A program made the translations under genes and the position numbers. Shown here one piece after another: positions 1 through 64,000 of a stretch of 64,000 nt of DNA. Positions within the stretch are counted from its first letter, which is position 1; every line of letters starts with the position of its first letter. The notes under the pieces are model-generated. The model was not told where the DNA came from. It saw nothing but the letters and a program-made list of their open reading frames with translations, and made no database searches. Source of the stretch: Phorcus lineatus (taxonomy: Eukaryota > Mollusca > Gastropoda > Trochida > Trochidae); the NCBI GenBank assembly GCA_921293015.1, contig OV121087.1, forward strand, positions 36,315,235 to 36,379,234. The letters run 5' to 3'.

Positions 1-151
1 TGGAGCAGGGTCAGCAGGTCACATGATGCAATATGGACCAATGGGAATGCAGGGAATGATGCCCATGCAGTATGTTAACCCCGCCAGTCAGATAAATGTG
101 TCCACTTCACAGCCAGCTCCCAACAAACCTACACCACAAACCTTCTTTCAT
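1..151 (+). CDS. KIDINS220: KIDINS220 penultimate coding exon (5' end outside window)
   Basis: Reads in frame from base 2 and encodes a Met-, Gln- and Pro-rich segment ending in FFH, followed by a consensus GTGAGT donor at 152. It continues in phase 0 into the exon at 378. Confidence 0.85.
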
Positions 152-1583
152 GTGAGTATCGCCTAAGCATAACCTGTTTGTGATTGGTTTCATTATAAAT
201 ATTTGCCTTTTGATGTCCTTAACCTAAGGGAGTTAATCTTGAATAGACCTTGACTACTGAACTTAATATTTTGGCTGAACAAATGATATTAATAAAACTC
301 CTTGTATTTCGAATCCCTCCTTGTTGGTAAGTAAATGAATTGTGTTAGAGTTTATGATTTTTCCCTCCTGTTTTCAGGATCTACCAAAGGGTGTCTGCTT
401 GAGTCACCTGAGCATGGACGCGATAAGTGGACTCATGTACAAGCTGGAAGGAGTAAACTCTCAAATGATCCCCGAGTATATCGTCACCATCCGGGAAAAC
501 AACATCAGTGGGCTTGTCCTCGCGAACTGTGACATAGACGAACTGGGCAAGGTAATGAAAATGAAGTTTGGGGACTGGCAGCTGTTCAAGGCAGCCATTT
601 TATGTTTGAGGGAGTCTCAAGACTTTTCCCAAGACAGCAGCAACTCGGCCATGGAAGTAACAGACAGATTCAACAGAAGAGCATCATCAGCAAACATCAT
701 GACTTCCGATAAAAATGTTGCTTCTTCAAGTAAGAGCAAAGACTCATCAACACCCCAGGCTGAAGGTCAAGGCATACACAGAAGACCGTTCAAGCGAACC
801 GACAGTATTGTCCAACAACTGAGCTTCGAGTCTGCAATCCTGAGAGAGGCTTTACAGGAGTACACAGAAGACACATCGGATCCTGATGAGGGGGAACAGG
901 AAGACGAGGAAGTCGTGGAGTATCACCGGTCAGTTTCAGGAGATTCTTCAGGGATCGATCAATCAAAGCAAGACACATTTGTCATCTCCGGCGAAACTGG
1001 GTCCTTAGAAGCTTCAACTGAAGGCGCCGTGGGTGGAGAAAGGATGTATCCGAATGCAGATATACAAGAAACGTCACACGAACCAGGCCACATCATGAGA
1101 ACTCTCTCTACAAGCCTTGAAAAACTTGCCAAGCCTTTTATACAAGTCCTAGAACATCCAATGCGTGGAGAGTCGTCCATCGACAAGGTTCCGTTGATGA
1201 GCGTCAGTGCTGAAGATGCAACTCCATGGTCCACATCTGTCATCGGAGGTCAGGAGAACGTTGCAGCTCTGAGTGGGCAGGCGGAACAAAAAGAGTCACC
1301 GACATCTCCACAGTATCTGGATCCCGATTCGTCCCGACTTGCAACGTTTACAATTGAGTCCGAGGAATCAGACACGGGTGGAAGTTCGCCGCTGGTTTCA
1401 AGGTCACCTGAGAAGGCGTCAACATTAGAAGAAAGCATTCAGCAATATTTGCACTCATCTCCAGAGAAGCGAGTGAAGACTGACATGGCTCTAGTCGATG
1501 TTCGCACAAGTCCAGCTAAACTTCCAGTTAGTCCTGCGGAACCAGAGGAAATGAAACCAGATGATAAAGAGTCTTTTGTATAA
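1..1583 (+). CDS. KIDINS220: KIDINS220 (ARMS) 3' end, last two coding exons, partial
   Basis: KIDINS220 is a multipass membrane scaffold with N-terminal ankyrin repeats and a KAP P-loop NTPase region, acting downstream of neurotrophin and ephrin receptors. Only its C-terminal part lies here. Coding exons are 1..151 and 378..1583; the donor (GTGAGT at 152) and acceptor (TTTTCAG ending at 377) join in phase 0. The last exon opens with a block I recognise from vertebrate KIDINS220 (IPEYIVTIRENNISGLVLAN, then a FGDWQLF motif), the conserved SAM-like region. About 310 low-complexity, Ser/Glu-rich residues with many SP sites follow. The protein ends in ESFV, a class I PDZ-binding tail. The first exon encodes a Met/Gln/Pro-rich stretch. 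The ankyrin and KAP exons lie before base 1. The gene converges on MOSPD2. Confidence 0.93.
378..1583 (+). CDS. KIDINS220: KIDINS220 last coding exon
   Basis: A pyrimidine-rich tract and CAG precede base 378. The exon is open for 401 codons to a TAA at 1581-1583. The upstream in-frame ATG at 342 lies in the intron and is not the start. It contains the conserved SAM-like block (about the first 80 residues), an acidic stretch around 870-920, and the terminal PDZ ligand. Confidence 0.92.
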   Translation, partial: DLPKGVCLSHLSMDAISGLMYKLEGVNSQMIPEYIVTIRENNISGLVLANCDIDELGKVMKMKFGDWQLFKAAILCLRESQDFSQDSSNSAMEVTDRFNRRASSANIMTSDKNVASSSKSKDSSTPQAEGQGIHRRPFKRTDSIVQQLSFESAILREALQEYTEDTSDPDEGEQEDEEVVEYHRSVSGDSSGIDQSKQDTFVISGETGSLEASTEGAVGGERMYPNADIQETSHEPGHIMRTLSTSLEKLAKPFIQVLEHPMRGESSIDKVPLMSVSAEDATPWSTSVIGGQENVAALSGQAEQKESPTSPQYLDPDSSRLATFTIESEESDTGGSSPLVSRSPEKASTLEESIQQYLHSSPEKRVKTDMALVDVRTSPAKLPVSPAEPEEMKPDDKESFV

Positions 1584-4020
1584 GGAACCTGGGTGTTCAT
1601 GTGTTTATGGCTGGTCTTGGCAAGGTTTTCTAAGCCTGTGGAACTCTTGAAAAGGATTGAAGATAAATAACGATCTTTCCAAAGTAAGAATATGATCAAG
1701 GTTAAATCTACAAAAAATACTTATCTGTGAAGTTGTTAGAATGTGTAAAGATATTTAAGCAAAAATGTCAGAATCTTTTCTACGTGAATTTTTATGGTTG
1801 GAATAATTTTAGAATATTGAAATACTACCCTCATACCATTGTGATTATTGGAATAATGTAATAAATTTAAAACAGCGTCATACTGTTGGTATATATCTAT
1901 CATGTAACTTTTATAGAAAATGAATTGAAGAAACATTGAAAAGTTTAGGTCATTTGGCTAAATTACCACTGTTGTTCATTCACATTAAGAAATGTGAGGA
2001 ATCCCTTTCTTAATCTGTCATGTGTTCAATGTCTCAAACAATACTAAGTGTACTCCATTCTATTTGTACTGGACTTTGTCAAATTTTGGTTCTTAAATCC
2101 TATAATAAGGGCTCATCTATGATCATATTTAATCAAGACTATATAACAGAGTATCCAGCCCAGCCCTATTTGTATTAAACAATTCATGACAATCATTAAT
2201 GATTTTCAGTATTTTGATTGTTACATTAGTAAATATAATTAATGAATTTGTTTTTATAAAATAAATTTGACAATGGTTTTTGTTTTTTAAATAAGGACTT
2301 TGTTTAATATCTATCACAGCTCTTAACATTTGTGTTTAATGAAATCTATATTGATTCTTCATGTTTATTATATCTCATTCATTCATTTCAATATCTTCTA
2401 TATTTCCTCTAATTTCTACCACAAATTTCTTTTTTTAAACTTTCACTGTTTGATTTGTTGTGTTTTGTTCAGAGATTTCTGTCATTTTGATTAAATGTTT
2501 TGACCTGTGTGAAAGGAAAATTATAAAATTTAAATGACTCCAACTATTCGAGTTCATATGTTCGCAAACAATCCTTGCTTTTTATCATTGTAAGTGAAAA
2601 TTCGCTTTCCTTTCAGAATTTTAATTTCAAGATACCAGATCTTTAATCTGTTTTATATGAAGAAATGCATATTGTGCATATTTATAATCTAGAACAGATG
2701 CATCAAATCTTTTTGAAAAGCAAAGTGTCCAATATTTGGAAGGAAAAAGGAATCTGTCTCAAACTTCTACTTACAAGTTCAATTTATTTCTTCAACAGAG
2801 CATTATTTTCGTTTTCAGTCTTTTCAGTTTTTGTCTCAAATAACTATTTTTGATTTTTCTATTGTTCCCAAAATATATTTTATTGACAATTTTGTTCAGA
2901 TTAATTTTGTTTATTCCAGAATGCATAATCTAGACTTTTGAACAACCAGATTTTGAAGAACAATGTAACTTATTCTTTGTATTGGAGTCCTGTAATGCTT
3001 GTACCCAAGAATACACATAACCAGATTTAGCTTCCATAAATGAAATTTTATCATTTTTATCATAATTTTATCATGCTCACAGGATGATATAAAAAAGGTT
3101 TTATTTATTGCAGGATTATGTGAGGCAAGCATCTTTTATCCCTTCCACAATGCCAGAATAATATATCAATATAATAGAAATTTACTTTCAGTGTTGATAG
3201 ACTATTTATTCTTGAATTCCAAATGATTTAAAAACTCTTCTTTGTTATTGACCAAAAAGTAATAAATCTGAAAATTCTTATATCAAAAACTCTGTTTTAA
3301 AGAACCTTATAATATCCTCTATGACTAATGATGTATTTTTACTCTATATCCATATTTTGTCAAATATAATTCTTGATATGTGGTAAACAATTAAAATAAA
3401 TATTGCTTGAAAGTAGAGAATTTACATTTCTGAGAATCATGAATAATTATTTTGAGAAATATTATTGCTTGATACTCAAGTATACTGGATTTTAAAGAAT
3501 GAAATATACCAATCACATCTTCTGTGCTCTTGGTCGTATTTGTGTTATTGATTCAACTCAATTACAATATCTGACTGCCCAATTAGCTTAAAAAGACTTT
3601 GTGATGTTACTTTATTTTATTTTCGCCCTTGGTAAAAACATCAATTATAATGAAATTCATTCAAAACATCTGACATATCCAAAATACTAAATATTTGAAA
3701 ATAAATAGTTGAAAAGCCAATGTCAAAATCACACATACCATTTAGACAATTACTAGTTATTTAACTTTTGAAACACTATTAACTCAAATATATATCTTTT
3801 GCGTGCTTTTGAGAAGTCTCTAAAGATTCTATTTCACTAATTTGTGGCATCATCCAGTTTTCAATCAGAATTGCTACTTTATACCAAATATATTGTCACT
3901 CTACTGAACCCATAAGCAATAAAATGATGATATCCAGCAACAATTAGTACTTCTCGATGAAATAACTCAATTAATAAAGTTTGGCATTTGTGACTCAAAC
4001 AAGTCACGGTTTTTCTTTAA
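1584..4020 (+). other. KIDINS220 3' UTR and AT-rich intergenic DNA
   Basis: There are no credible ORFs. AATAAA at about 1860 is the first plausible poly(A) signal after the stop; further AATAAA motifs follow (for example near 2260). The true cleavage site cannot be read from sequence alone. The rest is AT-rich without recognisable repeats. Confidence 0.5.
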
Positions 4021-4022
4021 GC

Positions 4023-4080
4023 CCTCCGCTTTGAGTTAGGAGTCAGTGCTGCTAATTGTTTCTAACTCGGAGGGTTTCAG
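4023..4080. repeat. Short imperfect hairpin, possible repeat fragment
   Basis: CCCTCCG...TTGAGTTAG near the left side pairs with CTAACTCGGAGGG on the right, giving a stem of about 13 bp around a loop of about 30 bp. It is more GC-rich than its surroundings and looks like a fragment of an interspersed repeat. Family unknown. Confidence 0.4.
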
Positions 4081-4345
4081 TTTTCAATCCCGCCTGGGAT
4101 TTGTCAAGATTATTAAAATAAAATTGTTCAATTAATCAATGTGTGATCCCTATTATAGAAATGTTATATTACTTTATGTTCATGGCATTTACTTCCATAA
4201 TTTGAATGTGATATATACGTGTATGTATAATGATAATACATGATCTTTCCACTAAACAGTTAAGAATAAAATAGTCTTTTCTACAGTATTTTGTAATGTG
4301 ATTTGTCAAATTTTTGATTATTTGGAACATGCAAATTTGTCAATG

Positions 4346-4640
4346 TTGTTTTAGCTCCTCCAAAGCTAGATGAGCGCACAGAAAGGGTTGTTGAATCACC
4401 AAATCTATTCATTAAAATCCTCATCAGATAAGAAGTCTGTACACAAGGCTTTAGCTTGCACTTTTACTTCTGGAGAAGGGTTGGGTCTTTACTAGGGGTC
4501 ACTGGGTCACCAAATCTATTAATTAGAATCCCCATCAGCTAAGGAGTCTGTACACAAGCTTTCAAATTTACAGGCATTTTTCTTCTTCTGAAGAAGATCA
4601 AAATAGGTTTTTACAGCATGGACTCTTCTGTCATAGTTTT
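4346..4640 (+). repeat. Degenerate copy of the pearl/HINE-like element (two core units)
   Basis: Two diverged copies of the core unit found intact at 36400-37180 are visible: GGGTCACCAAATCTATT, then AGAATCCCCATCAG and AGGAGTCTGTACACAAG, ending in an AGAAGAT...AAATAGGTTTTTA block. The left edge, TTTAGCTCCTC, resembles the TAGCTCATCAG end of the intact element. A further single-unit relic lies at about 6225-6300. Confidence 0.6.
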
Positions 4641-4681
4641 AGCAGGATCACTCAACAGCATACATGGCATAATCCAACAGT

Positions 4682-4765
4682 GGCGATGGGGGTTTTTAGG
4701 GACTGAAATGGGGGTTTTTCCTTCTCAATGGGGGTTTTTAGGGTCTGAAATGGGGGTTTTCCTTT
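4682..4765 (+). repeat. Short G-run tandem repeat
   Basis: The block ATGGGGGTTTTT, alternating with AGGG(A/T)CTGAA, is repeated about four times with small changes. A G-run microsatellite-like duplication; nothing else is visible. Confidence 0.6.
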
Positions 4766-4769
4766 TTTT

Positions 4770-6220
4770 GCAGAACATATGATTTATCGTATTTAAAAAT
4801 AACAACTCATTGTTTAACAGATAATTTATCAAGATAATATCTAATTATTTTTAGATATTATTTCAAACCTCATTGCAGGAATTTTGGTACTAGCTTATTA
4901 CAAATATTATCCATAAATTACCGGTACTATGTTTTATTTGAAAAATAACTTTATATTGTGACATATAAATCTATAAGAATCCAGACAGTTATTTCTAACA
5001 TAAATCATAATACAAGTCTTTTAAACAGGATCTCAATAATCAACATTAAAAGTTTGTGACTGTCATGCAAAATTATTTTGGTTATTATTATCTTTATCAA
5101 CTTAGATTGAATTATCACTTAATTCTGACATTAAAATAATAGTATATAGTTAATTGAAAATATTAATTGAGTAAGACTTCATTTAGAAAAGTCCAACTCT
5201 GTGATCGTCACATTGAAATTTAAAAATTACAGATCGTTTGTAATTATTTACGGATCGATGATAGGACGTTGTTTACAAATTCACGAACGGCGGTTTATCG
5301 ACAGTGCTTGAATGAATGAGCGTGTTTACTTCACGTAAATTTAACCGAAATTTCAAATAGTTTAATCGTACCTGCCTCATTAAAACATCGATAATATGTT
5401 TTGTTTACAAATATTCTTCCCTGAAACATGAATTAGATCGTGTTTTTAAAACTATGTACGAAAATACGACTCCGGACTGCCGAAGTAAATTTTACAAGGT
5501 GGTCGAAACACGTGGTCGTGGTAATTTCATGGCAACATATTACCGATACAACAAAAAATGTTTAAATAAACCATAATCTGTTTAGCAGTTATTCGTATTT
5601 TATTAAAATAATGAAACATACAATAAATACTTTTACTTATTCATATATAACTCGAAGAAAGACAATCGTAAAGAAAACCATGGACACGAGTACGTAATTC
5701 CAATGTTATTTGTCGTTAAGAAAAGGCATTGATTTTCCAAACGGTGTTTCCTTTTTATAGCTCCTGTAAGATAATGTTCACGACTTCAACGTTCATTTTC
5801 GGTAATTTGTGCGATTATTAAATCTTTTGAAGTTTAAGAGGTATGTTGTCGATCTTATTAGTCTATTATAATGATATTGTAATATCTTTTCATTAACTTA
5901 AACGTAATTCATCGAGCTTCAGCTATCCTATAGAAATATAAACTACTCGATAATTAATTCTCGAATCACCGATGTGCAATAACAACGTGCTTTTGCGATC
6001 GTATTCTGACAAATATTTGTTTTAAATTCGACTAAAAACTATTGATAAGTTTGAAACTTTATCAAATCGAAGATTTAAAATAGGAAACACAGCCTTAGAA
6101 AAATCATTCTTAGCACTTCTCTTAAAATCGGGTTTTTTCCATACCCGATCGGGTACGCGGGTTAGACGGCCTGAAATCGGGTAAACCCGCCGAAATCGGG
6201 TAATATGCCATGTATGCAAC
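4770..6220. other. Gene-free stretch with a CpG-richer block
   Basis: No coding region is visible. From about 5200 to 6200 CpG dinucleotides are clearly more frequent than in the AT-rich flanks. The end (6125-6210) has several ATCGGGT words and a CCCGATCGGG palindrome. This may be the remains of a transposon or an unannotated regulatory block; no family is recognised. Confidence 0.35.
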
Positions 6221-6581
6221 AGATAAATTTACAACCTCATTAGTCAAGGAGTCTTTACACAAGATTTCGGATTTCATGAGTCAATTGTTCTGGTAAAAAA
6301 TGAAATAGTAAAACGTTTACAGAGAATTCAGAGAGGGAATTGGTTTTGATGTCAATACAGATAATCCATAAAATTTCCTATTTTCTTCATCATACCAACT
6401 TCTAAAATGCCACTCAAAGAAACAGAGACTGGCCCTCTATCAAACCTATTTCTCCAAGAAAATGTTATGTTTGGAACTAAAATAAAGCAACATTCATCCT
6501 CAAAGTTAAGTAGTTATGGTGTGGGATTTGTCGTAATCAATACAGTTATAACATGACGTAATAATCTCTTGATACTTTAAG

Positions 6582-6892
6582 GGGCGGGATAGCGCAGTGG
6601 TTAGCTTGTTCGGCTTTGGATCAGGAGGTCCGTGGTTAGGATCCCACCAGGGGCTCGGCAAGGTTGTCTGCAGTAGAGAACAGTTCTAAACGCAGTCAGG
6701 TTTGGGTGCAATGCTACACTGAATTTCAGTGCAGTACCACCGATGGTTCCCTGGTTCCAGCCAATGCTTGTAGGATTCACCGCAATGCACAACCACAATA
6801 GTATTGCAGGCTTTCTCCCAATCACTTTTTCTCAGTAAAGTAACACCATTTATGAAGTCTGACATATTTGGCATCAATCACATACTCGGTGG
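6582..6892 (+). mobile_element. tRNA-derived SINE, plus strand, with 9-bp target duplication
   Basis: The head has a pol III A-box-like TAGCGCAGTGGTTAGC and a degraded B box around GGTTAGGATCCC, followed by a tRNA-unrelated body that includes CAGGTTTGGGTGCAATG. TACTTTAAG flanks both sides (6573-6581 and 6893-6901), supporting insertion by target-primed reverse transcription. A second copy lies inverted near 11.7-11.9 kb. Confidence 0.82.
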
Positions 6893-6901
6893 TACTTTAA
6901 G

Positions 6902-8825
6902 AAAGGAGTATATGGACATTTTTAAGAAACTATATTTTATAAGAAAAACAGAAGACCACTTAATAATATAACAATGTTTATTTGATCGTTCACTCCACTG
7001 TATATCACAGACAATCAGGCACCCTCAAGAAAACCGTAACAACTTGCACAGAACCTCGAGACATCACTATATCCTTAACCAAGGACTTTCTCCATCAACT
7101 CACATCCTTAGAATATTAAAATTCTTTAAATGTAGCGAGGAGATTAGAAGATTTACATAAAATCCAATAGTTTATATAACATTTCTTCTTCACACCAGGA
7201 ATATTTTGACACTGACTTTTGTGTTTAAACATTTACAATCCTTAAGGGAATGGTTCTAATCATGGCAAACTTGATATACATGACCTGACAGCATGGATCT
7301 CAAATCTACTTGACATAGATTATTATATCATCCTATATAGAGGTTTCGTAATTGGTGGTCCGTTGAAATATGTTTCAGTATACCTTTCGGAGCTTCATAA
7401 ACCAAAAATGGTAATCCTTCGAATGTTTACCCATCGACTCAGTGACCTTCGTCTTTTGCAAGATATTTTCATTAATTCAACAGAATTTGAATGCCTTGTT
7501 AAATTGTTGTGAAATCAAGATTTAAAGTGTATTTCTATGCAAATTGTGTCAGCATTAGATCAATTTTTAGATCACATGTCAAAGGAGGTGTTAAGAAGAA
7601 TTTTTGAGACATCATCAATGGATACTACACCTTTGCCAAGATTTCTTCATTTACTTTCCAAATGTCGGTAATAAAACAAGTTCGATCCCAATGTTAACAT
7701 CCTGATATCACATGGGTCCAAATAAGCAATTTAGTTTTGCAAAAATATTGAAAATAAATAATATAGGTCCTTAACATGTCTTGTAAAGATTATCATCTCT
7801 AAAAATTCTTAAATTTTGATCTCAATACCTTTCAATCATAAAATACATTGAATGTATTATCTACGAAAATGCATGGCACATTTTAATTCATCTTTTAGTC
7901 AAAAATGAAAATCAATATTGATCTGTAAAAAATTGTTTTACATTTGAGTGAAAACTGAACTGCCAAAACCAATAGCCATTCCAAAGAAGGAACAAAATTG
8001 AGCAAGGAATATTATGACTGAAGCTTCACAACACTTCTAGAAAAATAAACTGTATTTGGAATCAAATCAATGAAAATGAATGTCATGTTCATAAACTTTA
8101 AAATTGGCCAAAAATAATCATTCAGACTAATTCAAAATATTTAATATATCATGAACAAAGAATGTAAAATCATAATGCCTATGTGCACAAGTTTAACAGT
8201 GACTTTGCCAAGGCAATTTTACCAAGGTTTTACAGAGTATATTTAAACTCTTCTAAACCATAACTTATTCTGATTAAAATTATGATACACAACTTTCATT
8301 TGTGTATTTTGGCCCTTCCGATGACCACTGTATTAATTCCTTTGGCTTAAGAATATAACAAATTTCACCAAAATAGATATTAGGAAGAAATCAAGGGAGA
8401 CAACTCTGCATGAAAATGAATGGAATGTAAACAACAAGTGTGGGTATCAACATTTATAATATTTCCCACATTTTATATCTGTTCACATACTTGTTCAAGC
8501 ACTTATGTAATGAAAACTATTTTCATAATGTTTAACATATGCAAAATACGCTCTATTAAATAAATGGATTTCAATATTGCTATTGTGGATATTTCCATTA
8601 TTCATGCACCTGATTCAAGACATTATTCCTGCTGTAATATAATGAACACAATCTGATTTAAGACAATCTAATAATATGTCACAGGTATGGGTCGTGTTCA
8701 AAAATATCTAATAATGTTTCATAAATTCAAGCTAACTATTAAATCTACTAATGATAAGATAAGGGTAGATTTTAGATGAGTAAGTCTAGATTCTTTTAGC
8801 CCCATTCCTCACTGAATATTAGCAG
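6902..8825. other. AT-rich intergenic DNA, no feature recognised
   Basis: All ORFs are short and have no coding character. I see no repeat structure apart from isolated A/T runs. Confidence 0.5.
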
Positions 8826-8829
8826 TAAT

Positions 8830-10805
8830 CTCTAGCCTCCCTCCCACCATCCCCCTCCCCTTTCACTGACACCCCTCTTTTTCTTTCAAACACATCCCTC
8901 TGACATTACCTATCAGCCTCCCCTTTCCCACCACTCCCTGTCTTCCACATCTCTACCTCCCTATTACCACCACCCCTATTTCCAATCGACCCCTCCCATT
9001 TTGCTAAAATCCCTCTATTTCCAAAACAATTCCCTATCAGTCTTCTCTATCCCACCACCCCTACCAATCCCAACCTCTTACTACCCATACCACCCTACCC
9101 TTCTCCACCTCTTACTGCCCTTTCATACCTCTTCCCTCCCTTTCCCTACCTCTTACTGCCCTTTCATACCCCTCCCCTTCCCTTTCCAAACATTCCTACC
9201 TTTCCCCACCTCTTACTCCCCTTTCATACCTCTCCCCTTCCCTTCCCTAACATTCCTACCTTTCCCCACCTCTTACTGCCCTTTCATACCACCCTCCCCT
9301 TCCTTAACGTTCCTACCTATCTCCACCTCTTACTCCTCTTTAATACCACCCTCCCCTTCCTTAACGTTCCTACCTTTCTCCACCTCTTACTCCCCTTTCA
9401 TACCTCTCCCCTCCCCTTTCCTAACGTTCCTACCTTTCTTCACCTCTTACTCCCCTTTCATACCACCCTCCCCTTCCTTAACGTTCCTACCTATCTCCAC
9501 CTCTTACTCCCCTTTAATACCACCCTCCCCTTCCCTTGCATTCCTACCTTTCTCCACCTCTTACTCCCCTTTCATACCCCCTCCCCCTCCCTTTCTTAAC
9601 ATTCCTACCTTTCTCCACCTCTTACTCCCCTTCCATACCACCCTCCCCTTCCCTTTCCCAACATTCCTACCTCTTACTCCCCTTTCATACCACCCTCCCC
9701 TTCCCTAACGTTCCTACCTTTCTCCACCTCTTACTCCCCTTTCATACCCCTCCCATTCCCTTTCCTAGCATTCCTACCTCGTACTCCCCCCTTTCATACC
9801 CCCTCCCCCTCCCTTTCCAAACATTCCTACCTTTCTCCACCTCTTACTCCCCTTCCATACCACCCTCCCCTTCCCTTTCCCAACATTCCTACCTTTTACT
9901 CCCCCCTTTCATACCCTCTCCCCCTCCCTTTCCCAACATTCCTACCTTTTACTCCCCCCTTTCATACCCTCTCCCCCTCCCTTTCCCAACATTCCTACCT
10001 CTTACTCCCTTTCATACCACCCTCCCCTTCCCTTTCCTAACATTCCTACCTCTTACTCCCCTTTCATACCACCCTCCCCTTCCCTTTCCAAACATTCCTA
10101 CCTTTCATAACACCCTCCCCTCCCCTTCCCTAACATTCCTAACTTTCTCCACCTCTTACTCCCCCCTTTCATACCACCCTCCCCTTCCCTTTCCTAACAT
10201 TCCTACCTCTTACTCCCCTTTCATACCACCCTCCCCTCCCCTTCCCTAACATTCCTAACTTTCTCCACCTCTTACTCCCCCCTTTCATACCACCCTCCCC
10301 TTCCCTTTCCTAACATTCCTACCTCTTACTCCCCTTTCATACCACCCTCCCCTTCCCTTTCCAAACATTCCTACCTTTCATAACACCCTCCCCTCCCCTT
10401 CCCTAACATTCCTAACTTTCTCCACCTCTTACTCCCCCCTTTCATACCACCCTCCCCTTCCCTTTCCTAACATTCCTACCTCTTACTCCCCTTTCATAAC
10501 ACCCTCCCCTCCCCTTCCCTAACATTCCTAACTTTCTCCACCTCTTACTCCCCCCTTTCATACCACCCTCCCCTTCCCTTTCCTAACATTCCTACCTCTT
10601 ACTCCCCTTTCATACCACCCTCCCCTTCCCTTTCCAAACATTCCTACCTTTCATAACACCCTCCCCTCCCCTTCCCTAACATTCCTACCTTTCTCCACCT
10701 CTTACTCCCCCCCTTTCATACCATCCTCCCCTTCCCTTTCCTAACATTCTTACTTTTCCCCACCTTTTACTCCCCTTTCATACCATCCCCCCTTCCCTTT
10801 CCAGA
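8830..10805 (+). repeat. Polypyrimidine minisatellite, nearly G-free plus strand
   Basis: Almost 2 kb of C, T and scattered A, with G almost absent from the plus strand. The basic unit is about 47-60 bp with landmarks ATTCCTACCT, CCACCTCTTACTCCCC, TTTCATACC and CCTCCCCTTCCC. After 10.1 kb a higher-order repeat of about 274 bp appears, marked by CCTTTCATAACACC near 10101, 10374 and 10647. The minus strand carries runs such as GGGAAGGGGAGGG. Two overlapping 235-237-codon open frames are products of stop-free composition, not genes. Confidence 0.95.
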
Positions 10806-11469
10806 CTACCATCTTCATTAATATGACAAATCTAATCACGTTTATGTTCATTTTATATTCTGTGCTATCAATTATAGGGATAAATTATCATAATTATATT
10901 CAATGATAACATGTTAATAACTTTAGTTAATGTTATTCTCTGGATCTTCGACATCAAATATTTCATCATGATTATTGCCAAATGATGAATTCATTAAACA
11001 TGTTTAAAAACCATTGGCTGGACCCATATTCATCAAACAATATTTACAACAAAGCATTGATCATTCAAATCACATGATTTTTGGTATTTAGTTAATCATA
11101 AACATATTATTTATTTCAGAAATCATTTGATAGGGAGCATCTCTAATTGTTATTTGTACAACATAATCATTTCATATCTACTAAAACAATTTGATCTCAA
11201 TTACTACAAATCGAAAAACAAAAAGAAATCTTCCTAAACCTTAGCCGACCTGACATTATCATTACACTGAATTTGAACAAAATTACCAAAGCAGAAATAT
11301 TTCAAATAAATGTTAAGTTGAGAATCAAATTTGTTAAAAATTATCACATATCTATTAAAACTGTCATTAAAAATATATGTTAACTATTTAAGGAATTATT
11401 ACAAAAGAATTTGGCCCTAACATAAGAAATCTGTCATTTAAATTATTTTGATCATCAAACTTTGCAGTA
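10806..11469. other. MOSPD2 3' flank / possible 3' UTR
   Basis: AT-rich DNA immediately downstream of the MOSPD2 stop (the gene is on the minus strand). Its 3' UTR must lie here. No poly(A) site could be fixed and no other feature is seen. Confidence 0.45.
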
Positions 11470-11631
11470 TTAAAAAAGCGAGGTGGAACACGAGCTCAAT
11501 CTTCCGTCGCTTTGCATGAGGTAGAGGGCGCCAATAGCAACGAGAATAGCGAACATCATGAGAATCTGGGACCAGACCAACCAGCGCATTCTCGACTCAA
11601 GTCGATTGTTACTCGCCATCAAGGTCTCCAT
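11470..11631 (-). CDS. MOSPD2: MOSPD2 last coding exon, C-terminal membrane anchor
   Basis: 53 codons plus TAA at 11472-11470. A short charged helix (SNNRLESRMR) precedes a hydrophobic segment of about 22 residues (around 489-510), then a polar tail. This is the tail anchor that places MOSPD2 in the ER membrane. Confidence 0.92.
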   Translation of the reverse strand: METLMASNNRLESRMRWLVWSQILMMFAILVAIGALYLMQSDGRLSSCSTSLF

Positions 11632-14600
11632 CTGAAACAGTAAAAATACCGATAACTGCTTTGCTAGTTACCCTACCCACAGAGTTAACTAAAATCATTA
11701 ACTTCCCAGTAACCTCTGACGCACTTTCGGGGCTTGAAATGATCAATTCAGATTGGTTGCAATCAAACTGCACTTAAATTCAGTGTAACATCGCACCCAA
11801 ACCTGAACAGTTTTCTACTGCAGACAAAGTTACCGAGCCCCATTGTGGGATTCGAACAACGGAAGCTGAAGCTCTGATCTAACCACTGCGCTACCCGCCC
11901 CCTGAACATTTGGACTTTTCCTTGACAACTGAGCTGCTTGATGTATACATATTTCTCACAGTTGTCAGTTGGAGATGTAGAAGAGTATCTAATTTAATAA
12001 AAAAAATTGGATGGGCACATTGTTCAAAATTTTGAAGACTCAGAGGTGATAACACTCAGTACCGTTTAATTACATTTTTATGAAACTTGTGAATGGTATT
12101 GGTATCTAACTTGCTATCTCTCGTTAAATATGAAACCTTTGATAGTTTCATAAATATGTTATTAAAAAGGGCGTCATTTAGGATTCTCTATTTATATGAT
12201 AGAATAAAGGAATGACATGTTTGATTAATTTGATAATGAGCCTCATCATTGGTATAACAAGAACATATCTTCCATCAAAAAGGTATGAGGTAGAACCTGT
12301 TATTTCATCAACAATCAAAAAGCACAAAGTGATATTAATTAATTGATTCCAAATCATCATTGAATTGGCAAAAAAAATGTATATGTTTGGACAGTTAAAC
12401 CCCCTTCATCAGACATATGAATGTTTGCACTCTTTATTACTTTAGTATTTGCACTGTATAGAGATTAAATTGTGTGACAACTTTCACACTTTACAGACCT
12501 GTTTAGCCATGTGGGACACTTGTTCTGGGACTGTAAGCGCCACTTCCTTTGTGGGGGAGTCGGGGCTGCCACGGCTTGATGTGTATATACACCGCAGTCT
12601 GAAACATTCACAATACATAAAGGCGCCATCTTCCCTTCCTTCCAGATTTTAAAAAAAAATCATGTAAAAAAATTCATATTTGGTCTAAGATTTTTTTAAA
12701 TTTAAATGAGGCGGCCATTTTGGATTTAAGGTCAGTAACCAAAAATGGTCCAAAAATTTGGATCCTAAGCAAAAGGAATTTATATTGTCTTAACGTCATT
12801 TATGGCAATTTAAAAAAATATCATTTGCCAGATTTTCAATTTGGAGACTACTTCACTACAAGACACTGAGAATAAGTAACATGGTACGTCCTCTTGTCAT
12901 AAGGAAACCTTAAATCAACTGAACCTAGCAGTCCATCCATCATTCACTGAGGTAAAAGAATTGTGATTACCCTGTCTTCATGAAACAAGAATGAGGGTTA
13001 TTCTAGGGGGTGACTATGAACATCAGCCAATCATTTAGAGGAAGCAGATATACAAGCTTGTGAGCCGTGTCCTACTGACCTGTGTTCCATGATGTTTTCC
13101 CTTGGTACTGTCTTCCAGAGTTCTGCGATGTTGTTGGCATCGTCTGTGAGTTCCATTCCCATTATCAGGAACTTGTCCTTCTGTATTGTGCTGTTCTGGT
13201 AACCTGCGGAGACACAAACTAGTTAGAAATGCATGCCATTTAAATAAGTATAACATTCCCTCAAGGGTGACATAGTCCCACGTTATGTTTTATACAATGA
13301 GTTGGATGGAATGTTGTAACAAATCATCTTACAAAATGTTTTTTAAATGCAATCGTCAAATTTAGAAGCTAAAATGCACAAAAACATTTTTGGTGATTTC
13401 AGAGAAACTGGGTTAGCGCTTGATTAGCTGGTTCATTAGTTAGCCACTCAATCTTTACGCTTTTGTCATGGAGGGGTATAAACATTTACCACATCGCTCA
13501 AGAGGGTGATATGAGTAGTTATCCAAGGTCATGTGGACCAATTAGTGATCGAGATTCTTATATGAGGTAGGATAAACTCCTTTTAATCTTGCTGATAAAA
13601 GGTCTAGAAATACTGTAAACATGATTTGCAAGAAATAAGACTTACCTCCTTGTAAATACACATACACCTCTGTACAAGAGCCTGCTTTGACCACACCCGA
13701 ACTTGGTCTAACTCGGTACTTTTCTGGGGACGTTGTTTTAACCTGGAAGATAAACATTAGACACTTACTCAATGAAAATCATCATATGATTTCTACTTCA
13801 TGACATCACAATCTAACAGAACAAATTGACGCAACGGCTGAGCTGGTTATGAGAACTGCGCGTTTCTTTGGTTATGTTGCAAATAAGAAATGTACATATA
13901 TAGAGATTATTACCCGAGGAAGTGTGTCATATGACTTTAACGAAATGAGTGCGAATTTTTGTATTACCCGAGCGAGAGCGAGGGTTATACACAAGTTCGC
14001 ACGAGTTTCGTAAAAGTCATATGACACAATTCCGAGGGTTATAATTTCTTTATTACCGATTCTATTTCATTTAAAACACACGGAAAGCGGCCTGCAACAA
14101 TGGTTTGATGACGTCACAGACGACGTAATACGGTAACTCGCGCTGAAACAATCGTTGCTAGGCAAAAGTGATATGTGCACATGTGCTCATATTGAAAATA
14201 TGTCACCGCTTATGATTGTCCATATGGGTAATAAATCATCATCTTAACAACTGCTTTTATAACTGTGTTATAACATCACCTGCCTGCCGATTGACGTGAC
14301 CTCATAATCATTAAGTATGATGTCATAATGTTTGCACCGGGGCAACAATGGTCATGTTAGTGATTGTTTTATGATATATTTCACTGAGAAATAAACAAGA
14401 TACCAACCTCATCCCCATTTTATAACACATCCATATCTCAAAAGGACTCACAGGGGTTAATCATAATTATCTCTGCAGAGAATTGTGTAATTCAAGAAAG
14501 GTTAAGCAGTAAGTACCTCTCAGAATTTTTAATCGTTATTCATCATGATGAGTAAAGTAAGGACAAATACTGATAGACCGTAAATCTGAATACCTTGTAG

Positions 14601-17600
14601 GCTATCCCATAAGGCAATGTGTTGGTAAGAGAGATGATGTCGTATGATTCCCGACCATTCTCGTCCGCACAAAACTCCAACTCTTCTGCAGGGCTGAAAT
14701 AAATAACAGACAAAATTTCAAGACAATTTCAATGGATAAATGATAAACTTAGAAAAGGGAGAAATTACACAAGACTGGGGAGGGGTGGAGTAGCAGACGA
14801 CCCATGAAGGTGAAGGACAAAGCTCACCTGACTGTCAGCAACCTCCCGATGAAGGAGTTCTCGTCTCGATGCTGTTTCCTGACCATCGCTGGAGGGCTTG
14901 TTCGTGCTTGCTCACTTGTTTTTCTATTTGATGGTAAGTTCTGAAAAAGACGTAAAGCCATATTTTCTTGCTTATATTTCATGTCACTCTTGATGTCGCA
15001 AAATAACAGTGAACAATTTAAAAAACATTAAGATGTTTTGCAATTTGAAGCCAACAGTCAACCAAAACCTTTTCGGAAAGTAAGTCTTGTTGGCAAAGGC
15101 ATAAGAGGTTCACATCGATTCCACAACAGTATAACTAATGGTCGCTAAGTAATGTAACCTTCTATGGGTGTCATCATATACCGCCTTGTTTATCATCTTT
15201 ATTACTTATCTGTTGCATTATGATCTCATTATCATAACCAGAAAACAGCCCTCTTCCCATGCGAGGGCCCGCTTCAATGATGATGTAATATTGAAAAAAA
15301 AATTTCGTGAATATGAGCACATATGAAATGTCACTACTCATGATTAACCATACATGTAAAAAATGGTCACTATCATTTACTAAACAAGTAAAGGTTTTAT
15401 ACAATTTTGTATAAATATTGCAAAAGAGATATGACAACAAAACATAACCCATTTTATTCCATTCAATTCACATTGAAATGATGAATGATATCTAGATTTA
15501 TTGTTTTTTAGTATTTCAAACAACAAAATATATCATTCCATGAAAATCAAAGATTTTGTGATAAAAGTGGCATGTGCACATATAAATAAGAACTACAGTT
15601 ATTAAATTTCACAACATGCATAATGATATGAACAGATTATGAATGAAAACATTGCATAAAAACTATCAACTATCAGAACCCTTGGCAAAATCAGACATTA
15701 TATTTCTTGATTCAAAATAAAACGTCTAACCTCTAACTTTCCAGACACATAAAGACAGCAAACAAGATTAAACTTATCAATGTTCTAATTTGTAAAAAGG
15801 CCCTTTGCAAAATTCAAGTTCTCTTTTCTCTCATACACTGTTTTTTTGTCCCTTACATAGAAATTTATATGTGCAAATATTTTGAAACATATTTTAGCTA
15901 CCGTATTCGACTTAATAACCGCCCACTCCCCTATAAGTGCCCACCCACCACGTTTGTGACTGAACAATATGAGTCCTGATTTAGCGCCCACCTCTCAACA
16001 TTGCTTACCTTGCATGCTGATTCATTGAGTGAGGTTTTTCAGTCTTGCAATAAGTCTTTTACTTCCACTAAAGTGAAGAATACAGGGTATTTCAAGACCT
16101 CCAGCCACCATCAAAATGATAAAAGTTATAAAACCATATTTCAAAGACATATGTATCATAAGAAACCACTTTCAAGACTAAACTTGAGGACAATTTTTAT
16201 CGTTTTAATTAGCGCCCCCTTTTACCAATTTTTTAAGCGCCCCGGGCGCTTATCACGTCGAATACGGTATTTTGAAACAGTCATTGATAAGGACTTACGG
16301 CTGGGTATTGAAATAACTTTCAAATGTATGTCAGCACAAAAGGGAATAAATTTCAATGGTTCTTTGAGTAAAACATGAAACCTTGAGGTTACAAAGCATC
16401 TAAAGGGCTTATTCAATTTCACAGTATAACACATGCCTTTGGGTCAGTTTGACATTGAATGTGTAAAGATTACCATGATATTCATGATACCATGATATGA
16501 GTTCAATAACCTTTGTATCTGAAAAAAACAGACTGTTTTTACACACATGTCGATAGAAAACAGTGCTATATAACATTTTCTAGAGGAAGTATTGATCAAC
16601 ATACCCTGCCAAAATGTTTCTCATTATAAATAAATTCAAATTGTTTCCATTTAAACTAGAAAATTATAAAAACCAGACCCTTCCATTTTTTGGCAGGGGA
16701 TAGAAATGTTAGGTAAAAACTGGAAGAGAAATAACGATATTAATAGGAAGGTCTTGTCAACAAATAAAGTGCTTCCTTATTTGAAAATGTTCAATCTGCA
16801 TTTTCCAACATACAGACAATAAATCTTGTAAATTAAAACAAAAGTCATTCTCTCCCAACAGGGGCAGCTCCATCATAAAGTCCAGTTTAACCTCTATCCT
16901 AATACAAGCGTTTCTCGGTCTAGAAATGTAGAAGCCTGACTGGAAGCAATCTAAGTTAGTTGTGCAATTAGCAATGCTGTTTCAAAATTTATTCTTCAAG
17001 GGCCTCAGTAATTTCTGTATGCTTTTGGAAAGCTAAACTTCATTCCAATATGCACTTTTAGTCTTCTTTACGGGAAACAATTGTTATCAATGTAAGTAGT
17101 GTTTTCATTGGCTAAAATATTGCAAGGTAGTTTATGCTGCAATATTTTTTCCAGGGTAAACAGCAGGAAGCCCAAAAACTGCTCTCATTAGAACAGAGGT
17201 TTTGTTGGAATTAAAGACGGAGCTGTTTGGAAAGAATGAACAAAACTCATAAAACATTCTAACTCTCTTTTATAGTAACCACATCAGTGTGTTCAAAAGG
17301 AATACACAAGTTATTTTTTAAAGTAACTTTATCAACATTTAAGTTTTGGGTATTAAACTTTCAAAATTCATTTTAATCATTATTTTGCAATTGTAAAAAC
17401 TGTTTCTAGATATCAAAACAATTTAAATTCAATCATACTAAAGCACTTTATTTATTTGATGAGTCAAATTGTAAAAACCATGAATTCCATGCACAGGCAA
17501 AAGATGAATTTTAACAGAAATTCAAAACTTCATTATTCGAATTTACCCACAGAGGTTCAAATAGCTGGTTTGACATGATACTTTTTAAAATCTTCTTAAA

Positions 17601-20600
17601 TCTGGACTTTTTGCACTCTTACAAAAATCTTTATTTCTATACCAATTTTGCTTTAATTTGAAACATAAAAGGATAATGTACAAGTGCAAGAGTCCAGATT
17701 AGGTCTAACCAGTTATTTGAGTCTCTGTGAATTTACCTACCCTATATTTTACAACTGTCTTTGACTGATGAAGATGATAAACACCATCATGCCTGTGCAG
17801 TGAAATCATGAAAACATGATTCAATTTTGAAAAACATAAAAATATTAATTGTATTTCAGAAAGTGATTCACAACAGTAGAGTATGTTTTGTCATGTAGTC
17901 TTTATAAGCTCTAATTAATATTTAACTAAATTTACTAAAAAAAGATTTAACTCCAAATCCATCTATGAAAATTGTCTTATTAATCATAAACAAAAGATTT
18001 TAAATTTTTCGATCAATGACACATAGACTTGATGTGAATTTTAAACATAAATTTTGGTAATATATTATTAATCATCTGCTTCCTAATTAATTTTGAACTT
18101 TTTAAAAAAAGTAATTCAAAAGAGGCATTTAGATAATTCAAAATATGATGTAGATTTCATTCCCACATTTATGAAACAAATAAATAGAAAAAAAAAACAT
18201 TTACATACCCCAAAACAGTCAAATAAATAAATACTTAATGAAAATGTGAATTATTAAAACAAACTCTTGACTCACCAGTGAGAGGGATCTTGAATCTTTG
18301 GCATTTGAATTTGTGTTGACTTCCTCTTTGTCTAGACTCAAACTTCTAAACACTGTAGAGTCCTGATCGGCAAAAGTTACCTAAAATTATTAAAAATATA
18401 AAATCAGTAACTAAAATCATTATAAGATTTTAAATCATAAAAAAAGATGAACTCACATTTTCCTCCTGCAACATAGTAGCTTTATCCTTTGCAACAGTTT
18501 TGTTGCCTAGCAACAGACACCACTTGTTGATGATGTCATAAAGCTATGACATCACAATGGCTATAAACTGAAAACAATGGCCATGATGTCACAATGGCTA
18601 TTTGCTGAAAACAATTGGCATGACATCACAATCAGTTACCATGGAAACAGTATAGCAATGAAAGAAGTTGAATGACATGAAATTTGTACATTTTTTGGAA
18701 AAGATTGTAATTTATCATTTTAGTGAGAAAACTGTTATTTCATGTAAAAAAAATTGAAATTTTGTCAAATTCCTTTCCTTCATTTCATAAACATAGACAT
18801 ATAGATATTTCAACCAAAGTATTTGATAGTGCTATGATTTAAGAAATGAATATATTTTTTTACCGTTTCCATGGCAACGGAAAATATTTTTGGAAATTAT
18901 CAAATTATCACTTTCATTGACCCCAGTAAAGGTCATTTTACACTCATCTTTACAAATTTCTTGACAATTCATTAAATGCAGATTTAAAGAAACTTTCAAA
19001 AAAGATTTTTAACTCAAAGTTTGCTTTTTATTGTCTAATATTACGATCAATTCATGACAAGTATAAGTACATAAATGGAAGGAGTTCACAAAATATACTC
19101 TTAAAATGCTTTTTTTATTATTATATATATAATTGGGAAGAAATTATCAACATTGATTTAAGAAATTGTTAAATACATATTAGTTCATTTATAAAGATAA
19201 ATTCATGTTGTGAAGTATTCAGGATATTTGGAATTAATGCAAAACATAACATTCAGTCGCATAGTTATCCATAACTCATCAACAGACATCATAAAGACAT
19301 TTTAATATTATATGACAAGCGTATTAAATCCCTCAGGAAAAATAAGATATACCATTTAGACGCTTTGATTTGTTTAAAGGGACACAGAGTATGTTGTTGG
19401 AGTGCAACTATGTTAAAATTTATAAAAGGTGTTATTTTATAAAGAAGTAGTGGTTATCTATGAAAATCACCATCTTATTGCTGTTCAGTTCTGTATGGAG
19501 ACAATAAACAGGTGCAAGTTGTAACTTATGATCGAAAACCAGACAATGAATGCTAATGACTAAAATTTAATTCTGAAAGCTTTTTTACAGCAGGTACACG
19601 GGGAAACATACTAGTAAGTTGATAGTGTTTAATAGATCAATATTCATGTATTTCAGATGCAAAATTTGGACTTATTAACAACTATATGTTTTTTTTCTAA
19701 TTATCATTAAAAACCATAAACTATCCTAATTTTGGCATTTTGAGATAAAGATGCTAGTATATAGACAATGTTTGAATTAAAGGCAAAGCGGATGGTATTT
19801 TGGCTCTTACTTCAGCCAAATAAAAATTTATGAAAAATACACTGTGTCACTTTAACTAAGTTAATACTTAAGTTCTCTTGATATGCCAGTCTACTGCACA
19901 ATTGGTTGGTTTGTATTTAATTGTCAAGTAAATTCATTCACAGCTAGCAATATATACCCTGACCAAATCTTGAAACAAGTAGCTTCGCTTTTGGAGCTCA
20001 TCAAATCCATCTTTGCTCAGTATGAATTTTTTTTACAAAGATTAGAATACTCAGTTACAGTTTTGGAAACATTCCTTACACACAGGACTACTCAGACGGG
20101 TGAGTTAATGTTTGGATGTTTCGTAAGGATGGGTATCGGTTCTCATTTCCATATCGCAATGCATTGCGATACAGAAAGACGTATTGCAATTAGAACAGTA
20201 ATCAACGCCCAACATGACGACTTTTTATAAAGAGAGACCATTGAGTGACTGGTCTTGTACTTTTAATTTTCACTTTGCATGTTCACACTTTGTCTACGAC
20301 TTTCAGTAAAATTATAGGGTGTGTTTGTTACTTTTTTCTCCAATTTTAATCGGAAATTGTTAATTCTAAAACCTCCGATATATTGGATATTTTCAGAACA
20401 CTATACCGGTACGAATTGGAGTGTTTCTGTATTTCAAAATACTGATATACCGATAATACCGCACAACCTTAATGTTTCGTGCCCTTGGAGTATTCTGTTG
20501 TTATAAATGTTCCTATGAATAAATTTGTACATAACGGTTCCACAGTTTTGTCTGCATAGAGTTAATTCCCCGTTAAAACTAGACCGCAAGACTGTCAACC

Positions 20601-23600
20601 TGGAATGTCAAAAGGTGGGACAGACGAGGAATACCTCGAACCCTGCCTCAGCTTTGTGATATAATTATGATAACATGAGAATTTGTATTTCGCTCTAGAA
20701 TTTTTCTATTTTCAGCAAGGCTGCATGCAATAATGGCCATTGGTTCTCAGTAAATGATTTCTCACTTATATTCACTTCAAACTGAAGTTAACAGTTTCTC
20801 TTAAATCTTGTTAAAGCTATTGTTTTTAATTACAGGGGACTTACTAACAGTCTGTATGACCCTCGTATATTTTGTATTTCTTGACATACAAAGAAAATTA
20901 GCATATTACTGTTTTAGCAAATTCATGCCTCTATCAATATATTTCAGTCTCTCAATATAGATGCATTTGAATGAATTTTTTTTTTAGTGGTATGAATTTC
21001 AACGGAAGATCATCTGAGGGCATTAGACATGTATTGAAATCATAACAGAAATAGAATGATTGTTATCATTATTTATTGTGGAATGATATATTATAGAAAG
21101 AGAAAGAGGGTTGACATGAACCATTATTCATCAGTGTTTAAACCTTCACAAAAAACTATACCCTTACCCCATTAAGACAAAAAATATACCAATTTAACAT
21201 TAATGGATATAATACAAATATTGCAAAAAGGCAAAGACATCCCGATTCCATTTAAATAAGGGTAGATAAAATCTTTATTCAGTTTATTTGTCGGAATGAA
21301 AATAAATCCAAAAAAACGTAAGTAAATCTAACCATAACCAGAAAAAAACAACTGTTATGTTAGTCATTTGATCAATTTATCTAATATATCCTTTAAACAA
21401 TTATTAGGTTTATTTGCTAACCAAGGTTTTTCACAAAAGTAACCAATTTCCTTAATTTTGCATCAAATTTTGTACTTTTAACTGAAATCCATGAATATAA
21501 AAAAATTATTTTTGACATCAGATTTTCCTTTCTTCCTTGTGTGTTATTTGTAAAAACTCCCCTCTCCCTACAAACATTGCCTAAAATGAGTGAGTTATTG
21601 TTTAACGCCACTTGGGCAATATTTCAGCCACGAGTGGCGAGAACATCCCCTAAAAACGTTTGTAGCTAACAAAATAATAAGAGCCCCCTGCTTATTACTT
21701 TCCCTGTAAAACATAATTAAGCACTTGCATTGAAAGCATAAGTCTCTCTCTTTCTACCATTTGTCAGGGAGCTGCATTTCAAGTTTGATCATGGACATAT
21801 GTGATTGTCTCTTTATTACACACTTTAGACATTCAATTACTTTATCATTTTTTGCATTTAATGGCCGTTTTCAATTTTCTAAGTGCCAAAGGAGTTTAAT
21901 ATGTCGAATAAGGTAGCTGACTTTTAAGTACACGCACCCTATCTTTAAGTGCAATCTCATTACTTCCTCTATTTAAGGTTTATAATCAGACAATAATCAA
22001 TAATCTGTTAATGTCATTTGAACTATCTTTTCCCAAACCCCTGCATGTAGATTGAAGTGACTTCCTTAAGAATTATAAAAAGCATCAAATATCAAATGAG
22101 TGAAAAGCAAAAAAAAAGCAAAATGTTTCCATCCAATTTTTGTTTTGTGGATCAATTATCAGCCTGTAAAAAAAATATGATTTCATTTTTATAAACTGTT
22201 TATAACATTTGTTAAAAGAAGACTTTTTAAAATTTAACCATCCTGAAAATATATTTTTCGCAAGCTACACTTTTCAGTCCATGGAAACTAAAGACGACCT
22301 ATGCTAGGAATTTCGGAAAGATAGAGGCCAAAGGCTGTTTTGCACACTGGCTGAAAACATAAAGGCGAATGGTCCATTCAAAATTCAAAAAAGACTTAAA
22401 GCCCTAACAATGGCCTATTGTCAAAGGTATCTTTCCCTATCCTTGACTCAGTAAACGGTAACTTAACAATGAAAAAGGAGCGAGAAAAACATTTGAATTA
22501 ATACTATCTTCATACAATTATTCATTCTAAAACATCCTCAGTGTCTAAATTATAATGATGAAAATCTTTAATTATAGGAATGTGGACTGGTAACTGATGA
22601 AAGATGAAGATTTCTCTTACAAGCCGGCACAGTGTTACGCTTTGATGTGTTATTAACCCCCCTTTAAAAATTGCTGGGTCCCCCATTGGTTTGCCCATGT
22701 CTAGTCCATTGATTCAAAGATTCACTGTTGACAAGTTGTAAGAGAGTTGTTAATCCACTGAGCAAATTTGACAAGGTGTTTTAAACCCTTTTGAGCATTA
22801 TTTGGACCAGGCACACACTGAGAAACAAGTGTAATGTTAACCCTTAAGATGCGGGTCCCGGGCCTGTCCGGGTTGAAATTTGCTTTGACCGCATGTCCTC
22901 TGGGCGAGATGCGACATCGAAACTCTATTTTTCTCACGCTAGCTCATTAACGCCGAGGTGCACAGCAGCGAAGGACGGGCAATTGTTGCACGGCAGTAGT
23001 GTCAGTTTAACGCTAGTACTTTCCGTCCGTGTGTCGCTAAGCTACCGAATTTTGTTTCGTTGGTGTTCTAAATAATGCGCGTACATGTTCCGAAAATTAT
23101 GCAACGATTGATAACGTTTATCGTACCGATAATAAGCTTTAAAATCACTCAATTTTCCCCCACTCCCCGCCGTACGTGCTAATAGCCTGTGGGCACTTTC
23201 TACCCTCTCGCACGAGCTTACCGACCCGCGCATGCTATCGTTTACTGAGACGCGTGCATTTTGACCCTATGCACGCCTTCCTATCGCACGCCCTATGTTC
23301 TGAACCCTTGGGCAGATTTCAATATAGGTGGGATCATTTGAAAGAGAAAAAAAATCTCTTTAATTCGATGTAAAAAACATATGTGCGCCTCGTGAAATAA
23401 AGATACCGCATGTGCCGCAAAAAAGGTGATTTTTATATATTTTTAGTTTTACACTGTTTTGTCACACCAATTTTCTCATGATGTGCTCTACATATTTTGA
23501 CATTTTTTATATCACAAGATAGAGAAAAAGATTGTCTTTAATCCCATGTAAAATGTGTACATGCGCAACAATTCATAAAGATACAGCAAGCGCCGCACAA

Positions 23601-26600
23601 AAAGGTAATTTTGCCGACTTTCTTATCATGTGATCTGAAGCGCGATTTTCATGTGCCTTTCTTTCACAATGAATTTCTTTTACACCGTGAAAAAGATTTT
23701 GTTGAATTTTACATCACTATAAAGACAAATGAATTGGCTTTAATTCCCTATATCAATTATTATGCGCGCAAATAAATAAAGATTCAACAAGTGCCGTAAA
23801 AAGAACAACTTTCGCACTTCGCAATTCCGTTAGTGACGGAAATAGGGAAACTTTGGCACTTCATATCCCCGTGTACAAATGACACATTTCAAAACCATTT
23901 ATATCATTATCAAGAGGAATAAATTGTCTACAAAGTGATATATAAAATGTACATGTACAAACGAGACAAAATATGTCGGGGATCTTTCGCCGGGCACCGC
24001 CATCAGGTCATAAGAAAATGTGTCCAACGAAAATGTTCGTGTTCGAGAAAAAAAATTTCAGCGGACTTTCGTCGGGCACCGCCAGCAGGTATGTGTTTTT
24101 CTCTGCCAAATTTGTGTTGGTCGAGGAAACTCATTTTTGAGAAAAAAGTTTGGTAGCATTCCAATGTATTAAATAGTTTGCTATATATGTCGGGATGGCA
24201 TGAGTTCCTTCGAGTGAAATAAAGACAAGGGGCCGGGTGCTCGTTGACTACGGCCGTCCCGACAGATAGGCCCGTGGAACCTATCATTCTCGGAAGAGAA
24301 GTCAAGAGTTGAAAAACTTTTGTAATCCACAACTGACAATCAGAACTTTCCTGACGTAGAAGGCAGTTGTTCGCGACTCGCCGGCTCGTTGCATAGGAGT
24401 CAGAAGGCGGCATCAGGGTTGATAATGTTGATACAACGTCGGCGGCCGTCGGTGCCATCGGCACCTTGGGCGGGATTGTGAATTTTTGTTTCAAACACTT
24501 ACAAAATGTGGCAATTGAACGTCCATGAAGCTCACATTGAATTTCTCTGTACAACAGGTCATGTGTTGATGTTATTATATCTTGCGTGTGCCTAAATTAT
24601 TTTCAATCATTTACAGATTGATGTGAAAGATGCCTAAGGCCAGGAGGCCGCGAACCAGGAGTTGGGAAGGTCCGTCAACGTCTAGCGACGACGACTTCAT
24701 CAACGAGGTCCATGCCGATGAAGCTTCTGATATGGAATCAACTGATGAGAGTGATAGTGATAGTGACAGTGACAGTGATGGTGAAAGTGACATTGATAGT
24801 GATGTAGAAATAAGAAACATTGCAAGACACATATTAGCAGCTACGGGTGAAACTGCTACGACTGGTACTTCCACAGAAGAAGAGTTCAGTGGCTTTGATG
24901 AGCAATATAATGAAATGGACACACATTTTGATGACCGTGACAACTTTATGGAACGCTGGACAGAGGGTCCGAGGCCACGTGGACGTGTTGATCTCCAATT
25001 TACTGGCAACACGGGATTAGGACGCTTCATAGAATTGCCTGATAACCCGCAACCTGTAGACTATTTCGGGTTGTTTTTTCATGAAGATGATTATGGATCA
25101 ATGGCAGCAGAAACCAACAGATACTTCCACCAACAGGTTGACGATACGGTTCTAAAGCCCTGTTCAAGGTTGAGGCAATGGTATGATACGAATGCTGAAG
25201 AAATGAAAGTATTCGTAGCAATGACTATAGCAATGTCTTTGGTTGTACAGAGAAACTTTTCTGAGTATTGGTCATCGAGTGATGTGACGTCGACGCCTTT
25301 CTTTGCCAAATGTATGCCTCGTGATAGGTTCTGGTTATTACTAACGTACCTACATTTGAATGATAATAACCAAATGCCGGGACGAAACACACCCCAGTTT
25401 TCACCAATCAATAAACTTGGCTATTTGTACAAGCGCATCGTGCATCGTTTTTCCAGAATTTACAAGCCGCATCAAACTATTTGTGTTGACGAAGGGTTGG
25501 TGCCTTGGAAAGGCCATCTGAGTTTCAAAGTATACAATCCCGACAAGCCGAAGAAGTATGGGATAAAGGCCTACATGCTGTGTGACTCAACCAATGGTTA
25601 TGTTTGCAAGTTTCAACTCTACACTGGAAAAACAAATGAATCTGTTTCTGTCGGTGGGAAAACGTATGATCTCGTCATGGACTTGGTGAAGGATTATGCT
25701 GGGAAAGGATATCATGTGTTCATGGACAATTTCTATTCCTCTGTGGCATTGTATATAAACTTGTGGGAAATGGGAACTGGTGCAACTGGGACGTTGAGAG
25801 GCAATCGCAAAGGCATTCCTGAAAAGCTAAAGAAGGCACAGAAAAAACAGAAGAAAGGGGATATGATGATCTATCACAATCAAGACCTACTCGTTGTGAG
25901 GTATGAGGACAGGAAGTCAGTGCTGCTCATGTCAACCGTAGAAGACACTGAAATTGTAGAGACAGGGAAGAAGAACCGAGTGACTGGGGAAGCAAATACG
26001 AGACCAAGTATTGTGCACGAGTACAACAAATATATGGGAGGTGTGGATCGGGCCGACCAGATGCTGTCGTACACCCCGTTCAAAATGAAAACTCTTAAAT
26101 GGTGGAAGCGAGTGTGGTTTCATGTGTTAAACGTTGCCATGTTGAACTCTTACATTCTCTATAAAGAATTCTCAAAAGACAAAACCTTGAAAACAAGCCG
26201 TCAATTCAGAAAAGATATAGTGCAGCATATGATCACCTTCGCAGACACGGAAAAAGTACCTTCCCTGCGTAGACGTCCTCGTGGCAGGCCAAGCACAAGC
26301 GACGAAAGTGTGTTACGTCTTCATGGTCGACACTTTCCATCAAAGATTCAGCCTGTTGGAAAGAAGAAGAGGCTTTCCCGTATGTGTGTTGTTTGCTCCA
26401 AAGCGAAAAGAGAACTCTTTCGAAGGGCAGTGGAAGAAAGCAATGAGCCAGTTCGAAAGAAGAAAAGGGTAGGCAAAGAATCTTCTTACGAATGTAGCGA
26501 GTGTAATGTGGCTCTATGTGCAGCACCATGTTTCAGAATTTATCACACGTCACAAGATTGCACTAAAGCTTATATCAGTTTGATGTCAGAGAAGGAAAAT

Positions 26601-29600
26601 GAGGGGGATACTCAAGAAGATTGAAGAAAGAAGAAAGAAGCAGAAGTGTGGATGAGCGTTACTCTCCTTATAAAGTTTATTCTTCACATCAATAAGGTGA
26701 ATGAGTAATATAAAATACTGATTGTCAATAAAATAATCTTTTTTTTAAGTCGTAAAAGAGACAGAGAAAGTCAATGTGAGCTGTCACTGGACGTTCGATA
26801 CGAGCCGCATCACGAATCTACCCCGATCTTTCGCAATTTGTATTCTTAGAATCGGGTGGCAAAACTTCATACTTTTTACATCATCGTAAAGGGAAAAGAA
26901 CTGGCTTTGATTCATTTTGAAATGTGTATGTGCGCAACACATAATAAAGAAGCGGCAAATAATGCGAAAAATGTCGCAATTATAAATTTTTTTCCCCAAA
27001 TGTCTGAGGGTACCCCTCTTTAACGGTTCATTTCTCCCGAACTATTTGGCACTTTTTAATTTTTTTTCCACCTTTCTCACGCGGAAAGAATGATCTTTAA
27101 TTCCGTGTATAATATGCATGTGCGCAATTAATAAAAATGGTGTGGCGAGTGCAGCGACAAATGTCGCAAATAAAACGATTGTCAAAATCTATTTTCAAGT
27201 AGTTGAGGGTGTCGCTCTTTAGCGGTTCTTATCTCCCGAACTATTTTATACTTTTTTATATTTTTTTCACCTATTTCAAGGGAATAGAATTGTCTTTAAT
27301 TCCATGTATAATATGCATATGCGCAGTCCATAATAACGATGCGGTCAATGATGCGACTGGTGTCGCAAATAGAACGCTTATCAAAATTTGTTTTCAAGTA
27401 GTTGAGGGTATCACTCTTTCGTTTTTCATATCTTTTGAACCAGTTGGCACCTTTTCATTATTTTTTCACAGTCGTAAGGACGAAAGATTTATCTTTATTT
27501 CCATGTATAATTTGTACATGCGCAGCAAGAAATAACGATGCGGCGTGCGTATAGAATGATTGATTTTATTATCTCGGAATGTTCGCCCGCGTGTGACTGC
27601 ACGCGCCGAGAGGATCGGTACAGCAGGAAGCAACGCTGTTGCTTAGAACACTGGCACTCGCATGCTGGTGCCTCGGGGGTGCCCCGGGGGTATAACGGTA
27701 CTAATTAGCGTACCGATGCCAGACTGCCCAAGGGAGAATTAGTTCTGGCTAAAAATCCCGTTATGTCGGAGCATCCTCGGGGTACCCCCAACCATCTTTC
27801 GCGGCGTATATCTTTTGAACAGGGTGACATTTTCTAACAATCTTTTATCATCATAAAGAAGAATAAATTGTCTACAATTCCATATATAATACATGTATGC
27901 GCGCTAAGTATTAGGGATTTTATTCAGCCGGATATAAAGACAATCTTTAGATAATTGTAGAAATCTAACTAGAGGTCGCATTGTAAAAAAATATATATCA
28001 TCGTAAAGAGGAATAATGTATCTTCAATTCCATATAAAAAAATTAATTGTGCGATTATATTTAAGGATTTTGCGTAACTCTAAATAAAGACAATCTTCAT
28101 ATTGCAATAGAAACCGTTCTAGGTAAGATAAAAATTTCATTCAAAGTTTCGGATAAAGATCGTTCATTTGTGTACGGGATTGGCGGGCTACTTTTGTATC
28201 GAACGGTCAGTTTCACCCGTAATCCGCCATGGGAATACACCATTTATCGAAAAAACAGCCGCGACTCGCGGTGCGAAATAATTCAGCCACAGGGGCTAAT
28301 TGCGTTATTAGCGTAGCGAGGCGAGTGCTGGAAAATTCAGCCACGGGGGCAAAACTGGTCAAAATAATATTCAGCAACTTGAGGGTTAAGTTTTGAAAAA
28401 ATTGGACTATTAAAACTATTGCACAAAGAAATCGTTGCACTAACTTAAAGTGTATCAAATTTTAGCATATTGGTCAAAGTCTAAAGTATTTCTTACTGTT
28501 TTACATAATCGCACTGTTTAAAATCTAAAAAAATATACTGTAAACATGTAAATATTTCCTAAATAATTTTAAAACTCTAACATTGTTCAACAATGATTGC
28601 TACCAACATACAAAAAGTTTCGTTCACAAATTTTTTTTCAAACTTTTCTATAAGAACAAAGATAATGATTTTATAAAAAAATAAGTAACTTACTCTTTTT
28701 CTGACACCTCCAGCGCAAGCACTTCCATCCCCATCTGTTCTGTTCGCGCTTGGTACATACTTGTATTCAAACTTGTCCTGTTTCAAGAAAAAATTGTCTT
28801 AAGTGGTTCCAATATCATAAACCAAAACATGATTTTTTCCCCCAAAACTCTAAGGAAACCAATATTTACTTGATAACAACTTTGAGTAAATACACAAACA
28901 TATAGAAATTGTTTACTACTTTCTTACGTATGCCACTTCTTAATTGTGTCGAGAGGTTCTACCTGTAACCCCACTGGAGGTGGAGAGCGACTATAGACAA
29001 AACATATTAGATAACATAACTGCTGAATTGATATATAACCTACTGAGTGGCCGGCTTTACAGAATTCTCAACTACTTGACCAAAGGAATAATCCAAAATT
29101 AGTCATGAGCTGAAAAGTCTATCCAAAAACCAGGTATTTAACAGCTTCAAACTATTAAAAAATTCCCTTTGACGGGAATCATATTTGCATGACAAAAATC
29201 AATCATGCAAATCAGCAAGGTCGATGAACCATATCCTAAGAACAATACTTCAATCAATTTATAAGTTACAACATAAATACAGATTATCAAATATCAAGTA
29301 CAAAGCTACAAATAATTTCTACCTCTCAAAACGCTCCAGTTACAAGCCGACACTGAATATCGAACACCACAAAAAGATTTAACAAGGATGTTTGAACAAT
29401 CAAACATGACTTAATACTTCCTGTTTCAAATCTTTACCTGCATATTCAGCTTCAACTAGGAAGAAAATAAATTTAAACGCACTTCAAAAAAGAGTTTAAC
29501 AAGTAAATTCCAAATGGGCTCCCATTAAAATCATGTACAAATTCTCAGCTGTTTATAAGGGAAAAATATTGTTCACTTTTATCACTCAATTGAGTCACAA

Positions 29601-32600
29601 GGTACCACAAGGAAGTTATGTTACAAAGGAAATGAAAACAGGAAATTTCTTTCAAGTAGTCCTTTATCCTTAATGATTACAAAATAACCTATCAGATAAA
29701 GAAGAATTATTGTAAAGGTTTATAATAATTGAAAATGTATCATGTCAGGATCAAGTGAGGTCACACAGGTAGGTTAAAATAAAACATCTAGGTGTTTTTA
29801 AGAGTTGTAGTTATTTAGAATCTTAGCCTTCTTTAAAGCCATATTCCTAAACAAGGATTGAGAAAGGTAGGGACCAGAGGATATTTTGCAAATTGGATGA
29901 AAAATATGGCCCATTAAAATTAAATTTACCATAGCAAGTTTGCTATAAAGGAGAATGGCGCATTTTAAATTCTAAAAATGACTAAAAGCTCTTAAAATTT
30001 CCCGTCTACACAGATGTCTTTCCAAATACCTGCCTTAATTTGTGAGCTGATATCAACACTACTGAGATGGATAATTCTATACCTGTCGTAATGATACCTC
30101 ATTATCTTTCTCAGTGGCTTAACTGTAAGACAAAAAATTAAGGGAGGGCTGTCCTAGATTTCTCAAAATCTGCATCGGGTTTGTACAATGTAATTCTGAT
30201 CTGTCATTCATGTCTTCATGGCATAATTTGAACGTTCATTAAATGTTAGATTCCTTTGGAGGAAAAGACATGTATGGGAGGTGGGCAGGATGGATTTATT
30301 GTATTGGAAATGGGGTTGGGGTAGAGTTAGGGGATTTGACAGTAGGCTCTAATATTTCACATCTAAAGATTTCATCCTGGTAACTGCAGAACTAATATTT
30401 CAAGCAAAGTCGAACAAACCTGTAGAGGTTTCAGATTCTTTGATGAGGACCCTCCTTGGGGTACTTATTGCATAAAAATCTGTATTTTTTGCTATATGAC
30501 AGGTTGTGACTATTTTTTAAATAAAAAATATACAAAAAAACACTAAAAACGTGTTTTTGTACATTTCACCACCCTAACAGGGCCCCCTACCCTGGCGATA
30601 ACCGTTCCGCCAGGGCCGGTAACTCTATTAGCAAACCACTTATCAATCCAGCATAGCCAGACAGAATAAGGGGAGGTGGGTGGCCGTACCCCAAGGAGGA
30701 TCCTCTTCAAAGAATCTGAAACCTCTACAGGTTTGTTCGATTCTTTTTCAGAAGGGATCCTCCTTGGGGTACTTATTGCATAAAACAGACTCCCAAAGAA
30801 GAGTCCTTGGGAGTGGAATTCTGTCTTGACTAAGAGCTAAATAAGTTCTAAAACTCATGTACTCACCAGAGACGTGTTCGCCATACCAACAGGACCGGCG
30901 CCTCGCTCACCCCTGGGGTACTTATGTCAGGGCTAAAAAACCCTTGTTTTAAGCCAAACTACCCTCCCCCCTCCCTTTTTTTTGCAAAGGAATATAGGAA
31001 GGTCTTAGGCAAAATTAATCATTATCCCACACAGAGAGGTCACCCCACCGGTTGACTTCAGCTAGGGTCAGATATAACAGTGAGTTAGTGGGTTAGTGTG
31101 TTATCCCGCTAAACTTTAACAAAAAATCAGTGACACCTCGACAAAAAGCTCAATCAGCTAGAGGGTACCTGACTCTGTCCACTGGAGAGAACCGACTGAC
31201 CAAACCGAGCGCGCTCGCTAGAGTGCTTGTCCAGTTGGTAGTGCCTGATGAACGTGCTCGGCCGGCTCCAAATAGCGGCGGAGCAGATCTCTTCAATGGG
31301 CAGAGCCGCAGCATAAGCCTTAGAGGTTGCTACCGCCCTAACCGAATGAGCTTTCAAACCTTCTGGGGGCTGCAGCCCCTTATGAACATAGCTCAAATAA
31401 ATCGCGGATACTATCCATCGAGATATGGTCTGTTTAGATGCTGGAAGGCCGGCCTTATTGCCGGCGTAACAGCAAAACAATTGCTTATCCTTATCTCTTT
31501 AGTACGTTTGACGTACATTTTGAGGGTGCGACGCACATAAAGGATGTGGGGTTGCGTCGACCTCGCCCCTGACGTCGCCGACTGCGAAAGCGCAGGCAGC
31601 TCGATCGGAGCTGAGACATGGAAAGAATGATCGACCTTTGGTCGGTATGAGTCCGGCAGTCTGATGCTGACTCTGTCCTTATGAAAGACAGTCAGCTCGG
31701 GATCGGCCGACATCGCATGGATATCGCCTACCCGCCTGCCAGACGTGACCGCAACCAAAAAGGCCGTCTTCCATGTCAAAAGTTGCATCGACAAAGTTTT
31801 CAGGTCCCGAAACGCCGGGCCGGACAACCAGTCTAGAACATACTTAAGTTCCCATGAAGGGCTGATCCTCCGCAAAGGCGGACGGATCCTGTCCACACCT
31901 GCTAAGAAACGCTGAACCAATGGATGACTACCCAACAGGGCTCCATCCACAGGCACGTTAAGGCCGAAATGGCCGTAGAGTAACCCCTCACCGTAGATGC
32001 GGCCAAGCCGTCATCCAATCGGGACTGAAGGAACTCAAGGACTGGTACTAGACCCGCAGAAAAGGGATCGAGTAACCCCCTATTTCCACACCAGTGCGCA
32101 TAACAGGCCCATCTATCCTCGTACTGAGTGTTCGTGGAATCCCTCCGCGAAGCCAGTATTGTGTCTGCAACTCGTGCAGGAATACCGCTCTCCTGGAGGC
32201 GACTCCTGACAGAGGCCAAACCACCCACTGAATTCTGGGATTCGGGTGTGGTGCTCCCTCCTGCATGAGAAGGTCCGGCCTCCCTGACAATAGTACAGGA
32301 GGTCGAACGAGAAATCTGAGCAGTAACGGAAACCAACTCTGCGCCCTCCACAGAGGTGCCATCAGCACCAAAAGGACGGGCTGTTGGCTGGCTACCTGCG
32401 AAAGAACCCTGGGTATCAAAGGTATCGGTGGGAACGCCCACAGCACCCTTCCCCCCCAGTCTATCGCGAAGGCATCGTGAGCCAGAGCTGCTAGATCTGG
32501 AATCCTGGAGCAATACACAGGCGTCTGTTTGTTCACTGACGACCCAAACAGATCCACCTGGAACGACCCGTACAACTGGGAGATAGTATCGAATATCCCC

Positions 32601-35600
32601 CGGTGGAGCATCCACTCGTGTGGAGCCAGCATGCGACGTGACAATGCATCGGCTCGGATATTGTCCACGCCCGGGAGATACACCGGTATCATCTGAATGC
32701 TGTACCGGTCGCACCAGAGTAGGAACTGCCACGCCTCCTCTAGGAGTGTAGACGACACTGTTCCTCCCTGCTTCAGGATGTACGACATGGCGGTCTGGTT
32801 GTCCATTTCTAGACGCACTACCTGACTCCGAAGGTACGGCAGGAATCGGCTGAAGACATTCCTGACCGCCCGCAGTTCCAGCACATTTATGTGCCATCGG
32901 GATTCGTCCAGAGACCACAGGCCGGAGGCTGAGTGGTCTCCCAGGACTCCCCCCCAGCCCGAGAGGGAAGCGTCTGTCTGCACCGTGGCTGTCACACGAG
33001 GCTTTGCCAAGGGAAGACCTCTGGCCAAGTTGTCCTCGGACTGCCACCATTCCAGATGAGTGGGAAGCCACTCTGGAATAGTCACCGGCTTCTCTAGGCT
33101 CTCGGCATGCGACCACAGCCCCGCTAGGGCCTGCTGTATCGGTCGCATCCTCAACCGAGCCCTCCAGACCACATCGACTGTAGCTGCCATGTGCCCCAGC
33201 AACCTTAGCCACATACGTGCCGGGTGCGTTGGGGTTTGGAGAAAAAACGTCGTGGTCTGGTAAACTTTGACCACACGGCTTGGAGCCAGGGAAACCACCC
33301 CTGCTCCCGTGTCGAACCTGGCCCCAAAGAATACCAGATCCTGCACCGCTGTGAGGTCTGATTTCTTGAGGTTGATTATCCCCCCCAGCCTTTCCAAAAT
33401 ATCTCGAATGGCCTGGGTGGCTTCCTGATTCTCCTGACAACTCAAGGCCCTGATCAACCAGTCGTCCAGGTACGGGTGACAGACCCTGCCCTGTGACCTG
33501 GCGACCTGTGCCGGAATCAGCATCAGTTTGGTGAACACCCTTGGCGCCGTAGCGATGCCGAAGGGGAGCACACGAAACTGGTAACAAACCCCGTTGAAAG
33601 CAAACCTGAGGTATTGCTTGAACTGGGGGTGCATGGGTACGTGGAGATACGCATCTTTGAGGTCGATTGACGAAAGCCAATCCCCCACCTCTACCGATGC
33701 TATCACAGATCTCAGAGTTTCCATCTTGAACGATGGTACCTCCAACATCTTGTTGAGATACTTCAAGTTCAGTATGGGCCGGAAGCCACTGGGTTACTGG
33801 GCGTAGACTTTGGCAGGCGGTCCAGTGTGGAGGTCAGCCAGGGGGGAGGACTTCCGCTTCCCAGCGGTGCCAAGGCCGCCTTTGACGCCCTTGACCCGTG
33901 CAAGCTGGTCTGCAGTGTCCTTAATGACTGTCGCAGCCCCCGGGAACAAGGTAGAACCGAGCTCATACGGGAGTGCGAGCAGTACATTCTGCCCCATCAC
34001 TGCGCACATCACCTGACTGGCCGCACTCCTGATGGAGTCTCCAGCCAGGTGACTACTAACCTCCGTCAATTGCCTCTGGAGCATAGCTGGAATGCTACGC
34101 TCCCTCCCTTCCTCATGTGACTTTGCCTGGAGCGAAGCCAGGTAAGCCCCATGAACAGCCACTCGCAACTGCTGGCAGCCGTTCCTATAGCTCTCCTCAA
34201 AAGAGCGGAACAGCTGCTTAAGCAGCGACTCGTTAGCCTTGAAGGGTGGCACGCGCCTGCCCCGGGCCCCCAAGGAGTCCGGGTCAAACAACCCCACCTC
34301 TCCCAACGGGTACCTCTGGTTGAGCCCCGGCAAGTCGAAGCGAGCACGGGTACCCGAAAGGAGAGGGGAGATGAAATCGGCCGCTACTGAATCCAGAATG
34401 CGGAGACGCACCTGAGGGGCCTTCCGCTGAGCGAAAGCTCCCCCCGGTAATCGAAACCCCGATCCATCTGCCTCCTTCTCAGGAACGACTACCTGAGGAA
34501 AGGCCTCTGCGAATTTCTCGCGGACCTCTTTCAGGGCCATGGAAATCGGTAGGTCCGACGGGTCAGCATTCCCATCCCCCTCGACCTCCATCTCCCCCTC
34601 CGACCTCTCCCCCGATACCTCGGAGCCCTAGGCCAACTGACCTAGACCCTGGACGATGCCCGGGTTATTGCCAGTGCCGGCGTCGGTATTGGTACCAGAG
34701 GTGCCAGCCGACGGGGCATCGGGGCCTGACCGGGTCGTCGAATCATGGAGCTCCTTACGGAGCTCCCACATCAACTCCCCCATCAGACCCTTCATCTGCC
34801 CCTTTATGATAGCATTAATATTGTCTAAGGATGGTGTGAGTGGATTGACCCTAGCCGAAGACAACCGGGCCCCCGAATCCGAGTCGGAAACACCAGAGGA
34901 GTCCGACGGAACCCGGGGAGACACCGGAGCCTTAACACTCTTACCCTTGACCTTTTGCTTAGAGGGGGGGTGCATGAGCGAATATCCCCGCCCGACTCCA
35001 ACACTCTCTTGAGGAAGGCAGCATCGAGGGATCGTCGACGTCGAGTACGGTTAGAAAACCCCGAACAAGTACTGCACTCCGAGTCGTCGTGTCCCTCTTC
35101 CACCAGGCAGGTAATGCAAAGTTCATGGGCGTCCGCCTGGGGGATGTTACTCCCGCAATTAAAACACCGCTTGAATGACTGCAAGAATCATACAAGGTAT
35201 TTTAAAGCCAGTAGACTAATATGTACCTATGTGTATACATATGTGTGCGCCTACACTAAGTAAGAAGCCGCGACATTTTATAAATAAAATGCTAAAGGCA
35301 TCTTAAAAGCAAGCCCATACAACATTCCTGCAATAAAAAGAGCATGAAAAACAATGGCTTGCCCGTCAGACAACGAAAGTTTTGGCCAAGTTTTTCCAAC
35401 AAGACACAAACGATCGTCCCAACGTAATAAGATGCATTATTAAAAATAACATCAAGTGCCAAACAACATGCGAATTCCATACAAAAGATTGGACATTTCC
35501 CTCTAGTCGGGAAAAAATCTTCCGAGAATTCGCCATGTTTGTCCATTTTCCAACCCGTACCGCGAGCACATGGTCACGCCAGGTTTGAAAAACACCTAAG

Positions 35601-38600
35601 TCACAACGCGAGAATGCGAAAATGAGAACCTATTCTATTGTTTCTAAATAGAATAAACGTTACCACACATACAGTCTCTTTGTCCATGTTTTCTTTCGGA
35701 TACGTTAGAAAAACCAGCAAAACTCTCAAAACACGTCTTCACTTCGTGATGACAGATTGATAAGTGGTTTGCTAATAGAGTTACCGGCCCTGGCGGAACG
35801 GTTATCGCCAGGGTAGGGGCCCTGTTAGGGTGGTGAAATGTACAAAAACACGTTTTTAGTGGTTTTTTGTATATTTTTTATTTAAAAAATAGTCACAACC
35901 TGTCATATAGCAAAAAATACAGATTTTTATGCAATAAGTACCCCAAGGAGGATCCCTTCTGAAAAAGAATCTCATGAGTGGTTGAAATAAAAAACTTAAA
36001 AAGAGGTCAACTCAGAATTCTTAAAAAGGGTTTACAAAACTGAACCAATAAATGAATTATCTACTGTAGAATTTCAACTATAAGGAATTCTCAATTGAAA
36101 AGGATCTGCCTAAATCAGTCTTCAACCGACCAGGAATTTCTTTTACGGTTACATTTCTTTATGGTTACCAAAGGACAATGTAAAAGAATTGGAGCTTAGG
36201 TTAACCTTAGTAAGGTTGCCTTATGAAAGGAGGCCAAGGTAAAAACAAAAATAGAGCCATGGGCTCTGTAGCTCATCAGACTTTTGATGGAAATAGGTGT
36301 TTGGGTTTAGACCATGAGGTCATGGGCAGTGTAGGAAAGATAGCCTGTCCCAACGTCCGAGTTATTCACAAATAAAAAAGGCCCATTGCCCATTTGGGGG
36401 TCAAGGGGTCACCGAACCTACAATTCAGAATCCCCATTGTCCAAGGAATCTACACACAACTATTAAGCTATCAAGACCTGTTGGATCTGGAGAAGAAGAT
36501 GAAAGTAGGATTTTAAGGTTTTGACCCCTGTGACCCCGTTTGGGGTCAAGTGGTCACCAAACCTACAATTTAGAATCCCAAATGTCGAAGGAGTCTTCAC
36601 ACAATTGTTCAGCTCTCTAGACCTATTGGAACTAGGGAAAAAGATGAAATTAGGTTTTTTAGGTTTTGACCCCTGTGACCCCATTTGGAGTCATGGGGTC
36701 ACCAAACCTACAATTTAGAATCCCCATTGGCCAAGGAGTCTACACACACCTTTTCAGCTCTCTAGACCTTTTGGAACTAGGAAAAAAGATGAAATTAGGT
36801 TTTTTAGGTTTTGACCCCTGTGACCCCATTTGTGGTCATAGGGTCACCAAACCTACAATTTAGAATCCCCGTTGGCCAAGGAGTCTACACACACCTTTTC
36901 AGCTCTCTAGACCTTTTGGAACTGGAGAAGAAGATGAAAATAGGTTTTTCAGGTTTTGACCCCTGTGACCCCATTTAGAGTCATGGGGTCACCAAACCTA
37001 CAATTTAGAATCTCCAGTGCCCAAGGAGTCTACACACAACTATTCAGCTCTCTGGACCTTTTGGAACTGGAGAAGAAGATGAAAATAGGTTTTCCATGTT
37101 TTGATTTAGAATCCCCATTTGCCAAGGAGTATGCACATAAATTTTCAGCTCTCTAGAGTCATTGGTTCTGGAGAAGAAGTCGAAAAAGTGAAAAGTTTAC
37201 GGATGGACGGACGGACGGATGGACGGACGCCGGACGCCTTGCCATGCCATAAGCCCATCGGGTCTTTCAGACCTGATGAGCTAAAAATGTATGTGAAATG
37301 TGAAAGAAGTAACAACATGGACAAGCTTAATCACTCCAAAACATTTGAACTAAATTAGCCATAGCTTTTTATGGATAGATTTATAATGATACAGACATTC
37401 CATGTTAATTTGAATACACAAATTATCAATAATTTTTTCAAAAGGGTGTCAAACCCCTTTTTGATCTACTACTGTATATGAGAGATGGAAAGGAATCTGA
37501 AATGTTTGAAGATAGAATCTTTTAATACTCACTGTTCCCCCCATGTGTTCCGGAAGTTGGTCCTTGTTGATGTAAGCCTGGATGTCCGACTTGGCCACAA
37601 ACTTGATTTTAGCGGCGGCCTCCGCACTTAGCCATGTCTTAATCACTTTCCATGCAGCTGTGATGAAATTTCAATTGTAAATGAGGTAAAAGGAAATGAA
37701 TCTCATTAAAAGAAGCAAAATTTCCATGGAACTATATTACTTTTCATTCTTTCACAATGACTTGAAAAATTAAAGTTTGTGAAAAAATTTGACATATTTA
37801 TAAAAAATCTCAAGTAAATAAATACTTATACGTACCATTCAAAATCCAGGGCATTTCATAAATAAGCATGTACGCTGAAACAGAAAGAGCTTATTCATGA
37901 TAATTATACATGATGTCTATCCATATAAATCCAATCCAATCTAATGGCTTACATCCGGTCAAAGCTTTAAGCTCCCTATACACCTGTGCCTGTTTGATCA
38001 AAAGCACATTGAATGTTGATTGGCCTTTAACTTTAAGAGACTGAAATCCTGTTGCTCAAAGCTCCAATTTCGGAACGCAGAATTTTGATTTGGTAACATT
38101 TATATGGTAGTTTTTAATTTACAATCGAAAACAAAAAATGTCATAATTTTAGTATATAAGAGATGGATGTGCAATTTTATATAGGCGATTTGTACTTAAC
38201 GCAGGTCATATGGTATTTTGGCTCTATTTAAGCCACATACAAAAGTAATGAAACATACTCTGTGTCACGTTAAGGGTTCATTGGAATGTATACTGAATAA
38301 TCCCATCATCATATTCAAGCATCATGCATATTGCTTAAAATTCTTAATTTGAATATATTAACAGCTAAACATGGTAACATTACTATTTTCAGTTTTAAAT
38401 TTAAAAAAAAAAATGATTGCTAATATACGTATTGAAATGAAAGTGATATTTAATGATCACATTTCTAGATGATCAAAAGGACATATGATTTATCTTATAT
38501 GTCAAAGAGTAATTTATAGAAACTTACATCATAGTGACCAGTCATGAATAACATAAAATGTTGTGATCTAATAACATTTATTAAACACAAAATATGCCAT

Positions 38601-41600
38601 GGTCACACACCAATTTATTCCCCGTACAAATGACACGAATGGGTAGCAATTCCTTGTGTAAATAAGCAAACATAAAAGGTAATATACAAAGAGCGAGACT
38701 GAAGCTAGCAACCTTTGTCACTAGTGGGTCACATGACTGGTCACATGACTGGTCACATGATCACACTTTTCTTTCAAACTCACCCAGCATACAAGGATAG
38801 TAGTATTTGAAGCTGTTGATGACATACTTCACAAGATCCATGTCCTGAAATTAATATATTTCTGTCTAAAAACCCATGGCAATCTTTTAGAGATGAGAAG
38901 GAATCTAAGATTTTCAACAGTTTGAGGTAGACTTTCTTAATGATTAATTAATCCCATAGATATTTTTGTGAAATTGACTGAAGAGGACATAGATAATACT
39001 TTAAATATAATATGCAAGAAATTAATAAATATATGTAACAATCACATTGAAATTGAAGTGCACATAAAATATGCCAAACTGGATGTCGTAATTTGAATCT
39101 CCAAAATAATTCATTCATGTAAAACAATCCTTATGAGGTTAATCTAACATTTTTTTTTAAAAACGACTTTTTTTAAGTGGACTGTTTTCTCAGATAAAAA
39201 TACTGAATCTTGATGTGCAAATCAGAGTTGAATTTGTAATCAGCAACATTATTTTATTGCTCAGGATTGTTTCTGTTCCCATAAATATTTGACTGTAGTT
39301 CCTTCAACTGTGGCATACACACATACTTCTGAATAACACAAGTCAATCGTATTCTCAAGAATATGTAAAAAGATAGTTCATTGGTAAAAAAAGGTTTAAA
39401 TGTATTTTACTAGAAGGTTATTAACCCTTAACCTGCTGGGTTTTTTTAAGATTTGTACTGAACTGAGAATTGTGGCCAACCCAAATATTTTATATTTAAC
39501 GCTATCACCCCTACAAAAAGAAAATTGGCCATATTACAGACAAGGATTGAGAAGGAATGATATTAACAAGGATTATGCAAAATCACTGCTCACCAGATTG
39601 GACAATCCCGCATCGTGCATGTCAAATATTACCACAACTTGTTCGAAGGGTGTCTCCTGGAAGTGTTGTTCTAAGTGGTAGGAAAATAGTTTCTTTATAG
39701 TCGGCAGCACATTGGCATCCTTTTTGTGAAGACCCACCCTGATTGTCACTGAAATAAATGTAAAATAAATAATAATAATAAATAATAAGCACATATCACT
39801 TCTGAACTAGACTCTTCTGTGTATCTCAAGGACTTGATACTTGCAGGAAGCCTATGGTTGGTTAAGACCTCTAAGACCTTGGCCCTGTTGCACAAAACAC
39901 TAAGGTTACCTTAAATCACTAAGGCAGCCTTAGTGCAATGTTAAGGAATGGCACTAAGGTTAACCTTAGTGTTAAGTTGTTTTGTGCAACGACCCCCAGG
40001 TCAATTACGTCTTTTGTGTCTTTGTCCATAACCTATGGAACTCTATCTCCCTTCAGTGAAGTGAATAGCTTTAAATTGGATACCAGGGGCATGAGATTTC
40101 CATAATAATATCCATTATTATCATTATCATTATTACTAATAGGTCTGACTACTTCACTAAATTTCGAAGACACATTAATGACACATTAAAGTTATTTGAC
40201 TTCTTGAAAAGATGTTTCATGTTTATATATATATTTACACATATCTGGATTGGCATGAAACATATTAGCTAAAAGAGATATTAAGTGTTTTACTATGCCA
40301 ATTTCAAATGTGCGTGCAGCAGTAATAACACATATTTGATTTACTTTCAACATTCTTTTAGATAGTTACACTTAATGAATAAGAAATCTAGATTGAAAAT
40401 CTTCTTGATGCTATGTTATGTAACAGGAATATTTGTAATTCAAAAAATGGCTTCCTACAATTTAAAAGCAAGGGGCAACCTTCTAAAATCTAACATAAAA
40501 TTACCTTTCATTAATATTAGAGCATTACGATAATCTCATTAAAAGAAAGTAAACATTGTGTATTATACATAAACTTTCAAGTATCATCATCATATGATTA
40601 TAAAATTTCTAAAAAGCATATAGCTTTGTTGCTTAGGAACATATGACTTATTCTTGAAGTATGAATAAAATCCCTTACATATTTGATGGCCATCTTTGTC
40701 TGCATTGTGAAAGTAGAGGGCACCCTTTTCCCATAATGCTCTATCAAAACTGTCTTCTGTCAAATCTGAAAAAAAAATATTTGATAAAAAACGAAAAGTT
40801 GCGTTGATAATTTTTTTTCAATATGAAGTGAAAAACCCACTATAGGGTAATGTGGATAGTATTTTATTTGAATCATGGAAGCATAACTACAGGTAAAAGC
40901 CTGCAAAGCAACTGTGCCTAGCATCTCAATGAAACCTGCCATTTTGGATGGATTTTGAAGATTAATTGAATTGAAAATTAGATTTCGATAAAAACTATTA
41001 ACCATTTCAAATGTCAACTTACATCTTTACAGGAATTTTTACAGTAAAAAAACTGATTGTGGTCAACAAGAAATTCAAACGAATTCATACCAATTTGGAA
41101 AACAAGTTCCAGGATTCTTTACAAACACAAAGACAACCCTTAAGCTAAAATCATATAAAATCCTCATCAGACAGCCTATGACGAGACTAGAGTTCGATTT
41201 CTTCTTAGAATTAAGAAATCTAACACTTTCTTATAATAATTTCTTTTCAAATGTTAGATTTTTTGTCCAAATTTCATTTAATGGACTTAACATTATTCTA
41301 CCCATTCTCTCACAACAGAGGTAGATCCGTCATAAATTTCTATACAACCTCTGTCTTAATTCGAAGGTTTCTTGTGCATGAAATGTAGAACGCTGATTGG
41401 ATGCTATCAAAGTTAGTTGTGCAATCAGCGACGCCATTTCAAAAGTTATCATTCAAATCGCCTAAGTTATTCCCGTAAGCTTCCCAAAAGCTAAACTTTA
41501 TACGAATATGTACCTTGCACTTTGAGTCGTCTTTACAGAACACAAACGCCTTATTTTCTGAATGTTTAGTTGCAGAGGCCTGTGTGACATCAAATATGTT

Positions 41601-44600
41601 TGAAATATATGAAATATAGCCAGGTACTTTAAGTTGCAATATGTCCCACTAGGGGAATGTGCCGGAAAACCAAGAAACCTTCGAATTAAGACAGAGGTTG
41701 TATAGAAAATTATGACGGAGCTACCTCTGTTGGGAGAGAATGTATTCTACCCTGAACATAAAGACCTGTTAAAAGTTATAAGAACTTGAAAACTATTGAT
41801 TGTGCAACATATTGCAGATGTTTACATACCATTGATCTTCCATTCTTGTCTCCATTTCAAAGACTCGTGGACAAGATCTATGGCCTCGTCGAGTCGTTCC
41901 TTCCCCCTAATGAATGTCAATACGTAATTGTCATCATCTGTAAATCGGCTCACGTCACGTTTGTCGTAGAGAGTTTCTGCTTTTGAGTTCTCTGGGGGAA
42001 AAAATGAAAATGATATGTAGAACATAATCATTCTGATGATCTGTGTACATGTTTGAACTAACACTTTTTGTTACAGATCTAAGGAAATAAAATTTTGTTA
42101 AAGATTTTTCAGTCTCAACTCCCTGAGGAATCCATGATGATGATGATAATGATGATGGTGTAGAGGTGCTGCCTCTTCTGCGGATGATAATAATGATGAT
42201 CATTCCAAATGTAGAACATTTTGTATCATACAGGTGCTGTACAATAAAGACAAGTAAAACTGAATACAGTAACTTGCACTAGATGATTTATATATCTATA
42301 TGGTTATGCATGTGAAGATATCTATAACTTTGTGATAGCATGTTTTTATTTTGCAAATCTGTAAGGAATGAAGGTACTCTTTTCTTGCAAATATGATTTC
42401 ACATTGAAATACATGTCTAATCCAGTGTATCATTCTGAAGTTCACCAGCACTAGTGGTAATTATTTGAAACACCATCTAGTCATTCTCTTGACATGCTGG
42501 CCGTAGCTATTTCCAGTAATTCTCAGTTAGAAAATGCATAGCCTAGCATAGCGTAGTTGAGCTAACTTAGGCAAGCATGACCTAGTCCTATAACTACCTC
42601 ATCAAAAATCCACTTTTGCACTCAGCAATATCTGAGATAAAAAATTCATTCAAAATAAACAAGTAAGAATAATTCTTAGCACATCATTACAAAGCTCTGT
42701 CTAAAATGGTTGAATATTTATTTCTATATTCAAACATGTATTTCTTTATTCAATGTTTGATATGATGTCAATTTTATAGCGTAACATTAACTTGAGGAAT
42801 AACAAACAATACCATTCTTAAATCACCAGAGATTGAGAAAGGCAGGGGCCATGGGCCATTTTGCACATTGGATGAAAAAATGGCCCATTCAAATCAGAAA
42901 TTTTACCATTGCTACTATGGGGAATGGCCCATTCAAAATTCTGGAAATAACTAAAAGCCCTAAAAATGGCCCATTGTCCAGGGTGTCTTTCCCAATCCCT
43001 GAATCACTGCAAGATTTATAAACAGAAGTAACAGATTTTCTTGAATTCTCCAAATTATTAATTCTTTTTTCTTTTTCAAGTGTTTAATTTTTAGCAGCAG
43101 CAAAGCTCATTACTAGACATACCAAAAAAACAAATTCTAATAGGAATTTCCAAGTTTGTCATTATGATACTTATTTCATAACCAGTTTATTTCTTTATTT
43201 TCTATTTTGTGTCCACATTTATATCTAATGTAGCAGAGCAGAGTGCAACCAGGTCATATGGATTGTTCAGTGTTCACCTAACCTTATTTCATGTTCTTTT
43301 GAAATAAAAATATGTTTTAAACGAACATTTGTTGGGTTTGTTGTTTTTAATTAATTTTTGTGTCAGGTACATGAAATAATAACATTTGTTGGTAGTTAAT
43401 TGTTATAAACAAGGGCATAGTTAATGCATAGGTCCCTAAACATTATTGTCCGAAGTTGAGTTTAGCTAACCCCTTCATGGAAAAAAAATACCATTATCTA
43501 TCATTTTCTCAAGGAAAACACTGACAGAGAAAGAGTTAACATATTTAACTGGCCCTGTGGACTGGGGGATTTATGCAATTTGGCTACTATATGGAAACTT
43601 CTCTTGCCCCAATGCAAATTCTTGAAAGGCGAGGCTGCATACTAACTAGCACCTTCCGGCCTTATACAGTTTATTAGGCCAGAATGTTTTTTATGGTTTG
43701 CATATCCTTAGCTTCAGAATTAGGGTAGGTAGGTAGGCATTCTTTTTTGGGATTTTTATCTTGTTTATTTTGTTATACACTCAAAGTGCAAAAATTTGAC
43801 CCCAAAGTTATTTTTAACATCACATATGGTTAATAACCCAAGAGTGGCTCAGTGTATGCCTGGCACTTGATATGAAAACCTTTTTGAGCTTGTCCATGAT
43901 ACTGTTCACATAGATCAAAGATCTGTGTTTTATGAGTTAAATATGTTTCACACACAGTGTTTATCTATGTGATGACATTGTTTAAAACACATGGCTTAAC
44001 CACGCTGGTGGGAGGCAATTTGACGATCTCCAATTTGATTGACAAATCTCGTTCTTGCAAGATATGGCAAGATTTCAAAACATAAACAGATGGCAAGAAA
44101 AATTGTTCGGGTTGGGAATGAAAAATACGGTCGGTCAGGAAAGCAGAACCACAACATTATATTTTTTGGGCCTTAAACGGCCAGTTCGACCGGGTATTTT
44201 CTGTTCCACAAATATTCGGGAGGGAATTCCCTTTTGCACGCGACACGTAACTTTTTTATATATTCGATTTGTTTTCTATTTTCTGTGTTTACAACTTTTT
44301 CATGTTTGGTAATTAGTTGTAATCCGTCCTTCAAACTGAAAAAAATAGCGAAAACAATCGAAGCCACTGACCAGCACTACCAAGGGGCTTAACTCTATTG
44401 CGATCATGGCGGCCATTAGATTGTTGTCCGCTGCATGATTGATCTGCGTTGTAGTAACCTTGTAGTTACTTGGATGTTTTGATTGTTGGGGATTAATAAT
44501 GTAAATAATGTTTGCATAACTAATTATGACATCTCAAATGGCTAAGCTCAATCAATATGACACTGAGGAGAAAAGTGGCTTCGCTCCGGCTTCCCAATAT

Positions 44601-45462
44601 AAACAAAGATTCGTCCAGACTATCGCACTCCAAATTACTCACAGTGCTGCAGTTTTCCGTACATTAAAAACTTTATGTGAAGTAACTTAGATATCTTTCT
44701 TAAAAAAGAAGAGTTTTACTATGAGTGAAGTTGTGCGAAGTCGAGGGCGACCGCGAAAGTACGATGGAAATTCGCCTGCGAGACGACAACAAGAGAGAAA
44801 ACATGCAGCGTTGCATTATGGGAAGGGACTTTTCTCATTCTATTTATAGATCTACTTAACTGCTGACGCACTGTATCTAAAAATAGCTTCGTTAGCAGCA
44901 TAAGCTTATCGCTGAAAACGTAATCGAACTGGCCGTTTAAGCTACCTTCTGAGATAAACCTATCATGCGTATCATGTTTGTGAGTTTTGAAATGGAAAGT
45001 TGAAAGAAATTTAAATATCACTGTAATTTAATGAAGATAGGCCTATATCGTTTTTCCAAACTTTTTGATTAATTACATAACAGTGCGAATTTTGATTCTG
45101 ATCTACCAACTGACGAATAAAACCCAATAAATACTTTAGGTCTGTATCTATATATAATGCGTACAAGTTTACGTTGAGTATGACTATATATCCTATGCCG
45201 ATTACGACAAAGATAGAGTGAATCGATCAATCAATATTTAGTAACATAACCGTCTTCTAACAGTAACCGGTCTCATGGTTCCGTCCAAATTTAATATACA
45301 TATTACCTCCGTATTTCTTCAGAAATCCGGATCGCACGTAGTCGATATCCTCCTTTGAAATCTGAAATTAAATAAGAGAAGGTCTAATTAATATGCCAGA
45401 GAAGTACTTTGTATCATGTCAACAACTAAAGTTATTACCGACTGACTTCTTACCTTCGCCAT
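11470..45462 (-). CDS. MOSPD2: MOSPD2, complete gene, 16 coding exons, 525 residues
   Basis: MOSPD2 is an ER-anchored VAP-family tether that binds FFAT-motif proteins and lipid droplets. Coding exons, 5' to 3': 45454..45462, 45307..45361, 41830..41991, 40679..40765, 39594..39748, 38784..38844, 37836..37874, 37533..37657, 28694..28777, 18276..18380, 14828..14940, 14594..14693, 13646..13742, 13080..13203, 12499..12598, 11470..11631. All junctions are GT-AG with matching phases. The 525-residue product is close to human MOSPD2 (518 as I recall it). Order: N-terminal helices (about 1-75), CRAL-TRIO domain (about 76-231), low-complexity linker (232-325), MSP domain (about 328-443) with a TTSPEKYRVRPS block, coiled segment and membrane anchor (about 489-510). 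No disabling change was found. Introns 8 (8.8 kb) and 9 (9.6 kb) are swollen by transposons. Confidence 0.95.
11690..11903 (-). mobile_element. tRNA-derived SINE, minus strand
   Basis: Reverse complement of the family at 6582-6892: the head CGGGTAGCGCAGTGGTTAGA is at the right edge, followed by a good B box (GTTCGAATCCC) and the shared CAGGTTTGGGTGCGATG body. It lies in MOSPD2 intron 15 in the gene's sense orientation. The left edge is uncertain and no target duplication was found. Confidence 0.78.
12499..12598 (-). CDS. MOSPD2: MOSPD2 coding exon 15, post-MSP segment
   Basis: 100 nt, acceptor ATGTTTCAG, donor GTCTGT. Completes R439 and encodes LRCIYTSS, then a polar stretch ending MAKQ. It is needed to restore phase 0 for the last exon. 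Confidence 0.88.
13080..13203 (-). CDS. MOSPD2: MOSPD2 coding exon 14, MSP C-terminal half
   Basis: 124 nt, ends in phase 2, acceptor TCTCCGCAG, donor GTCAGT. Encodes KDKFLIMGMEL and ELWKTVPRENIMEHR, matching human DRFLIMAAEM...FWKEVPRNKVMEHR. Confidence 0.96.
13646..13742 (-). CDS. MOSPD2: MOSPD2 coding exon 13, MSP core
   Basis: 97 nt, phase 0 to 1, donor GTAAGT. Encodes VKTTSPEKYRVRPSSG, the most conserved MSP block. By family knowledge it contributes to the FFAT-peptide groove. Confidence 0.96.
13907..14045. repeat. Foldback (near-perfect palindrome)
   Basis: Left arm TTACCCGAGGAAGTGTGTCA... and right arm ...TGACACAATTCCGAGGGTTA pair along about 60 bp around CGAGCGAGAGCG. Similar words (CCATATGGGTAATAAA near 14225, and GACGACGTAA) suggest a larger MITE of about 330 bp that ends near 14236. 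It lies in MOSPD2 intron 12. Confidence 0.75.
14594..14693 (-). CDS. MOSPD2: MOSPD2 coding exon 12, MSP domain
   Basis: 100 nt, donor GTATTC, ends in phase 0. Encodes PAEELEFCADENG and the ISLTNTLPYGIAYK strand, equivalent to human SPAEELYF...LTNVTKNIVAFK. Confidence 0.94.
14828..14940 (-). CDS. MOSPD2: MOSPD2 coding exon 11, linker to MSP domain
   Basis: 113 nt, ends in phase 2, acceptor CTTTTTCAG, donor GTGAGC. Basic linker ending in RLLTVS, which leads into PAEEL at the start of the MSP domain. Confidence 0.88.
14941..15898. other. MOSPD2 intron 10 (3' part on the minus strand), no gene
   Basis: AT-rich intron sequence. A block at 15240-15350 (GAGCACATATGAAATGTCAC) echoes the tail of the foldback-associated sequence at 14180-14230 and is probably a relic of the same repeat. 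Confidence 0.4.
15901..16267. mobile_element. MITE, Tc1/mariner type, TA target site
   Basis: Ends CCGTATTCGAC and GTCGAATACGG are perfect inverted repeats flanked by TA (15899-15900 and 16268-16269). GCGCCC words lie near both ends. A non-autonomous mariner-like element of 367 bp in MOSPD2 intron 10. The open frame across it encodes nothing recognisable. Confidence 0.85.
16846..17238. mobile_element. MULE-type MITE, older copy
   Basis: Starts CATTCTCTCCCAACAGG and ends AAAGAATG. Long diverged inverted ends and shared internal text (AAAGCTAAACTT, AGTTAGTTGTGCAAT) match the element at 41303-41742. Nine-base flanks AACAAAAGT and AACAAAACT agree at 8 of 9 positions, the size expected for Mutator-like elements. 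Confidence 0.8.
17239..18275. other. AT-rich MOSPD2 intron 10 DNA
   Basis: No gene, repeat or structured element is recognised between the MULE-type MITE and exon 10. Confidence 0.5.
18276..18380 (-). CDS. MOSPD2: MOSPD2 coding exon 10, variable linker
   Basis: 105 nt, phase 0 at both ends, acceptor ATTTTAG, donor GTGAGT. Encodes a Ser/Asp-rich, probably disordered segment (VTFADQDSTVFRSLSLDKEE). Support comes from splice sites and phase rather than conservation. Confidence 0.8.
18478..18660. repeat. Short interrupted repeats with TGACATCA words
   Basis: ATGACATCACAATGGCTAT or close variants occur three to four times within 130 bp, separated by AAACTGAAAACAA. Similar words occur at 57630 and 58650. 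Probably part of a foldback MITE family. Confidence 0.55.
19378..19851. mobile_element. TTAA-flanked MITE
   Basis: The ends read AGGGACACAG and CTGTGTCACT, inverted, with TTAA on both sides (19374-19377 and 19852-19855). 474 bp, in MOSPD2 intron 9. TTAA targets point to piggyBac or Kolobok mobilisation. A partial relative ends at 38269. Confidence 0.72.
20154..20171. repeat. 18-bp perfect palindrome
   Basis: ATCGCAATGCATTGCGAT is its own reverse complement. It sits in a block with several GATA/TATCGG words and may be the core of an old MITE. The 115-codon frame running through it is not supported as a gene. Confidence 0.6.
20520..22300. other. AT-rich intron 9 DNA with a relic of a gastropod-type repeat
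   Basis: Mostly featureless. At 21588-21650 GAGTGAGTTATTGTTTAACG followed by GGGCAATATTTCAGCCA is a degraded match to a repeat I know from gastropod genomes (TTTACGCCGC...GCAATATTCCAGC). It supports a molluscan source but is too short for firm assignment. Confidence 0.4.
22306..22446. mobile_element. Small MITE family, copy 1 (most diverged)
   Basis: GGAAAGATAGAGGCCAAAGG...TTTTGCACACTGG...AATGGTCCATTCAAAATTC...CTTTCCCTATCCTTG. The same order of blocks occurs at 29855-30032 and 42829-43001; the ends are inverted repeats of the GGGATTGGGAAAGACA type. Confidence 0.65.
23340..23960 (+). repeat. piggyBac left ~190-bp direct repeat block (about 4 units)
   Basis: Units are marked by (T)CTTTAATTCCATGTA-like text, then a CATGTGCGC word and AATAAAGATxC..CAAGTGCCGC, at about 23355, 23534, 23731 and 23924. 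Spacing is 180-197 bp and all copies point the same way. They diverge moderately. Confidence 0.78.
24630..26624 (+). CDS. piggyBac transposase, 664 residues, intact
   Basis: It cuts and pastes the element at TTAA. The DDD catalytic residues are D287 (in CVDEGLVPW), D366 (in VFMDNFYSS) and D473 (in MGGVDRADQ), with D476 also conserved, the pattern of the cabbage-looper enzyme's D268/D346/D447/D450. An acidic Ser-Asp run (about 35-58) opens the protein. An AT-hook-like RRPRGRPS (548-555) and a zinc-binding Cys-rich domain (C586, C589, C622, C625, C630, C634, H639, C644) close it. The ATG at 24630 follows a splice-acceptor-like TTTACAG at about 24611, so an untranslated first exon is possible. 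No stop or shift interrupts it. The antisense 183-codon frame at 24003-24554 is ignored. Confidence 0.97.
   Translation: MPKARRPRTRSWEGPSTSSDDDFINEVHADEASDMESTDESDSDSDSDSDGESDIDSDVEIRNIARHILAATGETATTGTSTEEEFSGFDEQYNEMDTHFDDRDNFMERWTEGPRPRGRVDLQFTGNTGLGRFIELPDNPQPVDYFGLFFHEDDYGSMAAETNRYFHQQVDDTVLKPCSRLRQWYDTNAEEMKVFVAMTIAMSLVVQRNFSEYWSSSDVTSTPFFAKCMPRDRFWLLLTYLHLNDNNQMPGRNTPQFSPINKLGYLYKRIVHRFSRIYKPHQTICVDEGLVPWKGHLSFKVYNPDKPKKYGIKAYMLCDSTNGYVCKFQLYTGKTNESVSVGGKTYDLVMDLVKDYAGKGYHVFMDNFYSSVALYINLWEMGTGATGTLRGNRKGIPEKLKKAQKKQKKGDMMIYHNQDLLVVRYEDRKSVLLMSTVEDTEIVETGKKNRVTGEANTRPSIVHEYNKYMGGVDRADQMLSYTPFKMKTLKWWKRVWFHVLNVAMLNSYILYKEFSKDKTLKTSRQFRKDIVQHMITFADTEKVPSLRRRPRGRPSTSDESVLRLHGRHFPSKIQPVGKKKRLSRMCVVCSKAKRELFRRAVEESNEPVRKKKRVGKESSYECSECNVALCAAPCFRIYHTSQDCTKAYISLMSEKENEGDTQED
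26728..26733 (+). terminator. Poly(A) signal of the piggyBac transposase
   Basis: AATAAA about 105 bases after the transposase stop, in GTCAATAAAATAATC; the only canonical signal close behind the ORF. Confidence 0.6.
26890..28060 (+). repeat. piggyBac right ~190-bp direct repeat block (about 6 units)
   Basis: The same unit as on the left of the transposase, in the same orientation, marked near 26902, 27091, 27289, 27489, 27870 and 28020. The middle three are clearest (CTTTAATTCCATGTATAATA, then ATATGCGCAG). A GC-rich insert with CCCCGGGGG and GGGGTACCCCC lies between units at 27620-27790. Confidence 0.78.
28694..28777 (-). CDS. MOSPD2: MOSPD2 coding exon 9, linker
   Basis: 84 nt, phase 0 at both ends, donor GTAAGT. 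Encodes DKFEYKYVPSANR and a Gly/Ala-rich tail; DKFEYKY corresponds to human DPFKYSY after HMGGT. Confidence 0.9.
29855..30032. mobile_element. Small MITE family, copy 2
   Basis: Starts GGATTGAGAAAGGTAGGGAC and ends TGTCTTTCCAAATACCTG, inverted relative to each other, with AATGGCGCATTTTAAATTC inside. In MOSPD2 intron 8. Same family as 42829-43001. Confidence 0.7.
30411..30648. repeat. DIRS left inverted terminal repeat
   Basis: Matches 35755-35971 in reverse complement through about 200 bp (for example GGGGTACTTATTGCATAAAA and GGCGATAACCGTTCCGCC). The outermost 22 bases have no partner on the right but reappear in the internal complementary region. Confidence 0.92.
30686..30785. repeat. DIRS internal complementary region
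   Basis: 100 bp made of the reverse complement of the left tip (GTACCCCAAGGAGGATCC ... AACCTCTACAGGTTTGTTCG) joined to that of the right tip (TTCTTTTTCAGAAGG ... TTATTGCATAAAA). It equals the junction of the two ends and sets the element's limits. Confidence 0.9.
31150..32250 (-). mobile_element. DIRS tyrosine recombinase region (fossil)
   Basis: The core-binding part is recognisable by TNTQYEDRWACYAHWC. The catalytic part follows with GRRVGDIHAMS and, further on, AHSVRAVATSKA and FIRHYQL, corresponding to the R...HxxR...H/Y layout of tyrosine recombinases. It overlaps the RT region. Treated as a fossil. Confidence 0.85.
32050..33770 (-). mobile_element. DIRS reverse transcriptase-RNase H region (fossil)
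   Basis: RT blocks include IDLKDAYLHVPMHPQ, FRVLPFGIATAPRVFTKLM and the catalytic YLDDW. RNase H follows, with TDASLSGWGGVL and LEMDNQTAMSYI. These are characteristic of DIRS/Ngaro rather than Ty3 or Copia elements. Confidence 0.92.
33790..35190 (-). mobile_element. DIRS Gag-like region (fossil)
   Basis: Several hundred residues with no strong named domain. A Cys-rich stretch near the 5' side (CFNCGSNIP and CITCLVEEG) suggests a zinc-binding motif, and a Ser/Thr/Gly-rich part follows. The position ahead of RT fits DIRS ORF1. Confidence 0.65.
35755..35971. repeat. DIRS right inverted terminal repeat
   Basis: Reverse complement of the left terminal repeat with only a few differences. It ends in GGATCCCTTCTGAAAAAGAA, which also appears in the internal complementary region. 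Confidence 0.92.
36269..37283 (+). mobile_element. pearl/CvA-like (Helentron-associated) non-autonomous element
   Basis: Short inverted ends TAGCTCATCAG (36269) and CTGATGAGCTA (37273) enclose about five tandem units of about 145 bp. Each carries GGTCACCAAACCTACAATTT, AAGGAGTCTACACAC, AGCTCTCTAGACC and TTTGACCCCTGTGACCCC. An ACGG/GGAC microsatellite (37199-37230) follows, then a GCCTTGCCATGCC right end. This layout of inverted ends, ~150-bp core repeats and ACGG microsatellite matches bivalve pearl elements and HINEs. No coding capacity. In MOSPD2 intron 8. Confidence 0.82.
37199..37230 (+). repeat. (ACGG)n-type microsatellite of the pearl-like element
   Basis: ACGGATGGACGGACGGACGG and continuation, about eight units with two ATGG variants, close to the right end of the element. 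Confidence 0.9.
37533..37657 (-). CDS. MOSPD2: MOSPD2 coding exon 8, end of CRAL-TRIO
   Basis: 125 nt, donor GTGAGT, ends in phase 0. Encodes AWKVIKTWLS and LPEHMGGT; the PEHMGG motif closes the lipid-binding domain. Confidence 0.95.
37836..37874 (-). CDS. MOSPD2: MOSPD2 coding exon 7, 39-nt micro-exon
   Basis: Acceptor CTGTTTCAG, donor GTACGT. Encodes AYMLIYEMPWILN, the conserved CRAL-TRIO strand. Its phases (1 in, 1 out) fit both neighbours. Confidence 0.93.
38160..38269. mobile_element. Partial TTAA MITE related to 19378-19851
   Basis: GGTATTTTGGCTC followed by AGCCA(C/A)AT and CTCTGTGTCACGTTAA parallels the right end of the element at 19378-19851. No left end was found. In MOSPD2 intron 6. 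Confidence 0.55.
38784..38844 (-). CDS. MOSPD2: MOSPD2 coding exon 6, CRAL-TRIO
   Basis: 61 nt, donor GTGAGT, phase 0 to 1. Encodes DMDLVKYVINSFKYYYPCML, collinear with the vertebrate protein. Confidence 0.95.
38890..39580. other. MOSPD2 intron 5, AT-rich, featureless
   Basis: No repeat or gene recognised. The short open frame at 39400-39681 only overlaps exon 5 antisense. Confidence 0.5.
39594..39748 (-). CDS. MOSPD2: MOSPD2 coding exon 5, CRAL-TRIO core
   Basis: 155 nt, phase 1 in and 0 out, donor GTGAGC. Encodes TIRVGLHKKD and VVVIFDMHDAGLSNL, the central CRAL-TRIO strand with the FD motif. Confidence 0.95.
39881..39998. mobile_element. Short MITE with GTTGCACAAAAC ends
   Basis: GGCCCTGTTGCACAAAAC on the left and GTTTTGTGCAACGACCCCC on the right are inverted repeats. 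Inside, CACTAAGGTTACCTTA and CTAAGGTTAACCTTAGTG form a further palindrome. About 118 bp, in MOSPD2 intron 4. Confidence 0.75.
40679..40765 (-). CDS. MOSPD2: MOSPD2 coding exon 4, start of the CRAL-TRIO domain
   Basis: 87 nt, phase 1 in and out, donor GTAAGG. Encodes the LWEKGALYFHNADKDGHQI segment, equivalent to the human IGVIYLHGYDKEGNKL region. Confidence 0.93.
41303..41742. mobile_element. MULE-type MITE, young copy with 9-bp duplication
   Basis: The ends CATTCTCTCAC and GGGAGAGAATG continue into inverted repeats of about 70 bp (ACAACCTCTGTCTTAATTCG and its complement). TATTCTACC is duplicated on both sides (41294-41302 and 41743-41751). A 9-bp duplication plus long ends indicates a Mutator-like non-autonomous element. 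In MOSPD2 intron 3. An older relative is at 16846-17238. Confidence 0.9.
41830..41991 (-). CDS. MOSPD2: MOSPD2 coding exon 3, N-terminal helical region
   Basis: Acceptor after a T/C tract (CCCCCAG), donor GTATGT. 162 nt, phase 1 in and out. Encodes the YDKRDVSRFTDDDNYVLTF and HESLKWRQEW blocks, matching the CRAL-TRIO N-terminal region of MOSPD2. Confidence 0.93.
42829..43001. mobile_element. Small MITE family, copy 3 (best preserved)
   Basis: AGATTGAGAAAGGCAGGGGC at the left and TGTCTTTCCCAATCCCTG at the right are inverted. ATGGCCCATTCAAAA and repeated GGCCCATT words lie inside. 173 bp, in MOSPD2 intron 2; no clear target duplication seen. Confidence 0.72.
43010..44170. other. MOSPD2 intron 2, no gene recognised
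   Basis: AT-rich sequence with no ORF of note and no repeat that I can assign. Confidence 0.45.
44177..44936 (+). mobile_element. TTAA-flanked element of 760 bp
   Basis: ACGGCCAGTTCGA and TCGAACTGGCCGT are perfect 13-bp inverted ends bordered by TTAA (44173-44176 and 44937-44940). The ends do not start CCC as piggyBac ends do, so Kolobok or a divergent piggyBac are both possible. It lies in MOSPD2 intron 2 and carries a small AT-hook ORF. Confidence 0.75.
44721..44849 (+). CDS. Small AT-hook-like ORF inside the TTAA element (42 residues)
   Basis: ATG to TAG, encoding MSEVVRSRGRPRKYDGNSPA and a basic tail. RGRPRK is an AT-hook core, as seen in the N-termini of some DNA-binding transposon proteins. 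It may be the truncated start of a lost transposase or accessory protein. Too short to assign; no evidence of expression. Confidence 0.35.
   Translation: MSEVVRSRGRPRKYDGNSPARRQQERKHAALHYGKGLFSFYL
45307..45361 (-). CDS. MOSPD2: MOSPD2 coding exon 2
   Basis: Acceptor TTTAATTTCAG, donor GTAATA. 55 nt, ends in phase 1. Encodes ISKEDIDYVRSGFLKKYG. Confidence 0.85.
45454..45462 (-). CDS. MOSPD2: MOSPD2 coding exon 1 (MAK, 9 nt)
   Basis: ATGGCGAAG followed by GTAAGAAG. The ATG sits in a good context (AAAACAAAA before ATGG). It joins in phase 0 to the next exon, giving MAKISKED, which fits the family's short N-terminus. Confidence 0.8.
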
Positions 45463-45600
45463 TTTTGTTTTGGATATAAATGACAACTTCCGGGTCAAAG
45501 GTTGCCTGATGATGCTTGATTCATACATGTAGCATGTGCAAACCGACCATGTGACCGGCGGCCCTCGCTCTGATTTAAGCGAACGAAACAAATTTTAGTC
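45463..45600 (-). promoter_or_regulatory. MOSPD2: MOSPD2 proximal promoter / 5' UTR with ETS-type site
   Basis: On the minus strand CCGGAAGTT lies about 25-35 bases before the ATG, a typical ETS/GABP site of housekeeping TATA-less promoters. The block is more GC-rich than its flanks. The transcription start is not determined. Confidence 0.5.
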
Positions 45601-46691
45601 TATCGGAGCAAGGACCAGTTGCCCATCAGCCATGTTATTATATTGAATACAATAATTTATTCTGAGACGGCCCGTGAAATTGTAAAATGTTTAAAGTCGA
45701 GGGCAGTTTAAGTTTTTATGTCGACTCACAAAAAAAGAATTTTCGGTTGCTTTTCTAAAATGGCCCGAAAAAGAGTCATCCCTTAACCTAGGTACTCAAG
45801 TTATTTCTTTAAAGTAATCTATCAAAAGACTTGAGGACATTCACCTGAGCGTTGCGCACAATGCTTTAACAAGATAAAAGATGGGCGACGATTGTGACTG
45901 GATATATATGGACTGTATCCATGTTGAAGAAATGAAGCGATAGTATTACCCACGTGCACGTGTCAATCACGGCCCGTTCAACAAAATACTTACAATTGAT
46001 CGATTGTAAGACTACAATCAATCTGTAACACATGAAAAGAATGGGACTGTAACTCTACACTTGCTTTGTGGAACAAGCCCATGCAGCCAGGGACTTGCTC
46101 GCGGCGTACGCCAAGTCTCAGTAGGTCTACGTTATGTATAGATGATACGTTGGCTCCTAATCAACCGTGGCCGTTGTCGAGAGCTCACGTGCTCTGACTT
46201 TAGAACCACTCGTGTGTAGTGAACGTTTTAAAGAAAACGTTGCATTTTAGTCAGCAAAACTAAAAACATTACACTCTACAAATGCGATGTTATCATTAAA
46301 AACTGTGTTAAGAGATATAGGCCTATTGCCTGAGAGGTAAAGCGATATCTCGGAAATACCATCATGGCGCTTTACCCAGTAGATTGTGAACAATGCCTCG
46401 CCATCGTCGACCAGACACGTCATCATAATGCTTTCACTTCATGAGTATATGACATCACAAAACCATAACCAATCAAACACGATGACGTCACACTACATTG
46501 ATATCACCGTTTTGAAAGTGTTGTACTTAACTGTTAATTGCCTATATTTTCACTGAAAAGTAATTAATATAGTAGGGGTTGGATTGTAGGATCTTTTGGT
46601 ATCAAATGAATCGACCAATATAAACGTCTAATATTTTTTCAAAAGTTATAATTATTTCATTAAAAAATCCAACATTTATGATGCCACAAAT
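45600..46691. other. Intergenic region upstream of MOSPD2
   Basis: No ORF of note. CACGTG occurs at 45951, 45957 and 46186. A block at 46345-46420 (GCGATATCTC, then AGTAGATTGTGAACAATGC) is shared with 57545-57615, indicating a repeat family on both sides of the large inverted-arm unit. Confidence 0.4.
45971..46081. mobile_element. Short MITE-like element
   Basis: GGCCCGTTCAACAAAAT on the left and GCTTTGTGGAACAAGCCC on the right are imperfect inverted repeats; TTACAATTGATCGATTGTAA inside is palindromic. About 110 bp, distantly similar in its ends to 39881-39998. Confidence 0.6.
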
Positions 46692-47235
46692 CACAGGGGC
46701 GTGTATCGCTTAGAATTAGCTTTAGAAAGACATATATACCCATAGACCCTACCCTACTACTATATAAAAGGAAAGGGATGTAACGACCAAACCACCCCAT
46801 GCTCGAACAAAGTCAGTTTTCGCATCCAAAATAAATTTTCTGGACAAATTGTTCACTACGATTCGAAAGCTAAATGATTTCCCTACAAAACGAGCTATGG
46901 ATTGTCAAAATCGGGTAATTATTTCAAAAGTTACATGCAACGACGTCCCGAAAATCGCTACCGCCAGATTTTCAGGCCAAAATCCCCACTCACGGAAAAC
47001 AGCAAAAACTCACCGTTTAACATCGTTTATTGATTCCAGCAATGTTGACAACACCAATGTAGAGCTCGATTCGATCGGCGACATCGAACTACATGTTCAC
47101 AATATGAGAACAGCACCTAATTATTGTTTCTACGAGTGCTAGCATACATTTTATCAAAAATCATCTGCTTTGCTGTTGTCTTGCCTGCCATAACAGTGGC
47201 CTTGACATTCATTTGACCTCGTAGCCGCAGCAAAT
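46692..47235 (+). repeat. Left arm of a long inverted repeat (544 bp)
   Basis: Reads CACAGGGGCGTGTATCGC inward and is the near-exact reverse complement of 56205-56748. It contains a TATA box (TATATAAAAG at 46761) and an open frame. Homology starts sharply at 46692 and stops after CGCAGCAAAT at 47235. No flanking target duplication could be found, so it may be the terminal repeat of a large element or an inverted duplication. Confidence 0.9.
46897..47142 (+). CDS. 81-codon ORF in the left arm, unknown function
   Basis: The frame is open from 46768 to TAG at 47140-47142. The first in-frame ATG is at 46897 (MDCQNRVIISKVTCNDVPK...). The predicted product is basic with many Thr, Asn and Ser and has no recognised domain. 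The same protein is encoded inward by the right arm (ATG at 56543, end 56298). Identity follows from arm identity, so it does not itself prove selection. Confidence 0.3.
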   Translation: MDCQNRVIISKVTCNDVPKIATARFSGQNPHSRKTAKTHRLTSFIDSSNVDNTNVELDSIGDIELHVHNMRTAPNYCFYEC

Positions 47236-47437
47236 AAACAACTGAGCGAACTCCGAACTCTGATCGAACTCCTCACACTCCTTTCAACACCATGTTTGTA
47301 AACATCACAACGTGGTCGAAAAAAGTTTCGGATTTATAGACGTGTCCACCTTACCACAAGCAACTGGAGCTGTTGTTTTTTTGAAATTAGTCACATATAG
47401 TAATTTAAGAGAGCCTTTTTTAGGAGTTTAAATTTTT

Positions 47438-47565
47438 ATGTCTGAATCGGCAAAGGAAAAAAACGATTCTCCAACTCCAGGCGCTTCGAATCACTTCTCT
47501 CCGCTGCTGGCAGTGCTGGGAATAATTAATGGACCGATGCCTTCAATTTACCAAGCCTCCATCAG
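47438..47565 (+). CDS. Candidate first coding exon inside the inverted-arm unit
   Basis: ATG opens 42 codons (MSESAKEKNDSPTPG... then SPLLAVLGIINGP) followed by a good donor, CAG|GTAAGC, in phase 2. The composition looks coding. It starts about 680 bp after the TATA box of the left arm. Acceptors at about 47976 and 48896 both lead soon to stops in this frame, so the product would be a short protein or the model is incomplete. No family is recognised. Confidence 0.3.
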
Positions 47566-48895
47566 GTAAGCATCGGCGTATACGATGTTTTCATTATATT
47601 GTTTTCTTTAATTGCCATCATTCTATCATTTTAACATCAATTTATTATTTTACTTTAGTGATTGTTTAAACATCTCTAAAATGTTATTTATAAATCTAAT
47701 TACTTTGCCAATATTCCAACAACAAAAACCCAGTAAGACAAGCTTAATTGATTATTGATTTTAGATGAAAGTGCCATGTTTTTAAACATATGACAATAAT
47801 ACCAACTTTATCGATTAGGTATGCACGCCTTTTGAAAATTTGAAGGTGCTATATTTGTATATGATTATAAAAAATATATATGTGAAACTGGAATAGGTAA
47901 ATGATTAGTTAAATTAAGTTTGAAACCATTTTAACAAAAGTCTAAGTCATGATTTTTATTTTGGATTTCAGATGAAGGCATGTCACAGACATAAACAGTA
48001 AGTATTTGATTGAGAATTTATGTCATTTTAATGATCTGGTTAGCAATTTGATATAACACCATCAAATGTATTTACCAGCACTTCTATTTCTAAGCTGCTC
48101 AATATTTGATTTTTATTCAAGACTGTTAGAATACCTGAAATTCCCATTTTGTAATATCATATTTATACATGTAGATAATTTAAAGATTGAGCCTTCCTAT
48201 TACACTTACAAACTGATGGTGACAGCTGGTTAATAGCCTTCTGGCTTTTTGTAATAAATATCTAATATATGATCATGATATGAAACTATGTTCTGAATTT
48301 ACTGACAAACATTGTGAAATACAATTAATATATTTAAAATGAAACAACAGGAGAAAATCCCAAATTTTAAACATATTAAAGAGGATATTAAATCTGCATA
48401 TTTTGTTGACCGATTTAACGCCTACACAAACTGTAAATATGATAGCTTTATGAATTTCTGATCAATTTGTCATACTCTTGTCTGAAGTATTAGATTAGTT
48501 TTTAATTATTACTATTTTCAACCTACTGTCGGAATTGATTTTGAATATAAGATTGCCTATCCATTATATCTTGTATACATTGATGAAATATTACTTGTGT
48601 AAAATTTGTTTATGTTGGGAACTGTTATTCTAATATGTGTTTTTTTTGTATGGAGTTTTGGAAAAAAAATAAAAATAAAAATAAAAATAATATATGATCA
48701 TGTACAATCTATTCATTTGGGTAAAAGTTTCTAAAGAGAGTAGCAGAGCAAGTATGGTTTTAATTTAACAAGCACAAATACATGATGTAGCCTAGAATTA
48801 TCCAAAAAAAATAATAATTTAAGAAATAAAAGGATGAAATGTACATTGTTTAATATATAGAAGTGTTTTTTTCAAAAAAGACTCTCTCTTTGCAG
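47566..48895. other. AT-rich interior of the inverted-arm unit
   Basis: No assignable gene. A possible 26-nt micro-exon (acceptor GGATTTCAG before about 47972, donor GTAAGT at about 47999) and an (AAAAT)n run at 48660-48692 are visible. Confidence 0.4.
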
Positions 48896-48960
48896 GCATG
48901 TGTCTCAATACAGGAGGAGAGAGTGGAGACACTTTTCTATCATTATTTGAAAGTTTTCAG
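48896..48960 (+). other. Candidate internal exon (strong splice signals)
   Basis: Acceptor CTCTCTCTTTGCAG ends at 48895 and donor CAG|GTAAGC starts at 48961; 65 nt. Two of three frames are open. It could precede a terminal exon starting at 53343 (acceptor ATATTTTTCAG), which is followed by AATAAA signals near 53458-53480. The reading frame cannot be settled by eye. Confidence 0.3.
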
Positions 48961-50416
48961 GTAAGCACAACAGCCACAATCTAATGATTTGGATCATTGC
49001 ATGATATACTTTTTAATTCTTTTGTTAATAAAGTGGATTTCAGAATTCGTCACTTTTTCAAGACCTCAAACACAGAAAATGAACTCTATGTGATAATAAT
49101 TTTTTTTATTTGAATAACAACCTTAAACATTGTATTATCGAAAAATACAAAATGGCAGGCTTAACTGTAAACAGTAATGTGTTTAATGAGTCATAACTAA
49201 TTAACAGTAATGAAAATTGTCCTGACCGTTACCATGATAATTACATGAAAAAACTATCCTGGTCTTTGCCAATAAATAATAATTTTAATTACAAATGGAC
49301 TTTTATAACTCTTAATATATTAACATGAAAGTTAAAGTGCTTTTCAAATGTATTAAGAACAAGATATAGCATATTAAACCAACAACCAGGCAAATTTTCA
49401 CTCCGAAAACCCAAAGAAGTTTTATTATTTTCTTAGTGAGCTAATTTTTTAATTTTTTTGTCTGAAAACATTATACTAATAATGATTTTCTTTGTCTTCA
49501 TGTCAATAAATTTCTTGCATTTTTTTCAAGTATTATTAAATAGGTGTCATTTATTAGTGGTAACAGTCAGGACACAACTGGTAACAGTCAGGACACAACT
49601 GGTAACAGTCAGGACATATGTTTTTGTAACTCATAATTGTACCTAAGAAAACCTATGAAATGACTTTGTTTTGTTATTGTGACATCACAGCAGAAGTAAA
49701 GAGTTTAAAATGAAATTACATTAGCTTAAAATAAAGAAATGATATATTGCTGTTGTTGGTCTTATGGGTTTGTGAAACAGTCAGGACACTTTAGGTAACA
49801 GTCAGGACCCCCTTGGTAACAAGACCAACTTTGTGAAAGAACACAATATTTTGTTAACATTTGAGATATGATTTTAAAAGATGGTAACAAATTAAAGCAT
49901 TTTGTGCAAAACAGTCATGAAGATACTGTAATGTTTTGCAGGTGATGCATACCCAAAAAATAGTAACAGTACAGGACAAATATGGTAACAGTCAGGACAT
50001 TTACATACTCATATGTATATTAAAACCCGTCATATGGACTTTTAAAGAAAACAGTAATATTTCATATTTTGGAAGATTACAATAAAATAGGTATCTTTTC
50101 TTGACCGCAATTAGATATTCTTTGATAGCTCTGTTTTAAGTCAAAAACCAATTATCTTTTAAAAAACATCTGTAACATTACAAATAAATTCCTGATACAA
50201 CAAGGGCCATTGATAACAGACTAACATCAATACGGTAACTGAAACTAAGTAAGTAACTTGAAACATAAGTAACTTCAGCAAAATATATCATTCTGGTTGC
50301 TGACTGTACCAGTTTTGACTAGAAGATGTTAATGTTAACATAATACCAGTATAGTACATGTATTACCAATTAACATTAACATTTTAACTTGAAATCTATC
50401 AATTGAAATTTTTTTT

Positions 50417-50677
50417 TAGGGGCCGACCATTATATTTTAGGGGGAATTGGATTGAATTTTTGGTGATGATTGATTATTTTTTCAGACATTCGTTGAAAAC
50501 TCAGTCACCTTCAATAAAAATTACTTTCTTCCGTTTTCTAAGCTGTTCAACAAATTTTGGACAACATTTTTTTTGCCCAGGCTTTGAACAAAATATTATA
50601 AGAGAAATTTTGGTGACATATTTTGTGCAAAATAAATCAAAGCCCACCTCTCCAGTAATATAAAGATCGACCCCTTA
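50417..50677. mobile_element. Possible MITE inside the nested element
   Basis: TAGGGGCCGACCATTATATT at the left and ATATAAAGATCGACCCCTTA at the right are imperfect inverted repeats about 20 bp long. No target duplication was found. It separates the forward-motif and reverse-motif halves of the array. Confidence 0.5.
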
Positions 50678-51140
50678 GCAAAACAATATAGGAATTCAAA
50701 CTATACACCTATAAATTACGTAAGCATATTTTTTCTCATAGTAACACCACCCTTTTAATTCCAACTTCAGCATATTTGTTTCATCTGATTTACCTCAGTT
50801 ACAGCTGCCACTCTGAAAAGGAAAGTGATGTTTTTTCAAGTACTGAACAGCTGCAACTGAACAGTACTTACCTGTAAAATGAAATCACTACCGGGTAAAT
50901 GCCACTGTTAAATCAGTACTTTACATGAAGATTTATTTTGTATGATAAGGAGGGTGCTTAATTAATTTCAAGGTGTATGGTCTGAATTCCTTTGCTCTAA
51001 TTCTTCCACTATCAGTTTCCATGTGTCAGGGTCCACATTCTTGTGTCGAGAGTTGTTGCTCCCTGATGGCTTTGGAATGAGAGCAAGTACACTACTATCG
51101 TAGTCATAATAAAAATTGTTTAATGATTTTTTTCCCTCAA

Positions 51141-51920
51141 ATTTGTAACAACTTTGTCCTGACCATTACTAATTTTGTCCTGACTGTTACCCAAAATCAA
51201 CCTATTTCGTTTTAACTAATTCAATGTCTGTTTGATTGTGAAATTGTAGGTTTGGGTGGTCAAAGAGCTCACACTTACTAAATTAAGAGAAGTTATTCTG
51301 AATCAAAAGTAAAACTTTTCATTTGTTTTAGATGTATTTGACAAATATGTCCTGACCATTACCCAAATGCCTTAATTGTTTTAATCATAATCAAATTGTT
51401 TATCTAGTCTTTTACAAATCATATGTTGTAAGTATTACTTACTTTAACACGCATTAGATACACATTCATGTTTTTATTACAAATTTTAAGTTTTATTTGA
51501 TTATGCAAAAAAAAATTGTTTTGTCCTGACTGTTACTGGTATCTGTCCCGACTGTTACTGGAAATTAACTTATCTAGTGTTCTTTAATTTTTCACCTGTA
51601 TTTTCGTACAAAATGGATTTAGGTACACGTAGCAGTAAACAATAAATAAATTAGAGACTGCCATTTTGAATAATAACAATAAGAATTTAATGTTTTTATG
51701 AAATTTGTAACAACTTCGTCCTGACTGTTACTATTTTTGTCCTGACCGTTACCCCAAACCAACTTATTAACCTTTTAACACATTTCTTATCTGTTTGATT
51801 GTGAGATAGTAGGCTGAGTGGTCAAAGGGTTCAAACTTAATAAATTAAGAGAAGTTATTCTGAATCAAAAGATAAATTTCGTATTTGCTTTACATGTATG
51901 TGATCATTTTGTCTTGACCG
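51141..51920. repeat. Tandem duplication with period of about 560 bp
   Basis: Text at 51141-51352 (ATTTGTAACAACTTTGTCCT ... GTTTGATTGTGA ... AGAGAAGTTATTCTGAATCA) recurs at 51704-51913 with moderate divergence. Each copy starts with a pair of the 14-bp motifs. It explains part of the motif multiplication. Confidence 0.8.
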
Positions 51921-52718
51921 TTACTATTTTTGTCCTGACCGTTACTATTGTGTGTGGTTACGGTCAGGACAATAACAGTCGGGACATTTTTAATTCAATC
52001 ACAGTTAAAATAATGATGAGCCCCAATGAATCTGAAGAGCACATGGCATCAGCTACTATTCACACAAATAGGTATATCTTATGAATTAGTATTGCAAAAA
52101 ATGCGCATTTTCAATATAAAGTATTGGTAACAGTGAAGGACAACAAAAGGTGACTTAGGTGTAATTCTACTTTCCTCAAATGGGAAAATTGTCTTTAAAA
52201 CAGCTTGGTGCTTGAATCCATTAATTCAAATGGCTTGACAGGAAGTAAACTCTCCAGAACAGGAAGTAGAGTAACAAGACAGCATGAGGGAGACCTCATT
52301 TTTGGCATTTTTAACATTGGTAACAGTCAGGACATGAATTCCAGGGACAAGCATATTTTGAAAGAAAAAAATAATAAAATATTAATGAAACTCGAACTCG
52401 ATCATAGTTGGTTGAAGTTTATTGTCTAAGGAAAGCAGAACAACATGAAAGCCAAAAAAATATTGTTAAATTTTGTGAGTTTTAGAACATAGCAGAGAGT
52501 GGGGGTCACCCAGGGACAGGGCATTTAGACCAATATTGGCAACTAAAATGCTGACAAAAATATTATAATTAATTTTCAAAATTGTAAATAGTACTCCACT
52601 TGTTCAGAAAATGTGTAATAATAATTCAGAATTAATAAAAATGCAATTTTATAAGTCCTTGTACATGGGAGGAGGAAAGGACTTAAAAAGTGACGAATTC
52701 TGAAATCCACTCTATTAA

Positions 52719-55700
52719 TGTATTTCAGCAGATAATGTAGAGTATTAGATATATGCCACTGAGACATGATCAAGTTGAAATATGTTTCTCAAGGTAATTT
52801 TGTTTTAGATATATTACTTAATAGTTGTGTTTACCATGAGTGAGAAAAGGGAAGACAATTGTCACAACAGGTTCAATGGGAGGAGAGGTAGTGGAAGGGC
52901 CTAACCATGGGGGAATATAAGGAGATAACAAGGGGGCTTTAGGGTTATTGGTTAGGTACCATGTCTTAAGCTGTTGTTAATGCTGTATGAAACTTTTTTG
53001 GTGAAAAGTGTCACTTTGTTTCTAGAGTTTGATTGAGAAATTCTGTAAAAGAGGCAAAAGAAATCCAACTTAAATTTAAAACCTATTTATTTCGGCTATC
53101 TTAAAAGCAAAATGCTGTAATCATAAATGTTTATACAACACACCTTTACCAATGTAGATTATGATTAACCAAATATTAAGTTCCATGATTGTTTGAATTA
53201 TGAGAGCAACCACTTTGTTATTTTAAATGATAGTTTGTAACATTAAATACAATTAATAGTGTAGTACTTGAGGAGCTATAATGACAATGGAACAATATTT
53301 TTTTGCCTCATATTTAATTTGGTTCCAATTTATATTTTTCAGTTACAAGATTCAGTATCAAGAGGGGACAGTTTAATCTGGAGAATATCCTTGCTGCATA
53401 CATGGAAAAGAATCACTAATACATGGACACTCTTGAAACTTTTCTGCTATTGTAATTCAATAAAATCTTCAAATAAAATAAATAAATTGACTACCAATGA
53501 ATTTATTTGTAAGGATTCTTTCATATGTTTTTGTATATATACAGACATACAAGTGAGTCCCCAATTAAGAAAACAATACATTTACTTTCATCACTTACAT
53601 CCAATTATATTGATTGTATTGAATTCAATTGATTCTAATTATTTGATATGTGATCATTTTAGGTGCCATTAGCCTTCAAAGAACTAAACGTGTGTTTTGT
53701 AGAGTGTAAAATAGATATTTCATGTGTTTAATACATGAATTTCTAGCCACCTACGGATAACACCTCCCTTTTCAAAGTTTTAGTTTAATACCATTAACCA
53801 TAAGGAATTGTTAACACTTTGCATATCTTAGATGATCAGTAGGTTGTACTTCATAAAAGCCTTTCATGATGTTTTTATGAATATTTAAAAGGTTGAGTTG
53901 ATAAATTTCAAAGGATGTTCAATACTGAATACAAATACTTTTATGACTATAATATACATATCAATAATAGGCAAGGAAAGTTTATTTTGGCATAACTTGT
54001 AATGAGTGCTTAACAGTAGGTGAAATATGGGCTACAAATCAAATCTGCCTGTTTCGTGCTGGATATATAACAAATGATGTACAAAGAATGTGTTTTTAGA
54101 TTTTCAATTATAATTTCTACATCAAATATTCTATGCCAATTGAATTAAACTGCAAGCAAATAAGTGATTCAATTTCACTTTTCACCTCATCTAGCCTGAC
54201 ATGGGACGGTGTCCTTATATAATTTTGTGTACCAATTCCTTGACTACTAAGGATCTAAATTTATAAATTTGGTGACCTAAGAAAGGCCTCTAGGGCCACT
54301 CCTAAAGCCTATTTTCATTTTTTTCTCCTGAAGATGATAGTGAAGAAACCTGTACATTCTAATGAGGATTCTAAACTATATATTATATATCTTGTTTGTC
54401 CCTGACTAAAGTCACACAGGTCATGGCCTTATAAATATCTTCTTCTTTAATAATCTTAATAAAGCTAAGAAAGATGGAATATTTATATGCTCCATAAGTG
54501 ATTGGTATAATAATACTATGGCCTAATGATAGTAGATTTTAAAGACTGATGAGCTCCAGGGTCATGACTCTATTCTTTTAAAACTGAGAAAAATATTACA
54601 GAACTGATGTGCCTCTGAGCCTGTGAACCTTGTAAAAAGGTTGAGTGTGTATCACTGTTAAGGTTTGTGTTATTTTATCACGCTCAACTCAAATTAATTT
54701 CAGTGAGCTTAATTAATTTCTTTGAAGTGTAAAAAAGGTAGAGCCTTCATTTGATTACAATTCTAACCATTACAGACATGTTTATGAAACTAAAGAGTTT
54801 ATTGCTTGCAAGGCAAACAAATTCAGGACATTTTGGGGAAAATGCCCTCTTATTCTAAAAAATATAACTAAATCAGATTTATTGCATTTGAAACAGCAAT
54901 TAAAGATACAAGTACTGTGCCAGTCTGGAGATCTGTCACTTCAGACATGCTTTTTTTGACCTTATACATAATAAAATATACTGATTACTTTAAGAATGAA
55001 ATTTATTATGTTATTTATTGGACACACTGTTAATGTTTGTTCCTTATTGGGGAGAGACTGGCCTTATTTTAGTAACTTAAATCAAATCACCTTTTCATGA
55101 GGCATAACAATCTACCTTTCAACTGAAGTTATAAGAAAAGTTATTTTTTCAACATGATTATACATAACTGTTAATAAGTTTTAATGCAGCATATTGTAAC
55201 TTAATATGTTTTTGTTGTTTTAATCTTTTAACTATGAAAATCAAAATTGCTTCCAATAAAGAAAACTAAGGTAACCTTCCAAGCGAGGCATTGCATTTAT
55301 GCCCCTAACCACCAGGGTGGTTGAACAGTATGAATTACAAAATACAAGTCATTATCAATGATTGCTATCCACATCTTTAATGATTTACATGATCTCACTC
55401 CTGAGCCAAGCCAATATTGATAAAAATATATAATTCTGTCTGACCTCTGAAAAATAAATATCCCCTTTTTTGTCGAAGACAGTTTTGATAATTTTAATCA
55501 TATCACTATTGTTTGAAGAAATGAAATTAAATCACCCATCTAATTGTAACAGAGGTACTCTATAGTCTATATGGTATCATGGTTAACTTATTTTATTAAA
55601 TAATGTATCTGAACTGCACATCAAATATTCAACATGGAAGTAGTTTATCTAAAATTAGGAGTTGCTTTCAAATTTGCCTTTGAGATTCAAACCTCTTTAC

Positions 55701-56204
55701 AAATTCTTTTAATTTTTTAATATTTTCTTTTCCAGTTATAAAACATAACTGAGTTTTAAAAATATATGCTTTAATTAAGAAGGATAGCGAAATCTATCAA
55801 GTTAATGTTGGTAACAGGTTGATATTATATATGCCATCACTTTTTGGAGAAAAAGATCAAAACAATATTTTTAGGTAAATCGAGTAAAAGTTGTTTATAT
55901 ATTCTTTAATAAAACATGAAAAATCATACTAATAAGTATATTGTTCTACATAAATTACCAAAACAATGTTTTGTAAAATTTAAGTTTATGTTGCGATTTT
56001 CTAACGATTCGTTTGAAATTTTGACATTTGCCAGTCGAATAATTTCATATTTCTGGAACGTTTAAAAAAAATTATGATTTGACCCATAGTTATAAAGAAC
56101 GAGTTTATTTAATATTTTGGGCTCATTAAAACACACACGACTGCAGAAGGGAATTTAATAGAAAATACTCAATGTTAATTTCTACCAAATCCTATAATTT
56201 TTAA
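52719..56204. other. AT-rich right interior of the inverted-arm unit
   Basis: Holds the candidate terminal exon at 53343 with its poly(A) signals, and a degraded minus-strand copy of the pearl/HINE-like unit at 54240-54560. No other gene or repeat recognised. Confidence 0.4.
54240..54560 (-). repeat. Degenerate pearl/HINE-like relic, minus strand
   Basis: Read in reverse, TTTAGAATCCTCATTAGAAT, a GTACAGGTTTCTTCA block, ATCTTCAGGAGAAAAAAATG and TAGGTCACCAAATTTATAAA follow the order of the 145-bp core unit. A TGATGAGCTCC word near 54549 recalls the element end. Confidence 0.55.
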
Positions 56205-56748
56205 ATTTGCTGCGGCTACGAGGTCAAATGAATGTCAAGGCCACTGTTATGGCAGGCAAGACAACAGCAAAGCAGATGATTTTTTATAAAATGTATGCTA
56301 GCACTCGTAGAAACAATAATTAGGTGCTGTTCTCATATTGTGAACATGTAGTTCGATGTCGCCGATCGAATCGAGCTCTACATTGGTGTTGTCAACATTG
56401 CTGGAATCAATAAACGATGTTAAACGGTGAGTTTTTGCTGTTTTCCGTGAGTGGGGATTTTGGCCTGAAAATCTGGCGGTAGCGATTTTCGGGACGTCGT
56501 TGCATGTAACTTTTGAAATAATTACCCGATTTTGACAATCCATAGCTCGTTTTGTAGGGAAATCATTTAGCTTTCGAATCGTAGTGAACAATTTGTCCAG
56601 AAAATTTATTTTGGATGCGAAAACTGACTTTGTTCGAGCATGGGGTGGTTTGGTCGTTACATCCCTTTCCTTTTATATAGTAGTAGGGTAGGGTCTATGG
56701 GTATATATGTCTTTCTAAAGCTAATTCTAAGCGATACACGCCCCTGTG
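56205..56748 (-). repeat. Right arm of the long inverted repeat (544 bp)
   Basis: Reverse complement of 46692-47235 with very few differences, including the TATA box (56670-56679 on the minus strand) and the small ORF (56298-56543). The outer edge is CGCCCCTGTG at 56748. High identity implies recent origin or gene conversion between the arms. Confidence 0.9.
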
Positions 56749-58242
56749 GCACTAGGAGAGCTTTGAAAATCTAGGCCCAGGTCTTTTAGTGATAAAGGGT
56801 ACGATTATTTCACTGAGTGCTTGTAGATGGTATATTTCACTGTAACCTGACAGATGGCTTTCACGGATAAGACAAACAAAATTTTATATTTACAATAATT
56901 CCGATTTTCATCGACAATAGTTAACATCGCTTATAAAAAAGGGAGTGGTTGCATGAGTTTCATTTATGATAGACCAGAAACAAACAAAATGATTTTAGAA
57001 TATGCCTTATGAGTTGTAGTTTTTCATTTGCTTGTCAGTTATTCCTTTATAAGAAAGTATACACACGAAGTTTACATAAAAAAGATTAATCCTAGGCTTG
57101 GCAACAACAAAAAATCTAGTGGCATCCTTCAAAAAAAAGGACAACGAATTTATCTGAACCAAATGATTCTAGATTCTTTAGGTCATAATAGCAATAAGTA
57201 TCAAATGCAATTCAAAACGTCTTATCAACAACGAATGTGAATCTACTTTCAAAACGTGTTGACATTATACATATCTTATATTATTATGAGTTCTTGATTT
57301 CATCTCGGATTCATTCGTTCCATTCAGACATCTTATGTTCTCCCGAAATGTATATTATTATATTATGGACATCGTTTATATATCCATGCTCATAAAGTCA
57401 TAATTTCATCATTTTATTTAACTTAACAATGTGGGTATTATTATCATACAAAAAGAAGAATGTCACTAACACCACTGTGTCTTAATTGTCATTGCAATAA
57501 AACCATGTATCTTTTGTTTGAAAACTGTGTTCCACAGGAGATATCGCTTGTGGAATATCAAGTGATATCTCCTAGAAGATATCGTTTTGACAGTAGATTT
57601 TGAACAATGCACTGTTAAAGTCAAGTTCATGACATCACAAATGTTTTAAATCATCAAGTAATAAATAAATAGCAAATGCTTTGCGTCAATCTGATTGGCT
57701 GAACACGGTAATAGAAGTTCAGTTCATACCTCCATAAACTTAATTTCATGACGTCACATCATTTTAAGCCACGCCCATCGACGGAACTATTTGTAAACAA
57801 GTTACGTTTTTCTAAAAATAGCAACACTTTGTGCAATGCCACTCCTTGAAAGTAGGTAAATAAAAAATTAACATAATTCAGTATGAAATAATTATTGTTG
57901 TCAAAGGTTCTAAAGGTAGTACTTTCCATAATAAACAAGAGACCTCTATCAGAAATTAAAACCGATCGTGTTCCACCCCACAGAAGGCAAATGTCATTGT
58001 TCAATGCTCTCGCGGCCGTTGCAGGGAGGTTGGCAAAGTAATGTCGTTAAGTTTATGAGCAGAGTGTAGCTTGGCTCCTCAACAAGTTTAAGAACTGTGT
58101 GCTGTTTAATCAGATTCCGTTAGATCAAGATCATAACACCATCAGTATATGGCATATATGAGGGTAAATTCGGCTGGTTTCCTCTCCGAGTTCTACGTTC
58201 GCGATTTGTGTTTACAACTGTGAGAACTAGCAATGTCAAGGC
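56749..58242. other. Gene-poor DNA with a repeat shared with 46.3-46.4 kb
   Basis: At 57530-57620 GATATC-rich text followed by AGTAGATTTTGAACAATGC matches 46345-46420. No credible ORF; the frames at 57028 and 57759 are short and unsupported. Confidence 0.4.
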
Positions 58243-58480
58243 CACGTGTGACGGACGTCCGATAAGTTCATGGCCACGTGCGTTGTAGATTTTCATTGGC
58301 TGATGAACGTTTTGTAGGCGGGGCTAGGGATCCGATGACGTTTTGATTGACATTTTATCTCTTTCATGCTTTTGAGCGTTGAATTCCTTCGCATATATAG
58401 TGCAGCTCTATTTGGTGCAAATATGTATATTTAGAGCAATAAAATCGTTTAAAAACAACTAGTATGTATATATTTATTTA

Positions 58481-58638
58481 TAAGAATTGACTTCAACATG
58501 TATTAAGTTCATGGAGGTATAAACTTAAAAATCGATGTGCAAACTCGGCGTAAATCCGCTACGCGGATTTACACAGTTTGCACATCGGTTTTAAGTTTAT
58601 ACCTCCATGAACTTAATAAATGTTGAAGTCAATTCTTA
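58481..58638. repeat. 158-bp near-perfect palindrome (foldback)
   Basis: Left arm TAAGAATTGACTTCAACATG... and right arm ...GTTGAAGTCAATTCTTA pair along about 75 bp with a few mismatches. The centre is GTAAATCCGCTACGCGGATTTAC. CCTCCATAAACTTAA near 57730 is a fragment of the same family. Confidence 0.9.
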
Positions 58639-58778
58639 AATAACATCACAATGCTATGACGTCATAAACATGGTGACGTAACAATGCTATGACATCACCA
58701 CACTAAAAGTCTAAGAGTAGTACAGTGTTCAGCAAAAATACATTTTTCACGGGATAGAAATGAAAAATGGTTTTGGGT

Positions 58779-58933
58779 GATAAATAGAATCTCACCCCCG
58801 TGTCTTCTGATATCAAATATATCAACACTCGTTGATAAAAGTAAAATTATCCTCGGCAAGCCTTGGATATTTGAAACTTTTATCAACTCGTGTAGATATA
58901 TTTGATATCAGAAGACACTTGGGTGAGATTATC
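58779..58933. repeat. 155-bp imperfect palindrome (foldback)
   Basis: GAATCTCACCC...GTCTTCTGATATCAAATATAT pairs with ATATATTTGATATCAGAAGAC...GGGTGAGATTATC. Inner TTGATAAAAGT pairs with ACTTTTATCAA around a CCTCGGCAAGCC centre. Different sequence from the neighbouring palindrome but the same design. Confidence 0.88.
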
Positions 58934-59762
58934 AATGTACAACATGAATTAAAAAACACAGATTTCGTATCTTATTTATGTATACATATACATTGTCTTA
59001 TATGACCAACAAACGACATAGTTCATATTAACCTTTTTTATGATATCTTAATAAAACCACCGCGCCCTGTCCAAATACATCTTCAAGTTTTCACCAGTCA
59101 TGAACGTCATATTTGGAGTACTTAATATATACCGCAAGTGATACGACACTGATAAACAAAACGGACAAGCGCACTTGACCAAGTTGTCGGTAATTTAAAT
59201 CATCCGGAAGATTATTCATACAGAAAGTCAAATCTCTCATTTCATGAACAGTTGCATGAATTGCACTGGAGTTTATTCATTTCTGGATCACTTTGCAGAG
59301 GGAACTTGAAGTGTCACGCATATAAAGCCGTTAGGTTGTTGATTTCACATGCACGGACTGCACGTGCGTTGTTACTTTATGTTTTCTTCGCAAAAATATC
59401 AGTTCAAATCGCCCGATCGTTTTGCACGTGCGGCATGTTTAATGGAATGTGGTGACATTTTGTTCTGTTTCGATGGAATTTAAGAAGTAGGCCCATGTGA
59501 ACCTTTTGTCCAACACATCACAAGGGATCTTACGCAAGGACGCCTATATTTAGTCTGACGTTATTTAATCAATGAGTTGGATTTGTTCGTTTTGATTGTA
59601 TATATCAGTTGCACGTTTTCCACGTGCGGAAGCAGTTTTCATTGGACTCAGGAAATGTATATTTCAAGCAAACCACGTGATAGTATATAGTCGCAAATGA
59701 TCCAGAGATAATCATAACATCCTCTCAACAATCTGTAATTTTTTGCTTCGAATACTGTTTCG

Positions 59763-60038
59763 TTGTGCAAAAATAACGAGAACCTTACCCTTTTAACCTT
59801 GCTGTTGAGAAAACTTTCGAAAGGTTTTCATATTATATATTCTTCTAACAAGGACAATTTTGTTAATCACAAAGGTTTAGACAGTGATAAACCTGACCAA
59901 CTTTATTTATTGCATTTTGGAGCTTGTTCTACACTTCGGCAAAAGAAAGACAAATCTTTATGGATTGACAAGCTACCACAAGAAAAGTTTAACACATTTC
60001 AAAGGAGATTTGCATCAACAGAAAGCTCTTCAAAGTGA
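59763..60038 (+). other. Coding-like open stretch without an ATG
   Basis: An open frame of about 90 codons with polar, protein-like text (for example LRQKKDKSLWIDKLP) but no in-frame ATG before the stop at 60036-60038. It could be a 5' UTR, an old transposon fragment or part of an unannotated exon. I do not assign a function. Confidence 0.2.
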
Positions 60039-60100
60039 AGATTGAAACTATTGAAAAATACAGTGGAGAAGATTTGATCTAATTGAAGTATTTCAGTACG

Positions 60101-60109
60101 ATGTCGCGG
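60101..60109 (+). CDS. Weak candidate first coding exon (MSR)
   Basis: ATGTCGCGG followed by GTAAGTAG: a start with a strong donor after three codons, like MOSPD2 exon 1. No downstream partner exon is identified within the window. Confidence 0.2.
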
Positions 60110-61081
60110 GTAAGTAGAAAATTTGCGTCAAATGCATGTACATACAATCCCTAATTTATGCAGATATATGAGTTAACTCATAAAAAAAATATGCTTTATG
60201 AAACAATCACCTTCATGTTTGCGTTTCGCTTGCCCTGAGGGAAAACTGTTCATTATATTATCTATTTTGGGCAACCTGTCTTCTCTGAAACAAGGCTGTG
60301 ACTTATGGCAAACTGGGTTATCTCCCTTTAGTTAATGATTGATGTTGTCCATATATAAATCGAAAGAGGTCACATGTCAAAAGTACTAAATTCGTCAAAC
60401 TTGAATTGTTCTCTTTCGATTTAGCTATTCGTCCCATTTGTGTCCATTCCCGCGGGCTTTGATTTTTTTTTACCAGGGAAAATACTGAAAACTGACATTT
60501 TAAAATGTTGTTTTAAATTACGTTATATATGTTCTTCCTTTCACCGGCATTTCAGACATAAAGTTGCAACATTCAACGCATGTTTTATCAAAACAGTGCA
60601 CAAACAGCATCTGTTAACAACACCATGGACACTTGTCCACATTGAAGTACTACAAAACAACCTGTCGTTGCCTCATATTTATATATACACATATAAAAAG
60701 TATTACATAATTGATATAGTAGAAACTTTAATTGGTATATTCACCTGTTATATCAAAAAATATACATGGTGATGCATTAAAAGTTTAAGCAGGATAAACA
60801 AAGAAATATATTCAGTTATTTTAATGAAATACAGCTTCACAGTTGACGTTCGTTTTTGCTAAATTCCTGTCTAACGCGTTTGAATAAAACCTGATTTACC
60901 TGTTAGTTCAAGTTAATGTATATATGCAAAATTCTAGTGTATACCAGACTGTAAAATGCTTAACATCTGTATTTATACAGATTGGCCAAACTATAAAAAA
61001 AAACCTTAGTAAGTTTCATAAAATAGGCCTTTTAAGGACATCATCTGAAGATCTGGCATCGTGAGGATAGTGTTTGTGGTG

Positions 61082-61125
61082 ATAATGATGATGATGATGA
61101 TGATGACGAGGATGATGATGATACA
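61082..61125 (+). repeat. (GAT)n microsatellite
   Basis: About 14 GAT/GAC/GAG triplets in a row. The short open frames here are low-complexity. Confidence 0.9.
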
Positions 61126-61821
61126 TACCTCAGTGCGTTTGGTTTCAATCAAAATTTCACTTGAATCAATCCAGCATGAAATGTTTCTTATTTCCAATCA
61201 CATTAGTTTTATCTACTATATCGATCAGCACCACCTCGGATTTCATTTGATATTGGAACATCAACTCAGAATCAACTCAGTGAAATGTATTTTTACTATA
61301 TCTTGTCATATTGTCCTGTAACCCGTACTAACTGCATTTGGTGTTCCACGTTTTTGCAAATGTAATGGTATAGTCAATTTTGACAATGTCAAAATCTAGA
61401 ATGCAAGGCCTTCCTTTACACATCTAATTAAGCAATACATCATGCTGGTTGTGACTGAATGCTTACTATCAAACGAAATGATTACAGTATTTAACGAAAT
61501 CTGAAATATATTAAGACAAGTAAAATACACTCCTCATGCAGTGATATTCTGTATGTTGTATTAATATATGAATGGAGTATTTCCGTCTTTCTGATTGGCC
61601 TTCTTGGTCACATGACAGCAATGACGTCAAGCGATGTCAACCTGTGTGGATCGCGAGAGGTTGATATAACAATCCAAACACCTTCGGTGGATACAAATAG
61701 ATTTCGAAAATACTGGTCTACCGGAAATACCAGAGGAACGGTAATTCAAAACCTAATTCATAAAATAAAACAATTATAGACTTCAGACTCGGTTGATCCA
61801 ATGTTTTATCGACCCTTGACA

Positions 61822-61860
61822 TGTGATATTCACCTCGGCTTAGCCTCTGTGGATATCACA
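61822..61860. repeat. 39-bp hairpin
   Basis: TGTGATATTCACCTCGGCT pairs with AGCCTCTGTGGATATCACA. It resembles the centre of the neighbouring foldbacks (CCTCGGC...GCC). Confidence 0.7.
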
Positions 61861-63483
61861 TCGTCACCTGAGAACCAGAGTGTTCTATCTCCACTTTTGG
61901 TGAAAACTGAGTTTGAGTGTTCCGGGTAATTTGGAAGGTGTATTCATGTCCACGGCCGATAAATCATTATTGCAATTATTGCAAAAAGGGAAATGCTTCA
62001 AATTCTTTACAAACCTAAAATATAACAGTTGTATATTTCAGGTAACACTCGACAGCTCTATGTTAACATAGGTTTAATTCATTGTAATGATGATTAAACT
62101 AAACTCCCACTTATTCAATCCCATTTAAGTCATCAAACGAAACAATGGTGCTAGTTTATCAAAAGTTGGGTGTATACAGTTTAAGTTGTGTGTACTATTT
62201 GTGACCAGTACTCGCTGTTTTACATTTATATCAATTATGTCAGTGCTAGAAATATACATTGATTTTAGCATGAGAGTATTGTGTCATGAGGGCCTATTTC
62301 TGGGCACATAACACCGTGTTTTAATTGTTTTAAAGTTCAGGCATTTCAATTGAAAAGTTTTAATTGATATCATGTCAAATAAATGGACAATTAATATCTA
62401 AATGAAAAGATTTTAAATCGTTTCAATAATTACCTTAGCTCCACATAAGCGGTTACTCGTTTAAACATCAAACGAAAAAAGTATCACTCAGTTCATTTAA
62501 CCTATTAACACAAACACCATGCTTAAGCATGCGTCCTATTCAGCGTTTACGACAGGATCAGAGAATACTCGCTTTTCCAGTTGGTCTGTTTGAATCTGAT
62601 GTTGTTAGAATTAGATAGATAAACAAGACTATATATACAGTTGCTGAACGGGATTGTATCTGCATTGAGACCACACTACAAGGTCATATGGAACTGAATC
62701 TTTATTATTGCACTTGTGTTTACCATGTGAATGTGAAACCTTGTGACTATTTTGTAATGTTATTGATTTAATGTGTGCCGTATGGAAGTGGAATCGTGAC
62801 TGTATTGGAACAGGTGTTTACCACATGATAATGGGACCTTGTCACTGTTTTGGAAGCAGAGTGTGCCATTATTGTGGAACCGTGCTGTTGATTTGGAACT
62901 TAAATTAACCTTTTGAAAGTGGATCTGGTTTTGAACCATTGTTTATAATATGAAATGGAACTTTTTTCTTATACCAGATTAGTGTTCACCTTTGAACATC
63001 AGTTGCCACTGTATTGAAAAAAAACTGTTGACATAGAGAAAACGGTTCTTACTCTTTTGGAACTATATGAAAGTTGACCTTTTTAATTGATATTGGAACT
63101 AGTGTTTTTATATGAAAAACCTGTATCTGTAAGTGTTTATGACGAAATTATGGTCATATATGAACATTGAAAACATTGTCAATGTTTTATGAATAGAAAA
63201 TTATTTCAAAACGAAGTTCAAACATTCTCATTCTCATGCTAACATTATTCATCATCAACAGTGAAAAGTGAAAGTGGAAACTTTGTCTAGGGTTGTATAG
63301 AAATTGCCTCATGTTAGGTTTGACGCTGTTAATCATTATCAAAATTATTCATGTCCCGTGACCACTTATTATTGGAGTTTATAACGATAATACTTTCACA
63401 CTAAAAGCTTGAAGCTTCTATATGTTCCGAGGTGGTATACTTATTCATAATAGGTGAAGTCGAAAACTTTGGAGATCTAAAAT

Positions 63484-63603
63484 ATGGAGTTGGAAGATAT
63501 ACCTGAAATGGACGAGGATAATATATCCATTGATGATGATATATCTGATGAATATATATCTGCTGATGAGGATATAATGGTGAATGAGGAACGTAAAGCA
63601 AAA
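63484..63603 (+). CDS. Candidate first coding exon, acidic N-terminus, unknown gene
   Basis: ATG opens 40 codons (MELEDIPEMDEDNISIDDD...) ending GCAAAA|GTAAGT in phase 0. Without splicing the frame stops nine codons after the exon end. The peptide is Asp/Glu/Ile-rich, with internal GATGAT repeats that may be a coding microsatellite. The gene, if real, would continue beyond 64000. No family recognised. Confidence 0.3.
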
Positions 63604-63609
63604 GTAAGT

Positions 63610-64000
63610 ATGTCTTCAATAATGTAATGAAGGTGTGTGGCTAACGGTGAGAGAATAAAAACACAAGGGCACAAGAACTTATACTTCTTTTAAAGTTATC
63701 TAAATTTCCTCTCTTGCTAATTTCACTGACATTAAGTCAAACGAAAGCGTCAGTTACATTCTCACAGAGCATCAACGACAAACATCGTTTTAATTTATAA
63801 ACAATGGTGAAATGGTGAAATACGCCATTTTGGATACATTAAAATCCGTATTTTAACTGAGTGAAATAATGATACGATTCTATACTCAGTAAAATAACCC
63901 TACTATCATATGATTTTTTTCCTAATGAAAGGACCAATTGAATGACGTCATGAGAAGTCCACGATAGTGAAACGATATGGCTACTCAATTCATAAAATTA
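63610..64000. other. Right edge, no feature recognised
   Basis: AT-rich DNA, possibly the first intron of the gene suggested at 63484. No acceptor followed by an open frame can be confirmed. Confidence 0.4.

Follow-up and report, generated by a model that had tools for sequence, protein, structure and literature searches.

Near-identical 544-bp inverted arms around a CpG-depleted segment and a putative host gene

DNA transposons with terminal inverted repeats include elements whose inverted ends are long – Foldback and MULE among them – as well as hAT elements, cited here for their tips. DIRS elements also carry inverted terminal repeats and lack a target duplication. Inverted duplicates are known, too, from inversion breakpoints: in Drosophila mojavensis, inversions 2h and 2q are reported to have such duplicates at their breakpoints, of about 1, 4.3 and 7.1 kb (PMC3355041).

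Here we describe a unit of 10,057 bp that lies in a 64-kb stretch of DNA, the whole of which we refer to as the window. A segment of 8969 bp (47236-56204) is enclosed by two arms:

46692..47235, + strand: left arm, 544 bp, GC 0.41, CpG observed/expected 1.14
56205..56748, - strand: right arm, 544 bp, an inverted copy of the left arm with one mismatch

With the DNA transposons typified by Foldback and MULE the unit shares long inverted ends of equal length and an unrelated interior; unlike them, it is without target duplication and transposase, and its interior is gene-like. It resembles DIRS elements in combining inverted terminal repeats with the lack of a target duplication, but no RT/RNase H, tyrosine recombinase or other Pfam domain lies between the arms. 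Two solo LTRs or short interspersed repeats in inverted orientation would likewise be nearly identical, sharply bounded and constant in length, and would carry a TATA-like match; unlike a solo LTR pair, the arms are missing TG..CA ends, and a possible target duplication is found at one unit only. Finally, the arms are like the inversion-breakpoint duplications of D. mojavensis (PMC3355041) in being inverted copies, apparently non-repetitive as judged from the window, around a putatively gene-bearing segment, without target duplication and with no transposase found; they differ from those of 2h and 2q in their size, 544 bp, and in enclosing a segment of just ~9 kb.

The inverted arms and their junctions

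The two arms can be aligned along their full 544 bp with no gap, and agree at 543 of the 544 positions, an identity far above chance expectation; the sole difference is at position 47155 (C versus A). Bases adjoining the two arms diverge immediately, at the outer as well as the inner edges. The preliminary description of this DNA had claimed near-identical inverted arms of 544 bp that begin and end sharply, and both claims are borne out. Recency of the duplication is suggested by the 543/544 identity, for which gene conversion could account instead.

A search of the window with the arm returned no further significant copy: the best other local match has an E of 0.028 over 31 bp, and there is no significant match in the DIRS-like element at 30433-35972. 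CACAGGGGCGTG, with at most one mismatch, is confined in the window to the two arm tips (2 matches, 0.04 expected). The arms run from CACAGG to CAGCAAAT, that is, without TG..CA termini, and no inverted repeat of at least 14 bp was found within 46600-47300. In prokaryote genomes the arm tip has three exact 18-mer matches, by our own estimate not above chance; in viral contigs there are no matches for the tip and one for the inner end of the arm. A literature search for CACAGGGGC together with an inverted repeat found no report.

The junctions offer two short matches, one of which abuts the unit:

46687..46691, + strand: CAAAT adjoining the left tip on its outside, the same 5 bases with which the arm ends

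When each tip was shifted by up to 8 bp, in every combination, the whole unit showed no target duplication of at least 4 bp, in agreement with the preliminary description. At the left arm CAAAT is followed by CACAGGGG at the tip, and at the arm's end CAAAT comes after CCGCAG; the right tip is preceded by AGTGC, as against CAAAT or TTAAA, and shows no duplication. The five-base identity between the end of the left flank and the end of the arm has a probability of 0.0034 per comparison and, as about four such comparisons are possible, of ~0.013 for CAAAT. The other match, TGCCACA, occurs both in the outer flank on the left and at the outer junction on the right (probability 0.014). CAAAT at the left tip could be microhomology, a one-sided target duplication or chance; because it follows both copies, it may also be part of the arm. 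The two matches look like junction microhomology and would be compatible with a microhomology-guided event.

Each arm was said to hold a TATA box and the same inward open reading frame:

46761..46771, + strand: TATA-like TATATAAAAGG in the left arm, directed inward, a sequence match only
56669..56679, - strand: TATA-like TATATAAAAGG in the right arm, directed inward, a sequence match only
46768..47142, + strand: 124-codon stop-free frame in the left arm, directed inward, probably chance
56298..56672, - strand: the same 124-codon frame in the right arm, directed inward

The matches and the frame are indeed present, and within the window TATATAAAAGG is restricted to the two arms. The frame itself is weak: a stop-free run of at least 124 codons also arises in 30 of 1000 dinucleotide-shuffled versions of the arm (shuffle mean 78). 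Its first ATG is codon 44, no Pfam family matched it, and a PDB search matched one sequence at E 0.6; it is probably not a gene. In the left arm AATAAA occurs at 46830, 69 bp beyond the TATA-like match, and the opposite strand of each arm carries an outward donor-like site (score 6.0). With arm frame, TATA-like match and outward donor as found, the case for paired inward promoters is confined to sequence matches, and the whole basis on which the arms might act as such promoters is the TATA-like match.

The segment between the arms and the neighbouring gene

The interior had been characterised as unrelated AT-rich DNA. This is too simple, in that it comprises a CpG-depleted block and a nested transposon:

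47584..55787, no strand: CpG-depleted block, observed/expected 0.24, interpreted as a transcription unit that is methylated
49025..52718, no strand: nested element of 3.7 kb whose terminal inverted repeats, 34 bp long (97%), start with TTAA

Invertebrates such as the oyster have mosaic methylation that is concentrated in gene bodies; in the oyster it climbs steeply past the start site and declines slowly past the gene end (PMC4378273). Within the block at 47584-55787 we counted 44 CpG where 182.3 are expected; the corresponding counts are 152/131.0 in the left flank (from 44000; ratio 1.16) and 133/127.5 in the right flank (to 60000; ratio 1.04). A two-point fit places the edges of the block at 47580-47880 and 55640-56000, with boundaries ~350 and ~420 bp inward of the arms. 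In a control designed after the pattern had been seen, a random interval of 8969 bp had both ends at most 417 bp from some CpG transition in 3.3% of placements, and enclosed a whole depleted block equally closely in 0.15%. Such blocks are also common here, which, like the 3.3%, counts against the explanation that we favour: CpG-depleted segments number 8 of 16 in the window and cover 57%; one of them contains a C-rich minisatellite and not a recognised gene.

Methylated CpG disappears over time, and it is because of this loss, together with gene-body methylation, that an old transcription unit is the best reading of the block. The stretch 47584-55787 would thus be transcribed and methylated, its depletion resembling that of gene bodies methylated in the germline, with CpG depletion being an indirect sign of methylation. 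Observed/expected values of TpG/CpA are 1.23-1.33 in the interior, 1.14 in the left flank and 1.24 in the right flank; since TpG/CpA is the expected product of CpG decay, the right-flank value counts against the explanation that we favour. A Pfam search of all six frames of the interior gave no domain up to E 1, whether of a transposase or of any other mobile element (0 Pfam families); the preliminary description had found no transposase either.

A gene within the block can be put together in outline from three candidate exons:

47438..47565, + strand: putative first coding exon A, ATG at 47438, donor CAG|GTAAGC (score 7.2)
48896..48960, + strand: putative internal exon B, acceptor 6.3, donor 7.2
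53343..53419, + strand: putative last exon C, to the stop codon, weak acceptor 3.9, AATAAA at 53459

The first CpG-depleted base comes 19 bases past the end of putative exon A (47565). By splice-site scores whose weights follow the textbook consensus, only two donors of at least 6.5 lie on the + strand of 46692-56748, those of putative exons A and B; when both strands of the unit are scanned, the highest donor score (8.7) goes to a minus-strand site inside the nested element. The acceptors are unremarkable: several others outscore the 6.3 of putative exon B, and C reaches only 3.9. Joining A to B yields an early stop, and for this reason the three-exon model is incomplete. PDB searches with the putative gene gave no matches, and with an alternative join one weak match, to a chain bearing the name P22 (E 0.0048), that we take as chance. 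As no single clean long frame across A, B and C was obtained, and no homologue was recognised in Pfam and PDB searches, the interior gene is only putative.

We read the nested element as an ordinary non-autonomous insertion of TTAA type, and it explains part of the so-called unrelated interior. The 15-bp motif GTAACRGTCRGGACA occurs in 19 copies, with at most two mismatches, all at 49218-52334 (0.27 expected in the window); in the left half of the element 6 of 7 are on the + strand, in the right half 9 of 12 on the - strand. The element has no match in a Pfam search, and its tip none in viral contigs; the motif GGTAACAGTCAGGACA matched 27 stretches there. Rfam gave no match in the window at gathering score. 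A permissive Rfam search of 46400-57100 returned two sub-threshold matches, both within the nested element, including a mir-155-like hairpin at 50326-50382 (- strand; 30.4 bits, gathering score 56) that is probably chance.

To the left of the unit lies a second gene, divergent from the putative interior gene:

37536-45462, - strand: gene with a CRAL-TRIO domain

CRAL_TRIO is recognised in minus-strand frames left of the unit (E 4.6e-12, best stretch about 37536-37688), and is all that Pfam reports in 36900-46691; we presume that the gene product resembles MOSPD2. PDB searches with pieces of the gene gave four weak matches, to CSR1 and YKL091C chains (E 0.0009 to 0.007). Five weak PDB matches to one minus frame of 36900-46691 (E 0.015 to 0.94) include no CRAL-TRIO protein, and we take them as chance. 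The gene starts with exons at 45462-45454 (ATGGCGAAG, donor 7.0) and 45361-45307 and one from 41991; joined together, these three stay open for 77 codons, the donor of the middle exon being weak (2.1). From its ATG to that of putative exon A the distance is 1976 bp, and the left arm is placed in the divergent intergenic space between the two genes. An arm-derived first exon of the CRAL-TRIO gene was considered, since the arm's outward donor-like site, which follows 47014 and scores 6.0, is in phase with an acceptor at 44335; this exon was dropped because the three exons already give the gene's start in one frame. To the right of the unit, six-frame Pfam searches of 56749-64000 found no family. 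A scan for bacterial-type promoters and terminators gave no excess over shuffles.

Origin of the inverted arrangement

Our preferred reading, in which we place about even confidence, is that a host gene was recently bracketed by an inverted duplication, by way of a small staggered-break inversion or template switching. Recent inverted duplication was among the options of the preliminary description, and it is the one that fits best with gapless arms that differ at a single base, no target duplication and a gene-like interior. The unit would be a resident host transcription unit, together with a nested TTAA-type transposon, bracketed by an inverted 544-bp copy of host DNA; the second copy of the arm would most likely stem from one local event, and mobility would be unnecessary. 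Such an event could have been the inversion of ~9 kb between staggered single-strand breaks, fill-in of which would leave an inverted copy at each end; alternatively, it could have been a template switch guided by microhomology. For an inversion with microhomology, the ancestral join would have run from the left flank to the reversed right interior (...GCCACAAATTTAAAAATTATAGG...). What was observed directly is the pair of arms and how closely they agree, the absence of a unit-level target duplication, the CpG block and the CRAL-TRIO neighbour; we infer the remainder, namely transcription and methylation of the block, the mechanism of duplication, its recency and any promoter action of the arms.

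The main rival, a possible though doubtful one that corresponds to the composite of two solo copies in the preliminary description, takes the arms to be two copies of an unknown interspersed repeat of ~539-544 bp – a solo terminal repeat or something MITE-like – in opposite orientation at the CpG-normal ends of a gene, possibly with later recombination between the copies. The neighbourhood is rich in transposable elements, the TATA-like match with AATAAA 69 bp on (46830) is reminiscent of a terminal repeat, and for the left copy CAAAT is a possible 5-bp target duplication. The right copy, however, has no duplication (AGTGC as against CAAAT or TTAAA), and CAAAT, which follows both copies, may belong to the arm; moreover, there are no TG..CA ends, no inverted repeat of at least 14 bp in 46600-47300, and no third copy in the 64 kb. 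An identity of 99.8% over a fixed length is also what might be seen if one 544-bp segment had been placed twice through an artefact of assembly or haplotype merging. We regard this as unlikely: each arm borders different sequence on both sides, and the base that differs (47155) is not expected from simple software duplication.

More improbable still is a non-autonomous DNA transposon of ~10 kb that has the 544-bp arms as its terminal inverted repeats and a host gene as its cargo. Inverted ends that are long, of equal length, almost the same in sequence and sharply bounded would suit such an element, as would CAGGGGCG within the arm tip, which is reminiscent of hAT ends. A transposon of this kind should, however, show a target duplication, and none of at least 4 bp was found; there is no transposase domain, and the CpG loss of the interior gives the appearance of a long-resident gene body, whereas the arms are nearly identical. 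The undescribed large transposon entertained by the preliminary description is accordingly disfavoured, there being no target duplication and no Pfam domain, and the interior being like a resident methylated gene. To an undescribed class of large eukaryotic elements, without target duplication and with a host gene flanked by inverted ends of 544 bp bearing inward promoters, we give the slightest credence of all; were it real, the gene would be read from both sides and a long hairpin RNA could form.

If the inverted-duplication reading is correct, the locus would be a small and recent case of a gene's upstream DNA having been copied, reversed, to its far side. Antisense transcription would then be possible, as would flipping of the gene through recombination between the arms, and the arrangement may be polymorphic in the population; the picture of transposons would be unchanged.

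Other elements of the window

Several further features were seen in the window. The DIRS-like retroelement at 30433-35972 has an RT domain and inverted terminal repeats of 96% (30433-30648 and 35755-35972), and an internal stretch at 30739-30785 matches one of its ends; its recombinase was recognised by eye only, the frame having no Pfam match. At 24627-26624 a stop-free frame of 665 codons encodes a transposase of piggyBac type (DDE_Tnp_1_7, E 4e-94), within an element at 24514-26799 whose 39-bp inverted repeats (90%) lie at 24514-24550 and 26761-26799. A frame at 339-1583 has a KIDINS220 SAM-like domain, which points to an animal as the source of the DNA. The C-rich minisatellite forms a strand-asymmetric array at 9054-10799 (GC skew -0.69 and -0.58 in two 2-kb bins), and its long stop-free frames are repeats, not genes. 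Two neighbouring short palindromes, MITE-like in character, are found at 58481-58638 and 58788-58930, with arms of 50 bp at 98% and 55 bp at 91%.
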